The notes below the pieces were generated by a model. The model did not search any database, was not told where the DNA came from, and saw only the letters and a program-made list of their open reading frames with translations. Shown here in pieces: positions 1 through 64,000 of a stretch of DNA of 64,000 bases; the stretch's first letter is position 1; every line of letters starts with the position of its first letter. Both the position numbers and the translations under genes were made by a program. Source of the stretch: Tricholoma matsutake (Eukaryota; Basidiomycota; Agaricomycetes; Agaricales; Tricholomataceae); contig AP026541.1 of NCBI GenBank assembly GCA_026075535.2, forward strand, positions 2,418,001-2,482,000, written 5' to 3'.

Positions 1-333
1 TGCATGGGTATGGGTACAGGTATGGGATTGTCATACCCAGGCAACACCATACCCTTTTCCATGGTGTTACAGGTATGTGCAGGTATGCCAGTACCCAGAT
101 TTTGGTCAGGTGAGTGATCATCTGACCTTGTTGATTACTCACGACACATCTAACTCTAAACTATAGGACGATCCAACCACCACCATAGCACCCCCAACCA
201 CCGCTGTGAGCAACTGCTCGTGGGGTGGAAATGGGGAGCAACAAAGATGCGGACAATGATGACATGATGACAGCATGGCAATGGGTGGGACAACAAGATG
301 ACAAACATGAGCTAGTGACATAACAATGAGATG

Positions 334-397
334 GTAAGCTTTTTTGTTTGTTTCTTTTTATGAATTAACTAACTTTTTTCTTTTGTTTCTATTCTAG
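334..397 (+). other. Intron-like module inside the hAT-like element
   Basis: A 64-bp T-rich stretch starts with GTAAGC, has a TTAACTAAC branch-like motif and ends with TTCTAG. It has every hallmark of a basidiomycete intron, but the sequence on either side has no sustained reading frame. It resembles the introns of the array at 39694-40360. Confidence 0.55.
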
Positions 398-760
398 GTT
401 GTAATTTATAATGAGGGACCAAAGTGAGACAACACCATGCCAACACTGCCACATCATGACAGAAAACCACCCGCCCCCAGCCTCACAAGCAACTGCTCAT
501 GGGGTGGTTGGTGGGTGGAGCGACAATGGGGAGGGGAGACGAGAGGGAGGGAAATGAGGGGGAACAGAGACAGGGGGAACAATGACAACGGGGGAAGCGA
601 TGATAACATGGGAAATGACAATGATGGGGGGCTACACTGACCAACAATGCCCACACCCATGACCACTGCAACCCCATGAACCACCACCATGAGCAACTGC
701 TTGTGGGGTAGAAATGGGGGGCAATGGGGAGGGGAGGGGGTGGCGACGATGACAAGGAGG

Positions 761-914
761 GGGAGACAAGAGGGGGGAGAGGGAGACAAGAGGGGGGAGA
801 GGGAGACAAGAGGGGGGAGAGGGAGACAAGAGGGGGGAGAGGGAGACAAGAGGGGGGAGAGGGAGATGAGAGGGGGGAGAGGGAGATGAGAGGGGGGAGA
901 GGGAGACAAGAGGG
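761..914. repeat. 20-bp minisatellite
   Basis: Seven full units of 20 bases (GGGAGACAAGAGGGGGGAGA) plus a partial one. Units six and seven carry GATGAG instead of GACAAG. The G/A-rich strand creates spurious long open frames (Pro/Leu/Ser-rich on minus, Gly/Arg/Glu-rich on plus), which I do not annotate as genes. Confidence 0.95.
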
Positions 915-928
915 CTGTTTTGACGCCC

Positions 929-1037
929 CACGGCCCAAATGACACAATCATCGTTTGGGCCCATGGTAAGTTGTTTTTTTTTCATTCGTTTCTTGTTTTT
1001 CTAAACTAACTCATTTCTTTTTTGTTTTGTTTTCTAG
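929..1037 (+). other. Hairpin plus intron-like module
   Basis: An imperfect inverted repeat (GGCCCAAATGA ... TCGTTTGGGCC) lies at about 930-962. It is followed at 966-1037 by a 72-bp intron-like segment: GTAAGT, ACTAAC branch motif, TTTCTAG acceptor. The same order of hairpin then donor site recurs five times at 39.6-40.4 kb. Confidence 0.6.
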
Positions 1038-1111
1038 GATCTAAAGTACTGGCTAATGATGGAAACACCATGACACCGACACCCAGGACCAACCTCCAGG
1101 CGACTACAGGC

Positions 1112-1150
1112 ACCACCCCCCCCCTCTCACTGCAAACACGAGTGGGGGGG
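1112..1150. repeat. GC-stem hairpin followed by T-rich sequence
   Basis: A run of C and CTCTCAC is mirrored by GAGTGGGGGGG, followed by TTTC and AT-rich DNA. It resembles the five hairpin/T-tract units at 40.80-41.07 kb. Confidence 0.6.
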
Positions 1151-1338
1151 TTTCTTGTAGTGTAAATTATTGTAATAAATTATTAAAATACATATTCATC
1201 TTGAAACCCACGAATGACCATGGGTAACCTGTGGAAACCTGCAGTAACACTGTACCCATACCTGTGTGGGTACGGTGGTCATGGGTATGGGTAAGGGTAT
1301 AAGAAAATATACCTGAGGGTTACCTGTGCTGTGCCCTA

Positions 1339-3020
1339 CAAAGTGCCACAATCGCATCCTAAAATCCCATTGTTGTATCTCCTCGTGTCCAGTGGTGCTC
1401 GATATGTGATGCACTAACTTGTGCAAGGTGTGCTGCATGTGTCTGAAGGGTGGTGCGATAGGCATATGGTGGCCAAAGGCATTCGAGGTGCTGCAAAGTC
1501 ATTTGAACTTGCTCGAAGTGTTGCAAAGTTGTTCAAAGTCATTCAAAATAGTTTCAGAGCAGTGATGATACTCAACCAGGAAACCCAAACAAAACCCACA
1601 AAAAGGCTTTGGATGGTATAACATGAGTCAGAGGAAGGATGCAAGGCCCTCTAGATGTCACCTGTCAGATCGGCCATCAAATATCCATGAAAGGACTGCT
1701 TGTTGAAGCAGTTTGAAGCTAAAAGAATGTGTTTTGAGGAGTTGCAATGATTTTCTAGATGTTGCAATGATTTTCGAGATGTTGCAATATTTTTCAAAGA
1801 AGTTCTGAGGAATTTTGAGTGCGCAAATATGTTCAGATGCAAGATCAGGGGACTAGATGAATAGTAGAAGCAAAGCAAAGGCGAATCAAGGGAAAAGAGA
1901 GCAAAAATAGCGTAATGCGAGGAATTTTAAGGAATTTTGAGGAAGTTTAGCATAAAACACCAAACTTCAGACTGAATAAGACTAAACCAAACTCTCAAAT
2001 CACTGTGATCTGGGAGGAAGACGATGACTCTCTTGTTTTTCTTTGTATCTAGTACATCTTTTTATATAAAATAAAGAAAGTACCTAAAAAGGCTAGAGAA
2101 CATGAGGCAAACATGTGGAAAACTCGAGGCAAAAGACAATATAAGTATATCAGAACAATAAAGCAAGCCTAGAAGGGGTGAATATAACACATGATGAAGA
2201 AATAATAAGAAAGAATAGCTAAAACTGGACTGTCCTTGTTATAAATTGAATAAAAGATCGGAAACTGCTTTGAGCGGATTGTATGCATGCACATGCATTC
2301 GAAATGTGTTCGATATACTCGATATAGTGTCCCATGTGTCCAGCATGCGTCCTAAGATTGTTTGAACAGGAAATACTGTGTCTGACGATGTTTTTCAAGG
2401 TTCAATGTTTTTCGAAGATTTTCGAAGTTTCTTTGGACTTCATTGGTGGCCCGATATCGGTGCGATATTGTTTGACAATGGTAGGGAATACATCTGGCAT
2501 GTGTGCGATGATTATTTGGATAGCGATATAGTGTCCGATGTCGATTTGTGATGTTCGATGATTTTTGAAGTCAGTCGAGGAAATATCAGACTTGTTCAAA
2601 GGCTGATATCACTGCGATATTGCTCAAAACTGGTTCGGAACTTGTCGACGATGTTCCAAGTGTATATCCTGAGCTGTACGAAGGTTGGGGGCATTGTACT
2701 ATGGCGGCCGAAGGCATACAAAGAATTTCGAAGTGTTGCGAAGGATTTCAAAGCATTCTCATGACTTTGTAGAGGTTTGTAGAGCTTTGGAGGGGTTTGT
2801 AGAGCTTTGGAGGGGTTTGTATGGGTTCATAGAGCTTTGGCGACAATCGTAGATGTGTTTTCCAAGCTTGAATGACAAGGTGGACCTATCAGTGGTTTCG
2901 TGGGGTTTGTAGTGGTTGGGAGTGTGTGTGGTGATGTGTTGATGCATTTGGAGATGTTCCCAGAGCTTAGAGCGCAAGGTGGACCTATCAACAGGCATCT
3001 GAAAATCTGGGGTAGGATGA
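1339..3020. other. No gene seen; degenerate short-motif DNA
   Basis: This stretch is made of loose repeats of motifs such as TTCGAAGTGTTGCAAAG, TTTTCGAGATGTTGCAA and CGATATCGGTGCGATATTG. Short frames exist on both strands but none shows a recognisable domain. At about 2765-2845 a 20-bp unit (GTTTGTAGAGCTTTGGAGGG) is repeated 2-3 times. I see no terminal repeats or target duplications that would define an element. Confidence 0.5.
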
Positions 3021-5345
3021 ACCTGATTGCCATGGTAATGTCCAGACATCTTTGAGCATGTCAAATGCCAACTTGATGTCCTGACTATCTTTTGGATTGA
3101 AGATGGAGTTTATGTAGTCAACAGACAATGAGTTAGCTTGAAAGTGGCTTCATAGAATGTCTGGGGTGACTCAAAAGCCATTTACAACCACTCCATGGTC
3201 ACAGAGGAGAAGATTCTGGAACCTTTTGAAAATGTGTTTCCAGTCCTTGTCACAAGTAAGATTGTCATTGCCTTCATGGAGATCCATGAAAGTCAAGGGT
3301 GCGAGGAGGGGGTAAATAGGGGATTGTGATGAAAGTTGGTGTTTAAATGTCAGCAAGAAGAATGCTGAACCTCAGCAGGTTTCACCATCGGACATGAGAG
3401 AAACAACACAGAGTGAGTTGCCATATTTTGATCCTGAAATTCCATCAAGAAAGGTTTGAATGAGTCTTGTATGTTCTTCACCAAATTCCTTTTTGCAATT
3501 GCCAGATGCAAGCACTGCACGCACAGGGTATATGTGAATATCATTGCACAGAATGCCAAGAGCACCAATGGTAGCCTAGAAATAGCCTCACTTAGCCTGG
3601 GACCAAGAGCAGGTTCTCACTGTTCTCACCTTGCCAGCATAGTGGATTTCTCCCTTGGCCAAACACCTGAAAACTTCCTCCATGTCCTTTTCATTGATGA
3701 ACTCTATTGACATCTTCTCTGCATGTTCCCTACACACTCCTAGAAAGAAACCTGTCTTTGGATCCCATCTAATCCATATCTCTGCAGCAACCTCATCAAA
3801 CATAGCCACAACATGAAGCCGCCCCAACTGTTGCAACAAGCTGGCAATGCTTTCAAATGTTGAGTCAATATTTGTTTGCACCTGTTCACTTGTGGGCCTT
3901 GCATGAGAGGGGATAATGGTGGGTACAATAGATCTCCTTTGCAGGTATAAGACACTTGGTCCATTCAGCGAGCATTGATAAATGTTGGCAACCTGGTTTC
4001 CTCCCAGCCTCCAAAACAACAACACACACATATCCTCTTCCTCCATGAAGCTTTTGGGTCGATATAATCCTTGCATGGCTGCCTCAAGTGATGCCAAAAG
4101 TCCTTTGATCCCCTTCTTCTGCTGTAACCCAATCTGAATGACAGCATCCAGACATGCAACCTTCCCACTTGCCATTGTGATAAGTAAACACTTATGATCA
4201 GATAATCTGGTTGCCTTCCCTAGCAATTTCTTCATCTGGTTCAATCCTCACATCCAATAAACTCCTTATTGATATTCTGGAGCTGCCTGAAGCTGAGCAG
4301 GCCACTGATTCCATGGTATGCCAGTGGTGAACTCTTGCTCACACCATCCTTGATCTGTGTTCATATTCCATCAAGAGTCCTGTTCTTCACTAATCCTTGA
4401 CATGCCTTGCAGGACATTTTGTCCCCATGTTGGGAATACCCATTGCAGCTCCGAGAATAGGGTGTCATGATACCATTTTGTACTGAGTAATGGAGAGCAG
4501 ATTGTGTAGTGCAAATGGGTAGGCAGTGTGGGGGTTCTGGCCATCAGGGAAGTCAAATATATATCCGTTACATAGAGTTGACAATGCTTTAGGTGCTGGC
4601 CCATCTACAATGCTGTCAACATTGATTATTTTGTTCATATTCATAATTGGTGCATCCTCAAGCTCAGGGACAGGCTCATACTCTGATTCCTTGCTCTGGC
4701 ACAGAGACCTATTCTGTGGTGAGGACTCTAAGATGTACATCTCAGATGCATGACTCACATTTTATCTGCTGCATCCAGCAAACAATTGAGCTTCCCCTCA
4801 AACAGGGCCTCACTAACTCCTCTCTCATCAATGAAGTATCTGACAAAATGCATGATGCCTTCTATTCCTCTCTCTCCATGACAAACCATTCCTTCCATGT
4901 CTTCCTCACCTTCCCACCCCAAGGCATCCTTCAAAAATGAATTGAGGGTATCTTCCCATAGATCATCACCATTCTTGGTGGTTCCTGCGAGCAAGCATGG
5001 GCTGTGATGGAACACTGCAAGCCTATCTTGTGATGAAGCAATTGGAACACTATCAGGTAGGTTGTTCATGATCTTCTGAATTCCCTTCAGTAGTTTGCTT
5101 TCTTTGGGCCCAGAAACAACTGATGATGGTAATGCAGTAGATGCACATTCAATGCAATGAATGCCAGCCTGGGGCATAGAAACCCATCCAAGGTTCTGTT
5201 CTTGAGTCTTTTTTTTCCTCATTGCTTCTTTGCTATAGTATTTCAGCAGTTTTGGGAATTCCGATGCATTTTGTGCATGTTCTGGATCCCGGCAGTCCCA
5301 ACTTTGATCTTCTCATGACAATCTGGACATTCTGTGCATCCATTT
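3020..5345 (-). pseudogene. Multicopy basidiomycete gene with N-terminal zinc-finger-like motif, decayed and 3'-truncated
   Basis: Read on the minus strand, the frame begins near 5345 with a finger-like pattern, CPDCHEK ... NMHKMH ... NC (about 5333-5252). It continues through 5222-4755 and 4758-4465, then the block 4244-3588 with landmarks KATRLSDHKCLL, MFDEVAAEIWIRWDPKTG and GEIHYAGK. A probable intron (GTGAGA ... TTTCTAG) near 3600 leads into a block with NDIHIYPVRAVLASGNCKKE and, near 3330-3200, FMDLHEGNDNLTCDKDWKHI. Similarity ends near 3020. I recognise this as a family present in many copies in mushroom genomes, with no known function, probably carried by transposons. In-frame stops and shifts make an intact product unlikely. 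The gene symbol and role are unknown. Confidence 0.55.
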
Positions 5346-5349
5346 GCAT

Positions 5350-6280
5350 TGATCTGTGATGTATCCTCATTTTAGTATGATTTTACATTGTCTCAGAACT
5401 GATACAATGTTATTTTAGACTTACCTCCTCTGTGGATGCCATTTCATGTCAAGATGGCCACAAATAAAATTTTCCAGCTTGTACAAATCATGTGGATCAG
5501 TTAGGGGTAATATTGGCAATAAATTTCACTCTTGATTCACATTTTTTGTATCCTTTAGAGTCCTATGTAGTATATAATTGAAATTCCATCATCATTAGTG
5601 TTCAGAGAGCAAAAAAAATGATGACATCCATTTTTTTTCTTTGAGCCTCTGGCAGCAACCAACCACCTGGGGTCCAGTCTGGCATTCTGATCCCAGAACC
5701 CCCTTGCATATACTTCAGTTTGACTTCAGTGAATTTACCTTCTCATGTGCAACTCACATGATACATCCATTGCCAACTGCTGCATTATATAAACTTTTGC
5801 AGAGCTCTGAGCATTGTGACTTCTCTTTAAACTCATAGGTTTTCTTATGTATTTTTTGAACACTATGGAAAGGCATTAGTGGCAGTCAAACATCTGGATT
5901 AAATAGCGATTCAGATGGTTGATTCTGTGGAGATTCAACTCCAATTCTCATCAAGAATCATCATTTGAATTGTCTCTGAATTGTCATGTCACTCTGACCA
6001 TCAACCTTTTCTACAATGATTCAAATGTTGATTCATTGGTTGATCCTGCATATCTCCCTGGCCAAAATGAAATATGTAATTTGATATAGTACCACACTTC
6101 TCATCACAACCGTCATGCCCAAGCCTCCCTGACACAGTGCTCGAGCAAAGACACTGGTGAGGCTGTACACCACGCTGTGGCATGGCTATGAGCAATGTAA
6201 ACACTGTTGTATATCCAGTTATATCATCTGCTAAGCATTCCATCCATGGGATAGCTCCTTCTCATATGAATCAACTCTAA
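5350..6280. other. Intergenic stretch, nothing recognised
   Basis: No domain-bearing frame, RNA gene or clear repeat was seen. It should contain the left end of the Harbinger element, but I could not match a terminal inverted repeat here to the right side near 17.1-17.3 kb. Confidence 0.4.
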
Positions 6281-6973
6281 GCAGCCTGAGTGATACCACA
6301 GACTCAGAAGATGAAGAAACCACTAGTGAGGATTCTTGGGCAGAAGTTTTGGGATCAGATTGGCAGGGACAAAAAATTCTGGTTTCTGACACCTGCCTCT
6401 GAGGACTCAGACATTCCTGAGCTTGTTTCACAAGGCAACCACAACTCAGATTCCTCTTCCACCTCTTCTGGATATAGTGGTGATGCAGAATCAAGTTTTG
6501 AAAGTGATGGGTTGGAGGTGTCAGATGACAAAGATGCAGATGAAGACTCTTGTGTGGACCATTGGGCACAGTTGAGGAGATGGGTGCATCAGAACATTGT
6601 GGAAATGTATGCAAGCTGCTATGAGATGCCACATAGTGAAATCCCTTGGGGGCCTTCTCGAATGCATCATGTCCTTTTTACACTAAAATCTGCTCATCCT
6701 GATCAGTTTCATGAAGAACTCCATGTAACCCCTCACACCTTTGATGTTCTCATCACCAAACTTCAATCCAACATTGTCTTCAGGAATAACTCACACTGTC
6801 CCCAAATGTCAGTGGAGGAACAGTTGGCCATCACCCTTTTCTGTTTTGGTCATGACAGCAATGCTGCAAGCCTTCAGGGGGTTGCAAATTGGGCAGGTGT
6901 TGGAAAGGGAACTGTGTTACTGGTGAGGCATTGAGTCATGACTGCAATCCTTCAGCCAGAATTCATGAATGAA

Positions 6974-7893
6974 TAGTGTTTGAAGGTCCAGCTCAGTCCA
7001 GTTTTTTTCTATTTTAGAGTGCAACTGCAACTGCAACTGGTTCTATTACATTGACAAACTAAGTAAAACCAGACCAGACTGCACAAAACCAGTTCAGTGC
7101 AGTTTAGTTGAGTCAAAAAAGCGGTTGTGGCCAGTTCGACTACAACCAGTCACCATCAGACTTAGGTCAGTTGAAACTGACCCAAGTAACTAATCTTGAA
7201 GACTACTAAAGCTATCCTAATGAATTTCGTAGGCTGTTAGAGCTGTACTAATGAATTTCGTAGGTTACTAAGGCTATACTAATGAATTCCAGTCACTAAT
7301 AATGCTATACTAGTAATAAAACACTCAAAAATTGAATGTGGAAAGATTGGGGGCAAGCCCAAGGAAAGTTGATGGAATGTGGGAGCCTTTATATACCCAA
7401 AAATGTGCACAGACCATGTAGTCACATGTGTGTGCATAAACAATAATACATGACACCACTATTATTGTTTATGCACACACATGTGACTACATGGTCTGTG
7501 CACATTTTTGGGTATATAAAGGCTCCCACATTCCATCAACTTTCCTTGGGTTTGCCCCCAATCTTTCCACATTCGATTTTTGAGTGTTTTATTACTAATA
7601 TAGCATTATTAGTGACCAGAATTCATTAGGACAGCCTTAGTAGCCTATGAAATTCATTAGTAGAGCTTTAGTAGTCTATGAAAGTTCAAGGTGGTATGTA
7701 CCATGTATATAGACCGGTTGCAACTGACTACAACCAGTTTTCATTGGTTTTAAATAAATGTTCAATCTGTAGAACTGCAACTGACCATCAGCAAAATCTA
7801 AGGCAACTGCAACCGAAAAAAAACTGGACCAAGGTTCAGTTCGGTTTGGTTTCAGTTTTTTTCTGGTTGCATGAACTGGACCTTCAAACACTA
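6974..7893. mobile_element. hAT-like MITE (TAGTGTTT family), complete
   Basis: Both ends match as inverted repeats: TAGTGTTTGAAGGTCCAG on the left, its complement on the right. The 8-bp target duplication TGAATGAA is perfect (6966-6973 and 7894-7901). Short CTGGTT/AACCAG-type repeats lie just inside both ends, as expected for subterminal transposase sites. It has no coding capacity. It splits the Harbinger transposase gene, so it is younger than that gene. Confidence 0.93.
7201..7676. repeat. 476-bp near-perfect palindrome forming the core of the MITE
   Basis: The arms run from GACTACTAAAGCT on the left to AGCTTTAGTAGTC on the right and pair over almost the whole length, with the turn near 7450. 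This is either a second foldback element inserted into the hAT-like MITE or its built-in core. Confidence 0.9.
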
Positions 7894-8087
7894 TGAATGA
7901 AGCAGTCTGCTTTCTGGATGCAGAAGAGAAGGAAGCCACAAAGAAATGGGTTCATCGACATTCATGTAGGGTGTGTCATAATGGTTGGTGCCTGGTTGAT
8001 GGGACCCTTGTACCTCTAGCAGAATGACCACATTGGTTTGGAGAAAGCTATTTTGACCAGAAAAATTGTTACTCGTTAAACATACAA

Positions 8088-8138
8088 GCATGTCTTTGCC
8101 TCCCATTCTGATACATATCAATCTAATATGTTTGGAAG
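8088..8138 (+). other. 51-bp intron with a GC donor in the transposase gene
   Basis: The conserved motif SLNIQ ends at 8087 and the next family motif VVSLPNL starts at 8139. The segment between begins GCATGT and ends GGAAG, with a TCTAAT branch-like motif. The normal donor would be GTATGT. Confidence 0.6.
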
Positions 8139-9421
8139 GTTGTTTCATTGCCCAATCTCTGGATTATCAATTTTTCTTATGGACACACTGGCAGCACCCA
8201 TGATGCAACGGCTTGGAGTCACATCTGCTTAGCAAAGGAGCATTGGGATTTAAGGGAACCTGGTGAATGGGTATGGGCCAACTCCACTTATCCTGTAAGC
8301 ATGATCTTGTGTACTCGATGTAGACTATCACTTACAGCTTTTGGCTCTTTCAAGGTCGATGTCTGGTTGTCTTGGCTTACAAAAAACCAGAACATGATCT
8401 TCCTGATAATGAAGAATTCAACAAGCATGTATCCAGGGTTTGCATTTGATCTGAGCATGCAATTGGATTCCTCAAGGGCCACTTTCATTCACTGAAGAAC
8501 TTACATCTCAAGATAAATGATAAGAGGTCCCACATTTTCACAACTTATTGGGTTGCTGCTTGCATCAGGGTCCACTCATTCACAATGCAATGTGAGGAGA
8601 ATAAGCGACACCTCAACAACTCCGACTCTGACCTCTCATCTCCCAAGGATCCATTCATAGCTGAGGGTTTATCTTCCTCATCTGATCCTGATGTTGCTGC
8701 AATGACTGCTCCCTCACAAATCACCCACGCCAACCATCCTCATGCTGGAAAAGCTCATTTGTGAAAGGCTCAAGGAAAAGCTTTTTTGCTCCAAAGCCTG
8801 TCGTGTCCATCATAACAGATGTAGATGTGCTGAATGATGTGGGGTTTGCCTCTCTAACTCAGACTCAGATTCTGATATGGAATAACTATGACATTGTATA
8901 CAGTTGAATAGGATATTTGTCTTTATAGCTTTCTAGTCATGGAAAAGTGCTGGTTAAAATCATAACCTGAGTTTTGACTGAAAAACTCCAAGCTTGGATG
9001 GAGTTGTGGCATCTCATTCAAAGGAGTAACCAACCCAGCATCAGAATAGCCAGAACCTGAAGCAGCCATATTGCCATGGACCATGCTGCTGGCTCCAGCC
9101 TCAGAGTAACCATGCCCCATCTGAGCCATCTGCAACCAGAAGTTGTTGTCCAACTTCTGCTGTGCCAGCTCTGCCTGAAGTTTCTCTGCTGCATCTTCAC
9201 TTCAGCCTATTTTCTTCCCTCACTAATACCTTGTCATTTTCTCCCTTTACCTTGAGCTTCTTCAGATCCAACACCTTCTGAGTTGTTTCCTCCTCCTTTG
9301 CTGTGATTGTGTTGATTTTTCTGATCCCAGTTTTTGGCTTCTTGGATGCTCGTTGGCTTGTGGTTGCAGTTGCAGCTGCAGGAGTTGATTTTCCAGCTCA
9401 TGCAGATGTTTTCATGGTCTT

Positions 9422-9726
9422 TGTTGGAGCAGACTATATACGCTGCACAGGGGAAGAGACTACACGTTCCTTACAACCTACCTGGGGTTTAGTTAGACTT
9501 ACAGCTAGGGTTAGCAGAGGTAAGAACACTGTATTCCTACTACGGTACAGGTTCTCCTTATATACATAATATTAAGGATGTCACATGACTCGGGAATGTG
9601 TTTACCACATGTATGCGCAGTAAGCGCAGTAACATGCGTATGCTGCATGTATCGCCTCATGTATACATGTGTATGCTGCATGTATTGCCTCATGTATACA
9701 GCATGCATCAGGGATTAATTTCAACA
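9422..9726 (-). repeat. Copia 3' LTR
   Basis: 305 bp. It matches 14874-15178 base for base by eye apart from the terminal base. It contains tandem-like CATGTATRC motifs that generate a short spurious frame in both copies. Confidence 0.96.
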
Positions 9727-9736
9727 CCCCCCCTCA
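9727..9736 (-). other. Polypurine tract of the copia element
   Basis: On the minus strand the sequence TGAGGGGGGG abuts the 3' LTR, the expected position for the plus-strand primer. Confidence 0.85.
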
Positions 9737-9758
9737 AACTGTACAGCGCTCTAAGCAG

Positions 9759-12700
9759 CTAAGTTTGAATCTCGAAAGTAATTCTGAGAGAGTCTCTAAA
9801 TTTCCTGAATAGGACGGCGCCAAGGTTCTTTGTGAACATGTCAGCCGGATTATCACTTCCAGGAATGAAAATGACTGTGACTTTGTCATTTTCTATGCAT
9901 TCGTGGGTGTAGTGGTAGCGAATGTCTATATGTTTGGTCCTTCTTTCCTGAACTGGATTTGATCCAATAAAGATGGATCCTTAATTATCAGTGCAGATTG
10001 GTACGCACTTCAGTGTATATCCAAGTTCTTGGAATAAGGACTCTATCCACACTATCTGCCGACAAGTGTCGGAGAGAGCCATGTATTCGGCTTCTGTGGA
10101 TGACAGTGCTACAGTTTTTTGTAAACGGGACTGCCAGCACACAATGCCACTCGCCAGAGTAGCAAAGTAACCCGTTGTAGATCGGCCCTTGACTGTGTCA
10201 GCTGCCCAGTCAGAATCTGTGAAGGCCTGTAGCCCCTTGGATTTCTCTCCATCATAGACTATACTGTACTTCTGGGTTCCCACCAGATAGCGCATTATGT
10301 ACATTGCTTTGTCTAGATGTTCTTGGCTAGGATTAGCCGAGAATTGCAACATCTTGATTACCGCATAAGCGATATCAGGTCGCGTTCCGAGCATCAGATA
10401 CAATAAAGATCCGATCACAGACTGATATTTTGATCTAAGCACCGCGTTTGGCGTTGCTGTGTTCTCCGACGGTTTGTAGCCAGTCGGGAGTGGAGTGGGG
10501 GCAATCTTGGCATTTGTCATCTCGAACCTCTCAAGCACTTTGGCGAGATATTCTGTTTGATCGAGTTTGACTTTTGCAGCAGTCTGGGTGATGCGCATGC
10601 CTAAGAATTCCGTGACTTTTTCAGTACTACGGCACTCCCAATGCTTCAGGCAAGCATTCTTCTTTTCATCCACAAGTTTCTTGTTCTTGCCCATGAACAA
10701 GCCATCATCAACATAGACTAGCGCAATAACGATGCTGCCTGTCTTAGGATCCTTGTGTATGAAGATGCCGGCATCGGAGCTGGCGCGCACGAACCCAATG
10801 GTGCGCATAAATGCCTCTAGCTCTCTCCACCATGCTAGTGAAGCCTGTTTAAGGCCATACAATGCTCGGCGTAAGCGCATTACTTTGTGCTCTTTACCCT
10901 CGAGTTTGAAACCCTCGGGTTGATCCATATAGATCTCCTCATCAAGTTTGCCATATAAAAATGCGGTTTTTACATCTAGACCGGTCATATACATGCCTTC
11001 TAGAGATGCAAGGGCAAACATGAGGCGTACGGTCTCGTAGCGGACTACTGGTGAGAAAATCTCATCAAAGTCAACGCCTTCGACTTGTGAAAAGCCTTTG
11101 GCCACGAGTCTGGCTCGTTTTCTTCCGTCCGATTTCACGGAGAAAACCCATCTATTTTTGATCGTTTTTTGATCATGTGGAAGATCGACGATGTCATAGA
11201 CTTGTCGCTTGCGAAGAGCCTCTAACTCTTCATGACAAGCCTGTTTCCACTCAAGTTGCTGCTGCCGGGGTAGGCGCGCAATATCGTGAAATTGGTTTGG
11301 AACTAGGCTTTTTCCGCTTGATGGTGTGACTGCTTTTGACAACAGCCAGCGGATAAGCTCATCTCCACCTTCCTTGGTTATCTTTTTAATATAACCTGCT
11401 TCGTCCGGTTTCCCCATTGGGTAATCATGTTCTTGATTATTGGAATCGGGCACACTCTCATGAGGTGCCGAACTCGGTCCAGTAACCGGTTCTTGCTGTT
11501 GAGGTCGTGGTCGTGTTCGGTTATGATCCGAATCTTGACCCACAGACTTCTTCCAATATCGATCACGCGCAATGTCTCTCTCTATGTCAGAGGGGAGTCG
11601 CTGTTCTCCATAGGTATTGCCAGGACGGTTTGGGATTTTCCTCTGCCTGCCTGATCGACGGGGCAATTGCTGCCATTCCTGTTGATCTTCACGTCTTGGA
11701 CGAAAGTCCTCAGTGCTAACTGGAGGCGGCGGAGGAGGAGCGTTAGTCGCATCGTCATGCGCCTTTTGCTCGCTTGGTAAATCATCATCATCATCTTCTG
11801 ATGATGGAGGAAGGGGCAGATTTTGTGGTGGTATAGGGTCATCGCCATCCATTCCAGATGAGTGGTCGTCATCTTCTGGTTCTGGTGGAAAATCACCAAG
11901 GTCTGTCTTGGCAGGAGTTTTAGCTCCGGGACAGCATGGGAACATCGTTTCATCAAATAGTGCCGTAGCACCAATGAATATTGCGCCGTTTCGTCACATG
12001 AAACGATATGCTTTAATGCCATCTTCTACTCCAAGGTACGTCATTAACTCCGATCGAGGAGACAATGTTGTTGGACGTTTTTCCTTTGGTAGATAGACAT
12101 AAGCACCGCAACCGAAGACCTTCAGATTGTTTAGATCTGGGCGGACCTTTGTCAGGTCCTCAAAAGGTGTCAGCCATTTCAGGCGCCTTATTGGGGTTCG
12201 GTTGTATAAATGTGTTGCATGTTCTATGCAAAATTCCCACCATGATTGTGGTAGACAAGCGGTGAATCGCAGGGTTTGCGACTTTTCCATTATTGTCCTT
12301 ATGGCGCGCTCTGCGCGCCCGTTCTGTTGATGAACGTGGGGTGCAGACATCTCTATTTTGATGCCTAAATCCTTGAGCTGTTTTTGTAGCTCACGATCCT
12401 TGAACTCCCCCCCTGGATCGACACGCCAGCGCTTGATTGTAGCGCCATATTGGGTCTTAGCCATCGCTTGAAATTGTCTAATCGCTGCAGCAGCGTCAGA
12501 TTTCTTTCTCAGGCATTGGACCCAAATATGTGATGTTTTGTCATCCAGAAATACAATGAAGTATTTATGTTTGTGGTACGATAGTACCAGGAGTTCCTTT
12601 AGGTCGGAATGTATTAATTCAAAGGATTTGTCAGCTCGTGAGTCTGACTCGGGAAAAGATTTTGAGGTCATTTTCCCTTCTGCACACCCTGGACATATAA

Positions 12701-14624
12701 TTTTGTCTTTAGGAATAATTAAATTCCTTGGGAATTTTATGGTGCTTTTAGGCATTTTCCCTAGCGCCTCTTTGGATGGGTGTCCAAGTTGCCTATGCCA
12801 AGTCAAGTAGTCAGCGACATAAATGGTCGCGACATTAACCTTTTTGGTGCTCAATATATGAGTCCGAGCCCAATAGATCGTGTCATTCCTCCTTAGAGGG
12901 ACACAATGCATGATTGGGTTTCCATGCTCGATGAATGAAATGTATGCGGAGGAACCACGCACATCACTTCCATCTTGTAAAAAGACCCCCATTGACATCA
13001 ATCAAGTATTAATGTCGGGTATGTAGTAGACGGGGTATAGTCGCGTTTCACGCGTCTCTGACTTCCCATTACATACTACCTGGTGCCTAATGAAGACTGC
13101 TCCTTTTCCTACTATATGAGTAGTACCAGTGGCCGTTTGGACCAAGGTAGAGTCCTTTCTCGGTAAAGGCTCGTAAGAAGTGAAATCTTTCATTTCACCA
13201 GTGAAGTGTTTTGATGCGCCTGAATCCATGATCCAGTTGGCACCTTTCTTACAATCTCCCTTTGCACACATAGCACATATATTAAGATCTACATAATTCC
13301 ATGATACATTTAATAGCGGTAAAATTTCACATGAAAAGTTCGCTGTCATCATAGGAATTTTAATCTTAGTGCTTGTGGCAGGGAAAAGGACTGACCTGTC
13401 ATCATACGCCCCTGTATCAAGGGGTTCATCGACGAGCATTTTGTCGACAGCTTTCCACACTTCCTCGTCAGTTACTGGAGGTTCGGATCCGAGGGAGACG
13501 GTATCGTCTTCTACCTCCTCGATCGTTGCCTCGGTTTCTGGCTCTATCCTCCTTCTCTTACCTTCTCGCACCGTAAGGTGCTCTTCCAGCGGTCGCAGGT
13601 TTTTCGCGCTGCGCGGAAGTTGCATGCGCTCGAGGGTGTCTCGAGCTTGCTGGTATTCGGTGTAAACCGAGCGAGAAGAGGAGGCTGCGCCCGTGTATGC
13701 CTGTGCAGGCAGTCAGCGGCAAGGATCCCTTGTGGGAGTGTGTTCGCGTCGCTCGATGCGCTGTATGAGCGGCATCGGCGGTATGATGGTGCCATTACCA
13801 TTTATGGTGGTAAAGGCGTTGGAGGCGAGGTGGGTATGTTTCTCTTTTGGCTTCTCCTCCTTAGTCTTTCTGTCCCCACGTCGTCCACGTTTTCGGGACG
13901 AGTCTCCGTTGCTGTTTTGCCCTTCTTTGGGCTGCCATTTGGGGTTTCCCCCCTTGCGCTTAACAGTGGAAAGTTTGTTGGCCTGAGGCTGGCCAGCGGG
14001 CTTTCCAACTGCTGTGCGCCTTGAGGCTTCAGCAACAATGGAGTCCTTGACATGTTTAAATGTCAAGGCGCTAGTGGCGGTCGTGTTAAGGACCATTGCA
14101 GACAATGAGTCGTACTCGTGCGGCATCGCAGCAAGTAGAATCATCGCCTGTACTAGCTCGGGGATGGCGATGTTAGCAGCCGTGAGGCGCTCAAATTTGT
14201 CTGCCATTCTTGCAATCTCTGGTGCAGGGTTCGCAGCCGGGATTTTGATTGTTATTGCAGACCTAAAGTCCGAAAAGACTTGGGAGGGGCCATCCACACC
14301 ATAATCGGTGCGAATGAGAGCCCACACCTCCTCAGCAGTGTCCTTTGTGTTGGCACGCTGCCGAATGGAGGGGGCCAGGCGGAGCACTAGGCTACCAATA
14401 GCCTGGTCATTTTTGTTGCTCCAGGTCTGGAGCTTGGCATTAGCATCCGCTACCAAGGTAGCATTCGTCGCCGTCAAAGGAGGCGCCGGGGGCGGTTTTT
14501 GCTCTGCCCTGCTAGTTATTTGCCAGAGGCCCTGAGACCTGAGCCACGCCTTCATTGAGTTGGCCCATAGAATGTAATTTGATCCATCGAAAGTTTGAAC
14601 GAGTTTTTCAAGAGTTGAAGACAT
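9759..14624 (-). pseudogene. Copia Gag-Pol polyprotein, single frame with four premature stops
   Basis: From the ATG at 14624 to the TAG at 9759-9761 there is one continuous frame of 1621 codons, the usual single-polyprotein plan of copia. Gag (UBN2-like, LVQTFDGSNYILWANSMKAW) has a basic tail and no visible zinc knuckle. Protease has DSGASKHFTG near 13226. Integrase has WHRQLGH, CPGC, HSDLK, VDPGGEF and NGRAERAI (12.85-12.2 kb). Reverse transcriptase has the YVDD box near 10710. RNase H has STEAEYMAL and ends near 9760. Stops are TGA at 13713-13715, 13002-13004 and 11994-11996, and TAA at 9981-9983 where the family reads Gln (DNQG). All four are explained by C to T on the coding strand. An alternative ATG lies 11 codons upstream at 14657. 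Confidence 0.93.
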
Positions 14625-14861
14625 GATTCTGTGGTGGCAGCTGTTAAAAGCGCTCAATCAGTCTTTTTACTCAATAAAACACGTTTAACGTTCTCAGGAG
14701 AAAAAACTCCTTCAGAGTGGTTAACACTAGTCAACCTAGGTTTTATATGCAGCTCGCAGGGAGCGCAATGCAGCTCACGAAGAGCGCAAGGTTATAATTT
14801 GGAGACAATGAAGTCAACGTCGTTCGCAGCTAATTAAAGCGCATTCGCGACGTGCCCAGCA

Positions 14862-14873
14862 GGGCCCATAACC
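14862..14873 (-). other. Primer binding site matching the anticodon arm of initiator tRNA-Met
   Basis: Immediately after the 5' LTR the minus strand reads GGTTATGGGCCC. This is complementary to the anticodon-arm segment GGGCCCATAACC of eukaryotic initiator tRNA-Met, not to a tRNA 3' end. It implies half-tRNA priming as in Drosophila copia. Confidence 0.75.
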
Positions 14874-15178
14874 GGTTGGAGCAGACTATATACGCTGCAC
14901 AGGGGAAGAGACTACACGTTCCTTACAACCTACCTGGGGTTTAGTTAGACTTACAGCTAGGGTTAGCAGAGGTAAGAACACTGTATTCCTACTACGGTAC
15001 AGGTTCTCCTTATATACATAATATTAAGGATGTCACATGACTCGGGAATGTGTTTACCACATGTATGCGCAGTAAGCGCAGTAACATGCGTATGCTGCAT
15101 GTATCGCCTCATGTATACATGTGTATGCTGCATGTATTGCCTCATGTATACAGCATGCATCAGGGATTAATTTCAACA
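14874..15178 (-). repeat. Copia 5' LTR
   Basis: 305 bp, ends CAACA on the plus strand next to the GTCTT target duplication. Its inner terminal base is G where the other LTR has T. Confidence 0.95.
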
Positions 15179-15815
15179 GTCTTAGTTTCTGGGGCCTCAA
15201 CTACAGTAGCCTTAGACTTTGTCACAGTTGGGGTCTTCAGACTTGGAGTTTTGTTTGGGACCTGCTCTTCCATTGTTACATCTTCAATGTCGCTGTTGCC
15301 ACCCTCATCATCAGCACCCTCCCTGTTGCCATCACTGTCCTCATCACTGTTACCCTCACCATCACCATCATTGTCATTGTAGCCATCACATTCATCATCA
15401 CTGTCAGTGGTATCAAGCCTGAGACCTGGATTGCTCCAGTCAAACTCCAAAGTGTTCCCACTTGGCACTATAATCGATGCATTATAATGGTTAACCTGAG
15501 CTGTTGTTTCCAACACCAACAGGAGCAGCATTGGGGTGCTTGTTGATGATTGCCTTCAGCTTGAAGAACCAGGGACATTTCTCTTTGATAGCAGCTGGAG
15601 ATTTTTGTCAAAACTCATGTGCTTGATTGGATTTCATATTAAATGTAGAAACATACCCCAGCTCTGAGTTAGTGAGTTGCTGTGCTCCATATCAATGTCT
15701 TCCTCACGTATTATCCCAGCACCTGTTTCCCCCATCATATTATGGTATTTGTGGACATCCTGTATCATTCTTCATTCTAGTGTTAGCATAACAAGCCTAT
15801 GTGAAAATTGGCCTC

Positions 15816-16216
15816 TGTTAGGAAACAGCCCCATTACTTAATAAAATTTCATTTTATTTTATTATGTCGAATTATGCTACATTACGCCGAATTACACTAC
15901 ACTTTGATAGTGTGAGAATTTTATTTCACATGCATCAATATGTACATGCATGTACTAGCATGTCAGTAACAACAATGTACAATATATATAACATAGTATA
16001 TAAACCTTAAATATACACCTAGGGGACCCCAGTTGTGTTCTCTTAGGTATTCCACCTACACTTGTGGCATGAAACATCTTTCTCAACCAACTCATCTATT
16101 AATAACCCCTCACATCAAAATGATCAATTCCCCCATCATGTGCGCGCATCCCACTCCCTTCTTGTAGAGAGAACCTGCATGGTCTTAGCTAGCAGATAGT
16201 GGGTGTTGCCCTAACA
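15816..16216. mobile_element. Solo LTR (401 bp)
   Basis: It begins TGTTAGG and ends CCCTAACA, with a perfect 5-bp target duplication GCCTC (15811-15815 and 16217-16221). No internal retroelement sequence remains, so recombination between two LTRs probably removed it. It contains TATA-rich sequence near 15985-16015. It is inside an intron of the Harbinger Myb-like gene. The family is unlike the copia and gypsy LTRs of this window. Confidence 0.92.
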
Positions 16217-16372
16217 GCCTCATCCTCACTGGTTGAGATGGTTTTTGATTTTACACTGCCAGTTCCCCTTGTCCACTGGTGTTTGGACTGATGCAAATAC
16301 ATTCTTGTACTTCTTGTGGTTCTCGAATAACTTCTGGGCTAGCATCCACTGATAGTCTGTCTTGGGCTTGCC

Positions 16373-16904
16373 TAGGGCATGGCACGGGTGATACTCAGGT
16401 ATATTTTCTTATACCCCTACCCATACCCATGAACACCGTACCCACATGGGTAGGGGTACGGTGTTACCATGGGTTTTTGCGGGTTACCCGTGGTTATTCA
16501 CAGGTATTGATATTTTTCATTATATTTGATAGGAAAAGATGTTTGCATCTTCTTGTGGGGGGTAAACCCACAAGTCATGTCACCCTGACTTGTGGGTTGT
16601 CCCGCAATATGTCATCAAAAAGTACCCTTGCATTTTTTACTGTTATTTTTCATGATATTTGATAGAAATTTGCTGAAAAAGATGTTCGCATCTCATCACA
16701 GGGGGTAAACCCATGAGTCAGGTGATCATGACTCACAGGTTTTTTCTGTGATATGTCATTAAAAAGTTGAAATTTCAACACAGATGATCACTCACCTGAC
16801 CAAAATCTGGGTACCAGCACATACCTGTAACACCATGGAAAAGGGTACAGTGTTGCCCAGGTATGGCAATCCCATACCCATACCTGTACCCGTGCCGTGC
16901 CCTA
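16373..16904. mobile_element. hAT-like MITE (TAGGGC family), complete, 532 bp
   Basis: The tips TAGGGCATGGCACGGG and TAGGGCACGGCACGGG are inverted repeats, and the 8-bp target duplication GGCTTGCC is perfect (16365-16372 and 16905-16912). Both ends are rich in GGGTATGGGTA-type short repeats. It has no coding capacity. Its ends match those of the element at 1-1338 and part of the fragment at 63330-63415. Confidence 0.95.
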
Positions 16905-17147
16905 GGCTTGCCACCTTGTGAGACTGGTATGCTCGCTCCAGGTACAGGAAACAGTCCTTGTCTGACAGTCTGATTCTCTTCTAGAATGGTAATAAGGCTC
17001 CAGTTCAGGTCAATTTCTTTCCAACTGACAATTCTTAGATTTTGTAGCTGCATCATAATCATGGAAAGTGATTTACTCAACTTTATCATCAGCATCATCT
17101 CCTGCACTGTCATCATCACACTTCAGGCAACCACCCCTGACCAACTT

Positions 17148-17186
17148 CTTAGGGTAGATTGTCCCACCAAGAAAGACTACCCTAAG
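17148..17186. repeat. Hairpin with perfect 10-bp arms
   Basis: CTTAGGGTAG and CTACCCTAAG flank a 19-base loop. It lies just upstream of the Myb-like gene start and might belong to the end of the Harbinger element, which I could not define. Confidence 0.6.
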
Positions 17187-17189
17187 GAG

Positions 17190-18178
17190 GCCTCAGACCA
17201 GGGACTAGTTCCATGTTCTCTGGTCCTCCCCATGGTTAGGCCTGGACATCCCATTGGGGGAGTCCAGGTGTCACTTTGGTCTAGCCCATAAGAGTGTATC
17301 TGGACCATGTATATCTTGGGGTAGTCCTAGGCACCTGGGACTCCCAAGCTCTGTCACATCACATTTTAGTATGGGATCCCAGGCCTTAAGGATTGAAGCC
17401 AATTCTCTTATTTTATTCATAACACTTCATATATCAGTAACACCCTCAAGCTCCTGAAATTTTAAACATATGACATGAATTACTATTATGTACCATATAT
17501 ATTGAGTAAAACTTGAATGTCTTACCTTGTATACTATGTAAATTTCTCATGCTTATACTAGGCTTGCTTATAGATTTCAATAGAGAGGTAAAAATGGTTT
17601 GCCCTGGCCCCTGCCAGTGGGTGCCACCATGACTCAGCAATGTGTAAGATATGCCCAAAGAACAAGTTTTCAGAAGGAAAGATGCAGCATGTGCAGTATT
17701 TTTGTACTGGCCTTCCAGCATATAAATGAGAAAATTCAAAAGGATCCAAAAGCCAGGGTAATTTCCTTGCAAGTGGAAATGGAAGGGCAATTTTCAATGC
17801 ATGGGATTTGCTGAAAATCAAACTGAGCAAATTTCTCATTTGCAAGGTTTTGTACCATAATCATTAACATTTGTCTGTGTCATGTGATATGTCCCACAGC
17901 ATGATGTGTTGACTTGGAGATCTGGATCTTTGGCAGTGATTTCAGTGGGAATAATCATAGCATACATGTTTGATGCCCACATTTGCAGTGTAAGCCCCAT
18001 AGTGCCATACTGACTACCATTGCTGGGAAAGATATGAAGAAATTATTAGAATGGTATGTAACTAGTTGCTTGCAAACCCTACTAGTAAGGAATTGAATTT
18101 TTCAATATGATACATCTCATACATGTACTGTGTTTACTACTAGCTATCATCATCCAGCTCTTATCAAAAGACCCCCAC
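17190..18178. other. Intergenic stretch, no gene recognised
   Basis: It contains several GGGACTCCCA / TGGGATCCCA motifs (17230-17390) like those of the tandem repeat that follows, then unremarkable AT-rich sequence with short frames that lack any domain. Confidence 0.4.
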
Positions 18179-18179
18179 C

Positions 18180-18515
18180 TCCATTATGGGACTCCCAGTT
18201 CATAATGGGCAGGTTCAATGGGCTTCCCATCACTCTCTATGGGACACTCATGTATATGTGGGTAGGCCCACTGGGCATCCCAGCCTGTTGTGGACAAGTC
18301 CAATGGGGCTTCCCACCATTCTATAGGACTCCCATTCCATAATTGGAAAGTTCAATGGGCATCCCATCACTCTCTATGGGACACCCATATACATGTGGGT
18401 AGGCCCACTGGGCATCCCAGCCCATTGTGGACAAGTCCAATTGGGCTTCCCACCCTTCCATGGGACTCCCAATGCCAAATGGACAAGGCTAGTGGGGTTC
18501 CTATCATACAAGAGT
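18180..18515. repeat. 137-bp tandem repeat, about 2.4 copies
   Basis: GGACTCCC recurs at 18189, 18326 and 18463 with matching sequence between. Each unit carries the blocks ATGGGACAC, GTGGGTAGGCCCACTGGGC and GTGGACAAGTCCAA, the latter two being short palindromes. Confidence 0.85.
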
Positions 18516-18547
18516 GGCATATACTCAAAAGGTTTGACAAGAAATGA

Positions 18548-19682
18548 TCAAATTTGAAATTGGAGACAAGTTGGTACATAATATTGAAACAGTTCACGAT
18601 GTGCATCTACATGATCAATAGCATCTAAGGTTTCAAACAAACCTGTATTCCATTCATCATTCTCCCAAAAGTCTTCCCCAGCAACACTATCATCATCTTC
18701 CAGACTGCCTTCAAATTCCACACCACTATGATCCTCTGCCACATCACTGTAAGCCTCCTCCAACGACGCAGTGACAGCTGCCACACTCACATCAAGAATA
18801 TCATTCTGTGAAGGACCCCAAGTTGGCAGTGGATGATCGCCTGTGTCGAGTCCAACAAGATACTCCTGCCAAATAACATAAAGCTTGCAGAGATCTTGTT
18901 TTCATAGTTCTAGTTGGTATCATAAACAGTCTGACTCTAAAAATGCACATGGATCATTATTACAAGGAGAACAAAAGCAAAAAAGTTGTTGCACCTACCT
19001 TCTACATGCTGTCTGAGGATGTTACATGCTTTGTGTAGTCAAATGGCTTCTTGAACAGCATTCTTTCCTTAGTTCTTTGATTGTCCTAGCCCGAATCAAA
19101 TCAGGTTCCAAAGTTTGGAATGGTGTAGTAGAATCAACACACAAGGAAGGGGCTTAGTCTGGTGCTTGATTTATGCCTGCCATTCACAATGAAGGAGATC
19201 TTCATCTTGTGCACATTGCTGTAGGGTTTCTTCAGCTGCAATTCATTTTTCTCAGCAGTGCTTGGTACAATGCCAGAGCTAGTAAACCAGTCATTGGAGG
19301 CTTTATCTGCGTGGTGGACTTGTTGATCAAGGGTGTATATTCATTGATGATACTACAAAATCATATTACTTGAGGGATTCACAAAAAAATAAAATAAATG
19401 CACCCCACATACCTGCAGGTATGCAATCAGTTTGCTGATGGAATGACAGAATTGCTCATAACCCTTGCCATCTGACAGTCCAAATCTTTCACACTTGTGA
19501 GGGTGGTAAACAAGCTGACATGCCCACCAATGTCCAAATGCATGAAAAACTGATATTGCAAAAATGAGACGGTCCAGGTAGTGGTCAAGGAAATCCCACT
19601 TCATGCAGGTCTGATGTAGCTGACAGCCTGTGTCATACAAAGCACCAACTGTAAAGGTCATGGGGAGATGTTGGAACAGCAT
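18548..19682 (-). pseudogene. KDZ (Kyakuja-Dileera-Zisupton) transposase, C-terminal part
   Basis: The block 19682-19400 carries the family signature: LYDTGCQL, WDFLDHYLDRLIFAISVFHAFGH, WACQLVYHPHKCERFGLSDG and SISKLIAYLQVCG. Downstream come YTLDQQVHHADKAS (19345-19300) and an acidic C-terminal tail (18790-18548). KDZ enzymes are large eukaryotic cut-and-paste transposases that are abundant in mushrooms. The N-terminal half is absent and a hAT-like fragment sits where it should continue. Stops and an intron-like gap interrupt the rest. Confidence 0.75.
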
Positions 19683-19749
19683 TTCTAGGAGAACCAGAGC
19701 ATAGTGTCACTTTTTGCCAGCAGATTGCATGTTCGCTATCCATAGAACA

Positions 19750-19945
19750 TAGTGTTTAAAGGTCCGGTCTATAGGACCAAATAAAGACCATTAACCAAAC
19801 CTAACTGGACAGATATTAACTGGACCAGCAGTTATGGTTAAGGGCTGGTCTTTAGCAGTTAAGGTTAAGGTCTTTCAAATTTGAAAAACATTGTTAACCA
19901 CAAAAAGACCGGTTTCAATTGGTTAAGACTGGTTTTTGATTACAT
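19750..19945. mobile_element. Fragment of the TAGTGTTT hAT-like family
   Basis: The left tip TAGTGTTTAAAGGTCCGG is clear and is followed by GGACC/GGTTAAG subterminal motifs. No matching right tip was found, so this is a truncated copy. It borders the KDZ relic. Confidence 0.7.
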
Positions 19946-19989
19946 GAGCTATCTCATATAATTGCCCTGCTTATTACCTTGAATTTGGC

Positions 19990-22035
19990 TCTTGGTTCAT
20001 CCAAAATGGTCAAGAACTGAGAATGATATGACCAGATACATTTTGATTATAATTGGGGAGTCTGAAGGAACTTGTTGCGCAAGGCTTCATAAGATGCATA
20101 GTCACAGTCATGGGGCACATAACCTGGGGGTCGATAGCTGAGTGTGGTGACATACGGTCTTGGGTAAGACACCATTGGCTTTGGTCCCATTATTCTTGTG
20201 CTAAATGGACATCCTCATAGAAGCAGTTGTTGGGTGATATCACTATAATGTGGACCCCATCTTCGACATAGACATTTGAGTGCAGTAGCTGGGTTTGACA
20301 ATACCAGACTCCACTCTGTATTATTCTCTGAATGTAGTAGATTTGATCAGATAAGATATACTTTGTCCTGGTTTGTGTCCTTGACCATAACCGTGCTGAT
20401 CGAATCTGGATGATGAAATAGATACAAATGATTTTTGGGATGAAGGTCCCAAAGTGAAGCAGGTAGGTCAGCAGCACCCGCTCGGTCCATGTTGATAAGC
20501 CACTGTAACATATCTGGAATTGCCTCCTCCAATCATTTGTCTTCAACCTGCCTGTCCTCTTCACCCATAATGTGCATTGCTTTATACCAATCCATTCATT
20601 CAGGCAGTTGAAGCCTTGTATAAGGGCCATTACATATTTGAATACCATATCTGCAACATGTGATTTCATCGAGGGTTTGAGGTGGCTCTTGATACTGGAT
20701 GTTGTTAGCCTCTGCTTGGTAGCAGGGGCTAACCTCTTGCCAGATGGTTCCATCAGGGACGGTGTCATCAATGGGTTGGTAGAGTTGATTGGCAATTTCC
20801 TCATCCTCGTCAAGTACATTGGGACCAACTGCCCCGGGATCAAACTCGGTGCACATGTCCCACTCATCTGTGATGTCATCATAGTGCTTTTGTGTGTTTG
20901 CATACTCCCCCCAAAACTCATAGATATCCTGGAAGGGTATCTGCTTTCTGATTCGAACCCCATCACCTTGTTCTTCCCAATGAAACACATAGGCACCTTT
21001 TTGCATAGGAGTCGGGAAGGATATATTTTTTATCTCTCGAGCTTCACGTCTGGAATGCTGCTCATTAGACTTGCATTCAATGAATTTCATTTGTTGTGCT
21101 GTCCTTCAAATGAAGTATGTTTTCCAGTCTTCATTCGGCTTCTGTCTTGACCCAGTTGGGAGTTTTATGTCAGCCATAGTTGCATCTGGGGATGCCAGTG
21201 GCAGCTGTGGAGAATTGAGTTTGGTTGAAAGGGACAGGTATTTATGAAGCCGTGCATGATACTTGTTAGGCGGTTTGTATTTGTTACCCCAGTATAACCA
21301 TATTGGTACATTTGCGAGTATCATGCAGTCAATGAATTCTGTCTGCTCCATGTCAGCAACATTGGCAACCATGCTGACTCACCCAATGCTTTCGGAAAAA
21401 TCAACAGCAGCGGAATGTGCAAAATCTTCAATCCAAGAAGCCTGTATGTTGGCATCGTTGCACTGAAGGATGGTAACCCATCACTGAGGTTTATGATGGG
21501 GTGAAGGTTTGGTTGTTGATATTGCAAATGTGCAGAGCACCATAAGACCGAGGAAGGCATTGTGTGACTTCATAGCGCAGTATTGTGCATGAGATTCCTC
21601 TTTATGTTTTTGCAGGTACCCATGTCCAGAAGGGAAAGGACTTGGATCAAAACCTAAAGGCAAATTGACTCTGTTATCCAAAAGAATGGTAGTTGCCACC
21701 CATCGGAGTGCTTTCTCGAGTCTCAACCATCGCTCTTGTATCTCCAACAAGAGGATGTACCAGTTTCCTTCCCTGATGATCCTTATGTTGCAGTAAGAGC
21801 AGATCAAGCACTTGAAAATAGGGTTATCAAAAGTCGTTGATTGTGGAACATATGCCAAGTGTGGTGAGAGAGCAGAGGCCCATCTGAGCATCTTAATTTC
21901 TCTGGGATGGTGGATTTCATTGTTATAGACATCGTCATAAGCTGGTATCACAGGGAGATAAGTCATGTTTGGGGAGGAATAAATGCTGCCATCTTTTTTG
22001 ACAAAAACGGATGGTCTTGAGGCTATATTTCTCAT
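19990..22035 (-). pseudogene. Multicopy basidiomycete hypothetical gene, one frame broken by TGA codons
   Basis: On the minus strand a single frame runs from 22035 to about 20100. Landmarks are RWLRLEKALRWVATTILLDN, HAFLGLMVLCTFAIS (about 21600-21520), FIDCMILANVPIWLYWGN (about 21350-21290), DEWDMCTEFDPGA (about 20870) and RPPGYVPHDCDYASYEALRN (about 20125). I recognise a very common family in Agaricomycetes with no assigned function, often found beside transposons. Stops at 21481, 21106, 20596, about 20536, 20347 and about 20217 are all TGA and frame is otherwise kept. That pattern is point decay, not intron structure. Confidence 0.65.
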
Positions 22036-22091
22036 GATTGTTATTAAAACTACTGGCTGTACAATGAATTAAACCCACCCATGGGATGTTA

Positions 22092-23465
22092 CTATAAGTT
22101 TTGTGTAGCAGTTGCAGTGGTAGTTGTGTGGAGCTCGCAGGTTTCCACATGTTTGTTTGTTTGCATAATGCCAGACCGATATGGTGTCTGTGAAGTGCTG
22201 CCATATAAGGAGTGATATATATAGGAAACATTACAAAAGCTGTGAACAAATGTCCCCAGTACATATTGTTCTACCTTGATTCTTTCCAGCTCCTTCTGAA
22301 CAGCTTGCCAATCTTGCCAATCTTTTCCTGGTCTCAAATTCAAATCCTCATAATTGGTTTCTCTGTTGGGCGGATGTGTTTGAAGAGGTACTACGCCGCA
22401 TTTTTCTAGATCAGGAAATGATCTAGCTAAGAACAATGCCATAGGTTTGACATCGTCTTTGTGAACTTCTGTTGCTTCACTGATGCGCAATGCTTGAAGA
22501 TGATAAAAACAAGCTAGTGGCTCCAGATCGCCAACCTCAACAGATTGAATCTTGTCCACCCAATCAAAATTTCCTTCATCATCTGGACTGATACACATGA
22601 TCAAGATTTGGAGTGTATCATGATCGCAATGATCATGTAGTGCAGTGAGGATTTTTTGTAGCTTTTGCATGCTAGATGCATATTCCATGCCGCCGATATC
22701 AATGTATTCCAGTTTAGCTTGGCTGAGAGCATTGAAGAATTTGCATTGGCAATCACCTTTGAATAAGACTAAAGATAGTGTAACTCATCGGAGGTTATGG
22801 AAATGGAGGGAGTTTTCTGGCAGTAGTTCAATTGCTTGCATAGCAGAGATCTCCAGCTTTGTGATTGAATCGAAGTGAGAAAATCATATGAGCTGCTTTG
22901 GATGGATATTGATGTTACAAAGGGTAAGTTCTGCTGGTGCACTGAAACTTTTGCTATTAACAAGATATAGCATGCCAGAATTGATTTCTGTCAGTGCCAT
23001 TGGAGATCTTCCATTAAAAGAAAGTTTTTGCAGGCAATGGAATAAGTGGTCATTGGACAGCCATGTTAGGGATGCATTAACGATTGCATTGTACACATTG
23101 TTGTGGATCACAACATGGTCTTCATATCTTCCTGTATTGTAGTTGAATGAAGTATAACAATTGAAATCAAGCTCAGTCATGAGTTGTGCATGAGTAGTAA
23201 ACTTGTTCCAATCGTAATTGGTTGGAGTGGAGTTCAGAACCTATAAGATGTTAAAAGATAAGTATGGCTTTCACCAAGATGATATCAAGCATACAATTAG
23301 CTTATTGCCTGAGATCGGCAGGCAATGCAGTAGCTTCTTCAAGTCGTAGTTTCTTTTCCAAAGTTCTTCTAGTGCTGGTCCAGCAGTCCTTGTGCACACC
23401 AGTGCAAGATGTAGAAGATTGTGTATGCCACAAACATTTAATGCAATGAGTTGCACAAGCTCCAT
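22092..23465 (-). CDS. F-box / leucine-rich-repeat-like protein, possibly decayed
   Basis: The N-terminus (23465 down) looks like a fungal F-box: ALNVCGIHNLLHLALVCT ... GPALEELWKRN ... LLHCLP. An intron probably ends CTTATAG near 23240. Then come leucine-rich-repeat-like segments with LTELDFN..., LQKLSFNG, AELTLCNINIH, ITKLEISAMQAIELL and LEYIDIGG, ending near 22092 with a Trp/Glu-rich tail. Such proteins usually act as substrate receptors of SCF ubiquitin ligases. In-frame stops near 22880 and 22790 may be introns or damage, so this may be a pseudogene. The family is large in mushrooms and the substrate is unknown. Confidence 0.5.
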
Positions 23466-23699
23466 GGCTTCCAGGCATCATTCCATTGAATGGACTGGGT
23501 TGAAGAGTAGAAGGTGTAAATATGTACAGATACTTAGTCTTGCTGCTTGCTTTCGGACCTCCCAGATCTTTGATTTATCAAAGATGAAGAGTGTGGTTAT
23601 GAATGCCAAGCCTCCATGCTATATGCATGTAATATTCATGGATTCAATAATGAACATTGGAATAAAAAAGAGACAATCAAACACGCCTGTGAAGCCTTG

Positions 23700-24110
23700 A
23701 GAAGGAGGTAAAAAGGATGGTCTAATATCACTTGTTGTTCAAAGATAAAGGTTTACAAAACCAATGAGGGGCCTCCGCTAGTGGTTCAACTAGACATCTA
23801 CCACTAACTCCATTCCCAGCGTGTTCAACAATGCACACAAATTCTTCCCATGGCCATAATCCGTTGATTGTTCACATTCCTGAGTGTTGGATAACATGAA
23901 ACTGTGTCAACAGTAAATGATAAGCATTCGGGTTGGAACCTTGGGCATACGGGGGGAATGGGCAGATTCAACAGTAAGTGAATGCAGCTGAGAGTCATTT
24001 CAAAAAATAGCAAACAAATCATAGAGCCAGGTTGGGAAATTGATGGGACAGAACTGTTGAGAACTCGAAGTGGGCGTTGAGAACTGGAAGGACCTAGTAC
24101 ACCATAGAAA
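23700..24110. other. No gene recognised; purine-rich lead-in to the palindrome array
   Basis: The plus strand becomes G/A-rich (GAACTGTTGAGAACTCGAAG, GTTGAGAACTGGAAGG). No domain-bearing frame was seen. Confidence 0.4.
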
Positions 24111-27100
24111 TTCCCTGCAGTTTGACTGTGGAGAATTAGTTGGCTGTTGTATAGTCAAGGAAATCGAGGACAGTACATATGGAAAAGTCAGTGGACACAC
24201 AGTGCAAGGAAAGCTTGCCAAAGCAACGCCGTGTGTGCTGTAGACGAGTCTGTTCTCTGCAGTTGAACTGCTGAGAAATCACTAGTTGCCATTGAAGGAG
24301 GCACTAGCATTAAGGACCATAGGTGTGGGAAAGCAATGGTGAGTAGGCAGACAGGTAAATATATAGTTTAGCTTTCCCTGTGGTTCAACCCCTGGGAAAT
24401 GAAGAGAAATGAAAACGTGTTTTGAATGTTTCACTGTGACAGTCCAGATGTGACATCACAAATGCCAAAGTCACTCATCACCTCAGATGTGTGTGTCTTA
24501 CACTGTAAGGGGACTAGGGGGGTGCCCTGTGTGTTTTTCCTATTTTTTATGTTCGTCCTATATTTTTCCCCACCTCATTTCCTTCTATTCTTCATTTTCT
24601 ATGATTTTTCCAGATTTTATTACTAATTTTCCCTTGCTATCATGTTTGTACATGTTGACACTTTTATATTTAGAGGTGGAGTACCCCTTCCAACACATAC
24701 CCCTTGGTATGATGTCATTCGGCGGCCTTGATCTGCCTATCTCTGCCTTTTTCTATTTTTAGGTTATATTTGATTTTTGTCATCTTCACATATACTGGGC
24801 ATCAGCAAGGGGATCCTTAGAGTTTTCTCTTTGGATTTCCCTTTGCTAGGTGTGTCCCCAATGCCTGTATTATGTAGTATAACTTTAACTTCGGATTTCC
24901 CTTTGCTAGAGGCTTAGGTTGCCCTTATATACACCATATCTTTCCCTCATTCTTAGCTGTTGAATGGCTGGGAATGCTTAGCTGCTATCTTATTTAAGCT
25001 TACACCTACATTCCTTGTTCCCAGTGGTTTAACTGCAGGGAACGCTAAGCTACTATCTTATTCATGCATATACCTACACACACATGTACGGTCCTCCATC
25101 TTGGCGGTTCCTTTGGCAGCAACCAATGACTTCTCAGCAGTTCAACTGCAGAGATGTTCTACATCAATAGAGTCTTTGTGTATTGAATGTTCTTACCATC
25201 TTGATTTCCCAGTAGACCTACTTGCTGTGCTGCATGAAAGACCTTCTACAGATGACATATTTGAACTGGTGCACTTCTCCTTTGGAAGGACACTCTCAAA
25301 TTCTCAACAGTTCAGCTGCTGAGAATAGGACTGCTGTAATCTGCTGGTGCTGGCTCTACTGCTTGTTATTCAATGCATCTCTCACCAGCATTCTCTACCC
25401 TCTGGTTCTAACTTGTACTTCCTCATCATTGAACTGGAAGTATCTTCTGGTCAACATGACCAACTGTTCCCGCCTCATCGATACCTTGTTCCCTGTGGTT
25501 GGGCCAAGGCTTCTCGATATGGTTTGGTACATTGTTCCTAGCAGTTCAACTGCAAGGAACAAGATTCACATTGTCTTATTTCTGCCCCGTTGAACCGCTA
25601 TTTATATGTGCACACCATGTTGCATTGTTCCCAGCAGTTCAATTGCATGGAACAATTGTTTTCCCATTGTGTTTTCTGCTTTTGCATTTCTAAATAAGTC
25701 ACGTGTGCCAAATATCAACATCTCTCCCCCCCTGTGACTTCTATCTCCAGGCATTTTGTCTTTTATACGTCTTCTGCTAGATTGAACTTAACGGAATCGA
25801 TTTTCTCCTGCTTCAGTAGTTTAATCTTTACAGAGAAACCATGCTATTTATATTCTTTGGCACTAGCATCTGGACGTTTTCAAATTTTTGCCAATTCTAC
25901 TGCTATAAATGCCTGGTTTCTTTGACTATGACCTCTTCCCCGCTGTTCAACAGCTAGGAAATAATGGCTGTCTTTCTACCTTTTGGTTGTTCCCTGCAGT
26001 TGAAGTGCAGAGAACATTGTTGAAGTCGTTGGAATCATTCAATATGAGCTTAACAGAATTTACCTACCTTTGTGCCCACAGTAGACCATGATGCATGCAC
26101 ATTGGGTGATGTTGAGCAATGTGTACGCTATTTTCTTTTTGAATTTGTCTTTCCATCAGCATCATGAATTAGTTGGGTGTAGTTCAACCACCTGGTTTTA
26201 GTGTAGTTTTTTTGCTTGCTTCATCATAGTTTCTTCCTGTTGAACAATGGATGCCAGTGCCAGCTTCCCCATATCTTCAAAACATTTTCATCATATTGTT
26301 CCCTGCAGTTGAACTGCAGGGAACATTCACTTGTTGTTGTTGCCAAGTTATACTTTCGTTCTCATTCCCCGTGGTTCAACCGCAGAGAATGCGTGTGGAG
26401 AATGGTACTCATTGTCTACACTTCCAGTTACTGTCTACTCCTTTCTTACAGAGACTGTGTTTGTCATTTGCTTTGGTAACTGTTGAATTCTCAGCAGTTC
26501 TGCAGATAATGTCTACGGTGTGCTCTTTTGTCTGTGTGCATTTGATTCATGATCAATTGCAGAGGATAGTACTCATTGTCTATGCATCCACTTACTCTCC
26601 CCTCCTTTTCCATGGGCACCTTGTTTATCGCTGGAGCTTGCTTCTATCGTAACCAGCAAATTCTTAGCAGTTCAACTGCTGTACATTGAACCCTTCCTGT
26701 TTCTTGTCCTCTCTGACGTGCTGTACGATCCCTTTATGGTTGTGTAGTTACTTTGGGAGTTTACAGCAGTTGAACTGTGGTAAACTGTGTTGCTCTCCCC
26801 TTCCAAGACTTCACGGCCATTCAACAGCTGTGTATTCTCGTGCTCCTGCTGCTTGGTATGCTCTCATATGAATTCTACTGGTTCTTGGGCGCGATTATGG
26901 CATTGACATAAATGTAGGGGTCTCTTACGTTGCCATATTTTGTTACATTTGATCACAATATTGCATTGTTCCTAGCAGTTCAACTGCCAGGAACTCCCAC
27001 TTTGCCTTGATGTTTCCTGTGGTCGAACAGTGGTTTCTTGTGCTTTTTTTATTGTTTTATTCAAGCCATGTTACGCTGTTCCTGCAGTTCAATTGCATGG

Positions 27101-27156
27101 AATATTTGTGTTTCCTTTGCATTTTACTTTGTGCGTTTCTAAAAATGTCACGTGCC

Positions 27157-27203
27157 CCAAATATTGACATCTCTCAGGGGGGGGGAGGGATGTCAATATT
27201 TGG
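27157..27203. repeat. Perfect 15-bp inverted repeat around a G-tract
   Basis: CCAAATATTGACATC and GATGTCAATATTTGG flank TCTCAGGGGGGGGGAGG. The related segment near 25709-25730 has only the left arm, so the right arm is new in this copy. Confidence 0.85.
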
Positions 27204-27539
27204 AGCAACTGACCTCGATCTCCATCCATTTTTTCATTTATACTTGTTCTGCTAGGTCAAACTTACTGGAATCAATCCTTTCATGCTTCAGGAGAATAAG
27301 CTTCATGAACTGGCCTTCCTATTTTTTTTTGTTGGTGCCTGAATCTTGTCATTTTCAAATTTTTGGCAGGTTAACAGCTAGAAAATACTGGTTTTATTAT
27401 TATTCCTGTCTCTGACCATGACTTGTACACTCTCACCCTTTTAGATCATTTGGCATTGCACGTTTGTTCCCAGTGGTTCAACCGCTGGGAGCGTTCGATC
27501 CAATCTGGTTTCCCATAATGTTACATGGCACACAGCCAT

Positions 27540-28110
27540 TCCCTGCTGTTGAATGATGGTTAGTGTTTATTTCATATGAGCGTTACTGGAACATTGAATC
27601 TTTTTCATCGTCACCTGCTGTTGAACAACAGGTAACATTCCTTCCATCCTGATGTACCCATATCTTTAAATCTTTCTTGGTCTCTTGTTCCTCACAGTTG
27701 AACCGCAAGAAACATTTATTTGTTTTCTTGTTGGTTTCACTTGGCATCGATTTCAAGGCACTTTTGCCTGCTCCAATGATCCTGCTTGTCATCGTTGCCT
27801 GCCGTTGAACGGTTGGTAACCTTCATGCCTGTCATCGTTGCTGTTGAGGTTAGTGTTTATTTCATACGAGCATTACCGGAATATCAAATCTTTTTCATCA
27901 TTATCTGCTGTTGAACAGCGGGTAACTTTCCTTCCATCCCGATGTACCCATATCTTCAAATATTACTCGATCTCTTGTTCCTCGTGGTTGAACCGCAAGG
28001 AACATTTATTTGTTTTCTTGTTGGCTTCACTTAGCATCAATTTCAAGGCGCTCTTGTCCTGCTCCAACAAACTTGCTTGTCATTGATGCTTGCTGTTGAA
28101 TGGTTGGTAA
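27540..28110. repeat. Tandem duplication of about 290 bp within the palindrome array
   Basis: GTTAGTGTTTATTTCAT begins at 27559 and again at 27849, and the two units stay alignable for about 270 bp. Each carries three palindromes in the same order. Confidence 0.85.
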
Positions 28111-28745
28111 TGTTTGTTCATCACCGGTGTCCCTATTCTAATCTGGGTGTTCAGTGAACCATGTTTTACCCTGTTTGCATTCGACTTCTGCTTGTCTTCT
28201 TTTTGCCTTCAATATTCCTCACCATTGAATGGCAAGGAAAGTCTGTTCAGGAAGACCAACCATTTGTGTGGACGGTTGCTGCCTCCTCTTGCTGTTGATG
28301 TTCTGAAAGGTTCAACTCCTGGTTGGTGGCCTTCCTGTGTTGGATTGTCTGCATTGGCTTCGAACTATTCCTTGCAGTTGAACTGCAAGGAACATTGTTA
28401 ACTTATGTGCTTGAACCTTTATTAACAGGCTTGTTATTGGTACTTACTCGATGTAGTTACATGTGTTTAAAAATAGACTTTTATGACATAGTCACATGCT
28501 TTTATCCATGCCCCTTTCTTCTTGCCATCATAATCTCCTCCTCGCCATCTGCACTTGCACCTTGGTTTTCTGGATACACTCTGTCAGTAGTTCAACTACA
28601 GACAGCTCTTTCTGATCCAGTGGTTTTCGGTGGTTGTTTGGCATCGCCCCTTGTTGTTACGTTCTTTTTTTTGTTTTCCTAGGGACTGTCCATCAGCAGT
28701 TTAACTGCAGACCGATTGTGTTTTCATTTGTTGGTGATTTCCAAC

Positions 28746-29385
28746 ATGTCGATCCATCCTAGGATGTTGCAAATGGCACCTCTGGAGCTGGTGGTGCCAG
28801 ACGGTGTTCTTCTGTACAATGTGAATTGGGATGGCCGATTCCCTTACATCTTCCAGGTTGATTCTCATCTGTTAGTTCACGATTGTGACTCTCCCAGGCG
28901 CATCCTCGTGTACATCCAGGATACATCAGTTGAAGGTTTAGAAGCTCTTGAAGCTTTCGAGGCCAGTTTGGAGGTTCTGTTGGGTCTGAACGACAGTGTT
29001 TCAAACCTTGGTGTGTGTATGCATTTTAACATTCTTGCAATTGTTTACAGTGATTTCAAGGTATATTTCAAATCGATCATGATGACCTTGTCTTCATAAG
29101 GGACATGCAGGATCCAAATCCTGAAAAGTATGTTCTGGGTGGGTGGGTTAGCGATTGGTAAGTTTCATCAGTTTGGACACTGGCAATCTTCTGAACCTTT
29201 ATTTCAGTACCTGGTTACATGCGGACAATCCTAGTGTCCTTGAAGAAATGATCCACATCCAACATTTGGTAGTAGGCGATGAGGCATTTGCAAAGCTGGG
29301 GTGCCCTGTTAAGGAAAATGGTGTTTGGATCGGAGGCACTGCATGGGAGTACTGCAATGGTCTGAGTGGTGTCAAGGGGAGCTGA
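28746..29385 (+). CDS. Unrecognised small gene with two introns
   Basis: The ATG at 28746 opens a frame with MLQMAPLELVVPDGVLLYNV and a Leu/Glu-rich stretch LEALEAFEASLEVLLG. An intron at 29011-29060 (GTGTGTATG ... TTTCAAG) and one at 29158-29207 (GTAAGT ... TTTCAG) join phases correctly (265 + 97 + 178 nt). The result is a 179-residue protein with DLVFIRDMQDPNPEKYVLGG and DNPSVLEEMIHIQHLVVGDE. It ends at TGA 29383-29385. If one G in the run at 29378-29381 were dropped, the frame would continue to a TAG near 29479 with DLPINVLGDWYRL. No domain or signal peptide is recognised. It starts about 30 bp after the last palindrome and precedes DUF6589. Base composition looks like coding sequence, and no stop interrupts it, unlike its neighbours. 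Confidence 0.45.
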
Positions 29386-29619
29386 TGCTACACTCTGGGA
29401 CCTTCCCATCAATGTTCTCGGTGATTGGTATCGCCTACGGCCTCAGCCAAGGTTGCTGATCATACTCTTGATGAAGTAGAAATTTCAAATTTCAAAATGA
29501 CTTTTGCATGTCACAACATGTGGTATATTTGAGCTGCTCTCCATGTTTCCATCTTTTTCCTTTGTTGAGCCTGTGTCTGGCAGTGGTGGACCAACCTCTT
29601 TGACTCCTAGATGCCAGGT

Positions 29620-32600
29620 CCATGAGTGCATGAAGCAATGAGCAAAATTGACTCTCCACTTCCTCTGTCATCACCGCTTTCATCGTTTGCTTCTTCCCCT
29701 ATACATGCACCATTTGTTATATGTTCTACAACACCACATCCCCCCTCTCCTCATATTTCTCCTCCACAACTTCCTCCGTTATCAAGTGATGATCTTATCT
29801 GGAGCTCCCCAGTGGTTGGCACAAAGGAACAATGCACTGCAAAGGTGCGTACCAAAGGATACAGAAAGCAAAGGACTACTATTCAGAAGAAACAGGAAGA
29901 TGAGAGGGAGCTTCACATCAGACATGCCACAAATGTGGCTCATGCAGCTGAGGAGTTGGAGGCAAAGAAGTAAGGGATCTTTGACGCCATGCTCAAATCC
30001 TTACAGAATCATAGTTATATGCTTGGCGACCTTCTGCTTTATGTTTCAGACCCAGTTTACAAGCAGGGGATCACTCAATGGGAAGGTCTCTTCTGTGACC
30101 GGTCTTTAATTGGGAAACTTCTTGATCTATGGAGTTCTCAGTCAGTACTGTGTCGCGTGAGCAAATCCACACTTGGGCTATTAATTATGTTTACAAGGAA
30201 GTAAGATGCAAGGCTCATGAAATTACTGCGTCAGGCTTTCTCCAGACACTCCATCGTCCAGTGAACATGGGCCTTGTGCTTGGCTTTGATGTCAGGCACT
30301 GTTGAAGTGTATTTCATGGAACATAGTTCAGTTTTTATGCAAGTCTTTCGGTCATTTGTAACATCTGCACATCAGCTTAGGAATGCCTCCACCACACAGT
30401 TGGCCAAAAAGATGACAGTATGACCCTCAGTTGTTGCATATCTATCAATCTGATTGCAAGAATTCATATAGGTTATAACTTCGGCAGCTCTTTCCCTGCT
30501 CAGTGAATCTAGCTACAGCAACAATTGGTCAAAGAAGATTTTAGGACTGTACATATATAGTTCAGGCTCACAGCGGCAGCTGATAATGATCCTGTCTCAT
30601 CTTGGTCTCTCTGAGAGCTATGATGCCATCACAGGGAAAAAATGGAAACACTGGCAGAAGCGCAGTGATTCACCTGCTAATTCACAAGAACCAACACCCA
30701 GCACTGCACCAGAGGATTTGTTTCAGGGAGGAAGCCTGCGACAGCTGTCTTGTTCAATGATTGACATGGCTTGAGCTGTTGCAGCCACAGGTTTATTTGC
30801 AACTTTGTATGACAATATCAATATGGTTTTCCGAGCTGCTGAACAAATAGTTGGGTGCACTGGTGAGAGCTGCATTGCATGCATGAGGAATAAGTATTGA
30901 TTGCTTAATATAGATGTGCAAGAAAATGGGACATGTGCAATGATTTGGCCCTTGTTCAAGGCATCTCTGGAGGACATGGATGTCTGTGATCTGGAGACCG
31001 CATTTGATCAGGCTGCTCCCCTTAAGGTTACTCTGGGTTTGAATGGGGTGTTTGGATGCCTGGTCTCTTTCATGTGAAGATGGCTGATGTCCATGGTTTT
31101 TTTGTCACACATTTTGGGATGGCAGCTGCAGGACCATGCAATCCTGGCTGTCTTGCTTTCCACAATGGTGTACTACAGCATAAACCCATTGTCCTTACCT
31201 CCCTTCTGCCCTTCTGTACTTGCCGAGATCTAATATTTGTTTCACTCTATGCAAGAGCTCTCCACTGTCTTCTTCTTATCTCAAAATCAACTTCACTAGA
31301 TGACTACACTGATGACGATCTTACCTGGGCAACATTGGAAACTCATGCAGAGCAAATTTTGCTCCAATTTGCGAATCCAGACAGACATTGTTGTGGACCT
31401 CCGAAATCAGTGTTGTTGTGCCCAAGAAGCACCTACAACACCTGACAAAACTTCTTTACGAGCTGGCGACATGGTTTTTGAAAATGCCATCTTATTTCTC
31501 CATGATGCATTACTCTCATGTGAGTTTCACGATGCTGTGAAATGTGGGGACTCTGGCCACGTTGTTCTGGTTCTTAAAACCTGGGCACTCAGCTTTTGTG
31601 GCAGTGGATGTACAAAGTATGCACATGAAATGCTACATCTCATCCACAACATTACTTGTGTCTGGCCCAAGAAGATTTGGTGAGAGAGTTTGATGTATTT
31701 TCTTGGTGGTAACCTTGACACAAAGATTTTCTAGTGATATTGTATACAATAACTGGCTTATCAATCTGACTGGGAAACCGAACTCATGGGTGGAAGTTGA
31801 TCTCATGCAGGAACATATGAACTTCTGGATCCAGGTATCCATTATTCCACCCATCGTAACTGTACTATTTGCTAGCAACTTTCTTCAAAGAACTTTTACC
31901 ATGCACATGGGAGCTCTGCTTCATGGGAGTGGCTTGAAATGATTGCACCCAGTGTGAATGTTCTTCGACAACTTGTCCACAACTTCAAGCAAATGCTTGG
32001 ATCAGATATCAGCACTGCTCACCACCCAATGGATCTGACATACGACCTCCCAGACCTCATGGAAAGCCTTGACCATCATGAGGTTTATGTCTACAAGAAA
32101 GGCCATTATCTTGATGAAGATGATCTTCCTGTTGAGGATGTTGTCTCTACTGGACTTCATGACCTTGTTAAGGGCTCAGGAAACCCTCTTTCAGATTACA
32201 ACACAGCTTTTCTACATTTGCAAGCTCGTTGCTGGTTGGTCCTGCTGGTTGGAATAGACCCACAACCAAATGGTCTCAGCAAAGTCAATCCATCTTTGGG
32301 GCCACTTTTGTTAAGTACTATGGCACCTGGAGATCAATCCTCACCAGTCTCACCCATCATAGACATTGCCTCTTCGGTTGGTGATGCAGTAGTTGGTGAT
32401 GTTGACAGTGAGGATCAATTGGAGATCCTAGACTCTGAGGAAATTGGAGAGTCGTTACTTGCCTATGAAGCAGATACAGAACCAGGTTTATCTTTGGAGT
32501 CAGCTGCAGATGTGTCTCTTGACATGGATTTGGAGGATATCAATTCATGTACAAGAGACTCGGATGCCAGAAACTCTGACTCAGACATGGAGAATAGTGA

Positions 32601-32628
32601 CAGTGCTGTTGATAGTGAGGAAAAGTAA
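29620..32628 (+). CDS. DUF6589-domain protein (multicopy basidiomycete family), probably decayed
   Basis: A Pro/Ser-rich N-terminus (29626-29800) leads into MLGDLLLYVSDPVYKQGITQ (about 30020-30075), ATLYDNINMVFRAAEQIVG (about 30800-30855), GLFHVKMADVHGFF (about 31065), LLSCEFHDAVKCGDSGHVVL (31500-31570), KPNSWVEVDLMQEHMNFWI (about 31780-31833) and SWEWLEMIAPSVNVLRQL (31930-31970). The tail is acidic (32400-32628). Introns at about 31680-31725 and 31835-31875 fit the family motifs on both sides. Stops at 29971-29973 (TAA) and 30772-30774 (TGA), plus frame changes, suggest decay. The function is unknown. The family is widespread and TE-like in mushrooms. Confidence 0.7.
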
Positions 32629-33616
32629 GATCATATGTATACACCGCACAATATCTATCTACTTTGAGGTGGGAGAAGAGAGGGATAATATTCACTGCGT
32701 GTGCAGCTGATAGTAGTCACATCAAACATTAAAATTTGACTGAGTCCCACATCACACTTGGCAGGCAGAGCTGTGACCGTGCCATGTGATGGTCCATTAC
32801 TTCCAGCTGCTATCGCACAAGTTCTATGAGTTGCTGAAAGCGGATGGTCACAAGCCTACTTGGCTGATTTGTTTTATTTAAGTTGGAATAAGAAGATACA
32901 CTATTGGCCCATCATTGGCCAATCATCAGTATTTGGTATTGCTTGACATTGTTGTCATGCCTAAATATAGTATCTCTTTTAGTTTTCATCCATTTTGGAT
33001 GATTTAACTTGAAAATAAAAAGATACTGTTGGTCTAACCTTAAAGGATATTTACAGATGTTTGCTATTATTTGTTAATATATCAAGCAGATCAAAAAGAC
33101 TATATCAGAATCAGTTCTAATTAACTTGTAGAAGGGTATGTAGCTTGGGCATTTTATATTGACAAAATTGTTTATCTTTATTTGTTAAATTATCAAAATG
33201 CTGTATCTTGGTCAATTCTTGGCCAATCTGTTTTATTTAACTTGGAATAAGAAGATACATTATTGGCCAATTCATTGAGATCATATTTGGTATTGTTTGG
33301 CATTGTTTGTGGTATCTCAGTTAGTTCTTCTTTAATCCAACTGATTTAACCTGCAAATAAAATATATACTGTTTGTACATTATCTAATTTAGGTGTGCTA
33401 ACAAAGGTTGTTTATATTTGTTATTAAATCATCAAAAATGCTGTATCTCACCCAATTCTTGTCCCATTTGTTGTATTTAACTTGAAATAAAAAGATATAT
33501 TGTTGGCCCATTATTGAAATCTCATTTGGAATTATTTGGCCTTGTTTGTATAGTTTCAATTTACTATTTCAGTCAGTTCTGATATAAACAATGTTGTATA
33601 CTATTAGACCATCATT

Positions 33617-33890
33617 GTTAAGTGCTGAAATGTAAGAATATCAGAGTTCAAGAGGAATTCCGAGACAGGAAAGGAGACTAGAGATTGAGGTGAATAAACT
33701 TGGTTGATTTATGAACTAAAGAATACAAGCAGAAGTAAATAGATTAAATACTAAAGAGCAGAGTTAGGTCAGAGACCGGTGGAGAACAGAGTACTGGAGG
33801 TATCATAGGAATGGAAACTATATCTAAAATACTAATGCTATGCCAATCATTACTAGGTGACCTTGGTGGAAAATGGTTGGAAGTCCAACA
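33617..33890. mobile_element. Gypsy LTR-like remnant
   Basis: It starts TGTTAAGTGCTGAAATG and contains GAATACAAGCAGAAGTAAAT and TAAATACTAAAG. The order matches the LTRs of gypsy A (43635-44172) and B (53810-54408). The right boundary and target duplication could not be fixed. Confidence 0.5.
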
Positions 33891-33927
33891 AAATCCACAT
33901 TGCTGGAACAGAATCAAGAGATATTAT

Positions 33928-34848
33928 TAAGGTAGGGGACATCCACATCCCGCCAATGTCACATAAATCAGTGTGACAAATCCAAATCAGGTGAAAAAAG
34001 CTGAAAATTGACCTTGTATCTTACACATCCACTATAATACAAATATTTTCTATACAAGTTCTCCTAAATAAGCTATTTTATGTGGCTATGTAGTTTAATA
34101 TACAATAAGGTTTGATGCCAATGAGGAGATTCCAAAATGCATCAATATTGACAGGAATGCGGATATGCAAAGTGCCTATACAGACTAAACTGGGGCCAAC
34201 CCTGAGTCCTCTCAAGAAGATCATCTGGAATGGAATGCATTAGCCACACTCAATTCTATTCCAATTGAGACCATGCACTGGTAAGTCAGTTCTCCAAGCT
34301 TCTTCAGATAGATCTGGCCAAATCAGGATGTTGACTTATCAGTAAAGGTTTGCAAACCGAGCCAGCCAATTTATGGATGCCTATGATAAGGGCCTAAATG
34401 GACAGCAAGCTGCATGAGCAGCAAGGAAGTATTAAGGACACCGTGTACTCCCAGAAAGCCTGATGAATAATTTTGAGAAGGCTCACCTCTCTTAACCTCT
34501 TACTGCTAACACTATAATTACAACATATTTAAGTAATAACTTGAAGTATATAGTTCAAACATACATATTTGCATTATATAGTTTTACAAAACTGATAATC
34601 CCCATAGTAATTCCAGTAGTATACCTTAAATTTGCTTCTCCTCCCTCAATTTACATCGCTCAAGTAAACTGTTGGGGATTTCACATCCTTATATTATATA
34701 GAAGAACTTGTATAGAAAATATCTTGTAAAAAAAATCTGTTTGACTTTGTAGAGGCCCTTTTGAGGTTTGTGTTCCCAATTTGGAACCAGAGTCACACAA
34801 GAAGTAACACCATGTGACATTGGCAGGATGTGGATGTCCCCTACCTTA
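33928..34848. mobile_element. Inverted-repeat element, about 920 bp
   Basis: The outer arms TAAGGTAGGGGACATCCACA (33928) and its complement (ending 34848) pair over about 38 bases. An inner pair (TTTTCTATACAAGTTC near 34047, complement near 34705) extends the arms. There is no transposase frame. A 3-bp TAT duplication is possible, but the AT-rich flanks make this weak. Confidence 0.65.
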
Positions 34849-35689
34849 TATATTTGTTATTATTTGTTATTATGAAAATAAGCTATATCTTCTTTAATGT
34901 TTAACTTGTAATAGAACAAAATATCAGTGATGCATCATTAACATAATAGTTTCCACTGTTTGGTATTATTTATTAGAGCTAAATATGAAGTTTATATTCT
35001 GTATTTTATGTTTTTATATATTATTCTGATCAGCTTCTTAAGCTGATTTAATATTTTTTTATTTCTTTGCATACTATTGGGGTTTTTATTATCAAATATG
35101 TCAGATATTTAGCATTATTTGATTATAAATCATAAAATATAAGAACTTGTATCTGCCAGAATTGGCCCTCACCCCCAAGTGAAGTTAAGACTTGTTCTTC
35201 AAACTGGAAATTGAGGAAAAATTCAGTGGTATAAGAAACATTTCCTTTTCCCCTATGGTCAGTAAGTTCTGTGCAACCATTACAAAAATTGCTATATGCT
35301 TCTTTTCAACCTTGTGCCATAATAGCCTTAATGACAAGAGCAGTGATAATAATCTACCAGTTTAGAGAGAGTAAGAGAGGCTGACAGTAATAATGAATGT
35401 GAACATTGTAGATTCTGTCAAATTAACTCTTTCAGCACTTTTGTTTGGCAGATAACTAGTCAAAAAAACAGCATTCTGAATACACTTTTTCAGCACAATC
35501 AGCATTTGTTGAAATTTCTTCTGGCTGAAACCCATTCAAAAAAAGATTTTGACTACTATAATATCTATGTTTAAATAAAACCACAGTATCATTGCAATCA
35601 AAGTATGATTATAGGCAAAGGATCTACTAAATAAAGAAGATAACATTGAAATTTATTTATTTTTATATTTATTTTTTGGGTTGTTTTTA

Positions 35690-35957
35690 TTTTTATTTTT
35701 ATTTTTATTTTTTGAGATTGAAAAGTATTATAACTGTATATTGTCTTGACAATAACTTATGTAGACCACCTTGGTGAGGTCAGACATATGGACCAAATAC
35801 TTTTGAGCTGACCTCACTGAGATGGTGTATATAATAAATTTAAATTTAAATTTAAGCAATGAGAGTAAACATAAGTTATTATCAAAACAATATAAAAATA
35901 TAAAATTTAACATTTAGTAAATAAAAATATAATATTTCAATCTCAAAAATAAAAATA
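35690..35957. mobile_element. Palindromic MITE-like element in AT-rich DNA
   Basis: The arms TTTTTGAGATTGAAA / TTTCAATCTCAAAAA, ATAACTTATG / CATAAGTTAT and GAGGTCAG / CTGACCTC pair in order around a turn near 35800. A (TTTTTA)n microsatellite lies at the left edge. Confidence 0.7.
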
Positions 35958-36339
35958 AACAGAAAATATCAATGGCAACACTGTTGAGAGACTAATCAAA
36001 ACATAATTTCTTGTATGTTCAATTTGATTTCATTCAGCAACAAAAATCTGGTCTCAATTTTTAGACTTTCATCTTTATGGGATACAAATATCAGCTCTGT
36101 ATATTGCTCAATCAGATATATAAGAAACAAACTCATTCTTGAATGAGAATCAAACACCACTTGTCCACTCTTCAATTTTCTCACTTTTGTTTTCCATACA
36201 CATAGATACAAGTTTCTATAAGACATTGGACTGATTTTAGCTCCTCTTTGGTTATACTTTTCATAGACCATGTGATATCAACCTCTGCATTCTATTTTTA
36301 TATATATCTAGTAGGATCTAGCACATACAATAGCTTCCA

Positions 36340-38300
36340 CATAATATTTGATTTGCTCTCAATCAGTTTCTCAGTAGTGGATTACTCATGGAAAGAGTGC
36401 ACTATTTCTATCTCATGTGCACCAAGACCTTGCTACAATGCACGATTGCAAAAGAAATAGCACATATGTTGATTTTTCTACAATCCATCAGGGAAAACTA
36501 CTGACAATCTGCCTATTTGAAGCTATATATTCACTGACATCATTTCAATGTTGGTCAAAACATGATCAAAACCTGAGATCTTTAATGCCTCCAGCCCCAC
36601 CTTCTCATATTGAAGCCAGTAGTATATTTTGTTTCAACTCATTAAATTCCACCTATAATATATGACTTGCAAGCCTTTTCAGATCTCTACAAGTGGATAT
36701 GCTTTGGCCTTCATTTACTTATGACCAATCTATTTAAGAGTCAGACTTCCAAAATTCTCAGAGGTGAGAAGCCATCTCCATATGCGATTAAATTCATGTT
36801 CGCCACAGAGAAAGCATTGGCCTTCACTGTTGGGAGCAACTCTCGCACACTCAGCTGTGACTCTCTTTATATCATGGGAGATCATTGATCAAGGAATGCC
36901 CAGCATCAAACAAATTTATGGCTGATCAGTCATCTCAGTATTAGATCTTTTTTTTTTCAAAGAAAAACAAAGGCCTTTAGCTAAAGACCTAAAATATCCC
37001 ACAATATTGTCGAAGCATGGACAGATTCTCACATATGGAGAACCACATTACCTGGTGAGTACCCCACCTGGCCTATTGTCTGGGTCATCCCAGCTGTGGA
37101 AATGTTCTTTCCCTATGTTTATTCCATTCAGATTGTATATATTCACATGGGATATTTATTCTGCATAAAGACAAGTATTTATCTTGCTGATGCATTGTCT
37201 TTGCAGGCTTATAAAGCAGAATTCCATATTTGTCCTGTACTTGCTTACTGTTTCCAAACACTCTATAGCAACATTAACAATGATTCACTTCAAAGAGGCA
37301 TAATGATTGCTGATATTGCTTTTGACATGTATTTCAGTGATGTCAAGGCTATTATTGTTGCCATGGGCATGAATGCAAACATTCAGGAAATGTCCACAAA
37401 TGTAGATGACTTTGGCATTGGCTTCATAGAGCCAAAAGATCATAGGGCCTCACTTGCTATATAGATCCATCCTCTTGATTATAGCCAAAATATATATACC
37501 CATCTCACCCAAGCCGTCACTTCAACTCTGGATCAAGTATCTCTGGGTCTCCCTAATCTTGAGACACAGAGGATGCCCTTAAAGAAATTCACTTTATTAC
37601 TCTATGAGATGGGCCGAGAGGATGCTAGTTTCAGATTGGAGGCCTCTATTTGGTTGAAAGGCCAATTTCTCTCCATCCTTAAAGTCACAATCAAATCCAT
37701 TAGTTTGCTTGTTCCTCTGGAGTCAAGGAAGCAATTTGTGATTTATGTTCTCAGCAAGGCAGCTAAATTTAACAAAATTCACTTTATCCCATGGAGTCAA
37801 CAACAGCACAGAGCTGGCCATCCTGCCAAAATACCAGTGTTGAATTTGTGGATGCAACTCGGTGCACCACCTTCTGCTCAAGGAAGGGTCAGTGCACATG
37901 TACCTCATGGATCTGCTAGAATAGCACAAATGGCCCTTACTGCCCAAAAAAGAGCAGAGACAGCTGATACCAATACTAACTGGACTACTTGCGACATGGA
38001 CCTCAACAACCTCTACCCAATGCTAGAACAGACAAAGCTTTTCACCAATTGGGCAATTTTAAAAGAAGGCAGCAAGTGCACTAAGACAATCTATCTGTGG
38101 TTCAAGAATAGCTATGACCAGCACAATGTTTCTCATCATTTTGGCCATATCATTGGCATTTTCTTAGCTCGCAACCTATAGAATCTCTTTGCCCCCAAAG
38201 ACACCACTCTTAAGTTGAATATGGAAGCCTTGAAAATGATGAAGAACATGGCCACATCTATATCAGAGGATGTGGCAGGGTGGTTCAACAGTAAGTAAGC
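36340..38300 (+). pseudogene. Unrecognised long reading frame, four stops in one frame
   Basis: From 36667 to about 38300 one frame continues through stops at 36886-36888 (TGA), about 36982 (TAA), 37462-37464 (TAG) and 38179-38181 (TAG). A segment in another frame precedes it (36417-36665). The protein has aromatic, helix-like stretches (FPYVYSIQIVYIHMGYLFCI), AIIVAMGMNANIQEM, FIPWSQQQHRAGHPAKIPVL and a Lys/Met-rich end. I do not recognise a domain. Length (over 540 codons), coding-like composition and lack of terminal repeats suggest a decayed multicopy or element-borne gene. Confidence 0.4.
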
Positions 38301-38319
38301 TCTGATGATGGTCAGTATG

Positions 38320-38900
38320 TTAACTCAAGTTATATTTATAGGTTGCTTGTCGCTGGTAGTGAGCCTGTGATATCCCTGCATGTCATTAGTGATGTGGCAA
38401 TGTTGGGGTGATATGGAATGTACCTCAACTTGGCATTGTCAGCAAAGTAGCATCCACAATCCACCCAACGAGCAGTGGCTTGTAAGGCTGAAAGGAGGTG
38501 TTGTCAGTGTTAGAATATACATAAAATTTAAGAAACAAACAAGATATCAGTTAATTACAAATGAAAGTAAAGATTGAAAGAGTCCTTACCTGGGGCACAA
38601 ACAATGACAGATGTTGTTTGTGCTCCAGTTGTGGACGAGGCCATTGTTGTTGTGGGGTGGGAGAGAAACCAAGTCACAAAATGCATTGTAGCTTGTGGCA
38701 ATACAGTACAAACAAGTATAAACAGAATATGAAACATGTAAACACGTCAAAAAAGCATAAACAAAAGTGCATGTGACCATGCAAACAGATGCAAAGAGTC
38801 AGTGTTATTTAAACAACTTACATTTTCCTCTTTTCATTCAGGCATGCCCCGAGTTGTACATATATATAATATTATAATTATATGTATGCATATTTTTGTT
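38320..38900. other. No gene recognised
   Basis: Short frames only. No domain, RNA gene or clear repeat was found. Confidence 0.4.
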
Positions 38901-39327
38901 ACCATATAAGTTAAGGACTGTGAGTTTGGTCCTGAACCAGTATACACTGGTTCACACTGGTTATATTAAGTAGTCACAAGAATAAGAACCAAGGACCGAA
39001 CCACTTCAATATCTGGTTGAACTGGGACTGATGGTCCTCTAGGACCAGTTACAATTTCAGTTCAGTCCAGTCTGGAGTACTTTACACTCCCCCACCTATT
39101 CTGGTTGGATTCCGGTTTGTCCAGCTGGAATTTCCAGAATTTCTGGAATCCAGTGGAATTTTTTTTGTATGTAGTTTTCCCTATGCAGCACAATTCCAGT
39201 CAGAATAAGGATCCAATTTACAGCCAGAATCCCTGGAATCTGACCAGACTCATCACAACTGGGATAACAGAAATAGCCAGAATGCATGTGCTTTCCCAAA
39301 TAAAAGTTTGACACACATCAATAATCA

Positions 39328-39400
39328 AACTCTCAACCTTGGGTCTGCATACATAACAGCATGCTTAACCACTGAGCTACCAAGCAATTATTCTTTGGTA
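39328..39400 (-). other. Degenerate tRNA-like segment (outward-facing)
   Basis: On minus, TAGCTCAGTGG fits the A box consensus TRGYNNARNNG, and GCAT...ATGC could form an anticodon-type stem. The B-box region (GAGTTTGATTATT) is degenerate. Confidence 0.4.
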
Positions 39401-39645
39401 TACATTAAATACTTTTATTACCCAACCAAGATACATAGTTAATCACAGCCATTAACAGAATAATTGATAAGTATGCATACACATGACATGTGACATGTGA
39501 CTGCCAGCTCACAACCACTACCACCACTGTCGCCAACGCCGCCTCCTCCTCCTCTCCACTCTACCACCACCACTGTGTGTGCACCCACCACCACCATTCT
39601 CACGCCCAATGCCACCATCACCACCACCTTCAAACAAGCCAACTG

Positions 39646-40370
39646 GATGGAACGCGGGCCCAAACAACGCAGATCGCGTTGTTTGGGCCCTATATAAGTT
39701 TTTTTTGTTTGGTTTTTGTTTTAATAGACTAACTAACTCATTTTTTTTAGTTTTCTAGGTTATAATCTACTAGTAATGACGCCACCACCCACAAACGAGC
39801 CAACATGGGCCCAAACGATGCAGATTGCGTTGTTTGGGCCCTATGTAAGTTTTTTTTGTTTGGTTTTTGTTTTAATAAACTAACCAACTCATTTTTTTTA
39901 GTTTTCTAGGTTATAATCTACTAGTAACGACACCACCACCCACAAACAAGCCAACACGGGCCCAAATGATGCAATCTGCATTGTTTGGGCCCTATGTAAG
40001 TTTTTTTTGTTTGGTTTTTGTTTTAATAAACTAACCAACTCATTTTTTTTAGTTTTCTAGGTTATAATCTACTAGTAATGACACCACCACCTGCAAACGA
40101 GCCAACACAGGCCCAAACGACGCAGATCACATTGTTTGGGCCCTATGTAAGTTTTTTTTGTTTGGTTTTTGTTTTAATAAACTAACTAACTCATTTTTTT
40201 AATTTTCTAGGTTATAATCTACTAGTAACGATGCCACCACCCGCAAATGAGCCAACATGGGCCCAAATGATGCAGATCATGTCATTTGGGCCCTATGTGA
40301 GTTTTTTTCATTTGCTTTTTGTTTTTATAAACTAACTAATTGTAATTTATTGCTTTTTAGGTTGTATACT
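39646..40370 (+). repeat. Tandem array of five 151-bp exon-intron-hairpin units
   Basis: Intron-like segments lie at 39694-39758, 39845-39909, 39996-40060, 40147-40210 and 40297-40360. Each starts GTAAGT or GTGAGT (AT instead of GT in the first), has an ACTAAC branch motif and ends CTAG or TTTAG. Between them are 86-bp exon-like pieces starting GTTATAATCTACTAGTAA and ending in an inverted repeat (GGGCCCAAACGATGCA / TGCGTTGTTTGGGCCC) that abuts the next donor site. Start-to-start distances are 151, 151, 151 and 150. The exon-like pieces contain stops and are not multiples of three. Confidence 0.85.
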
Positions 40371-40649
40371 ACTGGGGACGACCTGCCACGATGAAAAACA
40401 TGCAACCCACGCCCACGCCCACCCAATCCCCTCCTCCCCATTCAAATGGGATGTGAGGCTGTCGACATGGGCTAGGAGGGTGCAGAGGGATGCCAGGAGA
40501 CCCCGGAAGGGGGGTACCTGCCTAGTAAGCACCCACCAACTTCTGTACCTGTGCCATGTCGCACTGATGCACCCAAACCCCCCCCCCCCCCCCCCAAAAA
40601 AAAAGAAAAAAACAGAAATTCAGACAGGGGACGACAGTGATAAATGATG

Positions 40650-40785
40650 ACAAGCCACCCACCCCCAGCCTCACGAGCAACTGCTCGTGGGGTGGATCAT
40701 GGGTGGAACGACAATGATGACAAGCCACCTACCCCCAGCCTCATGAGCAACTGCTCGTGGGGTGGATCGTGGGTGGAAGGACAGA
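40650..40785. repeat. Two copies of a hairpin-bearing block
   Basis: CACGAGCAACTGCTCGTG (7-base arms, 4-base loop) recurs with the context CACCCCCAGCCTC ... GGGGTGGATC about 70 bp apart. Related blocks lie at 195-230, 475-515 and 680-715 in the first element. Confidence 0.75.
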
Positions 40786-40799
40786 CAACAGCGGGGTCG

Positions 40800-41075
40800 C
40801 ATCCCCTCCCCCTCCCCCGCACTTCATGTAGGGAGGGATTTTTTTTGTATTTTTAATTATTTATTAGTATTGTGCCCCCCCTCCCCCATTTTGCGTGGGG
40901 GAGGGATTTTTTTCTTCATGTTTTTACCTCCCCCCTTGCGTTCGGCGCGAGGGGTTAGCTTTTTATGTATATAAATAAAACTCCCTCTCGCATCTTGTGA
41001 GAGGGAGGATTTTTTGTTTATGTATATAATTACAATTATCCCCACTCCCTCGCATTCAATGTGAGGGATGTGGTT
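40800..41075. repeat. Five GC-stem hairpins each followed by a T-tract or AT-rich DNA
   Basis: Stems: CCCTCCC/GGGAGGG (40807-40838), CCCTCCCCCA/TGGGGGAGGG (40880-40907), CCCCTTGCG/CGCGAGGGG (40932-40954), CTCCCTCTC/GAGAGGGAG (40981-41007) and CCCTC/GAGGG (41046-41067). Spacing is about 35-75 bp. Confidence 0.8.
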
Positions 41076-41150
41076 AATTAAAAAAATTTGATCTTAACTA
41101 CTTCAAAAAAAATTAGAGTGTCATGAATAAACATTATATTACTATCTAAT

Positions 41151-41256
41151 AATTCTCCTGTGGCTCAACTGGTTAAGCACACATGTTTGGTTTGTCATGT
41201 GATCACTCTAATCAAGATGTCTCAAGTTCAATCCTTACTCTGCACAAATATATTTT
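41151..41256 (+). other. tRNA-derived (SINE-like) segment with A and B boxes
   Basis: TGGCTCAACTGG at 41161 fits the A box. GTTCAATCC at 41226 fits the B-box consensus GWTCRANNC. ACATG...CATGT between them could pair as an anticodon stem. The acceptor stem does not pair well, so this is tRNA-like rather than a functional tRNA. Confidence 0.55.
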
Positions 41257-41360
41257 GTAGGCACTTTGACAACTTAAGACTTGAAATTTGACTATCCATT
41301 AGGCTATATACTCTAAGTTGAGGATCAGGAGTAACCAGAATCTGGTCAGAATAACCAGAA

Positions 41361-41500
41361 TAACTGGACTCCGACCGGAATAACTGGACTCCAATCAGAA
41401 TAACTGGACTCTGACCGGAATAACTGGACTCCGACTGGAATAATTGGACTCCAACCAGAATAACTGGACTCCAACCGGAATAACTGGACTCCAACCGGAA
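41361..41500. repeat. 20-bp minisatellite, seven units
   Basis: Unit TAACTGGACTCCAACCGGAA with few substitutions. A partial unit precedes it. Related TTCCGG/CTGGAAT motifs occur at the opposite end of the element (39105-39160). Confidence 0.95.
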
Positions 41501-41599
41501 TAGGTGGGGGAGGGTAAATTACAGCCAGTCTGGTGCTTGGTTCTTGGGACCAGACCTTTAAGCACTAGACTTGACTACTTGGCCTCTTGCTTTCAAGAT

Positions 41600-42080
41600 G
41601 TAAACTCAATAAGGTGTGGTCAATACCATCAGGCACTGGGTGCAAGCCACAATACTGCATGAAAAGTATTGTGAAAGTATCTTGATATTATTTCTAATAT
41701 TGTTAACATACTTTGCTAAAAGTATTTTAATAGTATTGTACCATATTTTGACAGTACTGAACAATACTGAAGGTACTGAAGTAGTATTCTAGATTAGTAT
41801 GCATAGTGGCAAAATATCCCTTGGTGAGTATAATAACCATATTAGGAGTACTTCCACAATACTACCACAATACCTTCTCAGACATATTTTGCTGTGCAGC
41901 AGACAGTGAGGTTAAGATGATTATCTTACTGTAAAGAGGGAATGAGTAAGGAAGTAAAAGCAAAAGACATGAATATACTAGATTAACCCCTGTCTCAGGT
42001 CAATGTGAGATGCGGGTTGATGAGTATGATGAGCAGGAATAGAGTGGGGGCACAAGTTGACATGGGGTGTTGGGGAGAGG
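41600..42080. other. No gene; AGTATT/AATACT-rich stretch
   Basis: Short AGTATT, AGTACT and AATACT motifs recur between 41660 and 41890, suggesting a decayed small element. Nothing else was recognised. Confidence 0.4.
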
Positions 42081-43321
42081 AAAATGGATGAGTTAAATGG
42101 GTGAATAAATGGATGAATTGTGATATGCACCTAATATGCAGAGGTTGAAGTGTATGCAAACTAGTCGATAGATATGAGGGGAGTCATGTAGAGAGTAAAG
42201 GTATTACTCACGGACCAGAGAAGGAAGTTAGTTTTAAGGGCAATTATGTAGTCTGAATTGGATATTTTGTGAGAAATCTACGAAGAGTACAAACATAAAT
42301 CTATCTGCAGATGGAAGTGAGACCGGTGAAAGGAGGAGAATAAATAAAATGATACTTACCTACCGAAGACCCTTTGTATATCGTGTAGATCATACACAAC
42401 ATCTTTGCCATTGTCATCTAAGACAAGCAGGCCACTGACACATGTTTGCTCTAACTAGCTATTTATATAGTTAGAGAAGAGGAGGAGCAATGGGATAGAA
42501 ACTCACCACTACTTCCCGCTGCCTTCTGCGCCCACACTTTTTGACCAAGAAACAATAATCGTAGCAATGAAACATTGCTTTCCTGGAATGCAGGCCAATG
42601 AAGACCTTATATCTGTGCTGTGATGAGTGAGAGGTTGAATAGAACACAGGGAGAATAGACAGACATAACTTAAACAGGCGGGAATGTTGGATGATTGGTG
42701 TGCATGATACACAAAGCATGGGTGTAGTGGATTGTGGTTGGGTGGGAAGAAGTGCTGAAGTGAGTTGGACATGAGTGGATGTGAGTAGTGATTGTTGAGG
42801 GCCATAGGTTCTAGTGTCCTTGTTGAGAGGGGAAGAACCTGTGAGAGATGTCAGCACAAGAGTAGTCCATTGTGCAGGTTGAAGCACAATGGAGGCACCA
42901 TAATCAGCACAATGGACCACTCTTGTGCTGACATCTCTCGAAGGTTCTTCCTCTCCCAACATGGACACTAGAATCCATGGTAGATGATAACAGCAAAGAT
43001 GTTGTGTACAATCTACATGATATATGGAGGGTCTTCGGTAGGTAAGTATCATTTTATTTATTCTCCTCCTTTCATCAGTCTCACTTCCATCTGCAGATAG
43101 ATTTATATTTGTACTCTTTGTAGATTTCTTACAGAATATCCAATTTCAGACTACATAATTGCCCTTAAAACTAACTTCCTTCTCCAGGCTGTGAGTAATA
43201 CCTTTACTCTCTACATGACTCCCCTCATATGTATCAACTAGCTTGCATACACTTCAACCTCTGTGTATTAGGTGCATGTCACAGTTCATCCATTTATTCA
43301 CCTGTTTAACTTGTTCATTTT
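42081..43321. repeat. Large inverted duplication with a 373-bp one-sided insertion
   Basis: 42081-42428 pairs with 42985-43321, and 42802-42890 pairs with 42891-42980 (turn near 42890). 42429-42801 has no partner. Both arms contain the same exon-like end (KDVVY-LHDI-RVFGR) followed by GTAAGT. A 193-residue frame across the turn is probably a by-product. Confidence 0.85.
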
Positions 43322-43339
43322 TCCTTATGGTGTGTCCAC

Positions 43340-43629
43340 CCTGACTCATGGGTTGTTGTGCTGATTATGTGGAGGGTGAGGGTGATGAGGAAGGTGAGGG
43401 AGAAGCAGAGGTGGAAGTGTAGGGGTACAAAATTCTTTTTATTTTGTTTTTTTGGCTGTAATGAAATCTGTTTCTGAGTCCTAACTGAGCAAATGAGTAA
43501 GGTGAAAAGGCTCAAGCAGGTAATGGACTGGGTTTCTGCAGGTAACAGCTGTGGAAATCCACAAGGAGTTCTTGGGCATGGTCAAGTTCCATAACAGGTA
43601 GCCAGGAGGTTTCTTCATCGGTTCCCTGG
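43340..43629 (-). pseudogene. Gypsy B, 3' fragment left of the inserted gypsy A
   Basis: It aligns with gypsy A 45030-45350: first the acidic tail of the antisense frame (GAGGAAGGTGAGGGAGAAGC), then the chromodomain C-terminus region (CAGGAGGTTTCTTCATCGGTTCCCTGGTAACC). It ends exactly at the target duplication of gypsy A. Confidence 0.75.
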
Positions 43630-43634
43630 TAACC

Positions 43635-44172
43635 TGTTAAGATCTGATTCCGAAAGGGGAGTCATCGGATTTCTGGTTGGACCCAGAACGATTGAAGTTG
43701 ACAGGCAGGAGTGGGATCCCAATGGAATTCTGAGGTGAGGGTTATTGGGACAGGTAGGACTTGGCTTCAGCTTGGAAGAAGCTGCGCCCTTCTCCTCGTC
43801 AAGTGTCCTAATTTCAGATAACATAAGAAGAGGGGTTTGGAGGTCTGGAGGTTTCCATAGGGGACGAGTAAGTTTTGAGAAGACTTAAGAGAGACAAATG
43901 AGAATGAAGGTAGAGTTGGATTAATTGGGTGACTTTGTCGATTTACAAACTGGCAATACAAAACAAAAGTAGGTAGCTTAAATACTAAAGGCCGGAGTTT
44001 CCGAGGCTGTGGTAATATAAAAACTGGCTTCTGAGGCAATTCCTGAAACTGTTTCATCTAATTGGAAATGAGGGAATATTGCCTTCTAGGCAGTGCTGCT
44101 GATAGGAGGTGGGCAGTGTTGCAAGGCAGCCAGAAAAGCGGCGGAAATGATTGGAAATCCACAGTCTTGACA
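43635..44172 (-). repeat. Gypsy A 3' LTR
   Basis: 538 bp. The adjoining minus-strand GGGGGAAATAC at 44173-44183 is a good polypurine tract. Confidence 0.93.
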
Positions 44173-44314
44173 GTATTTCCCCCTTAGTGCCCAGCCTATG
44201 AGGCACATGAATGTTTGAATCCACATCGGGTATGTTGATTTTGATGGGTTCCCAGGTTCTTCTTTCAACCATCACTACTTCCACCACTTCAACTCCCATT
44301 CACTACTATCTCCA

Positions 44315-45133
44315 ATGTCTTCACACACAGACAAGATCATGGCTCTCAAGGTGCAGCAAGAAAAGCTGATGGAAGAGCTCCGGCTGGAGGAAGAAGCAAG
44401 GGAAGCTGAGGAGTGCAGGGTTGCCGAGGAGGCTGCAAGGGAGGCAGCCAGGGTGGAGGCAGAGAACAAATCCGTGGAGGAGGAGCGGAAGAAAATGGCT
44501 GCTGCCAAGAGGGCAGAAAAGAAATGGAAAGCTGTGGAGGCTGACAAGGCTGAGGGGAGTGCCTCCCCCAAGAAGAAGGTGAAAGGAAAAGTGAGGGCAG
44601 AGGGACCGGAGTCTGAGGTGCGGCTGCAAGCCGCCATACCATGCAAAAGGTGAGTACGATGTCCTCTCATGCATTTCTGTGCTAACTTTGAGTAGATGTT
44701 TAAATTTGAAGTTGGTTTCCAGGTGGGGACCTGGGGTCGCACATGCAAGCCCTGCACCAAGGTGAAGCACAAGTGTGAGGAAGTGGTCTGGAAAGGGCAG
44801 GAGTTACCGGGCGGATCCAGAGTGGGGAGTAATGAGGGCGTGATGGAGTTGTTGAGGGAATTTGTGGGGGCAGTAAAAGGGGTGAAGAAGGAGCTCCGGG
44901 AGCTCCAGGTGATCAGTGAGGGAGTTTTGGCCCTCCAGGACTCCCTGGTGGATATCCATGGGGCCCTGGATCTGGAGTGGAACCAGGTGTCTGAGGAGGA
45001 AGAGGAGGAAGAGGATGAAGAGGATGAAGAGGATGAAGAGGACAGAGAAGAGGAGGACAAGGAGGTGGAGGGAGAGCAGCCTATTTTGGCATGGGAAGTG
45101 GGGGGTGAGGAAGTGAGTGGGAATAGGGAATAG
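44315..45133 (+). CDS. Antisense accessory gene in gypsy A: coiled-coil and Cys-cluster protein with acidic tail
   Basis: Exon 1 (from 44315) encodes a long charged coiled coil (Glu/Lys/Arg/Ala) with a basic SPKKKVKGKVR patch near residue 90, a possible nuclear signal. A probable intron (GTGAGT at 44650, TGCTAAC branch, TTTCCAG at 44722) leads to exon 2, starting GTWGRTCKPCTKVKHKC, which is a Cys-x2-Cys-x6-Cys cluster. A helical segment and a run of Glu/Asp follow, to 45133. With these sites the two exons are out of phase by one base, so either an indel has broken it or another splice pair is used. It lies antisense to the retroelement genes, between the chromodomain and 3' LTR. Gypsy B keeps a trace of the same frame. 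I have seen similar proteins in mushroom genomes but know no function. Confidence 0.55.
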
Positions 45134-45299
45134 GGATCCAGCGGGGATCTGAAAATAAATAGTTTTCATTTTATTGTTTTTATTTGTAGAAATGAATGTC
45201 GTCTTCAAAGGAGTTGTATGATTGTTAAGTGGAGAGAGGACCAGGTTTCCCCAGGTAACGAGTGTGGTAGTCCGTAATGAGTTCCTGAGTGTGATCAAG

Positions 45300-48200
45300 T
45301 TCTGTAGCGGGAAGCCAGGAGGTTTCTTTGTCAGTTCCTTGATAACCTTCCCACCACACAAAGTAGAGTAACTTGCATCATCGGCGGTTGTCGATTTTTG
45401 AGTCAAGGATTTCCATGATCTCGTACTCCAGTTCATTGTCTATGATGACTGGAGGAGGCGGAGGCTGAATATGATTAGGAATTGTGTTGGGAGTATCTTC
45501 TTCCAGTTGGGAGAGATGGAATACCAGGTGGACAGCCCAGAAGTCAAAGGGTAATCGAGTGGATACCCAGATGGGCAATGATTTTGAAAGGGCCATAGAA
45601 CTTTTCTGAGAGCTTCTTGGAGGGTCGTGTCATGTGTAAGTGCTCGCCCTTGACGAAGGCGTAGTCGCCAATTTTGAAGTCAGGAGCGGGAGAGCGACGC
45701 TTATCCACAGGGCCTTGATTGTGCTTCTGTGCTTCAGCAAGTTGCTTTTGGAGTTCCTGGTGGAGGTCATTAAGGTTGACCACAAAATGGCATGCACATT
45801 GTAAGGCTAGTTCATGCTGCGGGAAATCCATAATGTTTGGGTGGTAACCCTTGTTGGTGAAGAAGGGTGAAACTCCGGTGGAGGCCGAAGGAGCATTGTT
45901 GTAAGCAAATTCCCCCAAAGGTAAAAGCTGAGACCAGTTGTCCTGTTGGTAGTTGCAGAAAATTTGCAAGTACTATTCAAGGGTCTGATTAAGGCATTCA
46001 GTTTGTCTGTTGCCTTCAGGATGGTAACCCAAAGTGAAGTGGATTTTCATGTCCAGGGCTTGTCCGAGTGAGCAGAAGAAATGAGAGATGAACTTGGAAC
46101 CCTGGTTGCAGGTGACATGAGAAGGAACACCATGTTTGGAGAAGACATGCATGACAAAGAGATTAGCGAGTTCTTGTGCCGTGATTTCATTTAGAGTGGG
46201 GATGAAGATACCCTGCTTGGAAAGTCAATCCACCATGACTAGGATGGCAGTGTGACCATTGGAATCTGGTAACTGTTTGATGAAGTCCATGAAAATTGAG
46301 TTCCAAGGTCTTTCCAGGACTGGAAGTTGCTTTAGGAATCCATAGGGTTTGTGTTGGGGTGATTTGGAGCATTTGCAGGTAGTACGAGACTTGCAAAAGT
46401 CCTGCACCAAGGTGCAGAGATTAGGCCAAACATATTCCCATCAGATAAGTTGAAGGGTCTTGTTTTGCCCATAGTGTCCTGAGAGGATATGGCCGTGCTT
46501 GTATTGTAGGACTTTGAGACAGAGGTCTGCAACATCTGGAATGTAAATCCGGTCGAAGTGGCGGAGCAGTCCGCTGTCATCTAGCGACCAATTTGGAGCG
46601 GATGGTGACAGAAGGTGTGAGGATGAGATGGGATCAAGAGGGAGTGAGGATCAGATGTTGTTGTGGAGTTTTTCAACATCCATGAGAATGGCTTGTCAAA
46701 TGATAGGAGTGGCCAGGAAAGTGGCTTGGAGGGAGGATGTGAGTTGTTCTTGCATAAAGACTGGATGGAAATTGCTCAGATTTACCAAAGCGAAGTCACT
46801 ATTTCCCCCTTTGTGGTAGATGTCCCAGCGTCTAGTGAGTGCATCGGGTTTAGCCCCTAGTTTACCAGGGCGGAAGTGGATGGCAAGATTGAACTGTGAA
46901 AGGTATTCTGACCACCGAGCTTGACGATGAGTGAGGAGTTTTGTGGTGCTGAAGTATTCCAGGTTTATGTGATCTGTGACCACATCTACCAGGTTTCCGG
47001 AACCTTCTAGGTACTGCCGCCAGTGTTTGAAAGCTTCAAAGATAGCCAGAAGTTCCTTATTGTGGGTGTCGTAGTTCAATTCAGCTGGGTTGAAGGAACG
47101 TGAGTGGAATGCAACTGGGTGGATTTCCCCATCCAGAGTATAGATGGAAAGGATAGCTGCTAAGGCATAGTCTGAGGCATCAGTCTCCAGGATAATGTGG
47201 GAGTCCAGAAGCCATTGAGTGAGTACTGGGGCATGAGTGAATTCTTCTTTTAATTTGTTGAAGGCTTCTTGACATTTCTTGCCACAGTCCCAAGGCATGT
47301 GCTTCCGGGTGAGTCAGGTGAGAGGGATCACAATGTTGGAATATCCATGAATGAAATGTCGGTAGAAGTTGCAAAATCCAAGGAAGGATTGGACGTCCTT
47401 AACCTTTCGAGGTTCAGGCCAATTGAGTATGGTTTTGACTTTGTCTTCGGACATCCAGAGCCCATTCAGAGACAGGATGAACCCCAAGTATTCCACACTG
47501 TCTTTGTGAAACTCACATTTCTGTGGAGCAGCATAGAGTCCATTTTTCTGGAGTCTTTGGAGAACCTCCTTGATGTGAGCCTTATGTTGACTCATGTCAT
47601 TAGAGTAGATGAGGATATCATCAAGGTAGACAATGACACTGACATCTAATAGGTCACTGAAGATGTCGTTCATGAGGCACTGGAATGCAGCAGCTGCGTT
47701 GGTGAGTCCGAATGCAACCACCAGCCATTCAAAATAACTGTAGCACGTGCGGAAAGTGGTGTTCCATTCATCTCCCTCAGCAATGCAGACTAAGTGATAG
47801 GCAGGCCTGAGGTCAATTTTGTGAACATGCGGGCTTTCCCCAGAGAGTCCAGGAGATCCGAGATTAGCGGAAGTGGGTAGCGGTCCTTCTTTGAAATGTG
47901 ATTGAGACCACGGTAGTCGACACAAAGACAGAGACTCCTGTCCTTTTTCTTGACAAAGAGAATAGGAGCACCATGAGGTGATTTGGAGGGGTGGATGAAG
48001 CCTAAGCAAACATTTTCTTCAATGAATATCTGGAGGGCCTCAAGCTCAGAGGGAGAGAGGGAGTACATGCAACTGGGAGTTGGGGGAGCATTATCCTCTG
48101 TCTCTATCTTGAGGTCATAAGGATGATGTAGGGAAGGGTGTCAGCTTTCTGTTTGTTAAAGACATCTGCAAATTTGTGATATTCTTCGGGAACATTGGAA

Positions 48201-48780
48201 AGGTCTACTGGATTCCCAGCTGCTACTGAGGATTTGTCCATTAGTCCTTCCAGGGAGAATGTCATCTGAAAGGCAACAGCCCCAGGAAGTTTGCTCACCC
48301 ACATGTAAGCGGCAGCATTGATGAAAGATATTTCAGGAGGTATGAGCTTTGGAGGTTTGGTGACAACTGGGTTTTTGTGGGTTTCCACTGGAAGGTTCGG
48401 AGGTGGAGGTGACTCACTCAAGATAGGAGAGTCAGGAGATGTCGAGGGGGCAGGACCTCTTAGCACTGCAGAGCAGAAATTTATTTGGCCTGAAGACCAG
48501 TCAATCAATGGATTGTATTGCTTCAGCCAGTTATGACCAAGAACTGCAGAACAGGAAGAGTCCAGTGAGGTTACATAAAATGCCAGATTGAACACTTCAC
48601 CAGATGGAAATGTGACTGGGCTTGGGTTATGCTGGAGTTACAAGTCCCATCAAATAGTTGGAGTCCGATCGGGTGGATGGTTTTGGTACTAAGGTGGTTG
48701 TCCTGCACAAATATTGAATCTAAGAAACAATGTGAGGAACCAGCATCCATATGAGTTTGGATTTTATTGGAAAGGTCAAT
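45300..48780 (-). pseudogene. Gypsy A pol: protease, reverse transcriptase, RNase H, integrase, chromodomain
   Basis: Protease region: MDAGSSHCFLDS near 48750 and SAVLGHNWLKQYNP near 48540. Reverse transcriptase: [36 protein letters not shown] and [12 protein letters not shown] (47640). RNase H: ETDASDYALAAILS and AFHSRSF (47190-47090). Integrase: GHILSGHYGQNKT, a core with ILVMVD and HPEGNRQTE, then the GPF region. Chromodomain: ELEYEIMEILDSK ... LYFVWWEGYQGTDKETSWLP (45430-45310). A lost A near 47828 shifts frame within FTKIDL, and stops occur at several points including TGA at 45378. The product would be inactive. The chromodomain, a targeting module that binds modified histone tails, places it among chromoviruses. 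Confidence 0.9.
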
Positions 48781-48910
48781 AGTAGTACAGTGAGGGTCCT
48801 GAGGGATTCAGGATCAGAAAGAGCAGATGCGTTGAGATGGACCTAAGCAGCCAGCTGGGAAAGGTCAATGCAACCCTCAGCCCCAATGGCATGTTCCTGA
48901 GGGTTGTGGA

Positions 48911-50306
48911 CTATTTGTTTGAGTCTGCAAAGTCTGGCTTGGACTCAGTGACTGCGGCAGCACGAGCTTTGGCTGCCTTAGCCTTCTGACAATTTCTGGC
49001 TCCATGTCCTTTCTCACCGCAGTAGAGGCAAAGTCCTTCCTTCATGCAGTGTTCGTGCTCATCTCCAGTTAATTTACCGTCTTTTCCCAACTTGTCAGAA
49101 ATAGAATTCTTTGGTTTGTCCTTCTGGGAGTGACTTTTTGGTATGGAAGAAGTGCTGGGAGAGAACTGGTGTGTGTGGTTGGTGTTGGACGAGGGCTGGG
49201 TTTTGGACTGAGTGTTATAGTTGGAATTAGGAGAACCTTTAGAATCCTTCTTCCCAGAGGGTGTGGAATTCCCAGGGGTCTTTGACTCTAAGTGGGTTTC
49301 TTCTTCCTGCATCCAATAGATGTTGTCAGCATTTTGGGCTTTAAGACGTAGGGATCCTAGGTTATCAGGTCGTCCCCCCCATAAGACTTCTATGCAGAGA
49401 TGGAGCAGAAGACTGTGGAAATACTGGTCACATAGAGCAGCCTCATTCCAGTTGACCCAGGAGGCTAATTCCCAGAAATCCACATTATACTTCACTATTC
49501 TTCCACCCTTCTTCATTGTGAGTTCTGAAAGGGCTTTCTCCACATCCCCGACAGGGTCATGAGGACCAAAGTTACTTTCCAATTCACTAAGGAATACCTC
49601 ATAGTTCCACATCCAATGGGCAGAATTTGTTGGGTCGTTTAGCCCAGGTTCAAACCAGCTAAGGGCTGACCCCTTGAGGTAGGAGAGGATGAATAGAATC
49701 TTCTTTTTGTCAGAGGCAAAAACCTGAGGACGATCATGGAAGTGAAGGTTGCACGAGACTAGGAAGTTCCAAAGTTTCTAGGGGTTTTCCCCATCAAAAG
49801 TGTCAGGGTCCCTAACTTTGATTTTCTCAGATTTGGGTGCTTGGTTCTGCTGGAGGGTTCAGAGACTATCCAAGAGCATCGAGGAACCTATCTCCTGGAT
49901 CAGGATTTCCACCATTGGGAGGTTGAGAGTCAGCAGGGTCATCAGGATCAGGGTCATTCCCAGGGCCATCCAGACTGCTGGGGTCGTCAGGTCCACTGGG
50001 AAGTCCATCCTCTTTACCTGGACCTTCCTTGTTGAAGGGGTTAGGTTGCCTGACATTCTCCACATACTCAAGTGGAGTCATATTCCAAGGGGTCTCTGGA
50101 GGCTGGGACATAAGGTTTGCACTGATGGAGGGTGCACTGGAACCAATTTGTTGGAAGATGTTGGATGGTCTGGTGGATGCACCAAAAGTCGAGGTGTGTC
50201 CAGGTGAAGAGAGTATTGAGTGGCAGATTGCTGATAATCCTGGTACCATGCCAGCACAGCGAGAGTTTCTTGTAGTTTGTTGAGTCTGTGACTCAGTAGG
50301 AGCCAT
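48911..50306 (-). pseudogene. Gypsy A gag
   Basis: It starts near 50306 (MAPTESQTQQT), then a Pro/Asp/Gly-rich linker, RDPDTFDGENP, SYLKGSALSWFEPGL, WELASWVNWNEAALCDQYF and the zinc knuckle CLYCGEKGHGARNC (C-x2-C-x4-H-x4-C) near 49020. Stops after DALG and after GENP and a frame change near 49840 break it. It packages element RNA in the intact family. Confidence 0.88.
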
Positions 50307-50366
50307 AGAGGGGTTAACTGATGGAGTGTGTTAGTTTTGATGAGAGAAGTGTGAGTTTGTAAATAC

Positions 50367-50915
50367 TGTTAAGATCTGATTCTGAAAGGGGAGTCATCGG
50401 ATTTCCAGTCAGACCCAGAACAATTGAAGTTGACAGGCAGGAGTGGGATCCCAATGGAATTCCAAGGTGAGGGTTATTGGGACAGGTAGGACTTGACTTC
50501 AGCTTGTAAGAAGCTGTGCTCTTCTCCTTGTCAAGTGTCCTAATTTCAGATAACATAAGAAGAGGGGTTTGGAGGTCCGGAGGTTTCTGTAGGGGATGAG
50601 TAAGTTTTGAGAAGACTTAAGAGAGACAAATGAGAACGAAGGTAGAGTTGGATTAATTGGGTGACTTTGTCGATTTACAAACTGGCAATACAAAATGAAA
50701 GTAGCTTGCTTAAATACTAAAGGTCAGAGTTTCTGAGGCTGTGGTAATATGAAAACCAGCGTCTGAGGCAATTCCTGAAACCGTTTCATCCAATTGGAAA
50801 TGAGGGAATATTGCCTTCTAGGCAGTGCTGCTGATAGGAGGTCGGCAGTGTTGCAAGGCAGCTGGAAAAGCAGCAGAAATGATTGGAAATCCGGTCGGAG
50901 GAATTGGTCTTGACA
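50367..50915 (-). repeat. Gypsy A 5' LTR
   Basis: 549 bp. It has 11 extra bases near its outer end (CGGTCGGAGGA) relative to the other LTR. Confidence 0.92.
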
Positions 50916-50933
50916 TAACCTTCCCATTGTACA

Positions 50934-52039
50934 TAGTGATTTGAAGTCAGGTTACCCTAACTGGAAATAACCAGAACCTGACTGAACTCTGACCAGAACT
51001 GACCAAACTTTCCATCATAGTCAGGGCCTTTCATTTGTGTCATGGTTCAGTCAGGGAGACCCGCGGCACTGTTGTGAACCAACTCTGACCAGCTCTGACT
51101 GGTTATGATGGAGCTCAAGGGACTTAAAAACATATAAGGATATAATATTAATAATACAATAAAAAACTATAGAAGTAGTTTAAAAATAACATAAGTGGGG
51201 CATGCGCAACTTTTAGAGTGAGGTGTTCAGAGGCTTATATAGGTTGGGAGAGTGCACGGACCATTTGCACCTATTTGGTAGTCATGTGCGTATCAAATGA
51301 TATTGGCAGATGTGTGCTGGCAGACAAACCTTTCATAACTCGATCAGTTGTGGGCCGATTAAAAAACAGATTATGGCTTTTGAATCAGCATAAAAATCCG
51401 GTTCAGACAGTATACAGAACATTCTAATTAAAAGCGATATAAACATTTTTAAGAAGTGGTGGGAACCCAGACTTCTATATACTGTCCAAACCGGATTTTT
51501 ACGCCAATTCAAATGCCATAATCTGTTTTTTAATCGGCCCACAACTGATTGAGTTATGAACGGTTTTGTCTGCCAGCACACATCTGCCAATATCATTTGA
51601 TATGCACATGACTACCAAATAGGTGCAAATGGTCCATGCACTCTCCCAACCTATATAAGCCTCTGAACACCTCACTCTAAAAGTCAGGCATGCCCCACTT
51701 ATGTTATTTTTAAACTACTTCTATAGTTTTTCTATTGTATTATTAATAGTGTTCTTGTCTGCCTCGCAGTTCATATAATATAGAATATAAATAGATAATC
51801 TCTTCTTTTAATTATGGTTCTCAGATCTGGTGACTGGTCAGAGCTGGTTAGCACCGGTTCTGACTGAGTTCAGCCAGAACCGACTAGAACTGGTTCTATA
51901 CCTGAACCTGACCACTCCTGACTGGTTAGGGGTGGTTCAGTTAGGTTCTTAGGCAATTTGAAAGGCCAATGAACTGGTCAGGGTTCGGTTAGGCTAAAAT
52001 AGGGCTGAAAACCAAACCTGACTGAACTTTCAAACACTA
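50934..52039. mobile_element. TAGTGTTT-family hAT-like element at a deletion junction in gypsy B
   Basis: Left tip TAGTGATTTGAAGTCAGG, right tip (minus) TAGTGTTTGAAAGTTCAG, with many CTGACTGG/AACCAG subterminal motifs. The flanking octamers ATTGTACA and GTGGAAAG do not match. Left of it lies gypsy B chromodomain sequence, right of it gypsy B reverse transcriptase, so about 2.4 kb of B is missing at this point. Confidence 0.8.
51146..51748. repeat. Foldback core with arms of about 290 bp
   Basis: The arms start TATTAATAATACAAT and end in its complement. They pair almost throughout, with a turn near 51440. The layout matches 7201-7676 inside 6974-7893. Confidence 0.9.
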
Positions 52040-53809
52040 GTGGAAAGTAGTTTTCCACTCATCACCATCCACAATGTGGACCAAGTGATAGGTGTGCTGC
52101 AAGTCTATCTTGGTGAACAAGCAGGCTTTTTGGGGGGAGTTGAGCAGGTCAGAAATAAGTGGAAGTGGGTAGCGGTCCTTCTTCATGAGATGGTTGAGTC
52201 AACACAAAGTTGTAGGCTTCCATCTTTTTTTTTTGATGAAGAGAATCGGAGCGCTGTGTGGGGATTTAGAGGGGTGGATGAAACCTGAGCGGATGTTCTC
52301 GTCAATGAAAACTTGTAAGGATTTTAATTCTGAGGGAGAGAGGGAATACATGTGACCCAGAGGAGGGGGAGCATTATCCTCCATTTCTATCTTGAGGTCG
52401 TAAGGGCGATGAGGAGGAAGGGTATCTGCCTTAGTCTTATTAAAGACATCAGCAAGTTCATGATACTCAGCGGGAATGTCAGATAAATCTGGCAGGTTTG
52501 TGGACTGAGCAGAGCAGGTGGATAATCCTTCAGGAGTGAAGGTCATCTAAAAGGCTACTGCCCCAGGAAGTTTGCTAGCGTGTGCATAAGCGGCAGCATT
52601 GATAAACAAAATGTTGGGAGGGGTAAACTTAGGTGGAGTGGGGGGTTCTGAAGGTGCGGGTGAGTCTAGGGTTTCTACAGGAAGGTTTGGGGACATGGGT
52701 GATGTCGACAGTGCTGGACCTCTATGATCTGCAGAGTGCAAAGCGATATGGCTTGATGACTAGTGTTTGAAAGGCTGGTCTATTGGACCGAAAAAAGACC
52801 ATGGACCAAGCTGAACTGGACTGATGGCAACCAGACCATTGGTTGTGGTTGCCCCGGAAATAGCAGTCACAAAGGGCTGCTTCATTCCAGCTGACCCTAG
52901 AAGCTAATTCCCAGAAGTCAACCTTATACTTTGTGATACAACCACCTTTCTTCATTGCCAAGTCAGAGAGAGCTTTTTCTGCATCTCCGACTGGGTCGTG
53001 CAGGCCAAAATTGCTGGTGAGTTCAGCGAGGAAAGCTTCATAGTCCCACATCCAGTGTGCGGAATCAGTCGGGTCGTTAAGACCAGGTTCAAACCAACTA
53101 AGAGCTAATCCCTTGAGATAAGAAAGGATAAATATGATCTCTTTCTCATCAGAAGAAATATGTGCAGGTGGTCATGGAAATGGAGATTACACGAGACTAG
53201 GAAGTCTCTAAGTTTCTTTGGATTGGTTCTGTCAAAAGAGTCGGGGTCACAAGTTTGATTTTTTCAGCCTTGGGTGCATTATTTTGTCGAAGGGTGGAGA
53301 TACTCTCTGAGAGGTTGTAAAGGACATCTATGAACCTTTCCCCTGGATCAGGGTTCCCTCCTGTGGGAGGTTGATCATCTGGATCATTGGGATTGGGGTC
53401 ACCCCCAGGGCCATCAGGACCACTAGAGTCATTGGGTCCACCGGGGGGTCCATCCTCTAGACCAGGATCTTCCAACCCATAGGGTTCAGGCTGGTTGATA
53501 CCCCCTATGTACTCAAGGGGAGTCGTGGGTCAAGGGTCTTCCAGATTTGCAGAAGAATGTGGGGCATGAGTAGACATGAGGTTGGAACTGATTGATGGGG
53601 CTCCAGAGCCAATTGGTCAAAATATGTTTGAAGGTCTGGAAGACACTCCAACTGTAGTGGCAGGTCGGGGGTCAGAAAGAGTAGATCACTGAATTGCAGA
53701 GATCCCTGGAGTGGTACTGGCACATTGGGAGTTTTGGGTTGTGTGCTGGTGGGTTTTGGTAGGGGTCATAGACAAGAGTGAGATGAGTGAAGTGTGAGTT
53801 TGTATGTAC
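52040..53809 (-). pseudogene. Gypsy B internal region: part of pol and gag, with an internal deletion
   Basis: 52040-52400 holds reverse-transcriptase start motifs ([33 protein letters not shown]). 52400-52741 holds the protease-reverse transcriptase linker. A hAT-like tip sits at 52763-52850. 52853-53480 is gag (LTSNFGLHDPVGDAEKALSD, FWELASRVSWNEAALCD, the Asp/Gly/Pro linker). The zinc knuckle and protease are missing between. Frames align well with gypsy A. Confidence 0.82.
52763..52855. mobile_element. Truncated TAGTGTTT hAT-like tip
   Basis: TAGTGTTTGAAAGGCTGG opens at about 52763, with GGACC and AACTGGAC motifs inside. There is no right tip. It marks the second deletion point in gypsy B. 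Confidence 0.65.
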
Positions 53810-54408
53810 TGTTAAGAACTGAACCCGAGAGGGCATGTCAGAATCCGGTTGGACCCAGCGGGTGTTGATAGCGGACAATTGTCGGATCATAGTGGATTTG
53901 CAGAGGGGAAACAGAAAGGACTTGGCTTCAGCCTGTAAGAAGCTGTGCCCTTCACCTCGTCTGGTGTCCTAATTTCAAGATGAATGTTTGGAGGTAGGAG
54001 CAGGTAGGGACTTAGGTTAAGTTTGGATGAGACCAAAACTTCAGAGGGCAACTAGAGGTTGAGTCAAATGGAGTTCAGACTCTTAGATGATGGAGGTAGG
54101 AGTAGAAGGAGGTTGGATTGGCAGGTTAAGTCGAGTCTATGTTGATATACAAACTCAGGAATACAAGTCGAAACTAACTAAGCTTAAATACTAGAGTCTG
54201 GAATAAAGGTGGAATGGAATCAGCAGTGCAGCAGTGTCTCGACTGCATAGCTAAATTACCTAGCGGGAGCCGCACAGGAATCTGTAGTCAAATTTGCAAA
54301 AGAGATGGCAGCGTCGAGAAGGCAGCCATGTGTGCTGTACAAGGCAGTCTGGTGCACAGCAGTGTGGGCAGTGTAAGGCAGCCAGAAACAAAAGCAGCAG
54401 GGGTCACA
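53810..54408 (-). repeat. Gypsy B 5' LTR
   Basis: It starts TGTTAAGAACTG after the same GTGTGAGTTTGTA context as gypsy A and ends near GGGGTCACA. It shares the blocks GACTTGGCTTCAGC, GTGTCCTAATTTCA and CTTAAATACTA with the A LTRs. Confidence 0.75.
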
Positions 54409-57253
54409 TGAATGTTGGGTTTGCAGTGCAGAAAAGGGTTGGAAGATTGTGGGTTCCAATCAGATGAGGAACAGATTGTGACATGTGCTCACTGTGCTCC
54501 ATCCAAGTGTCTGAATAGATCACGATGTCGTCTAGATAAATGTGGGAGAAGATCCCTAGGAAAGGATGAAGACAAGCTGTTACTCGTCGCTGATGCATGG
54601 GAGGAGAATTACGCAGTCCTTGGGGCATCATGACCCACGTGTACAGGCCCAACGGTTCTGTCACAGTGGTGAGATGAATGCTTTCAGGGTCCATTTTCAT
54701 GTGGAAAAAACTGTTGGTCATGTCCAGTTTGCTCCATATTTTGCCACACTCAGCGTCTGCAAAGATATCATTGATATGAGGCAGGGGGTGAGAATTGGTG
54801 ATAGTATTTGCATTAAGTTGTCAGTAGTCATTGACTCAATGCAGCAGTACAGTATTATCAGCCTTAAGAACCAGGAACATGGGTGACATGTGCTCAGACG
54901 ATGACAGCCAAATGTGTCCTGCCTCCAAGTGTTGTTGAATCAGAACACTCCACGCTTTGCAGAACTTTTGTGGGAACGAGTAGCTCTGCATGGTTATGGT
55001 TTTATCCACATCTTTCAATTTAATTTTACATTGGATGGTATTCAGCATTTCATCTACATGTGGGATTGGTTCAAACACGTCTGCATATGTCTCGTGAATG
55101 TTTTCATTCAACTTCTCCAATTGTTCAACAGCTGCCAGCTGTATTATACACCCACCCACAGCAGCAATGACGTCGATGCCATTTATGGGTTCACAATGCA
55201 TATCAATTAATGGTTGACACACAGCACATATCTCTTTAAGTTCATTTAGCAAAAGTTTTCTGTTCGCAATATTTGTGGAGATAACATCTCATAATTTCAT
55301 AACAGGTTTACATACAGGTGGGCAACAGGATGCAGGAGGTCAAAGTTCAAAGTCATATCTATTGCAGAACCATTGTGGACATTCACCATGACATTATTAT
55401 GGTACAGAAAAGGCAGTCCAAGGATTATCAGATGGCATAGACTAGGTGCCACAATTGCATGGACAGTCTGGGCAGAATACCAATTATTACAGTCATGCAA
55501 TTTAAGTTTTACCCAGTGGGTAAGCGAGATCTCGGGAGTCATGTTTGAGCCATTGAAAAAAGCACCAGAAACAGGAAATGGTTGATGGAGTGCGTATCGG
55601 TAATTGCAAGTGAGTGATGAGGTCTTGATCAATTAAAACTGGACCAGAGCCATGGTCAATCAATGCTTCAATGGGTATGCGAGAGAAAGAGGAAGGATCA
55701 CAGCTTTCAATAGTTGCACTTCCACACAAGGTGGGGCAAGAAGAAGGGTATGTGTGTGCTTACTGAGTCATTGGAGTCGCGAGATAGATCACTGTCCCCT
55801 CCACCTAGGATTGATGAATCATTGGGCAGGCAGACAGATGCAATGGGGTAAGCAGACATACCCAACACCGCTGGGGCAGCGCTGGAGGAACCATCAGTGG
55901 TTGTGGAGGTTGAGTAGATACAGAAGCAACAGACAATGAATGTTGGTCATGAGGGATTGGCAGTGGAGCTAACTTGATGTGTCTCCTCGCTTCATTCATG
56001 GAAGCCATTGTGCATTCCAAGTATCCATCCCTGGATGGAAACTCACAAGGATGTCCATCTGGCAAGTAAAACCTGTGGCATTTCTTACATCTGCTGTGGC
56101 TCTCCAGATATGATCTTTCATGGTCTGTCAGTTTAGGTGGACGCAATGATGAAGAGAAAGATGACGTTGATTGTGTACGGGGAGAAGTAGTTGGCTGGGA
56201 GCAAGCATGGGGGGGATGATGAGAGGAATCGGACAACCCGACTGAAGAGCCCAAGCATTTCAGGCTGTGTGCTGCATCCTCAGCATCATGTCTATGCACA
56301 TTACAGTCTTCAATAAGCTTCTGATCAAGTTTGGTGAGTGTATCAATGAATGACTGAAGCTTGCTCTCAGCTTTGAGCATGGTAGTGCTCGCTTTGGCTA
56401 TAGCCGTGGCAGCCCCATCCTCAGCTCCATCTGCACCTTTGTTCTCTTTGTCTGATTCATCGTCAGAAGACTTGTGGCTGTCTTTCCAATGATCAAACAT
56501 GGAAGCAGGTTCTGGGGAGATGTTGGATTCAATTTGCATGCAGGGTTGAGGAGGAGATAGGTGAGGTTGAGAATTGTTTAGCAGGAGGTTGTTGTGGCGC
56601 AAGGTGTCAACAAACTCTGAGAATGGGGTTTTGTTCTGCTTCATTGAGTGAACTTTACATGCAAGGTCCTGTTGCCATCATTTAGGTAGCCAGCATGCAT
56701 GGACCCTAGTCATGAACTTGAGGAAAGACAAGGGAGACAGAAGGTCTTGTTGTGACTGGTACCAGTCAGAGAATAGAGGGTCTTTGAAACAGTAGACAAT
56801 ATGGTTGACAAAATCCTTGGCATTGAGGCCATCTTTGTTATGTACATACCCGCATGCATGGTGCTCGAATCTGTGTAGGAGTTCAGGTGTCATTGCACCC
56901 ACGGATATCATAGGGTGTTTGCCATTGTTGAGGCTCAATACCATGACGGTCATGCCAGTGGAGGACATGTTTGTCATCAACAACAGTACACAATATTTGT
57001 CAGAGGAGGAGGAAGAACTTTGTCTATGAAGTGATCTAACAGGTGAGGGAGGTGAGGTTGGAGGGGTGGATGCAGGTGTGGATGGTGAGGTTGGAGGTGC
57101 AGCTGTATGCACGTCCAAAGTGGCAACCATGGCTTTCTCTGCAAGAAGGGCAGAAGAGGTGGATGTATGCACGTTGATTGAATCAATGGGCATGAGTAAG
57201 TTTATTGACACAGCGTTAACGGTGTCTGTAGTGGAAGAGCTTGTAGTGCTCAT
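54409..57253 (-). pseudogene. Gypsy C: gag, protease and reverse transcriptase, cut by insertion of gypsy B
   Basis: Gag: ATG near 57253, a Ser/Thr/Pro-rich start, HNKDGLNAKDFVNHIVYCF, FLKFMTRVHACWLPK, a TGA stop at 56678, then FSEFVDTLRHNNLLL and the Cys-His motif CKKCHRFYLPDGHPC near 56085. Protease: ALIDHGSGPVLIDQDLI (about 55670-55610), with His in place of the usual Ser or Thr after the catalytic Asp. Reverse transcriptase: VDKTITMQSYSFPQKF, MSPMFLVLKADN, KLDMTNSFFHMKMDP and IYLDDIVIYSDTW (about 54545-54505). Similarity stops at 54409, where the gypsy B LTR begins. The remainder of pol is not in the window. No LTR of C was found right of 57253. Confidence 0.82.
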
Positions 57254-57259
57254 CTTCCT

Positions 57260-58060
57260 TGCCCTACTATGTGTGGTAAGGGAGGTGTTGACTGAAGGCT
57301 GTTGAGACAGGGGTTGGATTCAAAGGCGTTTAGTCATCTAGGTAGCCAATGTCAACACAGAAATATTGGGCATTGTCAATATCAAAAAAAAAGTGGAAAC
57401 CTACCCCATAGTTGGGGATAGGTAACACTAGAAAGAGAAAGAACAATGTAACACACACATCAGATCAACAGTGTGATAGGACAATGACATGGTATTTAAG
57501 AGTAGACAATGATATCAAAGTACAAGGCAAGCATAATATATGGGGGAAAGGAAGAATGGGGAAAGTATGTAAGCCAGGCTTACATATAATTATAACAAAT
57601 ATTGTTTGTTCTGTTAACTCCTAAGTTTCTCAAGCTTCAGTGCCTAGTTTCCCCAGTTGGTTTCTTGAAAAAGAGACATAAGACTCCAAAAGTCCAGGTT
57701 TTCTGGTTTTTGCTGGTTTTTGCTGGTTGCTCAAGTTGAGCAACCTCTGGAAACTAAAATGCTTAATTACTGATGGACTTGTGCAGATTTTTGGCAAGCA
57801 TTGCATGTAGTCTTCTTACATAATACAGTTTCAACAATGATACTGAGACTGTAGGAGGTGGTCAGACTCCAAACCATTTGTGAGGCATAGTAAACATTTC
57901 CCCCCCCATTTTCAAAGACCACAATTTCAACACACTACATTACCATGCCTCAATGACTGGCAAAACTTGTAAATCTGGTCATGTTTGTACTTTGATCTAT
58001 TTCCAATTCTGCAAGCCATTTCTCATCAACCATGCCACATTTTGGCATGATTCTGTAGTC
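57260..58060. other. No gene recognised
   Basis: This should include the 5' leader or LTR of gypsy C, but I could not define it. Unremarkable AT-rich sequence. Confidence 0.4.
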
Positions 58061-58065
58061 TATCT

Positions 58066-58547
58066 TACACTAATAACTGAGCTCTGGAGCTCCACCCAGT
58101 CTATTTATTTTTTGGTTGTCATCTGTGAAAGTTAGGTTGACCCCTGCCAATTATGTGTCTGTGCAAGGAATATCTCAAGATCTAATGGTCAGAAAAATAA
58201 GCTGAGAGTGGTACAGTGTCAAGGGTAATGTAGGTAAGGGTCTCCAATGTAAAAAATAAGCCCTTGTGGCCAGTAGCTGAATGACAATGCCTTGTATGTA
58301 ACTTCCCACAATGGCAATCTCACTTCAAAGCAGCATTCATCCACCACAAGGGCTCATAACCTCAATTGTTTGCATGGGGCACCCTCACCTAAATTACCCT
58401 TGACACTGTACCACTCTCAGCTTATTTTTCTGACCATTAGATATTGCTTGCACACACACACAATTGGCAGGGGTCAACCCTACTTTCACAGATGACAACG
58501 AAAAATAAATAGATTGGGTGGGGCTCCAGAGCTCAGTTAGTAGTGTA
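58066..58547. mobile_element. Foldback MITE with arms of about 150 bp
   Basis: The left arm starts TACACTAATAACTGAGCTCT and the right arm (minus) TACACTACTAACTGAGCTCT. Pairing continues through TTGACCCCTGCCAATT and GTGGTACAGTGTCAAGGGTA to CCCTTGTGG. There is no coding capacity and no clear target duplication. Confidence 0.85.
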
Positions 58548-58607
58548 TGATCACAGGCTTAAAACAATCAGGGAACCCAGAACCACAACCCAGCCATGAA
58601 TTACAAA

Positions 58608-60899
58608 TGACTATAGCGATGCAAGCCTCTGGTTAACCACTGCAAGGGCATCATGTGTCAAAGGGATTGGATTAAAGGGGTCAGCAGCATGGTGTATAAG
58701 GCCCCAGAGGTCTTTTAAAAGAGCGACAAGAGTGTCACTCATGAAGTTTGCAATTATCTTAATGACATCACGATCTGTAGGAAAAGTTAAGCCAAAAGAC
58801 CTACTCTGCCTCTCAGTAGCAATGGCCTTGGGAGTGGTTTGGCCAAAGGCCTGGCAAAGCAGGGATCGAAACATGTGGCACTGGTCATGGACTTCTTTTG
58901 GCGCAGATCATTGAGAAGCCCAATGGTAGAGATTGCGCATAATGCAGTATGAGAGCACCCAGACAAAGGATTCGACATTGTGAGTTGCTTCGAGCACAAC
59001 CTGTTCCATAGTGAGCTCAACTTCCTGCAATAAAATATGCTGGGCCATGAATTGAGCTGTTCCCTATGAAAAGCTTTCAGTGTGGAAGAAAATAGTCTTT
59101 ATCAAGGTAATTTACAGTCATACCTATGCCCCATTTAACAGTCACTGTTGACTCAAAAGTGGTGTGCGTGTGAGTTGTCAGCTGTGTTCTAGAAAGCACA
59201 TGCCCTCAGTCATCATATCTGCTCTGTGGGCCAATGGCATTTGTGACAGTCACTCGAGGTTTTGAGAGGGTAGAGCTTGCAATGCAAACAAACTCCAGGT
59301 CAGTAAGGAAACCTCAGAGTGGAGCATTCTGAGTCCTGGTTAGCAAGACCTTACCCGCACTGATATCGCAGTGGAGGATGCCTTGATCACACAGGGCCTT
59401 GGGGGCTGAAAGGTCACTGGTAAGGAATGAAATGATCGCAATTGATTATTAAACAAACACTCACCTTGGAGGGCATTATGGAATCTGGCTAGCAGATCAA
59501 AGTCTGATGTATACTCCCATAATGGGTGCCCGACAGTACCTGGAATGAGATAGTGGAGAACAGGTGATGTCGCCCTCAAATAGAAAATTATGGACTGGGT
59601 GGCTGCACAGATTCTGCACAGTAATGGGGTATCCAGCATACTTAATGTCACCAGCACATTCAAACTTGGCTAGTCCTTCAGGAAACTGATTGACTGACAT
59701 GTAGATATCAGACTCAGGTGTCCTGGCGCTGCTGCACCACACCATTTTCATGATCATGTCATTCCCTCACAACAACAGCTCCTGCTTAACATTGACAACA
59801 TACTCGCAAACATGCCAGATGTTGGTGCCACAGCCCAAAAACAAAAGAGATGTCCAAATCAGAGGCCCAATTGTGCACCATTGGTGGGGGTCACTACCAC
59901 AGGATGACACCACAGTGTGTGAGCACCCTTCTGTGCTCCCAGTGAGCTTCTGGGTCTCCATGTCAGTCAAAACTTGAACAGTAGGGTCAAAACCTATATC
60001 CTCAATCAATAAATTGCAAGCTATGCTGCACACAAGGCGAATGAAGGTCTCAGTGTCTTGGAACATGTCATAGGTGGGGAAAACATGATTCCATCGTGAT
60101 CAAAAATCCTGATGCAGAATTCTGCTCCAAAAACAAAGAATCCAATGCAGAAAAGCATGAAAGGCTGGGCAGACATGAACAGGCATGTGTAGTCAGCAGA
60201 TTGAGTCATGATTGCAGGTATAGTGCCCATGATCGTAGGCTTGGGTCCTTGTTTCTTTAAAGGCTTTACTTCACCAAAAGCATCCCAATCATGCCATAAC
60301 TTTGATCTAGACATGTCTGTCCCATGCTGGGAAATCGTAATATTGGGACTGCAGCTGGGGAAGCCAGATGTGTGAGGCTCGTCCACTTTGAGCATACTGT
60401 TTGTCTTCTGGAATCTACGAGGTGTGGTACCATGGCTGAACTCGGCTATGAAGTTGAATATGTGCACCTGTCACACATAGTAAGAGTCAGAACAATGGAA
60501 GACACAGTCACTAAGAACAAGACATACCAACGGATCATACATCTTCTTCTCTTCTGCAGATCCATGATTACTGCTCCTCTCCTCCTTTTTCAGGTCGCTT
60601 GCCATGTCATTAATCTCCTCAATCACCAATTCTTTGTGTGCCTTCTTTGAAGCTTGTTCTACCAGTTATATCAAGAGATTTACATCCTCTGCATTCATAG
60701 CATTGAAGGATGCTGCACATGTCACAATGATATTCCTGTTAACTTGATCAATGCACAAATGCCTGAATACAGCGGGGTCATTGTAGACAATTTTATCCAC
60801 CAAATCGGCCTTGATCACAGCACGATTGGTCCCGACACGAGATTCCACAAGATGGTTCAGCATATTGGAGCGCAGGTAGCGAGGGGAGTTGGTATACAT
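58608..60899 (-). pseudogene. FunK1-type fungal protein kinase, probably decayed
   Basis: N-terminal part 60899-60666. A middle region follows with VCSKWTSLTHL, KLWHDWDAFGEVKP (60330-60250), DTETFIRLVCSIACNLLIEDIGFDPT, then PESDIYMSVNQFPEG, YPITVQNLCSHP. At 59570-59480 comes LRATSPVLHYLIPGTVGHPL. An intron at about 59415-59465 (GTGAGT...ACCAG) follows, then the catalytic loop GILHCDISAGKVLL (about 59375), where the loop Asn is Lys, and GFLTDLEFVCI, the DFG-equivalent. The C-terminus has GTAQFMAQHILL, ESFVWVLSYCIMRNL and ends near 58611. FunK1 kinases are a large mushroom-specific family. Several frame changes, stops and the loop substitution argue against an active enzyme. Confidence 0.75.
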
Positions 60900-60919
60900 G
60901 TGGCATGGCTAGAATTAGA

Positions 60920-61940
60920 ATGAAAAGAGAGCTGTGCGTTTGATGAACCAATCCACACGGCATGGAATAACAGATATGAGATATGAGAGATTGTTTAGCT
61001 CAGATGAACCGTGTTGTTTACTAGTCTCCTGTAGCCAGACAACAATTTTCAAGATGTAGATGACAGTTGATCTACTTCAATTGTAGTTGTTTACAAGTAT
61101 TTATATACCAAACACCTTCCCAAAATCTGTGTTAGATCAGCTGATATCCTTACTACTTACCCACCAGTATATCGCTCAGATATGTTCAACTTATAATAGA
61201 ATAGAAGATGTCCCCCTACTTGTCAGTCCCATTCTCCCATTGTCCTGCCCTCCCACTGGCACACCAGATCTCCTTTCTCAAAAGATATCACTCATCTTTT
61301 TTGATTACAGTCATTCATGCCTCTTTGATACATCGGGGTCAATGATACAAATGGCTCTGGTAACTCCAATTCCAGGCAAATGCCCTCAGACATTCTGTAA
61401 TATCTATTATATGGCTAGCATATACTCATGTTCAAGACCATACAGCTGTAGAGTTTGTGGATGGTATGGTAGACAGTGTTGAAGAGAATTTGGAGACAAA
61501 ACTGGAATTTGATGAGTAGATAATGAAAGGAAACCACTCCTTCTGGGATTCTTTTTGGGTGTATCTTCATCTTATGCCTTGTCCCAAGGTCTGGTGATAG
61601 ATATTCACTGAGACTTCACCCTGCTATGCATGAAAGTTTCCAAAATTGTCTCAAAGAGCGAAACAAGTGTGCATGGAGTCACATCACACTTGCCTGATTA
61701 GGATCACATGGACTCGATCATAGTGCTAGAATCACACTTGATGTGACTGTATCAAAGAGCCAGTTTGAGCTGATAACAATTTTTTTCACTGATTATGCAC
61801 ATACACTACTCATACTTATCCGATAACCATTCTGAGGTGCTCAATAGCTGGGTTATACATACATTGTGGGTTCTGCCTTTTCAGATTTTCAATTAACAAT
61901 GTGTACAAAGTTTCTGAAGGTCACAAATATTTGGTTGTTC
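60920..61940. other. No gene recognised
   Basis: A 131-codon plus-strand frame at 61087-61482 has no recognisable domain and I do not support it as a gene. Confidence 0.4.
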
Positions 61941-61944
61941 CAAA

Positions 61945-62275
61945 GAGGCATGAATGACTGTTGCTGACCAAATTTGATTAACCTGTGCTGCCAGAATACT
62001 ATCGTGGGCAGCCATCAATGCAATCTTCCATTGTATAGCAAAGTTTCTCTGAGAACTCCAGAGTACTCGCTCTGTTTAGCTGAGTCCCAAATTATTGATC
62101 TTGTCATGTGTCCAGTATTCAGGAAGAATGGTGTGTAACCTGTGCTTGCAGATCACGCTGAATTAATAGCAGATTCTATTGCAGGTAATTTTATAACCCA
62201 GTCCTTCTGTTTCTCATCAATGCACTGCCTCAGCATTTGTGTTACAGTCTGATTTGCATGCTCCATAGCGGCAGT
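61945..62275 (-). pseudogene. Ty3/gypsy integrase fragment
   Basis: QMLRQCIDEKQKDWVIKLPA, ESAINSA, a TGA at 62153-62155 where the family has Arg, then STGYTPFFLNTGHM and MAAHDSILAAQVNQ are typical of the integrase core end. Upstream (62340-62290) the frame is joined to an unrelated C2H2-like segment (CSGCRKDF...HRNTC), so this is a chimeric remnant. Confidence 0.7.
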
Positions 62276-62279
62276 GTTT

Positions 62280-62890
62280 TGCAAGGCAAGGGTACAGGTG
62301 TTTCTATGTTTTGTAAACCCTTGGGAGTTCTTGAAATCTTTTCTACAGCCAGAGCAGAGGACCATAACAAAAATGAGCCAAAATATTTGCATGTTTACAT
62401 GAGAGCCAACTTGTTGACAATACAGCACAAGTACACATTCAACTGGATGGATGCATCATGCATGTGATCCTCACACCAGGTAGTTCCATCTTAGTATTGA
62501 ACCTCCAACATGTCTGACAGTTCCTCTGAAAGTGACAGTCCCTCCAACAAAGAACCTCAACATAAGAAGTACAAGACTGGCCTGTTAAACCATTTGGCTA
62601 CATCACACAAAAAACACTGGTATGTCAAATTTGTCGACCCAATGTTGTGTAGACTTTTCAAGCACAAAATGATCTAGAACAAGTTTGATTGACTGATATA
62701 AACAGTTTGCATTGTGGACAGCACAATCAACTGACCTCTTTTTGGAGTATACAACAGTGTTGGAGGTTGGACTACAGTTTGAAAAATGCTGTTAGTTTTC
62801 AGCTGACACACAATGCAACCCTCCAAATATATAATGACATTACCCACATACCAGGTTTCTGGGATAACATATGCAAGATGTTGAAGTGGC
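62280..62890. other. Gene-poor stretch with a short finger-like segment
   Basis: Only the C2H2-like CSGCRKDF...HRNTC on minus near 62350-62290 stands out, of the kind seen at the N-terminus of mushroom element-borne proteins. Nothing else is supported. Confidence 0.35.
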
Positions 62891-62897
62891 CTGGGTT

Positions 62898-63320
62898 TAG
62901 GGACTACCATGGATGGCCATCATCCAGATGACCATCCATAAATATGATATATGGATGGATGGATATGGATATGGATATTGCATGGGTGATATCCATGGAT
63001 GAATGGATGGTTACTATTAAATTTGAATAAATGAGTAATTAGTAATATAGTCTTTGTAAGAAATGACATGGGTATGGGTATGGTAAAATCTGTGGTGTTC
63101 AGGTCACAGGTTCTGCATAGTTACTACAATATTAGAAATTGCTGACCCATTGATTACTAAGACCTTTCACATGGTGTGTTGGCGGTCAACACAACTGTTG
63201 CCATGCCACTTAGGGACTGCCATGGATGGCAATGCATATGGATATCACATGGGTGGTATCCATGAATGAATGGATGGTTACTATAAATATATGAGTAAAT
63301 ATGGATAAGGAATGATACAG
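62898..63320. repeat. Two direct copies of a TAGGGACTRCCATGGATGG element tip
   Basis: TAGGGACTACCATGGATGGC at 62898 and TAGGGACTGCCATGGATGGC at 63209 are each followed by ATGGATATGGATAT, GATATCCATG / GGTATCCATG and AATGGATGGTTACTAT. The first includes an (ATGGAT)n microsatellite near 62940-62980. Confidence 0.7.
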
Positions 63321-63329
63321 TGGGTAATG

Positions 63330-63415
63330 CCAGAAAATCCCATGATGGGTACAGGTTTGGGATTGCTGAACACTGTACCCTTTGTTACAGGTATCACAGG
63401 TACTGGCACCTGACC
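63330..63415. mobile_element. Fragment resembling the ends of the TAGGGC hAT-like family
   Basis: GGGTACAGGTTTGGGATTGC ... CACTGTACCC ... TTACAGGTATCACAGGTACTGGCACCTGACC parallels 10-120 at the window start. Confidence 0.55.
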
Positions 63416-63427
63416 TTCCCACAATAC

Positions 63428-63478
63428 AAGCCTAAGAATAGTGAGGCATCCTGTGTCTGCCTCACTATTCCTAGGCTT
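63428..63478. repeat. Hairpin with 21-base arms
   Basis: AAGCCTAAGAATAGTGAGGCA and its near-perfect complement flank a 9-base loop. Confidence 0.8.
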
Positions 63479-63479
63479 G

Positions 63480-64000
63480 ATTGCATCAAAACTCTACCAC
63501 CAGTTCTCATGCCAATCACCACCCAATCACCATCTCCCATATCTGAGTTCGAGATTCATATGCATGGGTTGCAGTTAAACCTCCATTCATTAAGTTGATT
63601 GGGAGGTATTGAGGTCCACCTCCTCATGGGAAAAGAGGATCAGGGTTGGTCTTAGTAATGTCCCCGCTGCCCCCCCCCATGCCTTGATTTCTTGTTCTTG
63701 GATTGTCTTGTGTGTTTTTGGAGTATTTCCTGCTTAGTTGTCTCTTGAGCTTTTTGTCACAGAACCCAATTCTCCTGTTAGTCTATGCTGGGCCTGTCCA
63801 GTCTTGTATTGCTTTTGTCTTCTTCCCATTTGGATTTCGGAGTTGAGTTAGCCTTATGTTCATGAGATAGAGTCTCCTGACTTGGTATTTACATCCCCCT
63901 GTTGACATTCAGAGAAAACTGGGAATACCATCCAATTTTAAGTTGCTGTCATAGATAATTTATGATAAGGAATTAAGGGCACTTCCAAAAGGTTTGGATG
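63480..64000. other. No gene recognised
   Basis: No domain-bearing frame or defined repeat. The sequence runs to the window edge. Confidence 0.4.

Follow-up and report, generated by a model that had tools for sequence, protein, structure and literature searches.

The palindrome array and its surroundings

The window, the whole 64-kb stretch of Tricholoma matsutake DNA that was analysed, holds at 24109..28716 an array of about 30 palindromic units, with stems of up to 12-14 bp around the centre GTT-S-AAC (the array and the features within it are given without strand). On its left lie broken coding stretches (20053..23533, minus strand) that match no Pfam family above cut-off and are 89.7% identical to a region at C2:7.74M, with parts also found at C1:7.10M and C1:14.10M. 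On its right are the remains of a gene in two exon-like stretches (28731..29484, plus strand), each with a dN/dS of 0.19 against subfamily B, one of the two subfamilies (A and B) of array-bearing copies. Homology to other copies stops at 29474-29484, and 29475-32858 yielded no match of at least 200 bases to them. The remains of a DUF6589 gene (PF20231) follow at 31026..32628 (plus strand), and a Helitron2-type 3' end, CTGCCAGAATTGGCCCTCACCCCCAA, lies at 35153..35178 (plus strand) with a 5'-end-like sequence directly after it; this 3' end may or may not be that of the array-bearing element.

Apart from the Rep and helicase discussed below, Pfam searches of the flanking genes and of the element retrieved no DNA-binding family above cut-off. 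Matches below cut-off were to zf-C2H2_7th_ZNF462 (E 0.04, window 21481-22068), SWIRM (E 0.049, L018:5801-6280), REP_ORF2-G2P (E 0.0012) and Nop14 (E 0.00024, in an acidic stretch); that the left gene looks F-box-like is an impression only. A homology search with a downstream ORF returned three proteins, all named "hypothetical protein", and a literature search, outside which subscription papers mostly lay, found nothing on DUF6589. No tRNA was found in the window, and no Rfam family matched it at gathering score.

Under a strict rule (core with at most one mismatch and at least 9 of 12 pairs), 21 palindromes were found, every one centred within 24265-28702, against 0-2 in each of 20 Markov shuffles of the window. 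Two looser rules gave 30 each, in sets that overlap incompletely. The array of about 27 palindromes described in the initial annotation is thus confirmed, with corrections to its details: the centres are not all GTTGAAC or GTTCAAC, as several read GTTTAAC, GTTTGAC, GTTCAGC, GTTCAAT or GTTGAAG, and the spacing given as about 170 bp has a measured median of 113 bp (range 16-576, the minimum stemming from a doubtful match at 25159). Exact GTTSAAC occurs 28 times in the window, 22 of them within 24111-28715, a count reached by none of 100 shuffles (mean 10.2, maximum 24). No significant 10-11 bp period was detected in the spacing, and throughout the array the plus strand has a strong excess of T. 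No ORF longer than 140 aa lies inside it, which makes a degenerate coding repeat an unlikely source of the palindromes. One perfect palindrome, TGTTCCCTGCAGTTGAACTGCAGGGAACA (26297..26325), has a predicted fold as single-stranded DNA of -14.6 kcal/mol, compared with -2.98 +- 1.53 for shuffles.

The array belongs to a giant Helitron2-type element

Seven array-bearing copies were read, some of them partially. The copy on C2 (C2:609594-632750), with both ends identified, is 23.1 kb long, and its array sits between divergent coding stretches; three array-bearing copies with paired ends span 23 to 45 kb, some with nested insertions. The C2 copy matches Helitron_like_N (Rep, HUH; PF14214, E = 2e-30) and a PIF1-type helicase (PF05970, E = 3.4e-24) in a frame broken by five in-frame stops. 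No Pfam match to a Helentron-type endonuclease domain was found in the scanned ORFs of this broken protein. An asymmetric terminal inverted repeat places ACGAGTCCTTA at the 5' end and its inverted form some 28 bp in from the 3' end. Terminal hairpins, judged by eye from the sequence and not by folding, are CTTAAC-AAA-GTTAAG at the 5' end and GCCAGTACTGGC at the 3' end. The element ends are TT|ACGAGTCC and CCCCCAA, and do not have the canonical Helitron1 5' TC and 3' CTRR. TT precedes the 5' end, and because the insertion lies in a minisatellite, the empty site of the C2 copy is not unique.

Genome-wide, GCAGTTSAACTGC occurs at 141 sites, against 2 for the reversed control. Of 12 TACTGG-type 3' ends, 6 had the motif no more than 30 kb away towards the inside of the element and 1 had it at such a distance towards the outside (from 123 matches of two exact variants, out of the 141 sites). 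Many of the palindrome clusters in the genome fall in the same two element groups. In the second of these, related palindromes (5-7 of them) begin at about 260 bp and occupy the first kilobase. Among the matches listed, the motif lay within 3 kb inside 17 of 20 second-family 5' ends and outside 0 of 20, and its first match was 231-250 bp in for 14 of the 20. Neither a shared ORF (element-sense strand only) nor a 3' end was seen in the 4-6 kb read from the second family; a promoter role fits poorly, since the palindromes are kept with no shared ORF seen. Short relatives of less than 8 kb have the same ends as the large elements, and the exact motif was absent from 17 of 17 paired ones among the matches listed (ends paired by nearest distance, among 100 of 148 5' ends), so that the exact motif is not essential for mobility. 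While the initial annotation knew of no nuclear fungal element like this, the array belongs to Helitron2-like elements, and its assignment to giant Helitron2-type rolling-circle transposons of Tricholoma matsutake, as a module acting in cis, is well supported.

Growth and rearrangement of the array

Eight paralogous segment pairs of at least 80 columns were found within the array, three of them inverted, so that the spacers, initially described as mostly different, are in part related to one another. Since these pairs include spacers, segmental duplication accounts for at least some of the growth of the array. The tandem segments 27544-27819 and 27839-28110 (together 27544..28110), which are 85% identical and contain palindromes and spacers in each, are an example. 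A later insertion (24504..24929) splits the array; it is recognized as such because alignments of the colinear C1:14.10M copy, from which it is absent, stop at 24503 and resume at 24930. Part of it, 24764-24929, matches C1:7123418-7123583 on the other strand with 97.6% identity. The inner block of the array is inverted between the subfamilies, with its palindromes still present, and of the 30 A palindromes 21 have an aligned partner among those of the C2 copy. Two sites have copies that resemble other copies more in reverse complement than directly, as though the palindrome had turned round in place; in B no such flip was seen in 79 pairs.

Pairing, covariation and constraint

The arms of the palindromes are coupled. 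Across the 30 window palindromes, 83.1% of cells were paired, compared with 69.4 +- 1.3 in shuffles (0 of 500 as high), and the covariation score was 0.447, against 0.202 +- 0.018 in shuffles and 0.06-0.16 in slid registers. A subset of 28 (without those at 25784 and 27372) gave 83.8% and 0.432. When palindromes were chosen by letters, a test covering two of seven sets (short C3 arrays gave 1 and 0 rows), 174 of 243 pairs were formed in the window (null maximum 162) and 201 of 270 in the C2 copy (null maximum 176). The stem-letter covariation, found mainly among copies of one array, exceeds composition by far, and within an array it overstates the number of events because the palindromes share ancestry via segmental duplication. 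In the majority sequences of B, position 9 uses C-G, T-A and A-T and is paired in 31 of 32, against 14.4 expected; position 4 uses four pair types and is paired in 28 of 32, against 12.2 expected. Coupling between the arms is strong at the degenerate positions 4, 8, 9, 10 and 13. Position 7 is exempt, being unpaired in 17 of the 30 window palindromes, at chance in A (8/30 paired, 9.7 expected) and paired in only 4 of 32 in B, against 12.0 expected (P = 0.0008). The most conserved letters are the core and the outer TTC/GAA. At the centre, G and C are about equal (13:13 and 14:16), A and T are rare, and polarity is mixed; centre G-C flips showed no significant speed-up relative to the spacers.

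For the rate and between-subfamily sets, palindromes were admitted when 5 or more of 8 pairs formed, a rule biased towards pairing at positions 4-6 and 8-12 but not at positions 7, 13 and 14. Double changes between orthologs were rare (0-6 cells per comparison). Between subfamilies, where 21 of 30 A palindromes could be matched to B, all four double changes that started from a pair also ended in one, and one-sided changes comprised 13 losses and 18 gains of pairing. The double change at 28380, identical in three B copies with long alignments, is the sole one of unambiguous orthology; for the other three (two at 26981 and one at 27623) other alignments choose other palindromes. The proposal that the opposite arm often changes to match stands among palindromes of one array; between orthologs, such double changes are rare.

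Palindrome columns differ by 11-14% between the two subfamilies and spacers by 23-26% (inside/outside in five A-B comparisons 11.1/24.9, 11.9/23.9, 12.5/24.5, 13.6/23.4 and 12.7/25.6%; p 9e-7 or less). Within B, divergence was 2.2-3.0% inside palindromes and 5.6-6.1% outside. The neighbouring gene diverges by 12-16% (pN) and 45-53% (pS). The inside/outside difference was not significant between the window and C1 (5.2 vs 6.7%, p = 0.18), nor column-wise in the second family (p = 0.15). Independent change of the two arms at the rate of the spacers, named at the outset as evidence against maintained structure, did not occur; with pairing and covariation above shuffles across the array, the idea that something keeps the structure is supported. 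Judged from these sequence comparisons, the array is a selectively preserved, built-in part of large rolling-circle elements.

Possible functions of the array

The array probably provides protein docking sites or DNA hairpins. The reading that we prefer, with a probability of roughly 0.42, is that the units are putative DNA dyads or hairpins which are read by a protein and control the giant Helitron2-type element in cis. DNA rather than RNA is favoured because G and C are about equal at the centres, A and T are rare and polarity is mixed. The units would have the capacity for hairpin or cruciform extrusion, and a putative protein would read the GTT-S-AAC tip and the outer TTC/GAA of the stem, with the mid-stem required to pair and otherwise free in its letters. 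Some 30 sites between two divergent coding stretches would most likely control the large element, either by gathering protein over promoters or by acting on a supercoiled or single-stranded intermediate. A narrower version, in which a dedicated, pairing-selected hairpin array acts on such an intermediate and represents a new class of eukaryotic rolling-circle cis-module, is rather unlikely; its roles could include, for example, priming, assembly or copy control, by analogy with the single-strand origins of rolling-circle plasmids.

An ordinary duplex operator or enhancer array, in which a symmetric dimer binds the double-stranded palindrome and hairpins never form, is a possible but doubtful alternative. 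The two-fold symmetric core with its central G:C in either orientation, the conservation of core and outer TTC/GAA above other letters, the location between divergent coding stretches and the firm compensating ortholog change at one site only are all consistent with it. However, a dimer with independent half-sites predicts no coupling at positions 4, 8, 9, 10 and 13, where coupling is strong, and would require several site classes, shared ancestry of such classes or correction between the arms. Hairpins in RNA, within a long leader or a non-coding transcript of the element, appear improbable. The T-rich plus strand would suit them, as would the finding that, read in the gene-ward sense, G.U-type mismatches outnumber those of A.C type (window 26:16; C1:14.10M 25:16; outer parts of the three B copies 11:6, 10:7 and 12:7), counts that are not independent because the copies are related. 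Yet this excess is small and absent from the inner block (6:7, 7:5 and 4:5, together 17:17), an equal one could arise if C-to-T changes were favoured on the T-rich strand, and neither the persistence of palindromes in a block inverted between subfamilies nor the mixed centre base and polarity is expected of a transcript.

Replication template switching (quasipalindrome correction) could match the arms while selection acts on the core only, and would account for arms that match using many different letters and for the two apparently flipped sites; but it should mend position 7 as well, where B falls short of chance pairing, and the stem columns evolve slowly. We regard it as quite improbable. 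Tiny foldback insertions spreading locally, in the manner of mitochondrial double-hairpin elements, would explain many near-identical hairpins at one place. This suggestion of the initial annotation is very improbable, as palindromes and spacers instead duplicate together in blocks, inverted ones too, most A palindromes have aligned counterparts in the C2 copy, and many clusters across the genome belong to the same two element groups.

To our knowledge, Helitron2 cis signals apart from the ends have hardly been described, and the array offers a concrete handle on the workings of giant rolling-circle elements. With its measured constraint, covariation, exempt stem position and, in the second family, near-fixed distance from the 5' end, the sequence is usable as a bait or probe and could reveal whether rolling-circle transposons employ internal hairpins. 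It is also a warning that structure-conserving selection can operate inside transposons usually treated as neutral.

Comparison with known systems

CACTA/Spm transposons carry subterminal arrays of transposase-binding repeats and resemble the array in having many short repeated sites, some inverted, inside a DNA transposon; they are of another transposon class, and their motifs are short, compared with the covarying dyads of 25-29 bp here. The double-hairpin elements of fungal mitochondria are likewise short hairpins occurring in numbers, but are individually mobile, whereas the array is nuclear, lies within a transposon and was duplicated with its spacers. Literature searches, outside which subscription papers mostly lay, found no work on palindromes or subterminal repeats of basidiomycete transposons, no occurrence of the palindrome sequence as text and, in the accessible parts of Helitron and Helentron papers on palindromes or cruciforms, no internal array.

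Among agaricomycetes, the Helitrons HELPO1 and HELPO2 of Pleurotus ostreatus likewise carry extra genes and a subterminal hairpin, but have CTRR-like ends, and the accessible part of their description does not mention an internal palindrome array (PMC4289320). Helitron2-like elements are known in fungi, FoHeli of Fusarium oxysporum being an example (PMC5148889). As far as the accessible parts of the accounts go, the array-bearing elements share with the Helitron2 and Helentron group (FoHeli, PMC5148889; Helentrons and HINEs, PMC4067079) the asymmetric terminal inverted repeat, hairpins at both ends, the Rep and helicase, the TT before the 5' end and short relatives with the same ends. They differ in size, at 23 to 45 kb in three copies against about 5-11 kb for FoHeli in the accessible text, which mentions terminal hairpins alone (PMC5148889), and in their internal array of some 30 conserved, covarying palindromes, of which the accessible text makes no mention.

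Coupled arms in the palindrome array

The palindrome array in the window (24109-28716, centre GTT-S-AAC) is real. Under a strict rule (core with at most 1 mismatch, at least 9 of 12 pairs) 21 palindromes were found in the window, every one within the reported stretch, and looser rules gave 30, versus 0-2 strict palindromes in 20 Markov shuffles. The single shared GTTGAAC or GTTCAAC centre of the initial annotation was too narrow, as the centres vary somewhat, and its description of the spacers as mostly different is correct only in part, since eight segment pairs within the array, three of them inverted, duplicate spacers together with palindromes. The covariation of the arms that it had described was borne out against a shuffled null: in the 30 window palindromes 83.1% of cells are paired vs 69.4% with arms shuffled, and the covariation score is 0.447, vs 0.202 with arms shuffled and 0.06-0.16 in slid registers.

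Palindromes were also picked by letters only, with pairs counted at stem positions 4-12 and compared with 5000 shuffles. In the window this yielded 174 of 243 pairs (shuffle mean 142.7, highest value 162); in the C2 copy, which retains both ends (C2:609594-632750), it yielded 201 of 270 (shuffle mean 158.7, highest value 176). Array-bearing copies form two subfamilies, A (which includes the window copy) and B. With majority letters taken across copies, position 9 is paired in 31/32 palindromes of B (14.4 expected) and position 4 in 28/32 (12.2 expected); position 13 of A, which is not part of the selection rule, is paired in 21/30 (9.9 expected). Position 7 is unpaired in most window palindromes, paired at chance level in A (8/30) and paired in just 4/32 in B vs 12.0 expected, with T.T or A.A in 18/32; pairing there is often present in the second family, a separate element group with related palindromes near its 5' end.

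Across 21 palindromes matched between A and B, one-sided changes lost pairing 13 times and gained it 18 times, and two-sided changes from a paired state affected four cells, all of which kept it. By alignment, the sole firm double change of these four is that at 28380, A-T to T-A, identical in three B copies (1.3-1.5 kb alignments); the double-changed cells at 26981 and 27623 vary with the choice among several alignments. Because 28380 alone is firm between the subfamilies, the covariation is mostly old and inherited within the array.

Related copies and other features of the window

The window corresponds to C4:2418001-2482000. The genome searched comprised 161,040,721 bases in 13 contigs, and the 13-mer GCAGTTSAACTGC has 141 sites in it (reversed control, 2). 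Subfamily B consists of C1:7.10M, C2:0.62M (the C2 copy) and C2:7.75M, with a mutual likeness of about 93-96%. Part of the array is inverted in B relative to the window; the inner block 24111-25726 is flipped and flank order unchanged. C1:14.10M belongs to A and follows the window's order throughout, with a likeness of about 90-94%. C13:4.04M and C4:6.10M, with 21 and 29 palindromes, differ from the window by ~8% outside palindromes, and C12:7.56M has three palindromes. Likeness between C1:14.10M and C2:0.62M is ~90% in the helicase half and ~73% in the array half, and from this inequality the elements look like mosaics.

The window copy is a relic of the array element. Its homology to other copies stops at 29474-29484, its array is split by an insertion, and the window ORFs that were scanned yielded no helicase of this element. 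Between the homology end and a 3' end of a related, AATTGG type (35153-35178) sits a DUF6589 gene remnant; remnant and 3' end may or may not be parts of this element. Sequence resembling a 5' end comes directly after this 3' end and after that at C1:14125414-14125440, the arrangement that head-to-tail or side-by-side insertion of elements would produce.

Elsewhere in the window, a Ty1/copia retrotransposon (9423-15174), with a 97.5% identical copy at C1:7117317-7123074, is, judging by its 100% identical 300-base end segments, a young insertion. Parts of a Ty3/gypsy-type retrotransposon (43634-50665; RNase H, reverse transcriptase, gag-like) recur, diverged, at 52110-53977. Inverted repeats lie at 7225-7683 (a long one with 224-base arms, 93% complementary, 11-base gap), 42081-43321 (arms of 165-177 bases, 91%) and 51162-51731 (167-base arms, 97%), and a tandem repeat of 4.6 copies of a 151-base unit (39651-40339) has related sequence at C1:14110649-14111218.

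Constraint on the palindromes

Over alignable sequence, five A-B comparisons gave 11.1, 11.9, 12.5, 13.6 and 12.7% difference in palindrome columns vs 24.9, 23.9, 24.5, 23.4 and 25.6%, in the same order, in spacers (p between 6e-13 and 9e-7). Among B copies the figures are 2.2-3.0% and 5.6-6.1%, and within A 4.2-5.2% and 6.7-7.8%, the difference between window and C1 being not significant (p = 0.18). Pairwise values in the second family are 4.8% and 8.3%, not significant by column (p = 0.15). The gene adjoining the array has pN 12.4-15.5% and pS 45-53% (window vs B), so by palindrome divergence and this pN the palindromes are constrained about as much as amino-acid-changing sites; spacers, too, diverge less than the gene's silent sites. 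The dN/dS of helicase blocks (C1 vs C2) is 0.24-0.51.

Palindromes and element ends

Association was counted among 123 listed palindrome matches, forming 45 clusters. Among these, a match lies within 30 kb on the inner side of 6/12 TACTGG-type 3' ends and on the outer side of 1/12, vs 5/87 and 2/87 for other 3' ends; three of those five inner-side cases (C1:14134107, C9:2346252, C11:6871206) face arrays already credited to TACTGG ends. The second family has a distinct 5' end with 20 sites, of which 17 have a listed match within 3 kb on the inner side and none on the outer, the first lying 231-250 bp inward at 14 of the 20. Such an end lies no more than 3 kb away from 17 of the 45 clusters of listed matches; several of the other 28 are big arrays, and the remainder includes singletons. 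Five second-family copies inspected carry 5-7 palindromes within the first kilobase, at sites near 260, 437, 508, 579 and 632 bp, some of which individual copies lack; no ORF of at least 120 aa common to the five was seen by inspection of the element-sense strand.

Among the ends listed, 29 two-ended elements could be paired, 17 below 8 kb and 12 longer. The exact motif, among the matches listed, is absent from all 17 short elements and present in 3/12 longer ones; it is thus not generally required for mobility. Eleven of the 29, each 2.5-2.7 kb long, carry the two end motifs of the big element, contain none of the listed palindromes and are likely non-autonomous derivatives.

What may read the palindromes

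The coupling of stem letters argues for something that senses pairing, and such a pairing-sensitive reader would in turn imply hairpins or cruciforms. Five example palindromes fold as ssDNA at -6.6 to -14.6 kcal/mol. The centre is G or C in 26/30 (A) and 30/32 (B), the two about equally frequent, which together with mixed orientation favours DNA over a single RNA strand. The ratio of G.U-type to A.C-type mismatches, read in the gene-ward sense, is ambiguous as a pointer to either: it is 26:16 in the window and 25:16 in C1:14.10M, and in the B copies 11:6, 10:7 and 12:7 in outer parts and 6:7, 7:5 and 4:5 in inner ones. At 26311 in the window, and near 508 bp in the second family, some copies are nearer the reverse complement than the direct sequence, as would be the pattern of a flipped palindrome; at 25030 the reverse complement is ahead by a single letter out of five or six, and 79 pairs in B showed no flipped palindrome. 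A putative protein may read the palindrome sites in the service of element expression or replication.

Helitron2-like features of the element

Judged from its sequence, the array-bearing element is Helitron2-like. Outward from the array, the C2 copy encodes a DUF6570 domain, Helitron_like_N (E = 2e-30) and a PIF1 helicase (E = 3.4e-24); its Rep/helicase frame (C2:610576-617697, minus strand) runs for 2374 codons with five in-frame stops (4 TGA, 1 TAA) and without a frameshift. Homology between C1:14.10M and C2:0.62M ends sharply at ...CTGCCAGTACTGGCCCTCACCCCCAA (3' motif, 99 genome sites; control, 0). At its opposite end the C2 copy reads TT|ACGAGTCCTTAACAAAGTTAAGACT (5' motif with at most 2 mismatches, 148 sites; control, 0), and ACGAGTCCTTA recurs inverted close to its 3' end. 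Because an identical minisatellite forms both flanks, the C2 element of 23.1 kb interrupts that minisatellite. PMC5148889 and PMC4067079 name such features for Helitron2.
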